This document shows positions 1-46,038 of a stretch of 46,038 nucleotides of DNA, in pieces. The position numbers and the translations under genes were made by a program. The stretch's first letter is position 1. Each line of letters starts with the position of its first letter. The notes below the pieces were generated by a model that was given only the letters and a program-made list of their open reading frames with translations, did not search any database and was not told the DNA's origin. Source of the stretch: Phycisphaerae bacterium (lineage in GTDB: Bacteria; Planctomycetota; Phycisphaerae; Sedimentisphaerales; Anaerohalosphaeraceae); contig JADHXS010000004.1 in the NCBI GenBank assembly GCA_016782835.1, positions 1 to 46,038 on the forward strand. Reading direction: 5' to 3'.

Positions 1-462
1 TGTACGACGGACCTGATGGCAACGGCTGCGGAGATCGTCGGCGCTAAACTCGATGATAAAGCAGGCGAAGACAGCGTAAGCTTTTACGACGCTCTCAAAG
101 GTAAAAAGCTCTCTGGCAACGATCATCGCGGAGTTGTCCATCATTCGGATGCGGGCATATTTTCGGTTCGCCGCGGCAAGTGGAAACTGATATTTGACGA
201 CAAGGGCGGATCGAGAAGAAAAAATCCGAAAGACAAGCCCGTCAAGAATCCAGCGAAGTATCATCTGTTCGACATGGAAAACGATGCTGTTGAATCGACG
301 AACCTGCTGGAGAAACATCCGGAAGTTGTTAAAGAACTGAAGATGCTGCTGGCTGACTTTGTTAATAAAGGGCGGAGTACGCCGGGATCTGTGCAAGAAA
401 ACGATCCGATGGAAAAGGACTGGAAACAAATCGAGGTGGTGAAAGAGTTTATTGAAAAATAG
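1..462 (+). CDS. Sulfatase, C-terminal part (5' end outside window)
   Basis: This is the last ~153 residues of a formylglycine-dependent sulfatase, an enzyme that removes sulfate esters from glycans. The frame is open to the first base and reads CTTDLMATAAEIVG, the usual sulfatase segment that precedes the C-terminal subdomain, so the gene begins upstream and the ATG at 16 is internal. Further on, the pattern RRGKWKLIFD, then YHLFDMENDAVESTNLLEKH, is the standard C-terminal sulfatase block in which the product's net fold closes with a small four-stranded sheet. The catalytic N-terminal half is not in the window, so the nucleophile cannot be checked. It is 14 bases ahead of the next sulfatase and clearly in the same operon. 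Family assignment is secure; substrate is unknown. Confidence 0.88.
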   Translation, partial: CTTDLMATAAEIVGAKLDDKAGEDSVSFYDALKGKKLSGNDHRGVVHHSDAGIFSVRRGKWKLIFDDKGGSRRKNPKDKPVKNPAKYHLFDMENDAVESTNLLEKHPEVVKELKMLLADFVNKGRSTPGSVQENDPMEKDWKQIEVVKEFIEK

Positions 463-476
463 TCAAAGGTGAGGAT

Positions 477-2006
477 ATGAATACAGATAGACGCAGTTTT
501 TTGAAATATTGCGGGATGGTTTCTTTGGGGATTTCGAGTTCGGTCATTCCTGGATCGCAGGCAGCCAAAAAGAAAAAGCCCAATGTCATTTTGTTCATGA
601 CCGACGATCAGGGTTGGGGTGATGTTGGCTTTAACGGCAACAAAGAAATCCTTACACCGAATATGGACGGTTTAGTTAAAAGGGGAGCTAGGCTGCATCA
701 TTTCTTTTCCGGGTGTCCTGTTTGTTCGCCTACCCGCGGAACGGTTATGACGGGGCGGCATTATTTCCGTTATGGGATATGGACTGCGAATACGGGGCGC
801 TTGCCGCGTGAAGAATATACGATTCCGCAGGGTCTGAAGGATATCGGTTACACCAGCGGTCATTTTGGGAAATGGCATCTGGGATCCCCTCATCCGGACT
901 ATACGGGCAAGGGCGGCGGGGGCAGCGAAAAACACCTGGCACGGCCGGAATGGTTCGGCTATGACACACATTTTGTTACCCATCATGCGGTCAAAACATG
1001 GGATCCTTACGGGCCGGACGGTTCACAGATTGATACGACGGACAATCCTTACTGGGAAGATGGCAAACGTGTAACAGAGCGTTTAACCGGTGACGACACT
1101 CGGATCATCATGGACAGAGTGATTCCGTTTATTGAAAAAGCGGCCAAAGACGATAAGCCTTTTGTGGCGGCCATCTGGTCACACGCTCCGCATACTCCCT
1201 TGGAGGCCGGTCCCCAATACCGTCAGATGTATGAAAAGCGTGGACTAGATGACAAAAAGATAAATTACTACGGCTCGATCACGGCTCTGGATGACCAGAT
1301 CGGAAGATTGGACAGTAAACTTAAAGAATTAGATCTTTGGGATAATACCATGTTTTGGTATTGCTCGGATAATGGACCCGCTAAGCACATTCGAGATGGC
1401 GGATACGGAAGCACGGACGGGATGAGGGGCAAAAAGGCGCATCTGTTTAACGGGGGTGTCTGCGTGCCGGCTTTTGTAGTCTGGCCGGGTCATGTTAAGG
1501 GGGGCAGTACAATAAAAACACCGCTTTCGACACTGGATTATCTGCCGACGGTCTTTGCCGCCGCCGGCGCTAAGATGCCTGATGGTCGTCCGATCGACGG
1601 CGAAAATATCCTTGATATTGTGAAAGGGAGACGAACCGAGCGACAAAAGTCCATACCGTTTAGATTTCGTGAGTCAATCGCAGCACCCGGGCTTAGCCTG
1701 CTGAAAGGACAATACCGGTATTATACAAACTTCGTTACGGACCAAAGCGAGGGCGACATGCTCTACAATTTCTTTGATAACCGCGGCGAGGATAAAAATA
1801 TGATAGAGGAGTTGCCGGAGATGGCGGCGGCGATGAGGAAAGAGGCACTTGAATTTTTACGTTCATGTAAGAATAGTTATGAAGGTAATGATTATCCTGC
1901 CGGCAGTTCTTATGAGCCTTTGGGCCCTTTTCACAAAATGAAGAATCATCAATGGCCCCTGGCTAATGAGGTGAGTAAGAAGTCAAAAAAAAGCAAAAAG
2001 AATTAG
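477..2006 (+). CDS. Secreted sulfatase with Tat-like leader and Lys/Ser-rich tail
   Basis: A 509-residue type I sulfatase. The leader has DRRSFLK at residues 4-10, a Tat-like motif, then a hydrophobic stretch to about residue 30. The metal-binding DD is at 43-44, the formylglycine site CSPTR at 83-87 (Cys83 would be oxidised to formylglycine), GKWHLG at 131-136 and CSDNGP further on. The start has a good ribosome site (GGTGAGGAT). It is most similar in this window to the sulfatase at 40199-41716: both share GDVGFNGN, the PVCSPTRG block, YRYGIW-type text and a WFGYD segment followed by a HFxTHH block. The protein ends in a Lys/Ser-rich tail, and the same Lys/Ser codons continue in frame for eight codons past the TAG at 2004 before a second TAG at 2031. 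Known of the family: extracellular or periplasmic desulfation of glycans. Substrate not determinable. Confidence 0.93.
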   Translation: MNTDRRSFLKYCGMVSLGISSSVIPGSQAAKKKKPNVILFMTDDQGWGDVGFNGNKEILTPNMDGLVKRGARLHHFFSGCPVCSPTRGTVMTGRHYFRYGIWTANTGRLPREEYTIPQGLKDIGYTSGHFGKWHLGSPHPDYTGKGGGGSEKHLARPEWFGYDTHFVTHHAVKTWDPYGPDGSQIDTTDNPYWEDGKRVTERLTGDDTRIIMDRVIPFIEKAAKDDKPFVAAIWSHAPHTPLEAGPQYRQMYEKRGLDDKKINYYGSITALDDQIGRLDSKLKELDLWDNTMFWYCSDNGPAKHIRDGGYGSTDGMRGKKAHLFNGGVCVPAFVVWPGHVKGGSTIKTPLSTLDYLPTVFAAAGAKMPDGRPIDGENILDIVKGRRTERQKSIPFRFRESIAAPGLSLLKGQYRYYTNFVTDQSEGDMLYNFFDNRGEDKNMIEELPEMAAAMRKEALEFLRSCKNSYEGNDYPAGSSYEPLGPFHKMKNHQWPLANEVSKKSKKSKKN

Positions 2007-2060
2007 AAGAAGTCAAAGAAGAAGTCAAATTAGATCATTGACCAAAGAAAAGGTCAGGAC

Positions 2061-3866
2061 ATGAACTCAGACAGGCGAGGTTTTATCAACACTGCTAACA
2101 AAAGACGAATGCTAATTGTTGTCTTTATGCTGACAGGCATGATCAGCTTTTATGCCAAGAGTAAAGGGATTCTCCAAAGAGATCAGGGCAAGCCGAATGT
2201 TATCGTTATCATGACGGACGACCAGGGCAATGACGTAGGCTTCCAGGGTAACCCGCACGTCAATACTCCCCATATCGACACCTTTGCCAATGGAGCGATT
2301 CGCCTGGGCAACTTTCACCAGATGCCTATGTGCACCGCCTCACGTGCTGCCCTGATGACCGGAAAGTATGCCCAGCATACAGGCGCATGGCGCACAAGCC
2401 TGGGACGGACCATGATGCGGTCGGACAACATAACGATCGCCGAAGCTTTCAAGGTTAATGGCTATGCAACCGGCCAATTTGGCAAGTGGCACCTTGGCGA
2501 CAACTGGCCCATGCGCCCGCAGGACCAGGGTTTTGATGAAGTGGTAGGCCTTCGCTGCGGAGCCGTCGGCCAAATCGCGGACTACTGGGGCAACGACTAC
2601 TTTGACGACACATACTACCATAACGGCCAGCCCAAACAATACAAAGGCTACTGTACGGACGTCTTTTTCTCAGAGACCATGCGATTCATCAAAGAGAATA
2701 AGGATGAACCGTTCTTTATTTACCTTGCGCCGAATGTAACTCATTTGCCGCTGAATGTTGCGGAAAAATATTCAAAGCCGCACGTTGACAACGGTGTCGA
2801 CCAAAAGCTGGCGATATACTATGGGATGGTCGACAACCTTGATGAGAATTTTGGCTGCCTCATGGCATTACTGAAGAAAGAAGGGCTGGATAAAAACACT
2901 ATCATCCTCTTCACGACCGATGACGGTGCACAAGGGGCAGCAAGGTCGAACTGTCCAGATGCCTGGAATATGGGCCAAACCGGTGATAAAGGATCGATGG
3001 AAGAGGGCGGCCATCGTGTGTTCTCGTTCCTGAGATGGCCCGGCTCAAACATAGAAACCCCAACGGACAATAACACGCTGATCTCGGTGATGGATGTTTA
3101 TCCGACACTGCTGGACTTATGCGGTTTGGACGCACCAGAAGCAGCGAATATCAAAGGTCGCTCGTTCAAGCCTTATCTGAAAAAACCTCTTTCTCCCAAA
3201 GATGATGACAGACCTTTGTTCTTCTATTACTTTAATCCGAAAAACTTTGACGAAGTTAAGTCAGCGTGTGTGATATGGAAGAACTGGCGGTTGTTGGCTG
3301 ACGTTGGTCTGTATGATGTTGAGAAGGACCGAATTCAGATAAACGATATCGCCTCCGATCACCCTGAGGTTGTAAAGCAGATGCAGGAGTTCTTCGATGC
3401 TCATCACGCTGAAGGGCTTGAACTGATAAAAGAGCCTGTTCGGTTTGTCCTTGGTGATAAGCGAGCAAAAAAAGTGGAACTGACCAGTCAGGATGTTTAC
3501 CGCGTAGGCAAAGGCCCGCAAGCGTTTGGACAGTCAAGCCCAAAAGTCCTGCTTCAGGCACATGGCCCCTACAAAGTAACCGTTGCCACGAAGGGTAGCT
3601 ACACCATTAACCTGTCTCGCTATCCCCTTTACACCAAGCTGCCCTTTGGCATCGGCGGCAAAAAGATGAATGAAAACGATTTTGCCATCGAAAAAGTACG
3701 CCTGGCCATTGCCGGCCAGACGGCAGAGAAAGAGGTGACCCCCGAAGACACCCACGCAAGTTTCACGCTGGACCTGGAAAAAGGCGACACTGACCTTGAA
3801 ACATGGCTGATTGGCGATGGAAAAGACGGCGTGGCGTACTTCGTTACTGTTGAGTTCAATGGCTAG
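2061..3866 (+). CDS. Secreted sulfatase with C-terminal beta domain
   Basis: A 601-residue sulfatase. Residues 1-35 mix a Tat-like DRRGF start with a later hydrophobic segment (MLIVVFMLTGMISF), so the export route is unclear; an internal Met at 17 would give a plain Sec leader. Metal-binding DD is at 53-54 and the formylglycine site is CTASR at 91-95, the permitted C-x-A-x-R form rather than the common C-x-P-x-R. GKWHLGD follows the usual spacing. After the ordinary sulfatase end (~residue 450) there are about 150 further residues with short alternating strands and no motif I recognise; these may be a beta-rich accessory domain. AGGTCAGGAC precedes the start. It follows the previous gene by 54 bases. 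Sulfatase function is certain; the role of the C-terminal extension is not known. Confidence 0.92.
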   Translation: MNSDRRGFINTANKRRMLIVVFMLTGMISFYAKSKGILQRDQGKPNVIVIMTDDQGNDVGFQGNPHVNTPHIDTFANGAIRLGNFHQMPMCTASRAALMTGKYAQHTGAWRTSLGRTMMRSDNITIAEAFKVNGYATGQFGKWHLGDNWPMRPQDQGFDEVVGLRCGAVGQIADYWGNDYFDDTYYHNGQPKQYKGYCTDVFFSETMRFIKENKDEPFFIYLAPNVTHLPLNVAEKYSKPHVDNGVDQKLAIYYGMVDNLDENFGCLMALLKKEGLDKNTIILFTTDDGAQGAARSNCPDAWNMGQTGDKGSMEEGGHRVFSFLRWPGSNIETPTDNNTLISVMDVYPTLLDLCGLDAPEAANIKGRSFKPYLKKPLSPKDDDRPLFFYYFNPKNFDEVKSACVIWKNWRLLADVGLYDVEKDRIQINDIASDHPEVVKQMQEFFDAHHAEGLELIKEPVRFVLGDKRAKKVELTSQDVYRVGKGPQAFGQSSPKVLLQAHGPYKVTVATKGSYTINLSRYPLYTKLPFGIGGKKMNENDFAIEKVRLAIAGQTAEKEVTPEDTHASFTLDLEKGDTDLETWLIGDGKDGVAYFVTVEFNG

Positions 3867-3891
3867 CTGGAGTAAGGAAAAGAAATATAAA

Positions 3892-4692
3892 ATGAAACAG
3901 TTAATTAACATCAGTTTAGTTTTAATACTTGGTTTTGTATTTACTGCACCATCCGCCGATGTGTTTGCAGAAGACGGTCAATCTTCAAAAAAGGAAAAAA
4001 AGAAAGTTTTCAGGAAGTATAAGCCTGAAAAGGGTTCCGATGTTGAAAAGGACAAAAAACTGGATGACAAGTGGGAAATTACTGATGATCCGTCATTGCC
4101 CCGGGTTTTGATACTGGGTGATTCGATATCGATAAGCTACACCCTTCCGGTCAGAAAGCTGCTTAAAGGTAAAGCCAATGTTCATCGTGCCTTAAATGAA
4201 AAAGGGATCAAGGAAAATTGCGAGGGGACCACTCATGGGCTTACACGAATTGACTTTTGGCTGGGTGAAAAGAAGTGGGATCTCATCCATTTTAACTGGG
4301 GACTTCATGATCTGAAATACGTGAATGAAAAGGGGCAGAAGGTTGATCCGAGTAAAGGCAAACAGCAGGCCGAACCCGAACAATACCAAAAAAACATGGA
4401 AATACTTGTTGAACGATTGAAGAAGACGGGGGCAACACTCGTATTTGCTACCACGACACCCTATGTGAAAGGTTGTGCCGGGCGCAAGGTGGGAGACGAA
4501 CTCGTCTATAATAAGACCGCCAGAGAAATCATGAAAAAACATGAAGTAACGATAAATGACACATGGGCGGTCATCCACCCGAAATTAGAAGAGTATGCTA
4601 GAGAACGGAATGTCCACCTTAAAAAAGAAGGTACAGAAGCCCTATCGAAACATATCGCCAAAGTTATTGAACAAGAATTGGTTTCGAAATAA
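3892..4692 (+). CDS. SGNH/GDSL-type hydrolase, secreted
   Basis: A ~266-residue SGNH hydrolase, a fold used by carbohydrate acetyl-esterases and lipolytic enzymes. The start is placed at 3892, because an earlier in-frame ATG at 3811 would overlap the upstream sulfatase by 56 bases, whereas 3892 begins a clean signal peptide (MKQLINISLVLILGFVFTAPSADVFA) with AGGAAAAG upstream. A Lys-rich segment follows the leader. Block I is LILGDSIS (Ser in GDS), the oxyanion Asn is in HFNWGLHD, and the catalytic His is in NVHLKKEG near the C-terminus. The usual acidic partner two or three residues before that His is replaced (RNVH), so the enzyme may work with a Ser-His dyad or be altered. Its place between sulfatases and glycosidases suggests removal of acyl groups from the same glycan; that is inference. 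Confidence 0.85.
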   Translation: MKQLINISLVLILGFVFTAPSADVFAEDGQSSKKEKKKVFRKYKPEKGSDVEKDKKLDDKWEITDDPSLPRVLILGDSISISYTLPVRKLLKGKANVHRALNEKGIKENCEGTTHGLTRIDFWLGEKKWDLIHFNWGLHDLKYVNEKGQKVDPSKGKQQAEPEQYQKNMEILVERLKKTGATLVFATTTPYVKGCAGRKVGDELVYNKTAREIMKKHEVTINDTWAVIHPKLEEYARERNVHLKKEGTEALSKHIAKVIEQELVSK

Positions 4693-4783
4693 AGACACAT
4701 TTTCAGATATGGCTGATCAATCGTGATAAACCGGACGAAAACCGTAGTGCATCTTATATCAGAATAACTCGGAAATAAACAGT

Positions 4784-7195
4784 ATGGCCCAAGGATACAG
4801 AAATATTGTATTAGTAGCTTTCTTTACTGTGCCGCTTTTTTCAATAGTTACCGGCATGAAATCGGAATCTAATCAGGCCTTTCCCACGAAGATTCCGCTT
4901 GAAAAGCCGGTTGATCTCAAACTTAGCGCAGCCATGGAACGAATGTACGAGGTGTGGAGTCCGCACGAAGATCGGGGCAATGAATTTTTCAGCAATTTCA
5001 AGTATTCTCGGCTCGAAGGTTTTTCCCTGGAACCGAATGTCTCTCGACGGGATCCTTCCAAGGTCATTGAGGTCAACGGAAAGTACTATGTCTACTATAC
5101 GTGCCGCCGAACAAAGAGCCCTCCTGCGGGATCCGAAAAGGCAACCGATGAGATTCCTTCGAGGGACTGGGATCTTGCTGAAATCTGGTATGCTGAGAGT
5201 ATCGATGGATTTCGATGGCAGGAAAAGGGGCCTGCTGTCAAGCGGCCTGCCAAGGGACAATTTGGCTGGCGGTCCAACTGCACACCGGATATTCTCATCT
5301 GGAAGGGCAAGTATTATCTCTATTATCAGGCCTACAGTGATATGATCCATGGTGGCGATGTGTGTCCGGTAACTGTGGCTGTGGGCGAGTCCCCGGATGG
5401 CCCTTTCCATCCTTTGGGCAAACCGGTTGTTGAACCGGGGGAACCCGACGATTGGGATTGTGCATGTATTCATGATCCATTCCCGATCATTTATAAAGGA
5501 AAGATTTATTTGTATTACAAAGGCTCACCCGGACAAAAACGCGGAGACGAAAATCTGATCCGTGCACAGGGCGTTGCCATTGCCGATAATCCGATCGGGC
5601 CTTTTAGGAAATCGCCGTTAAATCCAGTTCTCAATTCCGGGCATGAGGTGTGTGTATGGCCCTATAAAGATGGGATCGCTGCGATGGTCAGCCTGGATGG
5701 GCCTGAGAAAAATACGATTCAATATGCACCGGACGGAATCAATTTTGAGGTCAAGGCCTTGCTGCAGGTGCCTCCAATTGCTCCTGGACCCTTTATTCCC
5801 GATGCTTTTGATGACACCGGCGACGGAAGGGGGATTATCTGGGGGCTTTGTCACATCAATCCGGATGGCGGAGGGGCGATGAACGCATCCATTCTCGCCC
5901 GGTTCGACTGTGATTTGAGTCGGGATGAGGATGTTCCATTGTTTAAGCGGAACAATCTCCGCTTTGACGAACAGACTTATTTTCAGCGTACTTTGAAACT
6001 GCCGGAACCTGTTCGAAAACAGAGAGAAAAGACTGCTAAAAGTAAAGAAAATACCAAGAAGCAGGAAAAAATCCCTTATTGGCTTTCTGATTATGCAGAA
6101 CTATACAAAGAAGATCCGCGTCAAGCTGCACTTAAATGGTTCAAAGAAGCCAAATTTGGAATGTTTGTTCATCTTGCTCTGGCAAGTCTTTGTGAAAATG
6201 GTAAAGCCGATTATGTCAGTTGGAGAGAAGGGTTTGCTTCGGATCGATTACTGAAATATGTCGGCGTGACCAGAGCCCAATACGAGTCAATTGAAAACAA
6301 GGATCATTTGCTATTCGACCGATACTTACTACCAGAATTTGACGCCAATAAAATCTGTCAGCTTGCGGTCGAGGCTCAAATGAAATATATAAACTTTACA
6401 ACATTGCATCTGGGCAGATGTTACAATTTTAATACCAAAGCTTCCGATTTCAATAGTGTCAATGCACCGTGTCAGCGGGATCTTGTCGCAGAAATGGCTG
6501 CCGCATGTCAAAAATATGGCTTGGCTCTGTTTCTTTATGTGCCTCCTGAATATTCTCAGGACAATCCTGAGAAACGCCGGCAATATCTGGATGTGATACG
6601 AGAACTGCTCACCAATTACGGATCCATTGCCGGCATTTGGTTTGATGGGATAGGGTATTATTATTCGAATCCAGGAAACTATACAACATTAAAGGACACT
6701 TTTAATTACATTCGTTCAATCCAGCCACACTGTCTTGTCTCCTTCAAAGAAGGTGCTGTTTGCGAGGAAGATTTTATTTCGCCTGAACACTTCATGCTGC
6801 CTTTTGAGTATCAATGGGATACGGACGGCAGAGCCAAGCAATGGCAGATGCGTAAAAACAGGTGGGATAATCAGAATGCCGGACGTTGGGAAACCTGCAA
6901 TCAATTCAAGTTGAGAGAAGTCAACACGGTCATGCAGGAATGTTTTAACCGGGATGCAGTCCATGTCAAGAGCGGGTGGATTAATGATGAGAGTGCACGC
7001 CATCTTTCCGGCGAGGAAGTTTATGATTGGTTGACATATGCCCGTTTTACGGGCTCAAACTTGCTCATGAATATTGGGCCAAGAGCAGACGGGTCGATTC
7101 ATCCGGATGATATCAAGGCGTTGAGAGAAGTGGGTCAAATAATATCCAACAAAGGATGGGCCAAATTATCGAATTGTGTTGAAATAACAAATTAA
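4784..7195 (+). CDS. Two-domain glycosidase: GH43/GH117-like propeller fused to GH29-like domain
   Basis: An 803-residue secreted protein with two enzyme-like halves. Residues ~50-405 look like a five-bladed beta-propeller glycosidase of the GH43/GH117 type: RDPSKVIEVNGKYYVYYT near the start of the fold, then RSNCTPDILIWKGKYYLYYQ and CIHDPFPIIYKGKIYLYY, each an Asp-containing strand repeat. Residues ~407-431 are a Lys/Glu-rich linker. Residues ~435-803 are a GH29 alpha-L-fucosidase-type barrel: WFKEAKFGMFVH, then GIWFDG, where Asp621 sits in the nucleophile position, and LLMNIGPRADGSI at the end. The barrel is diverged: the usual FGxFxHWG is FGMFVHLAL and the usual HHDGF block is LHLGRCYNF. 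The N-terminus has one hydrophobic segment. It sits directly before a separate GH29 gene (23 bases). Family of the first half is moderate confidence; the GH29-like half is firmer. Confidence 0.8.
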   Translation: MAQGYRNIVLVAFFTVPLFSIVTGMKSESNQAFPTKIPLEKPVDLKLSAAMERMYEVWSPHEDRGNEFFSNFKYSRLEGFSLEPNVSRRDPSKVIEVNGKYYVYYTCRRTKSPPAGSEKATDEIPSRDWDLAEIWYAESIDGFRWQEKGPAVKRPAKGQFGWRSNCTPDILIWKGKYYLYYQAYSDMIHGGDVCPVTVAVGESPDGPFHPLGKPVVEPGEPDDWDCACIHDPFPIIYKGKIYLYYKGSPGQKRGDENLIRAQGVAIADNPIGPFRKSPLNPVLNSGHEVCVWPYKDGIAAMVSLDGPEKNTIQYAPDGINFEVKALLQVPPIAPGPFIPDAFDDTGDGRGIIWGLCHINPDGGGAMNASILARFDCDLSRDEDVPLFKRNNLRFDEQTYFQRTLKLPEPVRKQREKTAKSKENTKKQEKIPYWLSDYAELYKEDPRQAALKWFKEAKFGMFVHLALASLCENGKADYVSWREGFASDRLLKYVGVTRAQYESIENKDHLLFDRYLLPEFDANKICQLAVEAQMKYINFTTLHLGRCYNFNTKASDFNSVNAPCQRDLVAEMAAACQKYGLALFLYVPPEYSQDNPEKRRQYLDVIRELLTNYGSIAGIWFDGIGYYYSNPGNYTTLKDTFNYIRSIQPHCLVSFKEGAVCEEDFISPEHFMLPFEYQWDTDGRAKQWQMRKNRWDNQNAGRWETCNQFKLREVNTVMQECFNRDAVHVKSGWINDESARHLSGEEVYDWLTYARFTGSNLLMNIGPRADGSIHPDDIKALREVGQIISNKGWAKLSNCVEITN

Positions 7196-7218
7196 ACTAT
7201 TATTACGAAGAGAATGTA

Positions 7219-8769
7219 ATGAATCATAACAAGTTAGAGCCAGTAAGATTATTAGTTGTTGTATGGGTGCTTTTTTGTTTCAGTTTTGTGCAAGCGGCTG
7301 AAAAAAAGAAACAGTTTCCAATCTATGAACCCTCTTGGAAATCATTAAACGAACATGAGACTCCCGAATGGCTTCTGGACGCAAAACTTGGCCTTTATGG
7401 CCACTGGGGCGTCTATTCGATCCCTGCGTTCAAGACCGAGTGGGATGGTCGATTGTTGTCTGATAAGCAGACCCGAGGGGATGCGGTTTTTAATCATCAT
7501 ATTGAAAAGTACGGCAAACAGTCAGAGTTTGGGTATAAGGATTTCATCAAGGATTTTAAGGCGAAAAAGTTCGATCCGGATGAATGGGCTGATATCATCG
7601 TCAAGTCCGGTGCAAAATATGCCGGGATCACCGCCGTCCATCACGATGGATACTGTCTTTGGGACAGTCAATATACCCGCTGGGACTCGATGGATACCGG
7701 ACCGGGACGGGATCTTTATGGCGAGCTTGTTGCAGCCATTAGAAAAGCAGATCCTGACATGAAAATACTAACCTGTCTTCACCACTACCGAACGTACGGT
7801 TGGGTCTATACCAAGGACAAAGAATTACTTGCACAGGGCAAAAAAGAAGGCTGGGATATCTTTGATTCGGAGTACTCGGATTTTTACAGAAATCCGGAAA
7901 CGGAACCTCGTGACAAGTTTCTCCAGGAGTGGAAAAATAAGGTGATTGAAATTGTTGATAATTACGAACCTGATGTATTGTGGTTTGACGGCGGTTCATT
8001 TAACAAAGGTGACAATGTTCCGACAACGCTTGAGGTTCTGACGTATTTTTATAATACACAGAATAAAAAAGGTTCTCTCGTGGAAGTTATCAATAAAAAA
8101 TCAAATTTCGATCCTGACTTTGGGATGCGAAATTTTGAGAAGGGCGGCAACCGCTCTCCCAAGACGGATTTCCCCTGGGCAGATGATTTAAATATTGCAA
8201 ACCGCGCTTGGTGTTATACGCATGATATCAATTATCGAAATCCCAATCAGATTGTTGACGGCTTTGTGGACCGTGTCAGCCGTGGTGGCGGACTGATGCT
8301 GTCGATCTCACCGAAAGCAGAAGGAGTTATTCCTGATGAACAAAAGACCATTCTGCTTGAATTAGGGAATTGGCTCAAAATTAACGGGGAAGGAATTTAC
8401 GGAACCAGGAAATGGAAGATTGAAACCGAAGGCCCGGTTGAAAAATTACTCAAAGACACCGGTGCAAAAACACTGTGGGATTTTAATGACACATGCGATT
8501 CCGGTGATATTCGCTTTACCAAAAAAGGAAACCGTCTTTTTGCTTATGTGTTAGCATGGCCTGAAAACGGAGAGGTGCTGATAAAATCATTACATTCAAA
8601 TGAAAAGATCAGTGCTGCCAACGAGATCATTCGTGTTAAAATGCTGGGCGTTAAGGAACCGCTTAAATGGCATCGAGACAAAAGTGGCCTGAAAGTTATA
8701 TTCCCCAAAGAATCTCCCTGTAAATATGCCTATGGTTTGGAGATTGACGTTAAAGGAGATTTACTTTAA
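7219..8769 (+). CDS. GH29 alpha-L-fucosidase-type glycosidase, secreted
   Basis: A 516-residue GH29 enzyme, expected to release terminal alpha-L-fucose (or a related L-sugar) from glycans by a retaining mechanism. After a Sec signal peptide (LLVVVWVLFCFSFVQA) come AKLGLYGHWGVYS, then the substrate-binding HHDG at 141-144 and VLWFDGG, where Asp257 is the nucleophile. LMLSISPKAEGVIP and a C-terminal beta-sandwich segment (GEGIYGTRKW onward) complete the standard architecture, and the length is normal for the family. It lies 23 bases after the GH43/GH29 fusion, and resembles the second single-domain GH29 gene at 15362. The sequence does not tell which linkage is cut. Confidence 0.93.
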   Translation: MNHNKLEPVRLLVVVWVLFCFSFVQAAEKKKQFPIYEPSWKSLNEHETPEWLLDAKLGLYGHWGVYSIPAFKTEWDGRLLSDKQTRGDAVFNHHIEKYGKQSEFGYKDFIKDFKAKKFDPDEWADIIVKSGAKYAGITAVHHDGYCLWDSQYTRWDSMDTGPGRDLYGELVAAIRKADPDMKILTCLHHYRTYGWVYTKDKELLAQGKKEGWDIFDSEYSDFYRNPETEPRDKFLQEWKNKVIEIVDNYEPDVLWFDGGSFNKGDNVPTTLEVLTYFYNTQNKKGSLVEVINKKSNFDPDFGMRNFEKGGNRSPKTDFPWADDLNIANRAWCYTHDINYRNPNQIVDGFVDRVSRGGGLMLSISPKAEGVIPDEQKTILLELGNWLKINGEGIYGTRKWKIETEGPVEKLLKDTGAKTLWDFNDTCDSGDIRFTKKGNRLFAYVLAWPENGEVLIKSLHSNEKISAANEIIRVKMLGVKEPLKWHRDKSGLKVIFPKESPCKYAYGLEIDVKGDLL

Positions 8770-8806
8770 GAATGATTCTAGTCAATTATATCAAGATCAG
8801 ACAGCA

Positions 8807-10318
8807 ATGAAAAAGAACTGTCGAATATATATGAACCACAGTCCTATAAAAAGCGCGTTCAGAATTAATATTGCAAGAAACATAATTTTGCTACAGGCAG
8901 TGTTTATGATTATGGTCATTCTGACAGGGACTTCCTATTCCGAACATATAAAGCCCAATATCATACTTATATTGGCGGACGACTTAGGTTATTCGGAATT
9001 AGGTTGTTATGAGCAAAACAAAATTAAAACCCCCAACCTTGATTTGCTTGCCTCTGAGGGGATGAAATTGACTGACCATTACAGTGGATCGCCGGTTTGT
9101 GCGCCTTCGCGATGTGTCTTGATGACAGGAAGGCATACTGGCCACAGCTTTGTAAGAGATAACAAAGAACTTCCACGGGAAGGACAAACACCGATTCCAT
9201 CGGACTCATTTACAATTTCAAAAATGCTTAAAGCGAAGGGCTATACGACAGGTTGCGTTGGAAAGTGGGGTTTGGGATCTCCCGGCAGTGAAGGTGACCC
9301 GTTAAATCAGGGTTTTGATTTGTTCTTCGGATATAACTGCCAGCGGCAGGCACATTATTATTATCCGAAATATTTATGGAAGAACAACCAAAAGATCGAG
9401 TTGTCCGGTAATAATGAGCGAACCGGCACAACTTATAGTCCTGATCTAATGAAAAAAGAGGCGTTGAATTTCGTTCGTGAGAATAAGGGCAGGCCGTTTT
9501 TCCTGTACTGGCCAACGCCGGTGCCGCATGTTTCACTACAGGTGCCAGAAGACAGTCTTACTCAATATCGCCACCAATGGAATGAAACGCCTTATAAAGG
9601 GGGACACTATACCAGTCATAAAACACCGAGAGCAGCGTACGCCGCAATGATTACACGAATGGATCGTGATATCGGCGAACTTCTATCCTTGTTGAAAGAA
9701 TTGTCTTTGGAGGAAAATACACTGGTGATCTTTACAAGTGATAATGGAACTACGTTTGCCGGTGGTGTTGATGCGAAATTCTTCAACAGCGTGGGAAAAT
9801 TAAGGGGACTCAAAGGCAAACTTGATGAGGGCGGGATACGTGTTCCTTTTATTGCCCGCTGGACAGGGCATATTGCCCCGGGAACGACGAGCAGCCATGT
9901 GGGCGCTTTCTGGGACATTTTACCCACACTTGCTGATATTGCAGAAGTTCAGTCTCTCCAAGATATTGATGGAATCAGCTTTGCCCCGACGTTGCTTGGA
10001 AAGTCGGGGCAAAAAAAACATGAGTTCCTTTATTGGGAGTTTTCGGGAAAAGGGGGGCAGGTTTCAGTTCGCATGGACAACTGGAAAGGAATTCTAAGAA
10101 ACCTTATTAAGAATCCTGATGCCAAGATTGAACTTTACGATCTTAATAATGATATTGCTGAGAAGAACAACCTTGCGGAACAACATCCAGAGATAGTTCA
10201 GCGTATCAAAAAGATTATGGAGTGTGAGCATGCCCCTTCTAAAGAATTTCCGTTTGTGGCACTTGATTCCTATGAGACAGAGGGACATATAGACAAGAAA
10301 GACGACAGGCAGTCATAA
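8807..10318 (+). CDS. Secreted sulfatase, GKWGLG variant
   Basis: A sulfatase of ~503 residues if it begins at 8807. The frame is open back to 8726 inside the previous gene, but ATG 8807 (or ATG 8831) avoids that overlap and gives a leader whose hydrophobic core is IILLQAVFMIMVILTG. No strong ribosome site is visible for either. Metal-binding DD is at 58-59 and the formylglycine site is CAPSR at 98-102. The block normally reading GKWHLG is GKWGLG here (Lys153, Gly155), with GSPGSEGDPLNQGFDLFFGYNCQRQAHYYYP following. That combination recurs in a recognised group of sulfatases, so it is probably a subfamily trait and not a lesion. FTSDNGT and the IELYDLNNDIAEKNNLAEQHP end block are present. Confidence 0.9.
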   Translation: MKKNCRIYMNHSPIKSAFRINIARNIILLQAVFMIMVILTGTSYSEHIKPNIILILADDLGYSELGCYEQNKIKTPNLDLLASEGMKLTDHYSGSPVCAPSRCVLMTGRHTGHSFVRDNKELPREGQTPIPSDSFTISKMLKAKGYTTGCVGKWGLGSPGSEGDPLNQGFDLFFGYNCQRQAHYYYPKYLWKNNQKIELSGNNERTGTTYSPDLMKKEALNFVRENKGRPFFLYWPTPVPHVSLQVPEDSLTQYRHQWNETPYKGGHYTSHKTPRAAYAAMITRMDRDIGELLSLLKELSLEENTLVIFTSDNGTTFAGGVDAKFFNSVGKLRGLKGKLDEGGIRVPFIARWTGHIAPGTTSSHVGAFWDILPTLADIAEVQSLQDIDGISFAPTLLGKSGQKKHEFLYWEFSGKGGQVSVRMDNWKGILRNLIKNPDAKIELYDLNNDIAEKNNLAEQHPEIVQRIKKIMECEHAPSKEFPFVALDSYETEGHIDKKDDRQS

Positions 10319-10339
10319 TTGTGATTTGGTGGAACTGAA

Positions 10340-12067
10340 ATGAAGAAAAAAATAACTGTTTTTCATGTGAGCTTATTTTGTTTTATTAGTTTGAGTCCTT
10401 TCTTTTCCGGTTGTAAAGTCGGCCCGGATGTTATCCGTCCGGAGTTACGGGCGATGAATAAGAGCATTTCCATTATTCCGGAGCCCTTGAGTTACAGGCA
10501 GTCTGAGGGTTCTTTTATGATCAATTCCCAAACATGCATTATTGTTGACGAAGATCTTAAGGAAATGGCCGAGCGGTTCAATGAAATAATTTCTCCGGCC
10601 TGGGGCGCCCCGTTACCAATAAAAATAAATGGTCAAGCCAAGAATAATATCATCAAGTTTGTTATTGCTTCGGATCTTAATGATTTGAGTGATGAGGGGT
10701 ATCAACTCAAGGTCACAAACGATCGGATTGTCATTACGGCTGCCGCAGAGGCCGGGATCTTTTATGGACTCCAAACTGTCCGTCAGTTGCTTCCTGAGCA
10801 GATCTTTTCTAAACAAAGGGTTTCTGGGGTCCAATGGGAAATTCCCTGTGTGGAGATCGAAGATCGGCCCCGTTTTCAATGGCGGGGTATGCATCTGGAT
10901 GTTGGACGGCATTATATGCCAATGGATTTCATAAAAAAAAATATTGACTTCATTGCGATGCATAAAATGAATGTCTTTCACTGGCATCTCACTGAAGACC
11001 AGGGTTGGCGTATTGAAATTAAGAAATATCCAAAGTTAACTCAGATTGCGGCCTGGCGCGATGAAACGCTTGTCGGTCATGTCAAGGATGCAAAAAAAGG
11101 GAAAGCTAAATACGATGGCAAAAAGCATGGTGGATTCTACACTCAGGATGATATTCGGGAAATTGTCGAATATGCGAAACAACATTATGTAACGGTGGTT
11201 CCCGAGATCGAAATGCCGGGGCATTGCCAGGCGGCTCTTGCCGCATATCCTGAACTTTCCTGTTCAGGAGGTCCTTTTGAAGTCGGAAAGAAGTGGGGAG
11301 TATCTAGAGAAGTTTACTGTGCGGGAAATGAGAAGACATTTGAATTTTTGCAGGATGTACTGCTAGAGGTTCTCGATTTATTCCCGAGTGGATATATACA
11401 TGTCGGGGGCGATGAATGTCCGAAGCACCGATGGCAGGTATGTGAAAAATGCCAGGGGCGGATACAATCAGAATCCCTGAAAGATGAACATGAATTGCAG
11501 AGTTATTTTATAAAACGGATCGAAACCTTTCTCATGGCTCATGGGCGAAACCTGATCGGATGGGACGAAATCCTCGAAGGGGGGCTGGCTCCGAATGCGG
11601 CGGTGATGTCCTGGAGAGGTGAAAAGGGCGGGATAGCCGCTGCGAAAGCTGGTCACCGTGTGGTCATGGCACCGAACACGTACACTTATTTGAATTTTTA
11701 TCAGGCGGATCGGGACACTGAGCCCATCGCCCAGGGAAAATTTCTGCCTTTGGAGAAAGTCTATAACTACGATCCCGTTCCTGTGGTTCTGACAGAGCAA
11801 GAGGCCCGGTATATTTTAGGTGCTCAGGGACAGTTGTGGACTGAATATATTCCAAACCCTAAACATGCCGAATATATGCTGTTTCCAAGAATGTCTGCCC
11901 TGGCGGAAGTCGTGTGGACTCAAAAAGAAAAAAAGGATTATAAGAGATTTTATAATAATCTTGAAGTCCATCTTAAGAGATTAGATTCTTATGAGACTAA
12001 TTATCGAAGGCTGGATTCGATGTCGATTCCTCAGAAAAATTACGGTAACAAACCAAACAACCAATAA
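10340..12067 (+). CDS. GH20 beta-N-acetylhexosaminidase, probable lipoprotein
   Basis: A 575-residue GH20 enzyme that would remove terminal beta-linked GlcNAc or GalNAc using substrate-assisted catalysis. The N-terminus is hydrophobic and ends in FFSGC, a lipobox-like site, so it may be membrane-anchored. Residues ~40-165 form the small alpha/beta GH20b domain (SIIPEPLSYR...AGIFYGLQTVRQLLPEQ). The TIM barrel follows from RFQWRGMHLDVGRHY (~178), with FHWHLTEDQGWRIEIKKYP, the PEIEMPGHCQAALAAYPEL strand and the catalytic pair Asp358-Glu359 in HVGGDECPKHRW. A GAQGQLWTEYI block with the active-site Trp is near the end. Ribosome site GGTGGA. Its position among fucosidases and sulfatases suggests that the substrate contains N-acetylated hexosamine as well as a GH29-cleavable sugar; that last point is inference. 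Confidence 0.93.
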   Translation: MKKKITVFHVSLFCFISLSPFFSGCKVGPDVIRPELRAMNKSISIIPEPLSYRQSEGSFMINSQTCIIVDEDLKEMAERFNEIISPAWGAPLPIKINGQAKNNIIKFVIASDLNDLSDEGYQLKVTNDRIVITAAAEAGIFYGLQTVRQLLPEQIFSKQRVSGVQWEIPCVEIEDRPRFQWRGMHLDVGRHYMPMDFIKKNIDFIAMHKMNVFHWHLTEDQGWRIEIKKYPKLTQIAAWRDETLVGHVKDAKKGKAKYDGKKHGGFYTQDDIREIVEYAKQHYVTVVPEIEMPGHCQAALAAYPELSCSGGPFEVGKKWGVSREVYCAGNEKTFEFLQDVLLEVLDLFPSGYIHVGGDECPKHRWQVCEKCQGRIQSESLKDEHELQSYFIKRIETFLMAHGRNLIGWDEILEGGLAPNAAVMSWRGEKGGIAAAKAGHRVVMAPNTYTYLNFYQADRDTEPIAQGKFLPLEKVYNYDPVPVVLTEQEARYILGAQGQLWTEYIPNPKHAEYMLFPRMSALAEVVWTQKEKKDYKRFYNNLEVHLKRLDSYETNYRRLDSMSIPQKNYGNKPNNQ

Positions 12068-12082
12068 TGTCGGAGTTATAAG

Positions 12083-13732
12083 ATGAAAGATTTTGGAAAA
12101 ATGTCAAGAAGAAATTTTCTCAAGACAACAGTATCTTCAACAGCTGGTTTGTTAACGGGGTCTGTTCTCGGGCAATCTGTTATAAACAAGACTCTTTGTG
12201 GTGGATCTGGCCGAAAGCCAAATGTTATTTTCATGATCACAGACGATCAGGAACTCGATTCATTTGGTTTTATCAATAGAAAAGCTTTAACTCCCAATAT
12301 CGATCGGCTTGCATCTGAGGGAGTCTATTTTTCGCGTGCCTATGCCACTTCCAGTGTCTGTACGCCCAGCCGCTATACCTGTCTGACGGGCCGGTATGCC
12401 TCCCGCAGCAAAGTGGATAAGTTTACGAACGGTATCACAAAAGAGGGGCAAACCTGGGTTCACTGGAATACTGACTTGGCGGTCATCGAAGACAATGTTG
12501 CAAAGGTCTTAAAAGCCAATGGTTATGAAACGGGGATTGTTGGGAAATTACACGGTTTTGAATTGGCTGGACATGATAAATCACTGAACAGGAAATCAGA
12601 TGCTAAGAATTCTGAAGTTATCAGGGCTCTCAAGGCAGACCAGGAAAAATTTGCACGTGGGCTAAAGGAACACGGGTTTGATGATGCCGCTCATTTACAC
12701 CGAGGCAACCTCGGTTCCGGAAAGAGTTTGCCGCAGGAACTTTGCCAGCATGCACCGGAGTGGACGGCCCAGGCCGCTGTCAACTTTATCGAACAGAACA
12801 AAGACAAACCGTTCTATCTGTATTATGCCACGACTCTGCTTCATGGCCCGGATCCTTTGAAATCACTCAAATCCGATCCGCGTATCTCGGAGGAAGGTTA
12901 TCTCCAGAAAGCTCCCGATGTGATGCCTTACAGGCAGTCGGTTCTGGAGCGGTGTAAAAAAGCAGGTGTTCCGGAAGAACTTGCTCCGGCGACATGGCTG
13001 GATGACAGTGTCGGGGCGATTATGAAGAAGCTGGATGAACTTGATCTTACAAAAGACACCCTGGTTATCTACTTTAATGACCACGGCGCGGAGAATGGTA
13101 AGGGGTCATTGTACGAAGGTGGCGTCCGAACTCCGACCATTATACGATATCCTGCAAAGGTAAAGCCGCGTCAGTGCGATGAACTTATAGGCAATATTGA
13201 TTTTGTGCCGACAATCTTCGGTGCGGCAGATGTGATAGCACCCAATGAGATGATGATGGATGGATTGGATCTCATGCCGCTGCTTACAGGCCGAACGAAT
13301 GAAACTCGCGATTCGGTTTACTGCGAGATTGGCTATACGCGTGCAGTCATAACCAAAGACTGGAAATATCTGGCATTTCGAGTTCCACCAAGTCGGCAAG
13401 TTTCTCCTGAAGAAAATCTGGAAGCAATGAAAAAAGCCGCAAAAAAGTCCAAGAAACCAGCTCTCAAGATCAATCCTGAAGGCAGGGTTACGCATATTCA
13501 TCGTACTCCCGGCGGTGATGGGACTGAACTGGGCAATGGCCTTAAACGCTACAAAAAGAATTATTTTGATGCTGATCAGCTTTACAACTTGAAAAATGAT
13601 CCCGGAGAAACTACGAATCTGGTAAATAATCCGGAATATATACAACAGCTTGAAATGATGAAAGCTGAATTAGGCAAACATCTGAAAGCTATTCCAGGGA
13701 CTTTTGCCGAATTCAAAGTGATGCAACAATAA
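12083..13732 (+). CDS. Tat-exported sulfatase
   Basis: A 549-residue sulfatase with a clear Tat-type leader: SRRNFLKTT at 8-16 followed by a small-residue hydrophobic core. Metal-binding DD is at 54-55 and the formylglycine site is CTPSR at 93-97. The next block reads GKLHGFE instead of GKWHLG, so the Lys and His are kept but the Trp is not. NDHGAENGKGSLYEGGVRTPTI is the standard second metal-binding region. A Lys-rich insert (MKKAAKKSKKPALK) lies near residue 450, before the LYNLKNDPGETTNLVNNPEY end block. GGAG lies 11 bases before the start. Gaps on both sides are short (15 and 36 bases), placing it in the operon. Substrate not determinable. Confidence 0.93.
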   Translation: MKDFGKMSRRNFLKTTVSSTAGLLTGSVLGQSVINKTLCGGSGRKPNVIFMITDDQELDSFGFINRKALTPNIDRLASEGVYFSRAYATSSVCTPSRYTCLTGRYASRSKVDKFTNGITKEGQTWVHWNTDLAVIEDNVAKVLKANGYETGIVGKLHGFELAGHDKSLNRKSDAKNSEVIRALKADQEKFARGLKEHGFDDAAHLHRGNLGSGKSLPQELCQHAPEWTAQAAVNFIEQNKDKPFYLYYATTLLHGPDPLKSLKSDPRISEEGYLQKAPDVMPYRQSVLERCKKAGVPEELAPATWLDDSVGAIMKKLDELDLTKDTLVIYFNDHGAENGKGSLYEGGVRTPTIIRYPAKVKPRQCDELIGNIDFVPTIFGAADVIAPNEMMMDGLDLMPLLTGRTNETRDSVYCEIGYTRAVITKDWKYLAFRVPPSRQVSPEENLEAMKKAAKKSKKPALKINPEGRVTHIHRTPGGDGTELGNGLKRYKKNYFDADQLYNLKNDPGETTNLVNNPEYIQQLEMMKAELGKHLKAIPGTFAEFKVMQQ

Positions 13733-13768
13733 TACGAACCTAGTTATTATGTATGGAGGTACTCATTC

Positions 13769-15277
13769 ATGAAGAGACGACTTTTTTTAAAAATGGCGGG
13801 CCTTTGTTCGGCGACGGCTGCTTCCGGTATATGGTCAGGATGTGCAAGGGGAGCAAAAGTTCCAGTGTCTCAGAATCCATTTGCTGCGGATGGTAAAAAA
13901 CGTCCCAATTTTCTGTTTCTTTTCACAGATGACCAGTGTTTTAAAACGGTTAATGCCTTAAATAACCCGGATGTCAAAACCCCTAACATGGATCGACTCG
14001 TAAAGCAGGGTGTTACTTTTACACATTGTTTTAATCAAGGCGCATGGAACGGGGCGGTTTGTATTGCCAGTCGGGCCATGCTGAATACCGGGCGTTATGT
14101 CTGGACATGCGGAGGAAACGAGTGCGGTGATTATCCTCTTTGGGGTCAGGTGATGGGACAGTCAGGTTATGACACATTCTTCACGGGTAAATGGCATAAC
14201 AAGACCAAATCCTTGGAGAGAAGTTTTAAAAGCATAGGTCCAAATGGTGGCGGCATGTTCCCGTCGAAAGATCCCAATGCCGAAGAAAATATGAAAAAGG
14301 GGATACTGAACGACCCATACGACCGTCCTCGGCCTGGTAATTCCTGGAGTCCCTATGATAAGTCACTGGAAGGCCATTGGCGAAAGGAAGATGGAAAGAC
14401 TGTCCACAGCAGTAAACTGTGGGCCGATGCTGCGATTGATTATTTAGATAGCAGCGTCAGCAAAAGTGACGATCCATTTTTTATGTATGTTTCCTTTCAT
14501 GCTCCGCATGATCCCCGGCAGTCACCCAAGGAATATGTGGATATGTACCCACCGGATAAGATCAAAGTACCGCCGAATTTCCTGCCGGAACATCCTTTCG
14601 ATCAGGGCGATCACAAGCTTCGCGATGAACGGTTAGCCCCGTTTCCGAGGACCAAAGAGGCCATTCAGACACATCTTAGCGAGTATTATGCGATTATTAC
14701 TCATGCGGACCATCACATTGGCCGCATTTTGGATGCGCTCGAGAAAAGCGGCGAGGCGGAGAATACCATTGTTATTTTCTCCGCAGACCATGGCTTGGCC
14801 GTCGGTCAACACGGCTTGGTCGGCAAACAAAGTCAATATGATCATTCGATCAGAATGCCGTTTGTGATGTGTGGCCCGGGCCTTCAGGAAAATGTCCAAA
14901 ATGACGCGATGATTTATCTGCAAAGTTGTTTTGCAACGACTTGTGAAATGGCAAATATCAAAGCACCCGATACAGTGCAGTTTCCAAGTCTAGTACCGTT
15001 ATTGACAGGGGAAAAGAAGCAATTGTACGATTCAGTTTACGGCGCCTACCGTGATTATCAACGGATGGTCCGAACAGAACGATATAAATTAATCCGCTAT
15101 CCCCATGTAGGTGAGGTTCAGCTATTCGATCTGAAAAATGATCCATGGGAAATGAAAGATCTGGCTGAAGATAAAAACTATGCGGATAAGATTGCAGAAC
15201 TTGATGAAAAACTCAAGTGGTGGGTGAAGGAAACGGGTGATACGATAGATTTAAATCAATATGAAAAAAGCGGATAG
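13769..15277 (+). CDS. Sulfatase with C-x-A-x-R site, lipoprotein or Tat leader
   Basis: A 502-residue sulfatase. The leader begins MKRRLFLK, a Tat-like start, and ends in WSGC, which could be a lipobox; both signals may apply. Metal-binding DD is at 54-55. The formylglycine site is CIASR at 98-102, one of two C-x-A-x-R sites in this window. GKWHNKT supplies the active-site Lys and His. The middle region (FHAPHDPRQSPKEY and SADHGLAVGQHGLVGKQSQYDHSIRMPF) is typical of the choline-sulfatase/iduronate-2-sulfatase-like branch, judged by pattern only. The end block is LFDLKNDPWEMKDLA. A strong ribosome site, GGAGG, precedes the ATG. Confidence 0.92.
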   Translation: MKRRLFLKMAGLCSATAASGIWSGCARGAKVPVSQNPFAADGKKRPNFLFLFTDDQCFKTVNALNNPDVKTPNMDRLVKQGVTFTHCFNQGAWNGAVCIASRAMLNTGRYVWTCGGNECGDYPLWGQVMGQSGYDTFFTGKWHNKTKSLERSFKSIGPNGGGMFPSKDPNAEENMKKGILNDPYDRPRPGNSWSPYDKSLEGHWRKEDGKTVHSSKLWADAAIDYLDSSVSKSDDPFFMYVSFHAPHDPRQSPKEYVDMYPPDKIKVPPNFLPEHPFDQGDHKLRDERLAPFPRTKEAIQTHLSEYYAIITHADHHIGRILDALEKSGEAENTIVIFSADHGLAVGQHGLVGKQSQYDHSIRMPFVMCGPGLQENVQNDAMIYLQSCFATTCEMANIKAPDTVQFPSLVPLLTGEKKQLYDSVYGAYRDYQRMVRTERYKLIRYPHVGEVQLFDLKNDPWEMKDLAEDKNYADKIAELDEKLKWWVKETGDTIDLNQYEKSG

Positions 15278-15361
15278 CAAATTAGATCGTACTTCGTGTT
15301 CGATGGATCAAGACAAAACTTTTAACGAATAAACGTCAAAATTTAATTAGGAGAAAAAGTT

Positions 15362-16858
15362 GTGAGAAATGTAAGTATATTTTTAGTACTAATCGCATGT
15401 GTATTAATTGGCTGCAGCACAGCAGCAAAATCTCAAGGTAAATTTGAACCGACAATCGATTCCCTTCGCCAGTATGAGTGTCCGGAATGGTTTCGGGATG
15501 CCAAGTTTGGTATTTATTTGCACTGGGGACCGTATTCTGTCGCCGAGCAGGGCGAGTGGTATGCGCGTAAACTCTATTTAGAGGATACGCCGGAATATCA
15601 GCATCATCTTAAAACGTATGGGCATCCCTCAAAACATGGATACGTGGATTTTATTCCCCAGTGGAAGGCTGAGAATTTTGACCCCGATGCTTTGTTGGCA
15701 TTATTCAAGAGATCTGGTGCAAGATACTTTACGCCCTGTGCCGTTCATCATGATAATTTTGATCTCTGGAATTCGAAATACCATGAATGGAATGCTGTTA
15801 AAAAAGGGCCTAAAAAGGATCTGATCGGGATGTGGAAGGAAGCAACGCTCAAGGCCGGATTGCGTTTTGGTGTTACGACACACTTGTCACGCAGTTACAG
15901 TTGGCTGAATGTGGCCAATCAGGCCGATACCGAAGGGTCTCTAAAGGGAGTTCCGTACGACGGTGCCCAGGGAAAAGGCAAGGGGCTCTATCCGCCGAAT
16001 GATGGTCAAAGTACGCATCCTCGCGCTCCGTTCGATGCTCCTAAAAGCTGGCGGGACCATTGGGCCAGACGAGTCAAACAACTGATCGAAGATTATGATC
16101 CGGACCATCTTTATTTTGACTGCGCTGTTCCGTTTAGAGGGCAGGACGGAGGCCGTACCGGCATGGAGGTAATTTCCCATTTTTACAACCATCGTCCGGA
16201 AGGTGTTATGTGTGTCAAGGAACGACCCTGGCAGGGGCTTTATGCCGATGGGATGACCACACTTGATTATGAACGCGGCAAGGCCAGCCATATTCTTGAC
16301 CAGCCGTGGCAGACGGATGATTCCATTGGTTCCTGGGGATATAATGAGAATACACCCTATACGACCTCAGATGCGGTTGTTGATAAGATTATCGACATTG
16401 TCAGTAAGAACGGCAATATGCTTTTGAATATTCCCATACGGGCTGATGGCACGCTTGATGAAACTGCCACAGGGATCCTCGAAGATACCGGCAAGTGGTT
16501 TAATGTTAACGGCGAAGGGATTTACGGCACGCGTCCATGGTATATGTATGGAGAAGGCAAGACGGAAATGCCGCACAAAACGATTGAATCGCCGTTTACA
16601 TACAAAGACATACGCTATACGACAAAAGGTGAATATCTTTATGCTTTTGTCCTTGACTGGCCGGGGAATAAAACGGTTGAAATGCAGTTTCTCGCGCCGG
16701 CCAATGACCGTATCGGCGAAATCAAGTCCGTCGAACTTTTAGGGTATAAGGGGAAAGTGAAATGGGAACATCATCCGGATGGTCTTCGTATTGATTTTCC
16801 GAAAGAAAAACCCTGTGAATTTGCTTACTGCCTTAAAATTCATCTGCCTAAGAAATAG
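15362..16858 (+). CDS. GH29 alpha-L-fucosidase-type glycosidase, lipoprotein, GTG start
   Basis: A 498-residue GH29 enzyme. Translation most likely begins at the GTG, because AGGAG ends nine bases ahead of it and the encoded leader is a textbook lipoprotein signal with Cys18 in the lipobox LIGC. The barrel carries AKFGIYLHWGPYSV, then AVHHDNFDLWNSKY (HHDN where the paralogue at 7219 has HHDG), and HLYFDCAVPF, in which Asp253 is at the nucleophile position. GNMLLNIPIRADGTLDE and GEGIYGTRPWYMYGEG are the standard late blocks. HHDN and FDC differ from the commonest family text, so specificity may be unusual. It is the last gene of the plus-strand run, ending 11 bases before a strong hairpin. Exo-acting cell-surface fucosidase-type role is inferred from the family. 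Confidence 0.92.
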   Translation: MRNVSIFLVLIACVLIGCSTAAKSQGKFEPTIDSLRQYECPEWFRDAKFGIYLHWGPYSVAEQGEWYARKLYLEDTPEYQHHLKTYGHPSKHGYVDFIPQWKAENFDPDALLALFKRSGARYFTPCAVHHDNFDLWNSKYHEWNAVKKGPKKDLIGMWKEATLKAGLRFGVTTHLSRSYSWLNVANQADTEGSLKGVPYDGAQGKGKGLYPPNDGQSTHPRAPFDAPKSWRDHWARRVKQLIEDYDPDHLYFDCAVPFRGQDGGRTGMEVISHFYNHRPEGVMCVKERPWQGLYADGMTTLDYERGKASHILDQPWQTDDSIGSWGYNENTPYTTSDAVVDKIIDIVSKNGNMLLNIPIRADGTLDETATGILEDTGKWFNVNGEGIYGTRPWYMYGEGKTEMPHKTIESPFTYKDIRYTTKGEYLYAFVLDWPGNKTVEMQFLAPANDRIGEIKSVELLGYKGKVKWEHHPDGLRIDFPKEKPCEFAYCLKIHLPKK

Positions 16859-16869
16859 CGTGTTGTGAT

Positions 16870-16905
16870 CAGTCAGCGTTTAATAATGTTATTAAACGCT
16901 GACTG
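16870..16905. terminator. 36-nt perfect inverted repeat between converging operons
   Basis: A 17-bp perfect stem with a two-base centre (arms CAGTCAGCGTTTAATAA and its exact complement). It begins 11 bases after the stop of the GH29 gene, and the minus-strand operon converges on it. There is no T-tract on either side, so it could act as a bidirectional transcription stop, an RNA 3'-end stabiliser or a protein-binding dyad. The perfect symmetry is seen directly; terminator function is inference. Confidence 0.6.
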
Positions 16906-16920
16906 TAAGTTACTTAGCTG

Positions 16921-16989
16921 ATGATTTGCGTATAATGGTGAAATGAAAAGTTTTAAGGGCTTGTATTTTTAATGCATTCTGCTGAAAAT
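16921..16989 (+). promoter_or_regulatory. Weaker copy of the shared activator motif with promoter-like hexamers
   Basis: TGCGTA at 16927-16932, a four-base spacer and GGTG match the TGCGCA-N4-GGCG motif found at three other promoters here, with one change in each half. A GAAAAT hexamer begins at 16984, 57 bases after the start of TGCGTA, close to the 58-59 seen for the others. TTGTAT at 16961-16966 lies 17 bases ahead of it, a normal -35 spacing. No convincing gene follows; an open frame at 17019-17240 has no recognisable content and runs into the end of the opposing phosphoesterase. The rest of 16859-17201 shows nothing else. It may be the promoter of a lost gene. Confidence 0.35.
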
Positions 16990-17201
16990 AGTTAGATGTT
17001 GAATTTCAGGCGTGCGAAATGATAGGATGGGAAGGCAGGCGAACAGAAGAGCATTCAGATGATATGAAATTCAATTGTCCATATCAATCGCCCTGGCAAC
17101 ATCATTACTATATTGGAGATGTTCTAACTTGGATTGGGCGCTCTGATAGTTCGCAAACGCAGGACATAAAAACAATTTTGGAAATTAGGGCTCAGGAAGG
17201 G

Positions 17202-18121
17202 CTATTTTGGCGAAGACACGGTTGTCTTTTGGTTGTTTAGATTTTTCAGTCTGGCTTCTTCGGGAGGGTTGTCACCGAAAATTCCGTCCAGTAATAAGTT
17301 TGCGATCCTCGGTCCCTGATCGGTCATCGTAACCCACATAATGTGGTCAAACCTGCCTTGCTCGGGTCCTGTAAGTTTGCTTGACGCTCCAGTGGTTGCG
17401 AGTTTGTAATAGTTTACGCCATCGCGAACAGATTTCAAGTATGTGTGGCTGTGTCCTCCAAAAACTGTATGCTCTCTGCCTGCCAGCAAAGAAGAGAACT
17501 TTCCCCAACCCGTATTTTTCCCCCTGCTCCACAAAGGCTTGTGGACAAAAACGCATACCCAGCGTACTTTTTCATTGTCTTGCAGGACCTCTGCGAAGTA
17601 GCCGATTTGTTCGTCACCGAGTCCGCCTGATTTGCCGGGGACTTCTTCGCTGTTCATGCAGAGAAAAAGTACGTCTTTATACAGGAAGTGGTAGTATGTG
17701 CGCCCGCGCCGTTGCTTATAGATCTCAACTGCATCTTCACTGGTTAGATCGTGGTTTCCAGCGACATAAAAAAAAGCATTTCGAGTTTTTCGACTATTGC
17801 ATCAAATTCGTCCCATTGCGCAATGAGAACATCGGCATCTTCTTCGTTTCCCTGGACCTGGTCTCCTACGCAGATCACAAACTCTGGTTGGATATGATTG
17901 GTCTTTTCGACCGCATCTGCAAATACCGGCGGCCTGTGCTTTCCGGTTCTGTCAGCAACTATGACAAACTGGAAATTGTCAGGATCGTTGTTCATTTCCA
18001 GATGAGTCCATGGGTTTGCATCGGAAATAGTGTCCGGACTGAAATGCTCGCCCGAACAGCCGCTCATTGCCAGCAATGCTGTCGTAATAATAAGACAGCA
18101 TGCAATTGTGTGTCGTTTCAT
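17202..18121 (-). pseudogene. Metallophosphoesterase lipoprotein, split by a one-base frameshift
   Basis: A calcineurin-like phosphoesterase read in two frames. The first part starts at 18121 (MKRHTIACCLIITTALLAMSGC, a lipoprotein leader with Cys22) and contains FVIVADRTG (Asp57) and VICVGDQVQG (Asp87). The frame then fails at a run of eight T on the coding strand (17768-17775), reaching a stop shortly after LFFMSLETTI. Adding a single T restores LFFYVAGNHDLTSEDAVEIY, including the diagnostic GNHD motif, and joins directly to the downstream frame, which holds VFVHKPLWSRG and VFGGHSHTY. All metal-ligand blocks are therefore intact apart from one base. It may be a true frameshift, slippage-dependent expression, or a homopolymer sequencing error. 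It lies downstream of the minus-strand sulfatase. Substrate unknown; the first motif is DRT instead of DxH, a variant I associate with this group. Confidence 0.8.
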
Positions 18122-18489
18122 TTTCAATACCCCTATCTGGGATTTTCCATATAACCTGACATTTCCCATATTAAACGGAAAAAACATATTTTTCACCTTA
18201 CGATATCGATAATTTTAGAAAATTTACCCCGGCAAGGTCAAAAAAACAATTCCATGCCCGGCTTTCCTCAAAATTCCGTAAATATACGGTTCTCCAAATC
18301 TGAACACAAAAACTGTTGTAAACAGCATCCATAAGCCCTGTACTATCAAAACCTCAATTTTTTGCACGGATTTATCTGGGAAATCCGGGATAAATAAATG
18401 GAAAATCTCCGTTTCGATTTACCAGTGATATTCATAATGACAATGTAGATGCCCAATGGTTGCTTTCAAGTTATGCAAGAGCAAAGTAG
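18122..18489. other. 368-nt spacer with a weak hairpin
   Basis: No gene is visible between the end of the minus-strand sulfatase and the phosphoesterase start. One imperfect hairpin (ATTTATC at 18370-18376 pairing with GATAAAT at 18389-18395) could lie in the 3' leader of the sulfatase transcript. A short palindrome CGATATCG sits near 18203. The TGCGCA-N4-GGCG motif is not present here, so the phosphoesterase is either read through from upstream or has its own unrecognised promoter. Confidence 0.5.
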
Positions 18490-20160
18490 TTAGCTGGACT
18501 GAAACAGCTTTGCCAATTCGGGGTAGGCATCATCAGTGTCGCCAATTTCAACTTTCAATTGAAGCAGTTGCTTTTTCAATTCCTTTGTAACTTCGGCATA
18601 TTCCGGCTGTTCATATACGTTGCTCATTTCATAGGGGTCTTTTTCGAGGTCATAAAGCTCAAAGGAAGCAGGGGTTGGTCCGGGGGGTTGTTTTCCCCAT
18701 CCCGAAACTTTATGCAATTGTTTGGCGTCATGTGATTCAGTGCTGTTGGCCCAGATTTCGTTACTTCGAGGATGAAGGGCTCGCCCATAGAAGAAAATCA
18801 GCTTATAGCGTTTTGTTCGGATCCCATAATGGGCTGGTACATCATGATGAGCCCGGTGCATCCAGTATCGATAGTAAGTGGCTTGCTTCCAGTCAGAGGG
18901 GGTATTGCCTTTCAAAATAGATCTGAAAGAGCGACCCTGCATTTCTTCCGGGGCCTGTGCCCCTGCAAAATCCAGGAAGGTCGGTGCAAAATCGACATTA
19001 TTAATGATGTCCTCATTGACTGAATTGGATTTTATCTCTTTAGGATATCTTACTAAAAACGGCATCTTCAAAGATTCTTCAAACATCCATCGCTTATCGA
19101 CATGGTCGTGTTCTCCGAGCAGCATGCCCTGGTCACCGGTATAGATGACAACAGTGTTGTCTGCCAGATTTGCCTGATCCAGATAATCCAGTAGCCGTCC
19201 GACATTGTCATTGACTGCGGCGACACAGCGAAGGTAATCTTTCAGGTATTTTTGATAAGCGGCCCGTGTCATTTCTTTTTCCGACATGCCGTTTACATCA
19301 AGCTTTCCACTGGGCCACCAGTCATTCTGCATGCGGCTGACACGGTTTCTGATTTTGTTTTTATTAGAAAGTGTAGAGCCATAGTCACGAGATCCGATGG
19401 AGCGGTCAGATTTATTTTCAAACAATGTTGGCGGTTCGGGTATGTCGACACCGTCAAAAAGATGCTCATGTCGTTCCGGAAATTCCCAAAGCCCATGTGG
19501 CGCCTTAAAGTGACACATTAAAAAAAAGGGTTTATCATCTTTGGATACTCTCTGTTCAAGCCATTTCAAGGCTTCATCGGTGATGACATCGCTGGAGTAT
19601 CCTGTATGAACAGTACCGCCTTCATTGTGGTCTTTCCAGCGAATACCTTTTTCTTTGAGAAGGGGATTTAAATACAATCCCTGCCCGGGAAGCACATTGT
19701 AGTAGTCAAATCCTTTGGGTTCGGTATGAAGATGCCACTTGCCAATAACGGCTGTTTCATAGCCGGCCTTCTGAAGTTCGACGGCGACATTGGGGTGATG
19801 GTCCGGGTCCCAGTCATCAACGAGGGTATAAACACCGTTTTTATGTGAGTACTGCCCGCTTAGAATGGACGCACGGCTGGGAGTGCAGATTGAGTTAGTG
19901 CAGAAACAGTTTTTAAGCATGATCCCTTCTGTGGCAATTCGATCAATGTTGTCAGTAGGGCATATTTCCTTGAGATAGCTGCCATAGGCGGATATGGCCT
20001 GATAAGTGTGATCATCCGACATAATGAACAATATATTGGGTTGCTGTTTAGTATGGGACGCATAGACTGTTGTCGACGCGGGCAGGCATGAAAGCGAGCT
20101 GGCCGCGATGGCAGTTTTCATAAATTGACGTCGCGTAACTAGGTTCTTATACTTATGCAT
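18490..20160 (-). CDS. Tat-exported sulfatase
   Basis: A 556-residue sulfatase with a Tat-type leader (TRRQFMKTAIAASS at 9-22). Metal-binding DD is at 49-50 and the formylglycine site is CTPSR at 92-96. GKWHLHTEPKGFDYY provides the active-site Lys and His, and TGDQGMLLGEHDHVDKRWMFEESLKMPF is the second metal-binding region. It closely resembles the plus-strand sulfatase at 38584: both share CFCTNSxCxPSRASI, a GQYSHKxGVYTL segment and HYGIRTxxYKLI. The two genes lie in transcription units whose promoters carry the same motif. It is 83 bases downstream of the pseudopilin gene on the same strand. Family is certain, substrate unknown. Confidence 0.94.
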   Translation of the reverse strand: MHKYKNLVTRRQFMKTAIAASSLSCLPASTTVYASHTKQQPNILFIMSDDHTYQAISAYGSYLKEICPTDNIDRIATEGIMLKNCFCTNSICTPSRASILSGQYSHKNGVYTLVDDWDPDHHPNVAVELQKAGYETAVIGKWHLHTEPKGFDYYNVLPGQGLYLNPLLKEKGIRWKDHNEGGTVHTGYSSDVITDEALKWLEQRVSKDDKPFFLMCHFKAPHGLWEFPERHEHLFDGVDIPEPPTLFENKSDRSIGSRDYGSTLSNKNKIRNRVSRMQNDWWPSGKLDVNGMSEKEMTRAAYQKYLKDYLRCVAAVNDNVGRLLDYLDQANLADNTVVIYTGDQGMLLGEHDHVDKRWMFEESLKMPFLVRYPKEIKSNSVNEDIINNVDFAPTFLDFAGAQAPEEMQGRSFRSILKGNTPSDWKQATYYRYWMHRAHHDVPAHYGIRTKRYKLIFFYGRALHPRSNEIWANSTESHDAKQLHKVSGWGKQPPGPTPASFELYDLEKDPYEMSNVYEQPEYAEVTKELKKQLLQLKVEIGDTDDAYPELAKLFQSS

Positions 20161-20243
20161 TTTCAGAATTCCATTTTTACAATATATAAAGAATTTCTGG
20201 GAAGAGGAAGATAATTCTGGGGTAGCTGTTGGATAACTGTTGC

Positions 20244-21071
20244 CTATTCATCTTTGATATAACTCATCCAATCCGGCCACTCAATCACGTGGCCGGTATT
20301 AAAATCCTTAAACCACTTCACACGCCATAATTGTTTGATGGTGATCTTATTTGCCGATTGATCAGCAAATACACAATTCAGGTTTCCATTATGGCGCTTA
20401 TCAAGAACGAATCGGTGCATTCTTTTTCCAGAACTGGTGCGTCTGAGCCCCTGTGAGATCAGTTGCTCCTCCGTTTCCAGCGGCGGATCGTCTATGGTGC
20501 CTTTTGTGTAGAAGTTGTGATTGGGCTTGCCGCCTTTCCATGAACAATCCAGAAAGAGAGGTACATTAGAAGAACCGGTCACATTTGTGCTCTTTTCCCA
20601 CAGGCCTGGTTCAGGATCACCTGATGAGGAAGAGGCACTCGCCCAGTTGTTAGTACCATAGCTCCCGTAATCTCCTTTGACTCTTTCAAGGTGCTGTCCA
20701 TCATTTGAGAGTTTGTCATCAATGAATACTCCCCAAGACTCAAATGAACTGCCGACAATGCTTCCTTCAAACAAGGCTATTGTAGGATTCGCGGTTTTTT
20801 TTGCTGAAGGGCATACGCGTAATTTTGGATCCTGGTAGTAACTGCGGTAGATTTCAGACCATAATGCCCCTTTATGCCAGGTTGCAAATCTTTCGTCATT
20901 ATCGCTGTTATAAAGACTTGTGACAAGTCCCCACTGCCGAAGGTTTGAACGGCAGGTAATCTCGCGTGCATATTCTTTGGCTTTGTTTAAGGATGGTAAA
21001 ATCACAGAAAGCAGCAATGCGATGATTGCAATAACAACCAAAAGTTCAATAAGTGTAAACGCTTTCCTCAT
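20244..21071 (-). CDS. Pseudopilin-like protein with prepilin cleavage/methylation signal
   Basis: A 275-residue protein with a type IV prepilin/type II secretion pseudopilin leader: MRKA then FTLIELLVVIAIIALL, with cleavage expected after Ala4 and the conserved Glu at position 5 of the mature form. A SLNKAKEYAREITCRSNLRQWG segment follows, then a globular domain ending in RHNGNLNCVFADQSANKITIKQLW, the planctomycete pseudopilin end block (compare H-x9-DG proteins). AGAGGAA precedes the ATG. Such proteins are abundant in Planctomycetota and often lie next to sulfatase or glycosidase genes; their role is not established. Here it is the first gene of the minus-strand unit, directly under a promoter with the shared motif. 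It could form or cap a secretion or attachment filament; that is speculation. Confidence 0.9.
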   Translation of the reverse strand: MRKAFTLIELLVVIAIIALLLSVILPSLNKAKEYAREITCRSNLRQWGLVTSLYNSDNDERFATWHKGALWSEIYRSYYQDPKLRVCPSAKKTANPTIALFEGSIVGSSFESWGVFIDDKLSNDGQHLERVKGDYGSYGTNNWASASSSSGDPEPGLWEKSTNVTGSSNVPLFLDCSWKGGKPNHNFYTKGTIDDPPLETEEQLISQGLRRTSSGKRMHRFVLDKRHNGNLNCVFADQSANKITIKQLWRVKWFKDFNTGHVIEWPDWMSYIKDE

Positions 21072-21117
21072 TATCGTTCCTCTCTCATTGTTACAACGTA
21101 CCTAATATTGTTAATCT

Positions 21118-21187
21118 ATTATCAACTGGATAAGTTAAAAGAACAAGCCACTTTTGTATATATTTTCCGCCAATATGCGCAAATAAA
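21118..21187 (-). promoter_or_regulatory. Promoter and activator-type motif for the pseudopilin-sulfatase unit
   Basis: Read on the minus strand, the motif runs from 21187 to 21161: TTTATT, TGCGCA, TATT, GGCG, GAAAATA. A -10 hexamer GATAAT lies at 21123-21118, starting 58 bases after the start of TGCGCA. A -35-like TTGTTC (21146-21141) sits 17 bases ahead of it. Transcription would start near 21111, about 40 bases before the pseudopilin ATG. The two motif halves (TGCGCATATT and GGCGGAAAAT) form a 10-bp direct repeat, which suggests a protein contacting one face of the helix over two turns. Confidence 0.55.
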
Positions 21188-21265
21188 ATGATCTTTTGTG
21201 TATTTTAAAAACAAGTTAATTGGTACCTTTTTCGAGATAGGTAGTGGGAATATTGCCTGAAATCC

Positions 21266-21336
21266 GTTTTCTGCGCAAAATGGCGAAAAAATAATGCTCA
21301 ATCGGCTTCTTGGAAAGTGTATAAATATGTTATAAT
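21266..21336 (+). promoter_or_regulatory. Promoter and activator-type motif for the beta-helix operon
   Basis: GTTTTC, TGCGCA (21272-21277), AAAT, GGCG, AAAAAAT, followed by a perfect TATAAT at 21331-21336 that begins 59 bases after the start of TGCGCA. The -10 is of extended type (TG three bases ahead). The -35 region is poor: the best match is TTGGAA with only a 15-base spacer, as would fit activator dependence. Transcription would start near 21343. The motif is on the opposite strand to the copy at 21161-21187, so the 333-base divergent gap carries one copy facing each way. Confidence 0.55.
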
Positions 21337-21404
21337 CAGATGCTGTTGGGGCGGTTGGCTGTATGTGCGCTCGAGTTTGTATAATTGTAGATGTGGGTAT
21401 GTGT

Positions 21405-24400
21405 ATGAGATTGTTGTCCATCTTTATGATAATAGTTGTTTTTATGGGGGCCTGCAATTATGGTTGGGCGGATGATTTTTTTATCTCTGTTTCTGGCAAC
21501 GACAACAATCCCGGCACATTTGATCAACCTTGGAAGTCGGTGCAGTATGCGTTTGATCAGATAAACGCCGGCGACACTGTGTATATTCGCGGGGGGCGTT
21601 ATCACGAGGCCGTCGTCGTTAACGGTCTTCAGGGAAATCCAGGAAATCATATTACGATAACTAACTACGAAGATGAAAAAGTTGTTATTGCCGGGACGAT
21701 GCCAATAGCGACGAACTGGTCACAACATGACAGTCATATCTGGAAGACAACCCTTGGCGAAGATATTTGGCAGCTGTTTGTTGATGGGGATATGATGACG
21801 GCGGCTCGCTGGCCGAACATAACGAAGGACTGGGATGAGCCGGATAATTCGAACGGATTTAATCCAACGCCGGCAAGCTACTGGGATAAGGACGGAACGT
21901 GGGCACATATTACCTCCCAGAGCAGTTGGGGGCATGTCTATAATGACGATATTTTCAATAATCTGGCTGGCCTTGGGAAAAGTCTTACCGGAGCCATGAT
22001 GGTTGGCTACCGTCTGTTGGTTAGCGGTAACGATGTCTTTACCGAACAGGTGACAAATCATGTTGCCGGGTCGAGCGATTTTACTCATACGACCGAGAAC
22101 TTTGCGGCAACTGCAGCGCCGAGTCAGCCGGCATCGGATGCCAGGTATTACCTTGAATGTCATCTGGGGCTTCTTGATGCGCCGGGTGAGTGGTTTTATG
22201 ACAAGGATACGGGCGAGCTTTATGTCTGGTTCGAAGACAGCGGGTCGCCTTCGGGCAGATATATAGAGGGCAAGAACAAGCATCATATACTGGAGCTTAC
22301 CAACTGCGAGTGGTTGGACTTCAGGGGGATAGAGCTGTTTGCAGGGGCGTTCGATCTTAGCAGTACTTACGATACGACATTCGAGGGGTGCCGGTTTATG
22401 TATCCCAGTTACGGAAGGCGTATGCTTAAAATTATCAAGACCGGGATCGGTTACGTGATCCACGATGCTGCGGCTGCTTATAACCGAACGGGAGGCAGCA
22501 GAAATCCTGCGAATCTGACGTGGCGTGATTGCGAGTTTGCCAACTTCGAGGGGTGTGGGTTGTATATTCGCACATTCGGCGGTAACCTTGTCGAGAACTG
22601 CTATTTTCATAACGGTCAGATACTACAGGTTGTGTACGGCGCGGCGTCTGATCACAAGGGTGCCGGGACGACGATCAGACGTACCACGTTCCATACGCTT
22701 GGATTGAATAACGCGACGAAGAACGCCAGCAACGGCCTTTTGGAATACAACCACATTTACAACATGCATTTCGATGGGGATTTTTCTGCGTGTCAGACTT
22801 CGACGGCTTCGCAGGAGGGGACGATCCATCGTTATAACTGGATTCACGATTGCAGAGGGCGTAACGGTATTCGGTTTGACGGGGATCCTGCGGGCATTCG
22901 GGCGCAGGTTCATCATGTCGTTTCGATGCATAATATGCGGGGATTTCGTCTGAAGGGCGATCAGCATATGATTTATAATCTGACGGGATTGGGAAACAAT
23001 CCGAAGAGCGATATCAATGTGGCATTCGAGAAGTTTTACGGTTACGATCCGCCGGATTGTATGGAGTATTCGTGCCGTATTATGGGGCGACGTGGAAGCG
23101 ATCCCTATCATGGTAATGAAAACTCTATTGTCAGGAATATTGCCGGAAACGTGATTGATAACTGGCCTTTGGTCGCTTCCGATAATGCAGGTGTTTGGCA
23201 CGGCAATGCCATCGGGCAGCAACTCAAAGACCAACTGCGCGATCCGGAAAACCTTGATTTTCGTCCGAAAGCGGGCAGTGATCTTGTTGATGCTGGTTTC
23301 GAGGTTGCTGGTATAACGGACGGTTACATCGGTTCTGCGCCGGACATCGGAGCGTATGAATACGGTGATATGAATTATTGGATTCCGGGCAGGATATTGG
23401 ACAAAGCGTCGACTCCGATACCGCCGAATGAAGCGGTTGGCGTTAAAAGCGATGCCGATTTGATGTGGCTTGGGGGCAAAGACGCCGTTTCGCACAAGGT
23501 TTATTTCGGCAGCGAATCCGGCAATCTTTCATTGGTAAGCACACAGACCAACAATATGTATACACCATCCCAGTTAATCGAAGATCAGACATACTACTGG
23601 CGGGTCGATACGGTGACTTCAAGCGAAGTGATTGTAGGTGATGAGTGGTCCTTTTCGCTTGCTGCACCACCATTGGTTACGGAGACAGCCTTGTTTTATC
23701 CCGTGGCGGACAGTTATGTTGATGTGAACGAGCCGGACACAAATTATGGTGAGGATGAAGACATCGAATTAAGAACTCCCTCCGGTGGATCACTGAAGCG
23801 AGAGGGGTTTCTTAAATTTGATGTCCAGGTGGCCGGTGAAATCACTGACGCTGTTTTGCGGCTATATTCTGCCAATGTCTTGTCCGGCGGTGTGAATATT
23901 CATCCCGTGACAGATACGGTGTGGGACGAAAAGGCCATCACCTGGGACAATCAGCCGGGGATGGATCCCGCATCGATAGCATTTGCAACCCCGAGCTATG
24001 GCTGGGGTGAGTTTGATGTGTCAAGCTATATTGATGCCGATGGAATGTGGAGTTTGGGCTTGGTTCGAGGCCCCAAGGAATCAAATCGTCGTGCGAAAAG
24101 CAGGGAGAGCCAATGGCCGCCGGAACTGCTGATAAGCTATGTTCCATCAGGGCCACAGAACAATTCTCCCTATTTCCAGTCCGCCTCTTTTTCCGGTCCT
24201 TATGCTGTTATAGACACAGTGTACGATGGAGACATTTCAGGGGAAGCAAGTGATCCGGATGGGGACCCAATGACCTTTGTCAAAATCGCCGGTCCCGGAT
24301 GGCTTATCATTAATTCCGATGGTGCGATGACAGGAACACCGGGTCTTGGTGATGCTGGAACGAACAGTTTTACTGTTCGCGTGTCAGACGACAAGGGGGC

Positions 24401-24617
24401 ATTTGATGAAGGAAGCATGACAATCCAGGTCTATTTGCCGAATGCCCCTGATATCAATGGGGATGGAAAGACAGACCTTATTGATTTTTCACTATTGGCG
24501 AGGGCCTGGTTTGATGCATGTGTCGAATCGAACTGGTGTGAAGGTGCTGATCTGGACCTGAGTGGTAGTGTCGGGATAGAAGATGTTTGTGAGATGGCCG
24601 AAGCATGGCTTGATTAA
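21405..24617 (+). CDS. Giant secreted beta-helix protein (type I) with DNRLRE and dockerin-like domains
   Basis: About 1070 residues. I place the start at 21405 because it gives a standard signal peptide (MRLLSIFMIIVVFMGACNYGWA); ATG 21363 is also in frame but lies only ~20 bases from the predicted transcription start. The mature protein opens with SVSGNDNNPGTFDQPWKSVQ and YIRGGRYHEAV, the start of a right-handed parallel beta-helix that runs to ~665 and includes DIWQLFVDGDMMTAARWPN. Then: a planctomycete Fn3-like domain (~668-758, TYYWRVDTVTS), a DNRLRE/CBM96-like beta-sandwich (~760-905), a cadherin/He_PIG-like domain (~915-1010, EASDPDGDPMTF) and a dockerin-like pair of Ca loops (DINGDGKTDLIDF and ADLDLSGSVGIED) ending in WLD. 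The helix resembles polysaccharide-active families (GH141, PL6 and relatives) in general pattern; exact family and reaction are unknown. Close relative: 34171-38283. Confidence 0.85.
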   Translation: MRLLSIFMIIVVFMGACNYGWADDFFISVSGNDNNPGTFDQPWKSVQYAFDQINAGDTVYIRGGRYHEAVVVNGLQGNPGNHITITNYEDEKVVIAGTMPIATNWSQHDSHIWKTTLGEDIWQLFVDGDMMTAARWPNITKDWDEPDNSNGFNPTPASYWDKDGTWAHITSQSSWGHVYNDDIFNNLAGLGKSLTGAMMVGYRLLVSGNDVFTEQVTNHVAGSSDFTHTTENFAATAAPSQPASDARYYLECHLGLLDAPGEWFYDKDTGELYVWFEDSGSPSGRYIEGKNKHHILELTNCEWLDFRGIELFAGAFDLSSTYDTTFEGCRFMYPSYGRRMLKIIKTGIGYVIHDAAAAYNRTGGSRNPANLTWRDCEFANFEGCGLYIRTFGGNLVENCYFHNGQILQVVYGAASDHKGAGTTIRRTTFHTLGLNNATKNASNGLLEYNHIYNMHFDGDFSACQTSTASQEGTIHRYNWIHDCRGRNGIRFDGDPAGIRAQVHHVVSMHNMRGFRLKGDQHMIYNLTGLGNNPKSDINVAFEKFYGYDPPDCMEYSCRIMGRRGSDPYHGNENSIVRNIAGNVIDNWPLVASDNAGVWHGNAIGQQLKDQLRDPENLDFRPKAGSDLVDAGFEVAGITDGYIGSAPDIGAYEYGDMNYWIPGRILDKASTPIPPNEAVGVKSDADLMWLGGKDAVSHKVYFGSESGNLSLVSTQTNNMYTPSQLIEDQTYYWRVDTVTSSEVIVGDEWSFSLAAPPLVTETALFYPVADSYVDVNEPDTNYGEDEDIELRTPSGGSLKREGFLKFDVQVAGEITDAVLRLYSANVLSGGVNIHPVTDTVWDEKAITWDNQPGMDPASIAFATPSYGWGEFDVSSYIDADGMWSLGLVRGPKESNRRAKSRESQWPPELLISYVPSGPQNNSPYFQSASFSGPYAVIDTVYDGDISGEASDPDGDPMTFVKIAGPGWLIINSDGAMTGTPGLGDAGTNSFTVRVSDDKGAFDEGSMTIQVYLPNAPDINGDGKTDLIDFSLLARAWFDACVESNWCEGADLDLSGSVGIEDVCEMAEAWLD

Positions 24618-24649
24618 GCGATTTGAAAAACACAGAGAGGAAGTGATTG

Positions 24650-27600
24650 ATGAGATTTATTGTTATTGGTTTGATGCTGTGTTTATCCTCGGCTTTTGCG
24701 GGGGATGTATATGTTGCAACCGATGGTGATGACGGGAACAGTGGTAAATTGAATTCGCCGTATCGAACAATTGAAAAGGCTGTCAGTGAGCTTGATCCGG
24801 GCGAAACGTGTTATATCCGCGGCGGCACCTATCACGAGGAAGTCATCGGCGCATCATTGCAGGGAACAGCTGGTAACCCGATTACTATCACCAATTATGA
24901 CGGGGAGCAGGTTACTCTGGATGGTTCAGAATCGCTAGCCGATCTTGGCGGCGCGACCTGGAGCGTGTATTCGGGCGATATCTACACCACCACCATTAAC
25001 AAAGATATCTGGCAGTTGTGGGTTGATGGAAGAATGGCGATCACTGCTCGCTGGCCAAATGCCAACACCCATCCATGCGATCCGATCGTACCCCAGCTGA
25101 AGGCCGACGGCTATACGCCCAAGGACGGCTCTTGGTGGGACTGGGATGGCACCTGGGGACATATGATTGCTTACGATCCCAATGGAATCCTGGAAAATAG
25201 TTCTTTCTATCAAACGGTTCCCAATGTTAGCTTCGCCGGCGGATCGATTATCTTGAACTATCACTCCGAAACGACATTTTCTCGACCCATTGATTCCCAT
25301 GATGCTGGCAGCAATATCATCAGGCACACGCCTGTGGTGAACCCACACGATCAAAAGCCCAATGGTCATTTCTTGGTCGAAGCGATGAGCGCGTTGGATC
25401 AGGCAGGAGAATGGTATTACGATAAGAACACCGGCGAAGTGCGGTTGTGGTGCGAAGACGGCCAAACGCCTCAGGGAAGCGATGTGCGCGGCAAGACGAT
25501 TTCCTGTGCTTTGGATTTTCAAAACATTAAGTATGTTAACATTATTGGCATCGATTTCTTCGGCTGCACCATTAACTTTCCGAACGCAGGACATACAAAT
25601 CTTGAAGACTGTAATTTCGACTATCCGAGCATGTATCCTCGCATGATCGGTACTCACAGTTATGCCGGAGAATCAGGAGGTTCAGCTGCGGGGCAGCCGC
25701 CTCAGTACGGCGCCACATATTTCCGCGGGGGTAATGGGGGATACAATGTGATGCGTGATTGCGTCTTTAGATATAGCGACGGTCCGATAGAAGCCAAAAA
25801 CAATGACAATGCGCTATTTGAAAACTGCCTGTTTTCCCATTTTAATTTTACGGGTATGGGGCTTATGGTCATGATGGCTAACGGCAGCAGCAATGCGCTG
25901 ACCGATCGTTGTACTTTTCATGTCAATGGTTCAAAGGTGATGCAAAAACATACCGGCATGAGTATTAATATGTCTCGTTCCTCCTTTTTTGGCTATCTGC
26001 AGCAGGATGGCTGCGCCTGGCAATGTGCCGGCGGAAATGGTCCCGGCGGCGGCAGCGACGGTACTGTTCGCTCTTATTTGTGGCACCATCAGGCATGGAA
26101 AACGGGCGTTCGATGGGACGGCGACGATGGAATAAACGGATCCGATCATCACGAGGTCTCGATGCTTGTTCCCGCGAGCCAGAATATCAAGGGAGATTAT
26201 CACAAGGTTATCAGCAATACATCAGTCGCACTGCATGACCCCGGTCACCCGGGCATCCAACTCAGGGATCCAAACCCGGTGACGGATCCAAAAAACCAAA
26301 ATAGCCATTGTTACAATAATTTGGGGGACAGCATCTCTTCAGACTCGAGCGCATATGTTCCGTTGACCTGCATCAACAGCAATAACTGGAATGGCTATGT
26401 GGACTCCACAGGCCCGACGGATATGGCCAGGGACCGATTGCGTGACCCCCTGAATCTGGACTTTCGTCCAAAACCCGGAGCCGATATCATCGACGCGGGT
26501 ATTGCTTACGCTCCGATCACAAACGGATATATCGGTTCGGCACCGGATATTGGCGCATACGAGTATGGCGACACGCATTACTGGATTCCCGGTTACCAGT
26601 CTGAAAAGGCTAGTACGCCAATACCTCCGAACGGAACAATAACAGCCAACCCCAGTTGCGATCTGATGTGGTTGGCCGGAAACGAGACCGTTTCACATGA
26701 TATTTACTTCGGAACAGAATCTGGCAATCTCCCCTTTCAGGGCAATCAACCGCTGCTTGATAATATCTTCGATCCGAATGCGGGTGATTTAACCGATGGA
26801 CAAACATATTACTGGCGTATTGACACGGTGACATCCGGCGGCACGATTACCGGCGATGAATGGTCGTTTACTGTTAAGGAACCCTTGGAAACAGTGTATG
26901 TCGATATCGCCCCCATTGCCGATACGTATGTAAGAGACGACCAACCGACTAATAATTTCGGTTCAAGTACGGTGCTGTCGTTGGCAACACATGAAGACGG
27001 CTATGAACGGGAAGGCTACATGAAGTTTAATATCGATGTTCCCGGGACGATTATCAGTGCAATGCTTAACTTATATGCGACCGGAGCTTCTACCTCCGGT
27101 AATATCCAGGTTTACTCCATGACCGATACATCGTGGGATGAATACGGCATGACATATAACAACAAACCGCCGATTGACGGTATTTTGCTGGATCAGCAGG
27201 ATATCTCTAGTCTGACTTACAGGGGATTCCATGTGACAGACGCTGTTACCGGCAATGGAATCATTTCGTTTGGACTTGACAGGGCATTTACGACCTCATA
27301 TCGCGGTATCAGTTCCAGAGAAAATGCCAATCCGCCATATCTGACGATTGCCTATACCGTCTCCGGCGGTGGGGATCTGCCCCCCGAACCTCCGGCGAAC
27401 CTGAGTGCAGTTGGCAGTGTCCAGCAAATCGCCTTGGATTGGGACGCTAATACCGAGCCGGATCTGGACGGTTACCAGGTTCTTCGCCGGCAGAATCCGG
27501 ATGACAACTTTGCCCAGATTCATGCCGGGCTTTTGACGACTTCTTCCTATATCGATACCACAATGCTGACCAATTTGCCCTACGAATATATCGTAAAGGC

Positions 27601-27832
27601 TGCCGATACCGCTGGCCAGTATTCCAATCAGTCGAATGTCGAAATAGCTTATGCAAGTGATCCGGATATGAACAGCAGCGGAAAAGTTGAATTTGGCGAC
27701 TTTGCCGTCATTGCTGAATTCTGGCAACTTGCCTGTTCGGTTCCGACGTGGTGCGATGGCGCGGATCTGGATTTTAGCGAAGATGTTGATCTTCAGGATA
27801 TGATGTTATTCGTTCAATACTGGCTTGATTAA
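24650..27832 (+). CDS. Giant secreted beta-helix protein (type II) with DNRLRE, Fn3 and dockerin-like domains
   Basis: 1060 residues, start ATG 24650 with GAGAGGAAG upstream and signal peptide MRFIVIGLMLCLSSAFA. A TTG one codon earlier is possible but less likely. The beta-helix covers ~18-645 (NSPYRTIEKAVSELDPGE, CYIRGGTYHEEV, DIWQLWVDGRMAITARWPN). It is followed by the Fn3-like TYYWRIDTVTSGG domain (~650-745), a DNRLRE/CBM96-like domain (~747-903, ADTYVRDDQPTNNFGSS), a true Fn3 domain (~907-1003, PANLSAVGSVQQIALDWD) and a dockerin-like end (DMNSSGKVEFGDF, ADLDFSEDVDLQD, WLD). It is a close paralogue of 30934-34134: their DNRLRE coding blocks near 27125-27185 and 33432-33491 are almost identical at DNA level. 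Likely an extracellular carbohydrate-active protein; reaction unknown. Confidence 0.86.
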   Translation: MRFIVIGLMLCLSSAFAGDVYVATDGDDGNSGKLNSPYRTIEKAVSELDPGETCYIRGGTYHEEVIGASLQGTAGNPITITNYDGEQVTLDGSESLADLGGATWSVYSGDIYTTTINKDIWQLWVDGRMAITARWPNANTHPCDPIVPQLKADGYTPKDGSWWDWDGTWGHMIAYDPNGILENSSFYQTVPNVSFAGGSIILNYHSETTFSRPIDSHDAGSNIIRHTPVVNPHDQKPNGHFLVEAMSALDQAGEWYYDKNTGEVRLWCEDGQTPQGSDVRGKTISCALDFQNIKYVNIIGIDFFGCTINFPNAGHTNLEDCNFDYPSMYPRMIGTHSYAGESGGSAAGQPPQYGATYFRGGNGGYNVMRDCVFRYSDGPIEAKNNDNALFENCLFSHFNFTGMGLMVMMANGSSNALTDRCTFHVNGSKVMQKHTGMSINMSRSSFFGYLQQDGCAWQCAGGNGPGGGSDGTVRSYLWHHQAWKTGVRWDGDDGINGSDHHEVSMLVPASQNIKGDYHKVISNTSVALHDPGHPGIQLRDPNPVTDPKNQNSHCYNNLGDSISSDSSAYVPLTCINSNNWNGYVDSTGPTDMARDRLRDPLNLDFRPKPGADIIDAGIAYAPITNGYIGSAPDIGAYEYGDTHYWIPGYQSEKASTPIPPNGTITANPSCDLMWLAGNETVSHDIYFGTESGNLPFQGNQPLLDNIFDPNAGDLTDGQTYYWRIDTVTSGGTITGDEWSFTVKEPLETVYVDIAPIADTYVRDDQPTNNFGSSTVLSLATHEDGYEREGYMKFNIDVPGTIISAMLNLYATGASTSGNIQVYSMTDTSWDEYGMTYNNKPPIDGILLDQQDISSLTYRGFHVTDAVTGNGIISFGLDRAFTTSYRGISSRENANPPYLTIAYTVSGGGDLPPEPPANLSAVGSVQQIALDWDANTEPDLDGYQVLRRQNPDDNFAQIHAGLLTTSSYIDTTMLTNLPYEYIVKAADTAGQYSNQSNVEIAYASDPDMNSSGKVEFGDFAVIAEFWQLACSVPTWCDGADLDFSEDVDLQDMMLFVQYWLD

Positions 27833-27887
27833 TCAGATACTACAGAATCGAGAATAATATGATCAGATTTTTAACATAGGAGGTAAA

Positions 27888-30800
27888 ATGAAGGTTGCAA
27901 AATTCATACTGATACTTATTGCAGTTTTAGGTGCTTTCGTTACGGGTGCCTTTGCCGCTCCGCGGCCCAACATTATTCTGTTGATGGCCGATGACATGGG
28001 TTGGGGCGATCCAAGTTATTACAGCAGCACGGTCACCTACGCGGACGGCTCTCCACACCCGGACCAGGGATGGATCAGCACGCCCACGATGGATTCGATG
28101 GCCTCAAACGGGCTGCGCTTCGACCGGTTCTACTCGGCTTCGTCGGTCTGTTCACCGACCCGCGCCAGCTGCCTGACCGGTCGTAATCCGGTCCGTGTCG
28201 GCATAGGCAACGCCAATAGCGGGCGTCTTGGATTCGATGAAACGCCGCTGTCGGTAGTTCTTTCCAATGCTGGTTATGTGTGTGGGCACTTCGGCAAATG
28301 GCATATGGGGACCATGACCACCCTGCGCAGAGATGGAAACCGGGGTGACGTCGGAAACGCAGGTGAGTACAGCGCTCCCTGGCACCATCAATATGACACC
28401 TGCTTTGCCACCGAATCTAAGGTTCCTACCTACCATCCGTATAGCGGCGGTTTGCCTTTGGCAACGAGCTTCGAGGATTCGAATTTCTACGGCACACGCT
28501 TCTGGCGGATACCGGCCAACTGGAACCAGACGTCCGGCGAAGGCGATATCGTTCCGATCGAGGAGGTCAACAACCTCATCGATGGCGACGGTTCGAAACT
28601 GCTCGTCGACCAGGCGATTCCCTTCATGCAGGATGCTGTTGCCAACAATACGCCTTTCTTTCTGGTGCTGTGGTTCCATACCCCTCACAAACCGGTTGTC
28701 GATCCCGACGGGGTGACCAGCGTGAACTCTCCCGACGCCGCAAAAGATGCCATTGAAGACCTCGACGACGCCATCGCCCGCGTGCGCAATGAACTGACAT
28801 CTCTGGGTGTCCGCGGCAACACCATGTTCTGGGTAACCAGCGACAACGGCCCCGAAAACGGCGTGGACTCGTTTAACGAAAATGAAGTTGGACGTCCGAT
28901 CCGGTCTGGACGCTATCGTGACCGCAAAGGAAAGTTCTACGAAGGCGGGATCATCGTGCCCGGCATCCTCGAATGGCCTGATGTCATTACTACACCTGCT
29001 TCCACCGCCATTCCAGCTGTCACGAGCGACTATTACCCGACCATCCTCGACTACCTGGAACTGAGCGTTCCGAATCAAAAACCGCTCGATGGAATCTCGC
29101 TGCGGCCGATTATCGAAGGTACCGCCACCACGCGCGTCAAGCCGATTGGATTCAAAAAGGGTAGTAAATCGGCATGGATGGACAACCAGTACAAGCTGGT
29201 CAAGGAAAGTGCCGGGTGGGAGCTCTTCGACCTGGTTAACGTTGCGCCCGGCGAGGAGCCCGAACAGACCACACTCGCCACAGCCGCCGACGTCGGCACC
29301 AAATCGCAGGCAATTCAGGACATTTACAATTCTATGCTGGCTGAATACAACGCATGGGAAACCACGATCAACCAGGACACGCCCAACATTCATGTATCTC
29401 AACCGACCGTGGTGCTAAATGCGGATGCTGAGGTTTACGATCCGTTTACGGTCACCGCTACCTTCAGTGAAGACGTCTTCCATCTTCATGCAGGAGAGTT
29501 TGTGGTTACCAATGGCGTAGCATCTAATCTCAGTGGTTCGGGTACGAGCTGGACCGTAACGATCACTCCGTCAGTGTATGGTCAGGTTACCATCACGCTG
29601 CCGGAAGGGTGCGTCATTGATGTTGACGGAAATATCAACGCGGACTCGGGTGCGTTGAGTGTTACCTATCTCGATGCTTCGGGCAACCTGGCGCCTACAT
29701 TCAACAGTGATCCGGTGGTGGAAATCAATGCGACGGAGAATCAGGCCTATAGCAGTACTCTGGCAGATGACGCATCGGATGTTGAAAGCGATCCTTTGAC
29801 TTTCAGCAAGACCAGCGGACCAGCATGGCTGACTGTAGCTGCCGATGGAGCCCTCAGCGGAACTCCGGATCCGGCGGACCTGGGACTCAACAGCTGGACT
29901 GTTCAGGTTTCAGACGCAACCGGCTCCGATACCACAACGCTGGAAATTACGGTGGACGCGTCAAGTGGCAACTGGACACAGATCATCTATGATGACTTTG
30001 AGGCGGGATGGGGCAACTACACACCCGGCAGCACTCAAGATGTGAAACTTTATACTGACGGTATTTATGCTCATCAGGGTAGTAACGCCGCAGACATCGA
30101 GGATAACAGTGGCGATGGTTCGGCTTTCTGGCTGACAAGTGGTGTTGATGTCGATTCACCCGCCCATACCGATATCATGGTCGAGTTCTGGTATATGGGG
30201 GTAAATATGGAATCGGGGGAGGACTTCTTCCTGGAATATTGGGACGGCTCTCAATGGCATTTGATCAAAGCCTGGGTATCTGGTGTCGATTTTGTCAACG
30301 ACCAGTTCTACTTCGAATCGGTAATTATCCCGGAAGCGAATTACACATTCCCGATTGATATGAAGATCAAGTTCCGATGCGATGCCACGGGTGGCGGCGA
30401 TGACGTATATATTGACGAGATCCGTATCAGCGTTTCAGATGGCACACCTGCAAACAATGCTCCGACATTTACAGTTGATCCTATCAATGAGATCGATGCT
30501 ACAGAGGATGCTGCTTACTCAAGCAGCATTGCCGATGACGCCTTCGATCCGGAAGGCGATCCGATGACGTTTTCTAAGACTGGCGGTCCCGGATGGTTAA
30601 CTGTTGCAGAAAACGGCGGGCTGTCGGGTACTCCGGCAAACGCTGATGTTGGCAATAATGTTTTCACGATACAGGTTGATGCCACTGGTGGGAGTGATAC
30701 GGCGACTTTGAACATTACTGTATATGGAAGCGCGGATATTAACGGTGACGGTGTTTTCAACCTTGAAGACTTCGGCCTGATCGCAAGAAACTGGCAAAAC

Positions 30801-30902
30801 GCATGCTCCGGGCCAACATGGTGCGACGGAGCAGACCTCGACATCAGTGGAACAGTAGAAATAGCCGACCTGCAAGCATTCGCAGCAAGCTGGCTAGATT
30901 AA
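27888..30902 (+). CDS. Multidomain secreted sulfatase with Ig-like, cadherin-like, jelly-roll and dockerin-like domains
   Basis: 1004 residues, preceded by a near-perfect AGGAGGT ribosome site. Sec signal peptide (FILILIAVLGAFVTGAFA), then a complete sulfatase (~25-495): DD at 35-36, formylglycine site CSPTR at 88-92, FGKWHMG, VTSDNGPENG and an EGGIIVPGILEWP block. The catalytic part resembles the sulfatases at 477 and 40199. Extra domains follow: a bacterial Ig-like domain (~500-598, VTATFSEDVFHLHAGEFVV), a cadherin/He_PIG domain (~600-688), a beta jelly-roll (~690-855, YDDFEAGWGNY, VYIDEIRISV), a second He_PIG domain (~858-945) and a dockerin-like end (DINGDGVFNLEDF, ADLDISGTVEIAD, WLD). 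Its sequence is visibly richer in G+C over the catalytic part than the flanking genes, so the catalytic half may have been acquired. Central position between two pairs of beta-helix proteins. Confidence 0.92.
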   Translation: MKVAKFILILIAVLGAFVTGAFAAPRPNIILLMADDMGWGDPSYYSSTVTYADGSPHPDQGWISTPTMDSMASNGLRFDRFYSASSVCSPTRASCLTGRNPVRVGIGNANSGRLGFDETPLSVVLSNAGYVCGHFGKWHMGTMTTLRRDGNRGDVGNAGEYSAPWHHQYDTCFATESKVPTYHPYSGGLPLATSFEDSNFYGTRFWRIPANWNQTSGEGDIVPIEEVNNLIDGDGSKLLVDQAIPFMQDAVANNTPFFLVLWFHTPHKPVVDPDGVTSVNSPDAAKDAIEDLDDAIARVRNELTSLGVRGNTMFWVTSDNGPENGVDSFNENEVGRPIRSGRYRDRKGKFYEGGIIVPGILEWPDVITTPASTAIPAVTSDYYPTILDYLELSVPNQKPLDGISLRPIIEGTATTRVKPIGFKKGSKSAWMDNQYKLVKESAGWELFDLVNVAPGEEPEQTTLATAADVGTKSQAIQDIYNSMLAEYNAWETTINQDTPNIHVSQPTVVLNADAEVYDPFTVTATFSEDVFHLHAGEFVVTNGVASNLSGSGTSWTVTITPSVYGQVTITLPEGCVIDVDGNINADSGALSVTYLDASGNLAPTFNSDPVVEINATENQAYSSTLADDASDVESDPLTFSKTSGPAWLTVAADGALSGTPDPADLGLNSWTVQVSDATGSDTTTLEITVDASSGNWTQIIYDDFEAGWGNYTPGSTQDVKLYTDGIYAHQGSNAADIEDNSGDGSAFWLTSGVDVDSPAHTDIMVEFWYMGVNMESGEDFFLEYWDGSQWHLIKAWVSGVDFVNDQFYFESVIIPEANYTFPIDMKIKFRCDATGGGDDVYIDEIRISVSDGTPANNAPTFTVDPINEIDATEDAAYSSSIADDAFDPEGDPMTFSKTGGPGWLTVAENGGLSGTPANADVGNNVFTIQVDATGGSDTATLNITVYGSADINGDGVFNLEDFGLIARNWQNACSGPTWCDGADLDISGTVEIADLQAFAASWLD

Positions 30903-30933
30903 TTTCTTTATGAAACACAGGATATTTTGGCAG

Positions 30934-33900
30934 ATGAAAAGATGCAAAATAACAATCGTATTAATGATCTTAGTATTGTTACCTGCATGTGCTTTTGCGA
31001 GGGATTATTATGTTGCCACAAGCGGCAGTGACAGCAATAACGGCACTTTTAATTCACCGTATCGAACCATTCAGAAAGCAGTCAGCGAGCTCGATCCTGG
31101 TGAGACGTGCTACATTCGCGGTGGGACTTACCACGAAGCCGTCAACATCGGTAACCTTGACGGAAGCAGTGGTAATCCTATCATATTTACGAATTACAAC
31201 GGTGAGGAAGTCATAATTGACGGGTCCGAGTCTCTGTCGGATCTGGGCGGAACTAACTGGACGGTTCATCAGGGTAATATTTATAAAACAACGATCAACA
31301 CAGACATCTGGCAGTTATGGGTTGACGGGCGTATGGCGATCGTTGCCCGGTGGCCTAATGTAACTGTTGGGCATCCGTGCGATCCGATCCAGCTAAAGGC
31401 TGACAACGTAACACCGGTCGACAACTCATGGTGGGATCTGAGCGGAACGTGGGGGCACATGGCATCTTCATGGGACGCTGGCGGCAATCTTACCAATGAC
31501 ACCGCCTACCAGGACATGGGAGCAGAAAACGTAAGTTTCGCTGGGGGTTCGATCATCCTGAACTTCCATTCCGAATCGCAATTCTCACGTCCGATCCTGA
31601 CCCATACCGCAGGCACCAATGACCTGACACATACGCCGGTAATGAATCCGCATGACAAAGGCTCCGGGCATTTTCTCATCGAGCACAAAAACGCTCTGGA
31701 TATGCCGGGCGAATGGTATTACGACATGAACACCGGCGAAGTCTGGCTCTGGTGCGAAGACGGGCAGACACCGCAGGGACGGGATGTGCGAGGCAAAACG
31801 ATCTCTTACGGTATGCAAATGGACGGCAGCAGTTATGTCGAGATACGCGGCTTGAAATTCTTCGGCTGCACCATTACATCCTTGAATGGATTGCATATAA
31901 CAATCGAAGACTGCACCTTTTCTTATCCTACGTGGTTTCGCCGCATGTTGGGCGAGCACACCTACAACGGAGAACCCACCGAAGCGAAACCGGAACCCAT
32001 GGGCGAAGGCGCTGCATTTTTCAGAGGTGATAAGAATGGAACTTATTTCACCATGCGAAATTGCATCTGGGAATATTCCGATGGCATGATCGACATGCAA
32101 AACGGTTACGGCGATGTGGTTGAAAACAACCTGTTCCATCATTGGAGTTTTACCGGAATGGCTTCGATGATCTTCAAGATGAATTCCAGTGAAAACTCCA
32201 TTCATACAAGGAACACATTTCACACCAATGGTTCAAAAGTCTGCGCCAAGGGGACTGATGTGGATGTCAGCTATGCGCATGCCTATCAGTTCGGCTACTT
32301 GCAGAAAGACGGTGTCGCGTTCCAGGCCGCCGGCGGCAATGGTGCCGGTGGCGGCAGTGACGGAACAGTTCGCCAATACATCTGGCATCATGATGCCTAT
32401 AAAGGTGCTGTCCGCTGGGACGGCCATAACGGGATCAACGGCACCGACCATCATCTTGTTTCATGGAACGTACCTGCTTCAATGATGATCAAAGGCGATT
32501 TCCATAAAGTGATCGGCAATACCTGCGTCAATGCCTGGGACTACACCGAAAATCTGATCAAGCTTCTGACAGAAGATGGTGCGGGTGGGGAGACGATGGC
32601 TGCAAATGATGAAGCGTACAACAACCTGGCTGACAGTATGTCGTCTCAGCGAGACGGCTATGTCCCCCTGGCCGGAACCAGCCATAGCAACAACTGGAAC
32701 GGATACCTGCATGACCGGGCGACCGGCGACACGGCTGACAAGCAGGTGCGCGATGTCGCCAACTGGGATTTCCGTCCAGCGGCTGGCAGTGACCTGATCG
32801 ATGCGGGCATCATCTATGCTCCCATTACTGATGGATACCTGGGCTCTGCTCCGGATATAGGGGCCTACGAAGACGGCGACACTCATTACTGGATTCCGGG
32901 CTTTCAGGACGTTATTGCCCGTACACCAGTTCCCCTGAATGGGTCGACTACTGCCAAGCCTGATTGTGATCTGATGTGGCTTGCCGGCAGGGAAGCCATT
33001 TCACACGACATTTACTTCGGTACAACTTCCGGCAATCTGACCTTCCAGGGCAATCAGTCTTTGATGAACAATATCTTCGATCCGAATGCAGGTGATTTGA
33101 CAGCCGGACAAACGTATTACTGGCGGATCGACACGGTCACAGCCGCCGGCACCCTGACTGGCAACGAGTGGTCCTTTACTGTCAAGGAGCCCTTAGTAAT
33201 AGAATATGTCACACTCAACCCCATTGCAGACACCTATGTCCGAAACGACAAGGCAACTACCAATTATGGTGAAAGCACTCAATTATCGGTGGCAACACAC
33301 ACCGACGGCAGTCAACGAGAAGGCTACATGAAGTTCAACATCAATGTACCCGGAACCATCGTTAGCGCGACCCTCAACCTGTATGCCACTGGCAACTCTA
33401 ACTCCGGCAGTGTACAGGTTTATACGATGAGCGATACATCGTGGGATGAATACGGCATGACGTATAACAACAAACCACCAATCGACGGTGTTTTACTGGA
33501 CCAGCAGGATGTTTTCAGTCACAGTTACCAGGAATTCGATGTCACCGGCGGCTTTACCGGCAATGGGATCATTTCCTTGGGGCTTGACAGGGCGCTTGCC
33601 ACTTCTTACCGTGCCGTCAGCTCAAGGGAAAATGTCAATCCGCCATACCTGGTGATTGCATATGTTTCCATCGATGACCCGGTCCCGGCTCCGGTTGCAA
33701 ATGTAGCTGCTGTTGGTGGTATGCGTCAAATCTCACTGACTTGGGACACGCATCCGGAACAGGATGTGGTTGGCTACCGTGTCTACCGTCGTCAGAATCC
33801 TGATGATCCCTTTACGCAAATCCAGCCTGGCATCTTGACGGAAACGAGCTATATTGATGCCTCCATGCTGCCCCATCTGATCTATCAATATGTCGTAAAA

Positions 33901-34134
33901 GCAGAAGATGCGATTGGCCAATTGTCACTCAATTCCAATATCACCGCCGCATCTTCAACGGATCCGGATATTAACGGCAGTGGTAAAGTCGATCTGGGTG
34001 ACTTTGCAGTTATCGCTGAAAACTGGTTAAACGCCTGCACCGGCTCGGATTGGTGCCAGAATTCGGATCTTAACCAGAGCGGCATGGTTGATCTTGTAGA
34101 CATTGTACTGTTTGTACAATACTGGTTGGAATAA
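30934..34134 (+). CDS. Giant secreted beta-helix protein (type II paralogue)
   Basis: About 1066 residues from ATG 30934, chosen because AGGA lies ahead of it and it begins a compact signal peptide (MKRCKITIVLMILVLLPACAFA); ATG 30910 is eight codons earlier with no ribosome site. LLPAC could also serve as a lipobox. Order of domains matches 24650: beta-helix (NSPYRTIQKAVSELDPGE, CYIRGGTYHEAV, DIWQLWVDGRMAIVARWPN) to ~662, Fn3-like (TYYWRIDTVTAAG), DNRLRE/CBM96-like (ADTYVRNDKATTNYGES, ~757-912), Fn3 (~915-1010) and a dockerin-like end (DINGSGKVDLGDF, SDLNQSGMVDLVD, WLE). It follows the sulfatase by about 30 bases in one operon. The duplication relative to 24650 looks fairly recent. Reaction unknown. 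Confidence 0.86.
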   Translation: MKRCKITIVLMILVLLPACAFARDYYVATSGSDSNNGTFNSPYRTIQKAVSELDPGETCYIRGGTYHEAVNIGNLDGSSGNPIIFTNYNGEEVIIDGSESLSDLGGTNWTVHQGNIYKTTINTDIWQLWVDGRMAIVARWPNVTVGHPCDPIQLKADNVTPVDNSWWDLSGTWGHMASSWDAGGNLTNDTAYQDMGAENVSFAGGSIILNFHSESQFSRPILTHTAGTNDLTHTPVMNPHDKGSGHFLIEHKNALDMPGEWYYDMNTGEVWLWCEDGQTPQGRDVRGKTISYGMQMDGSSYVEIRGLKFFGCTITSLNGLHITIEDCTFSYPTWFRRMLGEHTYNGEPTEAKPEPMGEGAAFFRGDKNGTYFTMRNCIWEYSDGMIDMQNGYGDVVENNLFHHWSFTGMASMIFKMNSSENSIHTRNTFHTNGSKVCAKGTDVDVSYAHAYQFGYLQKDGVAFQAAGGNGAGGGSDGTVRQYIWHHDAYKGAVRWDGHNGINGTDHHLVSWNVPASMMIKGDFHKVIGNTCVNAWDYTENLIKLLTEDGAGGETMAANDEAYNNLADSMSSQRDGYVPLAGTSHSNNWNGYLHDRATGDTADKQVRDVANWDFRPAAGSDLIDAGIIYAPITDGYLGSAPDIGAYEDGDTHYWIPGFQDVIARTPVPLNGSTTAKPDCDLMWLAGREAISHDIYFGTTSGNLTFQGNQSLMNNIFDPNAGDLTAGQTYYWRIDTVTAAGTLTGNEWSFTVKEPLVIEYVTLNPIADTYVRNDKATTNYGESTQLSVATHTDGSQREGYMKFNINVPGTIVSATLNLYATGNSNSGSVQVYTMSDTSWDEYGMTYNNKPPIDGVLLDQQDVFSHSYQEFDVTGGFTGNGIISLGLDRALATSYRAVSSRENVNPPYLVIAYVSIDDPVPAPVANVAAVGGMRQISLTWDTHPEQDVVGYRVYRRQNPDDPFTQIQPGILTETSYIDASMLPHLIYQYVVKAEDAIGQLSLNSNITAASSTDPDINGSGKVDLGDFAVIAENWLNACTGSDWCQNSDLNQSGMVDLVDIVLFVQYWLE

Positions 34135-34170
34135 ATATTTGAGATGAATAACTTAAATGGGAATAATGTA

Positions 34171-37100
34171 ATGGGGAAAATACCAAGAGGATGCAATTTA
34201 ATTATAGTATGCGTGCTTGTGATAATGACAACATCTGTTGATGCCTCTTTAACGGAATCATTCAGCAAGAGTGGTACGGGCATGATTCTGTTTGAAGATA
34301 AAGGACCGAGCAATGAAGATCCGGTTTTAATAGATGGCAGCGGCCTTACATGGGGTGGTTACATTAGCTTAAGCCCAAACCATGCCCATTCGTTTGAAGT
34401 CAACGCGGATGATAATACCTTGGAATTGGGCAAACGTGTCGTTCACGATGGTGCGTATATCTATACACGATTTACCGCAAATGAAGACTTGAGCGATACG
34501 ACTGCGAGTATCAGGGTAACAGCGGGGGTTGCTGATAGTGTAACGGCGGCAACAGATGTGTGTGTAATGATCCGAGCGGCTGGTGAATGGTATATCTGCG
34601 ATACCGGTATTGATTTGCTCGTGGACCAGAGCATAACAACAGTTAACCTTAACGGATTAACCTGGACAGCAGTCACCAATCCATCGGTCTTGGATGATAA
34701 TTTCACACCTTCTAATGAGGCTCCCCTTACCTTGGGGGCCGCAGGGATTGATTTAAGTGTCGCGACGGGAAGCGGGGCGATTGCCATGGCTGATGGGGGC
34801 GGTCTTTATTTTAATGGATCGGAAAATTCTTCTGCCACATTGATTGTCTATGAAATTTCCTGGTTGGAAAGCGATGTCGTGACCAATATCCCCCCCAATG
34901 TGAATGCGGGGATTAACCAGACTTCTGACTTGGCCGTCAATAATGGCCAAGTTCAGCTTATCGGAACTGCTGATGATGGAGGGGATGGCCCCGGGCCTTT
35001 TACAACCACCTGGTCTCAAACGAGCGGGCCTGGAACTGCGGTCTTCAGTGACTACTCAATTCTCGATCCGACCGTCACATTTGATCAGACAGGTCTATAT
35101 CAATTGCAATTATTGGCAAATGACGGGCTTGACGTCAGAACGGATGTTGTTCAGATCGACGTGATTGACAGTTCTCTGGGGGTGTATTATGTAGCAGTCG
35201 ACGGTGACAATTCAAATCCTGGGACATTGAATCTGCCATGGGCGACGATCCAGAAAGCGGCAGATACACTGCTTGAAGGTCAGACGTGTTATATTCGTGG
35301 TGGTCGTTATTCGGATACAGTCAACATATCCAACCTGCATGGAACGGCTACGGAACCCGTCATTTTTGAAAAATATAATGGTGAAGATGTTATCCTTGAG
35401 GGCACCATTCCGATTACGTCCGGATGGACGGTTCACAGCGGCAATATTTATAAGACCACGATCTCTCAGGATGTCTGGCAGCTGTTCGTCGATGATCAGA
35501 TGGTTACCGCTGCCCGCTGGCCGAACAGCTACAATGTGACCCGGCCGGACTATGGGGGCATCGGCGGCCCTGAACCGGGAAGTTTCTTTGATATGGACGG
35601 TACCCGTGCACGTCAGGCAGCAAACAGCACCTACGGCCATATGGTCAGTGATTCGGGCTATTTTGACCTGGCTGCTACGGGGAAGGATTTTTCAGGTGCG
35701 ATGCTGGTTGGATTCAGGATGATCGTCAGCGGCAATGATGTGTTTTATGAACAGGTCACCAGTCACACCACCGGTTCAAATGAGTTTGACTTTACTCAGC
35801 AAACCTATGGTTCTTCGGCAACGGGAAGTATTCCTTTGGATCAGGGGCGTTACTACCTGACATCCCATCTGAACTGCTTGGACCAGCCCGGTGAGTGGTA
35901 CTATGACACCAATACCGGCCGACTGTACCTGTGGACTGAGGACAGCGATGATCCCTCACTGCACCAGGTACGAGGCAAAGTCAACGAATATGTTCTCAAT
36001 GTCAGCAATTCGTCTTATATTCAGTTTAGGGGGATTCGATTATTTGCGACTGCATTTGATATTAATGGTAGCGATCACATCGTATTTGACGGTGTGCGTT
36101 CGTCTTTTCCAAGTTATGCAAAGCTGATGCTGAAATCCGTCGAGGAGGCGAATACCAATATCCTGGATGATACATCGGTCGTTCCAAGCGGCAATACGAT
36201 GAGAAACTGTGAGGTTGAGTATGCCGAAAGCCGCACTGTCATGATCGAATGTGCAGGCAACTTTATTGAGAACAGCTATTTCCATCATGCAACATGGGGC
36301 CGAACGAATTTCGGTGTCCTTTCGGATAAAAAAGGCGGGCAGACAACGTATCGGCGATGTACATTCAGTACATGGGGCAAGGGCAATGCATTAAAATGCG
36401 GACCTGCAACAACAATTGAATACTGCCGCGCTTTCAATGCTTACTATAATGGCGACAATTCCGGTTTCCAGATTCCCTCAGGCGGACAGGAGGGTTCAGT
36501 ACTGCATCATAACTGGATTCATGATTGCCGATCTCGTAACGGTATTCGCTTTGATGGTGATCCGGCCGGTATTCGCGCGACTGTGTATCGAACCGTTTCA
36601 CTGCGCAATGGCAAGGGATATCGGCTTAAGGGCGATCAGCACAACATCATGAACATCATTGGCCTTGAGAATTCACCTTCGGCGGATATCAATATCGCCT
36701 TTGATAAATTTTACGGATACGATCCTGCCGGATGTATGGAATATGAATGCCGGATTGACGGCAGACGGGGAAGTTTTCCGTTTCATGGCAATGAAAATTC
36801 TATTGTCCGAAACATTGCCGGTGATTTGATCACCAGCGATCCGATTCCTGCTGTCGTTCAGGGAGGAATATGGGAAGGCTTGGATGAAGGAAGCTTTTTG
36901 AAGGATCAATTGCGGGATCCATATAACTTTGATTTTCGCCCGGTTTCAGGGTCGGAACTGATCGACGCCGGAACTGAGACGATAGAACTTCCCGAGGTGA
37001 CGAACGGATATATCGGCGTCGCGCCGGATATCGGCGCCTATGAATATGGTGAATCCAACTATTGGATACCGGGTCACCGGACAGATAAAGCCCGCACACC

Positions 37101-38283
37101 GGTTCCTCCGGATGGTTCAATGGCTGTTAAACCGAACGCCGATCTGATGTGGCTTGAAGGTCTGGATGCAATCTCACACGATGTTTACTTTGGAACCAAT
37201 CCAAACAACCTCGTATTTCATGGAAATCAGGTGAACAACATATTCGATCCGGGGCCGCTGACCGATGGGATCATGTACTACTGGCGAATTGATACGGTAA
37301 CATCCACGGGTACGGTGACGGGTGATGTATGGACACTAATGTCAAATCCGTCAACGGTGCCGGTTGTGTTCGATCCGGTGGACGATAGTTATGCAAATGC
37401 CGGCATATTGAGTCCGCAGGGAGCAGCCCCTTACTTGCAGGTCAAAGACACCAATGTAGGCTATCTGAAATTTGATGTCAGTGGCTTCAACAATCCAATC
37501 GGTTCAGCGATTTTGCGTCTGGCAACAGTATCAGATCCGAACAAACTGCCGATCAATCCGAAATTCTATTCTGTTTCTGATAATAACTGGAATGAGGAAA
37601 CGCTGATCGGTTCCAATATGCCTCTTCTTATCTCTGAAATTCAAACGCTGACTGGGCCATTTGAAACGAGTACTTACTATGAGATAGATGTCTCATCAGT
37701 GGTGACGACACCCGGTGTTTATTCATTTGCCATAAAAGATACGACGGCGACAAACAAGGCCAGATGGAGTTCAAAAGAGGGCGACTATCGTCCGGAATTG
37801 ATACTGACGCCATCTTCCGGACCTGATAATTACCCTCCGACCTTCGTGGGCAATACGTTTGACAAGCCAAATGCAATCAAAGGAGTGCCGTACACTGAAA
37901 GCATTGAAAATCAAGCTTCTGATCCCGAAGGAGATTCAATGGTATTCAGCAAAATCAGCGGTCCTGACTGGCTCAATGTCGATCCAGATGGCACTATCTG
38001 GGGTACACCTGGCGATGATCTTGGATCAAACACTTGGACGGTTCGCGTTGAAGATGGAATAAGTGAAGGAAGTGATGATTCGAATATGACGATATTCGTG
38101 AATAATACACCGGATATCGATGGGCTCGGAAAAGTGAATCTGGCCGATTTTGCGATCTTGGCAAGAAATTGGCTGGATCAATGTGCTTCCCCGAACTGGT
38201 GTGAAGGTGCCGATCTCGATATAAGCGGTACGGTGAATTATGATGACCTTGAAGTATTTGTACAAAGCTGGCTGGACGGCTAG
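34171..38283 (+). CDS. Giant secreted beta-helix protein (type I) with extra N-terminal jelly-roll and PKD-like domains
   Basis: About 1370 residues. ATG 34171 has GGGAA upstream and gives the leader MGKIPRGCNLIIVCVLVIMTTSVDA; ATG 34144 is nine codons earlier and cannot be excluded. Counting from 34144: a beta-sandwich resembling a binding module (~35-250), a PKD-like domain (~253-343, VNAGINQTSDLAVNNGQVQL), the beta-helix (~347-980; CYIRGGRYSDTV, DVWQLFVDDQMVTAARWPN, GIRFDGDPAGIRAT, FYGYDPAGCMEYECR), an Fn3-like domain, a DNRLRE/CBM96-like domain (~1075-1225), a He_PIG domain (~1228-1320) and a dockerin-like end (DIDGLGKVNLADF, ADLDISGTVNYDD, WLDG). The helix matches that of 21405 closely (GIRFDGDPAGIRA, HGNENSIVRNIAG). 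It is the last gene of the operon. Confidence 0.86.
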   Translation: MGKIPRGCNLIIVCVLVIMTTSVDASLTESFSKSGTGMILFEDKGPSNEDPVLIDGSGLTWGGYISLSPNHAHSFEVNADDNTLELGKRVVHDGAYIYTRFTANEDLSDTTASIRVTAGVADSVTAATDVCVMIRAAGEWYICDTGIDLLVDQSITTVNLNGLTWTAVTNPSVLDDNFTPSNEAPLTLGAAGIDLSVATGSGAIAMADGGGLYFNGSENSSATLIVYEISWLESDVVTNIPPNVNAGINQTSDLAVNNGQVQLIGTADDGGDGPGPFTTTWSQTSGPGTAVFSDYSILDPTVTFDQTGLYQLQLLANDGLDVRTDVVQIDVIDSSLGVYYVAVDGDNSNPGTLNLPWATIQKAADTLLEGQTCYIRGGRYSDTVNISNLHGTATEPVIFEKYNGEDVILEGTIPITSGWTVHSGNIYKTTISQDVWQLFVDDQMVTAARWPNSYNVTRPDYGGIGGPEPGSFFDMDGTRARQAANSTYGHMVSDSGYFDLAATGKDFSGAMLVGFRMIVSGNDVFYEQVTSHTTGSNEFDFTQQTYGSSATGSIPLDQGRYYLTSHLNCLDQPGEWYYDTNTGRLYLWTEDSDDPSLHQVRGKVNEYVLNVSNSSYIQFRGIRLFATAFDINGSDHIVFDGVRSSFPSYAKLMLKSVEEANTNILDDTSVVPSGNTMRNCEVEYAESRTVMIECAGNFIENSYFHHATWGRTNFGVLSDKKGGQTTYRRCTFSTWGKGNALKCGPATTIEYCRAFNAYYNGDNSGFQIPSGGQEGSVLHHNWIHDCRSRNGIRFDGDPAGIRATVYRTVSLRNGKGYRLKGDQHNIMNIIGLENSPSADINIAFDKFYGYDPAGCMEYECRIDGRRGSFPFHGNENSIVRNIAGDLITSDPIPAVVQGGIWEGLDEGSFLKDQLRDPYNFDFRPVSGSELIDAGTETIELPEVTNGYIGVAPDIGAYEYGESNYWIPGHRTDKARTPVPPDGSMAVKPNADLMWLEGLDAISHDVYFGTNPNNLVFHGNQVNNIFDPGPLTDGIMYYWRIDTVTSTGTVTGDVWTLMSNPSTVPVVFDPVDDSYANAGILSPQGAAPYLQVKDTNVGYLKFDVSGFNNPIGSAILRLATVSDPNKLPINPKFYSVSDNNWNEETLIGSNMPLLISEIQTLTGPFETSTYYEIDVSSVVTTPGVYSFAIKDTTATNKARWSSKEGDYRPELILTPSSGPDNYPPTFVGNTFDKPNAIKGVPYTESIENQASDPEGDSMVFSKISGPDWLNVDPDGTIWGTPGDDLGSNTWTVRVEDGISEGSDDSNMTIFVNNTPDIDGLGKVNLADFAILARNWLDQCASPNWCEGADLDISGTVNYDDLEVFVQSWLDG

Positions 38284-38329
38284 TTTTGTGACGCGAGTCT
38301 TTTTTGTTTAGAGTATTTATTGAATTCAT

Positions 38330-38371
38330 AAAGCCAACCTTTTGGCTACAAGAAGGGCTTTTCGGTTTTTT
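38330..38371 (+). terminator. Probable terminator of the beta-helix operon
   Basis: AAAGCC (38330-38335) can pair with GGCTTT (38356-38361), and a smaller stem AGCCAA/TTGGCT (38332-38347) competes with it. A run of six T at 38366-38371 follows. The T-run overlaps the first half of the regulatory motif that belongs to the next transcription unit, so the two elements are interlocked. It lies about 50 bases after the last stop codon. Confidence 0.5.
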
Positions 38372-38434
38372 GCGCAAAAAGGCGAATAATATTACGAGGA
38401 TTGGCTTTCACTAAGGCTTTTCTTTTCTGATAAT
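38365..38434 (+). promoter_or_regulatory. Promoter and activator-type motif for the second sulfatase cluster
   Basis: GTTTTT, TGCGCA (38371-38376), AAAA, GGCG, AATAATA, followed by GATAAT at 38429-38434, beginning 58 bases after the start of TGCGCA. The -35 region is weak (TTTCAC at a 17-base spacing). The half sites TGCGCAAAAA and GGCGAATAAT form a 10-bp direct repeat, as in the two copies near 21.2 kb. Transcription would start near 38441. Confidence 0.55.
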
Positions 38435-38583
38435 GTTTAATCTTAATAGGTTGAAATCTAAGCAATTAGAGGCGACTATTATTATTGATTATTTACAAGA
38501 ACGTGTTTGTTTCTGGCAATAGTAAAGAAATTCTAAGCGGTTTTAAAATAAGGTTGGATTCAAATATATCAAGGGATTATTGG

Positions 38584-40179
38584 TTGAGTAAAGTTGGTAA
38601 AACAAGAAGGGACTTCCTGAAATTAGCGGGTGTCTCTACTTTGTTTTGTATTTCAACTTCAGATCTTTTTGCGAAAGGTTTTTCTCCAAATCGGCCTAAC
38701 ATTTTGTTCATTATGGCCGATGACCAGAGTCCGGAGACCGTCGCGTGTTATAACGGGTGGTTGAAGGATTACGTACGGACTTCAAACATCGATCGGCTGG
38801 CCACGGAAGGGATGCGTTTTGAAAACTGTTTCTGTACGAATTCCCTCTGCGCTCCGAGCAGGGCTTCGATTGTGACCGGCCAGTACAGTCACAAAATCGG
38901 GGTGTATACACTTCGTGAGGACATGGATACCAAGGACAAACCGACCTCATACAGCGTCTTGAACAAGGCAGGTTATCAAACCGCTGTGTTTGGAAAATGG
39001 CATATCCATGGCGATAATAAATATGGTTTTGATGATTATGGTGTAACACTGTCTCAGGGGGCTTATTACAATCCATCACTCAGCGGCCCGGATGGAGAAA
39101 AGAAGCGCTTTTCGGGGATGCACTCCTCTGATGCTTATACCAAGGTCTGCCTTGATTGGCTCGAAGAATGTGATAAGAAAAAACCATTTTTTCTAATGTG
39201 TCATTACAAAGCCGCTCATGGTGATTGGATCTATCCTAAACGATTTGAAAAACTGTATGCCGATGTTGAAATCCCTGAACCTGTGACGCTTTTCGATGAT
39301 TTTTCAAATCGTGCGCCAGATGGCATTGAAAAAAAGACTGCAACGATCCATCCGGCGCTTTCGCGGCAAATGAGCGGCCAGGGTAAAAAGCCGGGTGCCC
39401 CCAAACGAGACTGGCCGACAGGTAATCTTAACCTTTCCGGCATGAACGATAAGCAACAGCGTAAAGCGACTTTTCAGAAGTATGTAAAAGACTATATGCG
39501 ATGCGTAGCAGGCATTAACGAAAATGTCGGGAAACTCATAAAGTATCTTGAAGACGAGGGGATCCTTGACAATACGATTGTCATTTACACCGCTGACCAG
39601 GGAATGTATGTTGGCGAGCATGGCTTTTATGATAAACGTCTGATGCTCGAAGAGGGACTTCAAATGCCCTTTATTATACGCTATCCCAAATTGATTAAGC
39701 CGGGTTCTGTCACAAAAGCGTTGATTAATACAACAGATTTTGCGCCGACTCTGCTTGATTTAGCGGGCCAGGCGGTTCCTTCGACGATGCAGGGTAAAAG
39801 TTTTAAAAAAGTACTTAAGGGCCAATCCGACACGCATCGCAAGTCAAGCTTTTATTCGTTTTATTCCAATGGTGTGCCTCCTCATTACGGAATACGCACT
39901 GCACAATACAAGCTTATTGTCTGGCCGGAAGCCAAACAAAAAGACCTGTTCGATCTTCATAACGACCCGCACGAGCTCAACAATGTGTATAAAGATCCCA
40001 GTTATGCATCTGTGGTGGAGGATATGGAGGCTGAATTACGGGCGGCTATAAAAGAGGTGGATATCTCAGATGAACAACTCCCTGGAAATAGAAAGCCTCT
40101 CAAAAAAGCTAAGAGCGAACAATCCAAACCAAAAAAACGAAAAAGAACGAAAAAGAAAACAAAATCAAATGATACGTGA
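38584..40179 (+). CDS. Tat-exported sulfatase with strongly basic C-terminal tail, probable TTG start
   Basis: About 531 residues from TTG 38584, chosen because AAGGGA lies ~10 bases ahead and the Tat motif KTRRDFLKLAG then begins at residue 6, the usual place. The frame is open to a TTG at 38485, which also has AGAGG upstream, so a 33-residue longer form is possible. Counting from 38584: DD 46-47, formylglycine site CAPSR 89-93, GKWHIHGD, TADQGMYVGEHGFYDKRLMLEEGLQMPF. It is the closest relative in the window of the minus-strand sulfatase at 18490. The last ~25 residues are mostly Lys and Arg (KPKKRKRTKKKTK), which could bind an acidic sulfated polymer or the cell envelope; that is inference. 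It is the first gene after the promoter motif. Confidence 0.88.
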   Translation: MSKVGKTRRDFLKLAGVSTLFCISTSDLFAKGFSPNRPNILFIMADDQSPETVACYNGWLKDYVRTSNIDRLATEGMRFENCFCTNSLCAPSRASIVTGQYSHKIGVYTLREDMDTKDKPTSYSVLNKAGYQTAVFGKWHIHGDNKYGFDDYGVTLSQGAYYNPSLSGPDGEKKRFSGMHSSDAYTKVCLDWLEECDKKKPFFLMCHYKAAHGDWIYPKRFEKLYADVEIPEPVTLFDDFSNRAPDGIEKKTATIHPALSRQMSGQGKKPGAPKRDWPTGNLNLSGMNDKQQRKATFQKYVKDYMRCVAGINENVGKLIKYLEDEGILDNTIVIYTADQGMYVGEHGFYDKRLMLEEGLQMPFIIRYPKLIKPGSVTKALINTTDFAPTLLDLAGQAVPSTMQGKSFKKVLKGQSDTHRKSSFYSFYSNGVPPHYGIRTAQYKLIVWPEAKQKDLFDLHNDPHELNNVYKDPSYASVVEDMEAELRAAIKEVDISDEQLPGNRKPLKKAKSEQSKPKKRKRTKKKTKSNDT

Positions 40180-40198
40180 TATTTTTGGGAGAGTACTT

Positions 40199-41716
40199 AT
40201 GATAAACAGAAGATGCTTATTAAAAGCGATTAACGTCTGCATCATTGCATGTGTGATGTTGATGAATCTCTGTATAGCAGCTCAAACTAATAAATATCCT
40301 AATATTATTTTACTGATGGCAGATGATATGGGCTGGGGCGATGTAGGTTTTAATGGTAATATGATTATTAAAACACCCAGTCTGGATACTTTAGCCGCCG
40401 CCGGCATTAAGATGAATCGATTCTTTGCCGGCGCTCCAGTTTGTTCGCCAACGCGTGGATCCTGTCTGACGGGTCGGCATCCCTACCGATACGGCATCTG
40501 GCATGCTAATAAAGGCAGGCTGCCGGTTCAGGAGGTGACCATTCCGAAAGTTCTGAGTGAGAATGGATATGCTACGGGCCACTTCGGAAAATGGCATCTT
40601 GGAATCCCGAATACTGAATACAGGGGCAAGGGCGGAGGCAAAGAAAATTATTGTTTTCCTGAGTGGTTTGGTTATGACGAGCATTTCATAACACATCATT
40701 CGGTTGCGACGTGGGATCCGTTTGGGCCGGAAGGCGAAAAAGCCAAGGATGCCGACAATCCCTATTTTCATAACGGCAAGAGAGTGCTCGAAAATATTAC
40801 CGGTGATGATTCCCGGATCATCATGGATAGGGCCATCCCATTTATTGATAAGGCGGTTAAGGACCACAAGCCATTCTTTGCTGTCATCTGGTTTCATGCC
40901 CCCCATAAGCCGATTAAAGCCGGACTGAAGTATAAGGCGATGTATTCGCAATATACAGAGGAGGAGCAGGATTCTTACGGATGCATAACGGCACTGGATG
41001 ATCAAGTCGGACGTCTGCATAAAGAACTCAAAACCTTGGGCGTAGAAGATAATACAATGATATGGTTTTGCAGCGATAATGGCCCGGAAAATCGCACCCC
41101 CGGAACGACCGGCGGATTACGTGCCCGAAAACGAAGTCTGTTTTCCGGCGGTGTAGGAGTGCCGGCTTTTCTGTATTGGCCCAGTCATATTAAAACCGGC
41201 AGGGTCGAAGAAATGCTTTGTTCGACGCTGGATTATCTGCCGACCATTTTTGAGGTCGTTGGTGTTAGCATGCCTGACGAGAGACCTCTGGATGGGATCA
41301 GTCTTGTTGAGGTGATTGAAGGTAAACAAAAGGAGCGTGAAAAAGCAATTCCCTTCAGGACGAATAAACATCCAAAGATTTCATTCCTAAAAGGCGATTA
41401 CAAGTTTTTGACAGATGCTTTGGAGGGAAAGCAGGATGATATGCTGTTTAATATTACACAAGACAGGTCTGAAGAAAACAATGTTATTGACCAGCATCCC
41501 CAAATCGCTAAGCCGTTAAAGGCAGGAGCAAGAGAGTTTATCGCTTCAGCCAAACGAAGCCACAGCGGTGCGGACTATCATGACCCTGCCTATAAACCGG
41601 CAGAGAGTTGGTTTGCAGACGCAGAAAGCAAGAGAGTGTCCCCATCTAAAGCATCTGAATCTGATAATACAAATAAGCCAAAGAAGAAAAAACGGGCTAG
41701 TAATATAACAGAGTAG
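40199..41716 (+). CDS. Secreted sulfatase with basic C-terminus
   Basis: 505 residues from ATG 40199 (GGGAG ahead of it); the open frame runs back to 40070 inside the previous gene, which is not credible as coding. Leader MINRRCLLKAINVCIIACVMLMNLCIA has a Tat-like arginine pair and a hydrophobic core. DD 42-43, formylglycine site CSPTR 82-86, GHFGKWHLGIP, FCSDNGPENR. It is the near relative of the sulfatase at 477: shared GWGDVGFNGN, PVCSPTRG, YRYGIWxAN, DDSRIIMDRAIPFI-type text and LDYLPTIF. It ends in a Lys-rich segment (NKPKKKKRASNITE). Starts 19 bases after the previous stop, so co-transcribed. Confidence 0.92.
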   Translation: MINRRCLLKAINVCIIACVMLMNLCIAAQTNKYPNIILLMADDMGWGDVGFNGNMIIKTPSLDTLAAAGIKMNRFFAGAPVCSPTRGSCLTGRHPYRYGIWHANKGRLPVQEVTIPKVLSENGYATGHFGKWHLGIPNTEYRGKGGGKENYCFPEWFGYDEHFITHHSVATWDPFGPEGEKAKDADNPYFHNGKRVLENITGDDSRIIMDRAIPFIDKAVKDHKPFFAVIWFHAPHKPIKAGLKYKAMYSQYTEEEQDSYGCITALDDQVGRLHKELKTLGVEDNTMIWFCSDNGPENRTPGTTGGLRARKRSLFSGGVGVPAFLYWPSHIKTGRVEEMLCSTLDYLPTIFEVVGVSMPDERPLDGISLVEVIEGKQKEREKAIPFRTNKHPKISFLKGDYKFLTDALEGKQDDMLFNITQDRSEENNVIDQHPQIAKPLKAGAREFIASAKRSHSGADYHDPAYKPAESWFADAESKRVSPSKASESDNTNKPKKKKRASNITE

Positions 41717-41764
41717 GCTGTTATATAGAATAGAAATGAAGACATAGAATTTGAGGCTATAACT

Positions 41765-43234
41765 ATGGAATATAATTTAGACAGGCGTGATTTTCTCAAG
41801 GCCTCCGGGATTGCCCTGACTGCGATGACACCGATGACTTGCTTGGGTATGTCCAATCGGTCGTCAGAAAAAAATGCACAGCCAAACATTCTTTTTATTA
41901 TGCTGGATGACTTGGGCAAAGAATGGATTCGGGCTTGCGGTAGCGAAGAGAATTTGACTCCGGTGGCTGATCAATTAGCTGCTGAAGGAATGCAATTTAT
42001 AAATGCCTATTCGATGCCTCAATGTACTCCCACGCGTGTGACACTGTTGACCGGGCAGTATCCATTCAGACATGGATGGGTCAATCACTGGGATGTACCC
42101 CGATGGGGATGGGGGTGCCATTTTGATTGGAAACATAATATCAGCTTTGGCAATGTCATGAAATCGGCTGGTTATGTAACCGCCGCGACCGGCAAGTGGC
42201 AGATCAATGATTTCCGAGTTACGCCGGATGCAATGGTCAAGCACGGTTTTGATGAATACTGCATGTGGACCGGCTTTGAAAGCGGCGTCGAGGCCAGTGC
42301 CGAAAGATACTGGAACCCGTACCTTCATACGAAAGATGGCAGTAAAACATATAAGGGACGATTTGGTGAAGACGTGTGCTGTGATTTCCTCATTGACTTT
42401 ATGAAACGCAATAAAGACAGGCCGATGATGATGTATTATCCCATGTCTCTGCCCCATGGCCCATTGACGACGACGCCGAATGATCCGAAGATTAATCTTA
42501 AAGATAAGCCGGCTGCTCATCGAGCCATGGTGCGATACACAGATTATTGTCTCAAGCGTCTGCTTGATGCATTAGAAGAACTTGGCATCCGCGACAACAC
42601 AATTGTGATCTGGACAACCGATAACGGGACTGCCGGTAGTCTTAAAGCAAAACTGGAGGGTCGAGACGTCAAAGGCGGAAAAACAAAAACAACCGAAAAC
42701 GGCATTTGCGCTCCGTTTTTTGTGAATTGTCCGGGATTGGTACCGGCGGGCGTTATAGCCGATGCCCTGACGGATTTTTCGGATATGCTGCCGACATTCG
42801 CTGAACTGGGCGGAGCCAAGATACCAAAAGATGTCGTGGTTGATGGTGTTTCAATTGCCAAAGTGATTCTGGGCAAGGAAAAGGATTCATCGCGTCAGTG
42901 GGTCATGGCGATGGGAGCCCATGGAGGGACAGTAGACCAGAGCGGGAGGGTAGTTCCGGTTCATGTGTTTCGTGACCGTGTTATCCGTGATAAACGATGG
43001 AAACTGTTTGTGGGATTGGATCGAAAAGCTGAGGGGTTATATGACCTGAAGAGTGATCCGGGTGAGACTACGAATTTAGTAAACAGTCAAGACCCTGCTG
43101 CGGTCGCCGCCCGGAAAAAGCTCATGGCGGTTCTTGAATCGATGCCTCAATTCGATGAGGCTCCAAAATACGACCGTTTGCTTGCTCAACCGTGGGATAA
43201 ACAGATAAAAGACAAAGACAGACGAATTCGATAG
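41765..43234 (+). CDS. Tat-exported sulfatase, GKWQ variant
   Basis: 489 residues with a Tat-type leader (DRRDFLKASGIALTA at 6-20). Metal-binding DD 48-49 and formylglycine site CTPTR 87-91. The block that usually reads GKWHLG is GKWQIND, so Gln146 stands where the active-site His normally is; Lys144 is kept. If that His is truly absent the mechanism would be affected, though this may be a subfamily trait. WTTDNGTAG and a LYDLKSDPGETTNLVNSQDP end block are normal. GAGG precedes the ATG. It resembles the following gene in the short N-terminal half and in SxxHGPLTTTP/APHGTREGVTTTP text. Substrate unknown. Confidence 0.91.
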   Translation: MEYNLDRRDFLKASGIALTAMTPMTCLGMSNRSSEKNAQPNILFIMLDDLGKEWIRACGSEENLTPVADQLAAEGMQFINAYSMPQCTPTRVTLLTGQYPFRHGWVNHWDVPRWGWGCHFDWKHNISFGNVMKSAGYVTAATGKWQINDFRVTPDAMVKHGFDEYCMWTGFESGVEASAERYWNPYLHTKDGSKTYKGRFGEDVCCDFLIDFMKRNKDRPMMMYYPMSLPHGPLTTTPNDPKINLKDKPAAHRAMVRYTDYCLKRLLDALEELGIRDNTIVIWTTDNGTAGSLKAKLEGRDVKGGKTKTTENGICAPFFVNCPGLVPAGVIADALTDFSDMLPTFAELGGAKIPKDVVVDGVSIAKVILGKEKDSSRQWVMAMGAHGGTVDQSGRVVPVHVFRDRVIRDKRWKLFVGLDRKAEGLYDLKSDPGETTNLVNSQDPAAVAARKKLMAVLESMPQFDEAPKYDRLLAQPWDKQIKDKDRRIR

Positions 43235-43268
43235 TCTGATAACCAATTTCACTTTAGGAGAGCTTGGA

Positions 43269-44732
43269 ATGAAAAAAGGTGGTTTATTAAGCCCAGTTAT
43301 GGTGATTTTGTTGCTTTTGTCATTGTTGCCTGCTTGCTCAGTTATTGGCGCAAAGTCAAAACTCATGAACATTGTGTTGATTATGGGCGATGATGTCAGT
43401 CCGGATCTGTATGGCTGTTATGGCAATGAGCGTGTCAAGACGCCGAATATTGACCGGATGGCCCAAGAGGGCGTAATGTTCAGCACAGCATGGGCATCGG
43501 CAATATGTGCGCCCTCAAGGGCGTTGATCATGACCGGGAGATACGGTTCTACAACAGGGGTGTACCATAACAGTCTGTGGATGAAAGATACACGAAAACG
43601 CTTATTTACCGATCATGTCAGCTTTGGCAAACTGATAAAAGAAGCCGGCTATGCGACCGCTATTGCAGGCAAATGGCACTGCAGTATGACGATGCCCTAT
43701 GAGGACAGTGTCGGCTTTGACGAGTACTGTTTATGGGAGGGGGCTGGTGAAATAGATAAACTCGAGGGATCTCCAAAATATGAGCGTTTGTACGATGGGG
43801 ATGGAGCACACCCTCGCTATTGGCAGCCCTCGATCGTACAGAATCATAAACTGGTTAAAACCGGAGCAAATGATTTTGCCCCGGATATCTTTACGAACTT
43901 TATCTGTGATTTTATTGAAAGAAATAAGGACAAACCTTTCCTTGCTTACTATCCGATGGTGGCCCCTCATGGGACACGTGAGGGCGTCACAACGACACCT
44001 TTACGGGGCAAGGTCGGTGAGATGGGAAAACCCCAAACTCAGGAAGAAGGGCAGGCAAGGTTTGAGGCGCTGAATGAGTACATTGATGTATGCGTTGGTA
44101 AAATCATCAAAAAGGTAGAGCGGTTGGATCTTTTAGACAATACGCTGATTATTTATTGTGCCGACAATGGAACCGCCGTAACGGCCAAAAGTCGCGGAAT
44201 TGAAAGGGGTTGTCATGTGCCATTTGTGGCCTGGGGTGCAGATGTCAAAAAGCGTGGGGCGACAGATGAATTAATGGATTTTTCGGATATTCTGCCGACA
44301 CTGGTCGACTATGCGGGCGGGACACTGGGCGATTATGAACCTGACGGCAAGAGTTTAAAACCGTTTCTGAGCGGCCAGACCGATTCGCATCGTGAGTGGA
44401 TCTACAGCTGTATCTCCACCACTCAACTTGTTCGAACGAAAGACTATTTGCTGGAAGTTATCAATCCCATGCTTGGGATGCCCCATGGCAGATTGTATTA
44501 CACTGGCAGTTATCGTTTTGGCAAAGGGTATCAGTTGGTTAACGACGATCCAGAACACAAAAAAGCCAGGGATCTATTCGATGAAATCCTTGACAAAATC
44601 CCGCCCCTTATGAAGGATAACCCTTACTGGCAAACACCAAAGGGGAAGAACTTCGTCGATTATATTATGGATCCCAAGTACGCAAAGAAGCACCTGCATA
44701 ACCACGAGAATTACCGATTTTATGAGGAATGA
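43269..44732 (+). CDS. Sulfatase, probable lipoprotein
   Basis: 487 residues. The leader ends in LLPAC (Cys23), a lipobox. DD is at 41-42, formylglycine site CAPSR at 80-84, GKWHCSM carries the active-site Lys and His, and CADNGTAV is the second metal-binding block. The C-terminal end is unusual for the family: instead of the LYDLxxDPxE block it has GRLYYTGSYRFGKGYQLVND, then a long basic helix-like stretch. AGGAGAG is well placed ahead of the ATG. Last gene of the second sulfatase cluster, followed by a small hairpin. Confidence 0.9.
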   Translation: MKKGGLLSPVMVILLLLSLLPACSVIGAKSKLMNIVLIMGDDVSPDLYGCYGNERVKTPNIDRMAQEGVMFSTAWASAICAPSRALIMTGRYGSTTGVYHNSLWMKDTRKRLFTDHVSFGKLIKEAGYATAIAGKWHCSMTMPYEDSVGFDEYCLWEGAGEIDKLEGSPKYERLYDGDGAHPRYWQPSIVQNHKLVKTGANDFAPDIFTNFICDFIERNKDKPFLAYYPMVAPHGTREGVTTTPLRGKVGEMGKPQTQEEGQARFEALNEYIDVCVGKIIKKVERLDLLDNTLIIYCADNGTAVTAKSRGIERGCHVPFVAWGADVKKRGATDELMDFSDILPTLVDYAGGTLGDYEPDGKSLKPFLSGQTDSHREWIYSCISTTQLVRTKDYLLEVINPMLGMPHGRLYYTGSYRFGKGYQLVNDDPEHKKARDLFDEILDKIPPLMKDNPYWQTPKGKNFVDYIMDPKYAKKHLHNHENYRFYEE

Positions 44733-44769
44733 TCTTAAATCCTGAACTGCCGACACACGTCTACTGCCA

Positions 44770-44788
44770 CACGGATTAGTTATCCGTG
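44770..44788. terminator. Short hairpin after the second sulfatase cluster
   Basis: CACGGAT (44770-44776) and ATCCGTG (44782-44788) form a perfect 7-bp stem with a five-base loop, 38 bases after the last sulfatase stop. There is no T-tract, so a terminator role is only suggested by position. Confidence 0.35.
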
Positions 44789-44921
44789 AGGTTAATTGGG
44801 CCAATAGATGGGAGGGGGCTAACAGATATTAAAACTGATGATTAAGAGGGTTCTGAGTGGGCCCGGAAAGGGCAAGTCGCTCTCTTTGTTTACCTTTGTT
44901 CGAGTACAAATAGTTGAAAAA

Positions 44922-45182
44922 ATGAAAACTCTTTACCGCCACAAACGAAGCGGCGACATCTTCGCCACCGAGATCGGTGAGCTCGGCAATGTCCGCTCCA
45001 CCAACGGCCCGTTGTTCAGCGACGACCTGGACCCAAAGCTGCTGGATTATGATGAGTACTGGAACACCGAGGTCCAGGACAAACTCGACGATTTTGTAAG
45101 GATCACTAGAGCCGACTACAAAGAGATCCTCCGCCAGAACGGCTTCGTCACCCAGTTCAACCAGAAACATTTATTCGGATAA
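44922..45182 (+). CDS. Small protein of unknown function
   Basis: An 86-residue product from ATG 44922; the frame is open to an ATG at 44838, but the extra part looks non-coding. The protein opens MKTLYRHKRSGDIFATEIGELG and ends in NGFVTQFNQKHLFG, with an acidic middle (LFSDDLDPKLLDYDEYW). No signal peptide or membrane segment. Base composition is clearly richer in G and C than either flank, and codon choice differs from the sulfatase genes. I do not recognise a named family. No clear ribosome site. It lies between the sulfatase cluster and the tRNA fragment, where cargo of a mobile element would be expected. Confidence 0.6.
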   Translation: MKTLYRHKRSGDIFATEIGELGNVRSTNGPLFSDDLDPKLLDYDEYWNTEVQDKLDDFVRITRADYKEILRQNGFVTQFNQKHLFG

Positions 45183-45195
45183 AGGCTCAGTAGCT

Positions 45196-45342
45196 ATGGT
45201 CAAGTCGGAGAAGCAATGGATATGGGCGAAAGCAAAACCTTCAAAGGTTCCGGATGCCCTCAAACGAGGACTCTCTGTTAAAGCAAATGCCGTGCGGTGT
45301 AAATATTATCCAGGTATAAATCGCTACAATGTAATAAGTTAA
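45196..45342 (+). CDS. Very small ORF following the unknown small protein
   Basis: A possible 48-residue product (MVKSEKQWIWAKAKPSK at the start, then VPDALKRGLSVKANAV), basic and Trp-containing, beginning 13 bases after the previous stop. No ribosome site is evident. The first ~30 residues look protein-like and the rest does not, so it may be the truncated head of a longer gene. Low confidence. Confidence 0.3.
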   Translation: MVKSEKQWIWAKAKPSKVPDALKRGLSVKANAVRCKYYPGINRYNVIS

Positions 45343-45788
45343 AATCAATCCGTACGAACGTTATTGCAACATTTCTGATATTTATGTATCATTTGTAGAC
45401 TTTGAAACAGGGATTGTGGACCAGACTTGACATGTATATAGATTCCTGACTTGACAGGCGACGTATTGAGTATGATATTGGGCAATTATACGCTGATTTG
45501 AACTGTTATCATGATGCTGCAGACTTTCTTACATCCTGTTCCTAAGGTGTCCTTAATCCTTCAAAAAGGTGGTTTTCGGATTCAGATGAGTAAATCGGCA
45601 CTACTGGGAACCCCCTACTGCAATATCCTCAATAGGGATTCAATAACAAGGGGAGAATCGAGTCGGATTCGACATGATATGAGGGCTTTTTACCACATAC
45701 ACACGGATGCAGAGTTCCGTGTGTCGCTGGTTCAGGAATCACGATTATTGGGGGTGTTGGGATTGGGTGAAAATGTGAATCTGCGTCA

Positions 45789-45878
45789 TTTTTGCGTCAG
45801 TCGCCAGTTGTAAACCACTTGTTAGTCTCTCTTAGATTCACTTGTTATTCACTTGCAAGTCTCATTTTGACGCAAAAA
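45789..45878. repeat. Inverted repeat, 11-bp arms
   Basis: TTTTTGCGTCA at 45789-45799 is the exact reverse complement of TGACGCAAAAA at 45868-45878. The pair encloses the CACTTG direct repeats. Such flanking arms near a tRNA attachment site could be recombinase or accessory-factor sites; function not shown. Confidence 0.6.
45816..45863 (+). repeat. Three CACTTG-type direct repeats
   Basis: CACTTGTTAGTCTC (45816-45829), CACTTGTTATTCAC (45839-45852) and CACTTGCAAGTCTC (45850-45863). The last two start 11 bases apart, about one helical turn. This spacing and location, 60-110 bases from the tRNA fragment, resemble arm-type integrase binding sites, though no integrase gene is in the window. Confidence 0.55.
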
Positions 45879-45924
45879 ACCGCTTGTAACTACCTGTAAA
45901 TAATAGGCTTATAGCCGGACCAAG

Positions 45925-45969
45925 GGACTGAAAATCCGTGTGTCGGCGGTTCAAATCCGCCCCTGCCCA
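45925..45969 (+). tRNA. 3' portion of tRNA-Phe(GAA); likely attachment site
   Basis: The stretch contains an anticodon arm GGACTGAAAATCC with anticodon GAA, a GTGTC variable region, a perfect T arm (GGCGG, loop TTCAAAT, CCGCC) and the 3' acceptor strand CCTGCCC plus discriminator A. No CCA is encoded. The matching 5' acceptor strand GGGCAGG and a D arm are absent upstream, so this is only the 3' part and not a working gene. Its own terminator follows. This is the pattern left when an element integrates into the 3' end of a tRNA gene. Confidence 0.7.
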
Positions 45970-45985
45970 TTTGTTTTAACTCTTT

Positions 45986-46026
45986 GGCTTTCAAGCACTT
46001 ACGCTTGGAAGCCATTTTTGTTTTTT
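45986..46026 (+). terminator. Rho-independent terminator behind the tRNA fragment
   Basis: GGCTTTCAAGC (45986-45996) pairs with GCTTGGAAGCC (46003-46013) with one G-T pair and a six-base loop, followed by ATTTTTGTTTTTT. The form is that of an intrinsic terminator, presumably the original tRNA terminator. Confidence 0.75.
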
Positions 46027-46038
46027 GCTCAAAATAGG

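Follow-up and report, generated by a model that had tools for sequence, protein, structure and literature searches.

The stretch of DNA analysed here (the window, 46,038 nt) is contig C118 of a Phycisphaerae genome, G000, assembled to 2.25 Mb in 137 contigs and 91% complete. It is rich in genes for glycan breakdown, some of which lie behind three predicted operators, two of them divergent:

1..16858, plus strand: sulfatases, three GH29 fucosidase-type genes and a GH20 hexosaminidase of the same putative island (Pfam)
18490..20160, minus strand: sulfatase (PF00884/SGSH_C), second gene behind operator 1
20244..21071, minus strand: prepilin-like (N-terminal methylation) protein, first gene behind operator 1 (Pfam PF07963, E=4.5e-6; NCBIfam TIGR02532)
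21118..21123, minus strand: -10 GATAAT of operator 1, 58 bp from the T of TGCGCA
21145..21181, minus strand: predicted operator 1, TGCGCATATTGGCGGAAAATATATACAAAAGTGGCTT, whose distal (TGCGCA..GGCG) and proximal (..GTGGCTT) half-sites are offset by 22 bp
21272..21308, plus strand: predicted operator 2, TGCGCAAAATGGCGAAAAAATAATGCTCAATCGGCTT
21331..21336, plus strand: -10 TATAAT of operator 2, 59 bp from the T of TGCGCA
21363..24617, plus strand: right-handed beta-helix protein, first gene behind operator 2 (Pfam: CBM96 and a weak GH141-domain match)
38371..38407, plus strand: predicted operator 3, TGCGCAAAAAGGCGAATAATATTACGAGGATTGGCTT
38429..38434, plus strand: -10 GATAAT of operator 3, 58 bp from the T of TGCGCA
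38485..44732, plus strand: run of sulfatases behind operator 3 (genes at 38485, 40070, 41765 and 43269; Pfam)

The beta-helix gene likely starts near 21405 and is followed by similar genes at 24647, 30910 and 34144 and by a sulfatase at 27888. We saw no operator within the window for the genes at 1..16858, whose promoter may lie to the left of the contig start.

An earlier note on this DNA had described a directional TGCGCA-N4-GGCG motif in each of the two divergent promoters, 58 or 59 bases ahead of a good -10. Both sequences and coordinates are right: TGCGCA begins at 21181 (minus strand) and 21272 (plus strand), and the hexamers GATAAT (21123-21118) and TATAAT (21331-21336) lie at exactly these distances. 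The third copy that it reported does have a spacing of 58 to the GATAAT at 38429 (plus strand), but its position needs correction, as 38365 marks a run of T, with TGCGCA following at 38371. Within the window the short motif by itself is not significant, its count not being above chance: allowing up to one mismatch it is matched 5 times against 2.5 expected, which 13 of 100 shuffles also reached, and one of the matches, at 28775, falls in coding DNA. The reality of the motif rests instead on the genome-wide scan and on an extended form of it.

This extended motif, TGCGCA-N4-GGCGA-N17-GGCTT (16 fixed bases), was found by lining up the genome matches of the short one. Its third conserved block, GGCTT, follows GGCGA after exactly 17 bases, which puts it 22 bp past GGCG, where it overlaps the -35 region. 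The 10-bp direct repeats seen by the earlier note, which had missed GGCTT, are rather two contact blocks of one half-site, and the true period is 22 bp.

Across the whole G000 genome, TGCGCA-N4-GGCG-N-A has ten exact matches, of which contig C50 carries six, C118 three and C68 a single one, within coding DNA. The reversed pattern has none. The extended motif occurs nine times, eight copies being exact and one carrying a single mismatch, where about 0.001 are expected; the reversed-pattern control again gave no match. All nine copies lie on two sulfatase-rich contigs, C50 and C118, which hold 5 and 11, respectively, of the 23 sulfatase genes found in the genome, while the next best copies, on other contigs, differ from the motif at two or three positions. 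A 42-column weight matrix scores these nine sites, which belong to the 16 on which it was trained, at 44.6-57.8, and the next best match in 450 kb at 19.6; weak-site counts for this genome are based on these 450 kb and on the pattern searches. Every one of the nine sites points into a gene on the same strand, and eight lie outside long ORFs, the ninth falling within the 5' end of an over-extended ORF. The scan suggested earlier for scattered matches without upstream preference leaves the regulon unrefuted.

The genes behind the C50 sites encode a sulfatase, prepilin-like proteins, a PEP-CTERM protein followed by sulfatases, and a beta-helix protein; another C50 site heads a protein without a Pfam match and then beta-helix genes. 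Between divergent prepilin-like and beta-helix genes on C50 (L011), two head-to-head operators at 16151 (plus strand) and 16156 (minus strand) share their distal half-site and so form a perfect 30-bp palindrome. A similar overlapping pair is found at locus L215 (3427 plus, 3449 minus). The C50 cluster also contains a gene for a sigma-70-type factor (L011, 13252-14652), beside a gene for a carboxypeptidase-regulatory-domain protein.

Further convincing sites were found in two of 148 relatives, three in Planctomycetota CSMAG_1709 (G012) and four in Phycisphaerae MAG24 (G047). Together with the nine of G000 this gives 16 sites from three genomes, three genera and two families. When they are aligned, GGCGAAA and GGCTT are near-invariant at fixed spacing, and two direct half-sites stand 22 bp apart at all 16, whereas the sequence between and around the conserved blocks is unrelated among sites. 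The alignment and the matrix analysis show the proximal half-site overlapping the -35 region and then a sigma-70-type -10. Every one of the 16 sites has a -10-like hexamer that begins 57-60 bp from the first T of TGCGCA. When the stretch from +40 to +74 is searched for its best -10, 13 sites place it at +56 to +61, where 2.8 would be expected; none of 2000 shuffles reached this. The -35 regions look weak, as had been noticed, because the second half-site occupies them.

The genes downstream of the sites in both relatives are of the same kinds as in the window, and many are homologous to them. The sulfatase at 18490..20160 is 56% identical to the one behind an operator of MAG24 (L081:15495), the beta-helix protein at 21363..24617 is 66% identical to a MAG24 protein, and the genes at 1..16858 reach 82% amino-acid identity to a MAG24 cluster. 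The earlier suggestion of an activator-controlled glycan regulon is well supported, as the nine sites are of upstream type and restricted to the putative regulon, and as they are kept before homologous genes in two other genomes.

In both relatives a gene for a XylR-type regulator adjoins such a site. In CSMAG_1709 it lies beside the site (L079, gene 3934-5079 on the minus strand, site at 5258 on the plus strand), and in MAG24 a 3-kb contig (L083) carries a site, a prepilin-like gene and the regulator gene. The two products, each of 381 residues, are of XylR type from end to end and contain a Peripla_BP_3 and an HTH_18 domain, that is, a LacI-like sensor joined to an AraC-type DNA-binding domain. 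The best solved match of the motif-adjacent protein P0001 is E. coli XylR (4fe4/4fe7, E=5e-53, residues 5-375). The two regulators are 64% identical and form a clade of their own (support 100/100), whose only members among 161 genomes of the order are these two; the next best full-length proteins there are at most 55% identical to P0001. Among 397 genomes sampled from the class, only MAG24 has a member. The clade is thus carried by few genomes, in data that are largely metagenome assemblies.

The earlier note had placed the regulator outside the window, and indeed the whole G000 assembly, at 91% completeness and in 137 contigs, has no match to P0001 at 1e-60 and no XylR-type gene. Its only Peripla_BP_3 protein is of LacI type, on C42, and its six HTH_18 matches are of other kinds than XylR. 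The gene clusters that carry the sites run to contig ends. Because the gene is missing from this incomplete assembly, we infer the identity of the regulator in G000. We rejected the AraC-type genes that the assembly does contain as its source, none being of XylR type or on a site-bearing contig.

XylR paralogs are abundant in the order, and the half-site CGCAAAATGG could be followed around them. Pairs of half-sites, with up to 2 mismatches allowed, peak sharply in 28 other XylR paralog loci, with 13 pairs at 21 bp and one at each other listed spacing, compared with at most 2 at any spacing in shuffles. As the half-site consensus had been partly derived from matrix hits in these 28 loci, 60 further loci were fetched; in these, 20 pairs stand at 21 bp and a single one at every other spacing listed, with no more than 2 in shuffles, so that the 21-bp peak extends over 88 XylR loci. 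No spacing peak was seen in 294 kb of non-XylR G000 DNA. The sites of the window type represent a variant whose period is 22 bp, as against the 21 bp of most paralogs, and whose proximal half-site is degenerate.

We propose that the sites are, very probably, class II operators of a XylR-type activator that would control a glycan regulon. Such an activator would join a LacI-like domain that senses sugar to a DNA-binding domain of the AraC family, each subunit of a dimer reading one of two half-sites CGCAAAATGG(C/T) that have the same orientation and lie 22 bp apart. The promoter-distal half-site TGCGCAAAATGGCGAAA is the strong one, and the promoter-proximal half-site, ..AATGGCTT, is a degenerate one covering the -35 region. 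An arrangement in which tandem half-sites, the proximal one over -35, precede a good -10 is consistent with an AraC-type dimer activating in class II fashion: from there the activator, once on the DNA, would touch sigma-70 RNA polymerase and make up for the lack of a -35. Activation would be triggered by a glycan breakdown product held in the sensor. Binding, activation, the ligand and an orthologous regulator in G000 are all predicted from sequence, as is the exact glycan. The AraC-type protein proposed earlier for tandem sites is well matched by the regulator genes adjoining sites in the two relatives. The LacI-type protein proposed as an alternative, on the core TTTTGCGCAAAA, is not borne out as a DNA-binding mode, the left arm being poorly conserved, but is echoed in the LacI-like sensor. 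Both guesses were partly right because the candidate regulator combines the two domains.

The geometry is that of a familiar switch. AraC activates araBAD in class II fashion from araI1-araI2, a tandem pair of half-sites spaced by about 21 bp, of which the proximal covers -35. The predicted operators share the tandem direct half-sites and the position over -35; they differ in that the sensor would be LacI-like rather than the AraC arm/cupin domain, and there is no evidence here for a DNA-looping partner site. Closer still is XylRA of Vibrio sp. EA2, which activates a polysaccharide locus from two direct repeats that it binds upstream of the genes, as tested by gel shifts, xylose binding and deletion (PMC12125979). 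This parallel means that a protein of XylR type can run a polysaccharide locus through direct repeats. XylRA and E. coli XylR, the activator of the xylose operon, are the same full-length two-domain protein as the regulators of CSMAG_1709 and MAG24, and share with them an operator of two direct repeats and activation, the latter predicted here from sequence; with XylRA there is the further likeness that several promoters of a polysaccharide locus answer to a single regulator. The half-site here is CGCAAAATGG, whereas the XylRA repeats are described as AT-rich (PMC12125979). The targets are sulfatases, fucosidases, beta-helix/CBM96 and prepilin-like proteins rather than xylose or xylan genes, and the period in this clade, in the phylum Planctomycetota, is 22 bp.

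Could a different protein read the sites? TGCGCA is itself palindromic, positions -1 and -2 are mostly T, the C50 pair at 16151/16156 is a perfect 30-bp palindrome, and one LacI-type gene exists (C42), so a LacI-type repressor on the palindromic core TTTTGCGCAAAA, with the remaining conservation being promoter sequence, might be imagined. We regard it as highly improbable. In 13 of 16 sites the left arm matches the palindrome at only 1-5 of 9 bases, and the 16 sites together do not form an inverted repeat with both arms conserved; because of this poorly conserved left arm, LacI-like binding is unsupported. The right-hand GGCGAAA and GGCTT, in contrast, are near-invariant at fixed spacing, the core sits over 50 bp ahead of the -10, which is unusual for a repressor, and the C50 palindrome resolves into two head-to-head operators with a common distal half-site. 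Tandem direct repeats, and not a LacI palindrome, best describe the predicted operators. It is also unlikely, to a marked degree, that another, non-XylR protein of the AraC family in G000 reads them. Intact AraC-type candidates are encoded on C7, C90, C81 and C108, and the site geometry suits the family generally, but none of them lies on C50 or C118, and the three found by BLAST are only about 22-25% identical to the motif-adjacent XylR proteins.

That the copies are a dispersed repeat or the end of a mobile element, with no regulator involved, is scarcely credible. Several near-identical copies are confined to two clusters that look horizontally acquired, as a repeat might be; yet conservation is limited to the half-site blocks and the fixed -10 offset within unrelated surrounding DNA, all nine G000 copies point into same-strand genes with eight outside long ORFs, and the same architecture recurs around diverged XylR paralogs.

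If a XylR-type activator does bind these operators, its regulon would serve a sulfated, fucose-containing glycan through sulfatases, GH29 enzymes, beta-helix/CBM96 and prepilin-like proteins; the GH29, GH20 and weak GH141-type matches in the window suggest such a substrate. The operator-led units and clusters, with their sulfatase, GH29, GH20, beta-helix and prepilin-like genes, are not a XylR system in the strict sense of xylose use. The same kinds of enzymes (GH29, GH141-type proteins and sulfatases) were surveyed for fucoidan and sulfated-fucan utilisation in Planctomycetota; that survey mentions neither XylR nor AraC (PMC11131199), whereas an operator and a candidate regulator are assigned here. 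In the open-access literature searched we found no prior description of XylR-type control of such genes, pilin-like ones included; the switch would work like known XylR switches, and its use here appears undescribed in that literature.

The distribution of the sites is patchy. Of the 397 class genomes in the sample, G000 and MAG24 alone carry the exact consensus. Nine genus siblings of G000 have no such sites, one of them (G008) having two unlike one-mismatch matches. A motif scan of 84,980 species returned 29 stretches, with multiple matches only in MAG24 (four) and CSMAG_1709 (two); the other 23, single matches in unrelated taxa, were taken as chance without individual inspection. Viral contigs held no exact copy. 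A match in genome G127 (TGCGCGAATTGGCGA..GGCTT, L084) was left out, as it lacks regulon-type surroundings. Although G000 and MAG24 belong to different families of the order, their cluster genes reach 82% amino-acid and 75% DNA identity, many window genes being 60-82% identical to this other family's genome. The tetranucleotide patterns of C50 and C118 correlate with the rest of G000 at r 0.58-0.61, while other contigs of about 8 kb or more mostly reach 0.72-0.87; C131 (L090) deviates as well. The cross-family identity, the odd tetranucleotide pattern and the absence of sites from siblings together suggest that the C50 and C118 clusters are a horizontally moving island. Alternatively, the two contigs may have been misbinned into G000.

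Prepilin-like genes recur behind these operators. The background density of pilin-like genes, counted over about 36.5 Mb from ten genomes of the order, is about 14 per Mb (504 matches). In the 60 fresh loci (L175-L234), at distances of up to about 2.5 kb from XylR and over about 278 kb of flank, we found 21 pilin-like reading frames where about 4 are expected, an enrichment of roughly five-fold; the two counts come from different detectors (pattern versus HMM), which agree on the G000 background of 5 in 350 kb. In nine of these loci by script, and in a tenth by eye (L178), the operator faces the pilin-like gene directly. Of five prepilin-like proteins examined, four lack the H-X9-DG motif of the pilin C-terminus. 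We tentatively suggest, as a possibility, that the order holds a large set of XylR paralogs, each with its own tandem CGCAAAATGG-type operator, and that the glycan-use systems so controlled regularly include prepilin-like proteins, induced by sugar. If true, the prepilin-like product, for example a surface fibre or a piece of a secretion system, would be made only with the glycan present. Two CGCAAAATGG half-sites 21-22 bp apart over -35, taken with the regulator family, would form a candidate operator code for Planctomycetota glycan clusters in which the genome survey names no regulator (PMC11131199), and regulons would then be predictable from sequence. The prepilin-like proteins, abundant in these genomes, would be tied to sugar-controlled expression, which makes their function testable.

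G000 may have a second XylR-type regulon. On C121 (L169), a 21-bp tandem XylR-type operator at 14537-14573, followed by a TATAAT, precedes a prepilin-like gene that starts at 14702 and is cut by the contig end.
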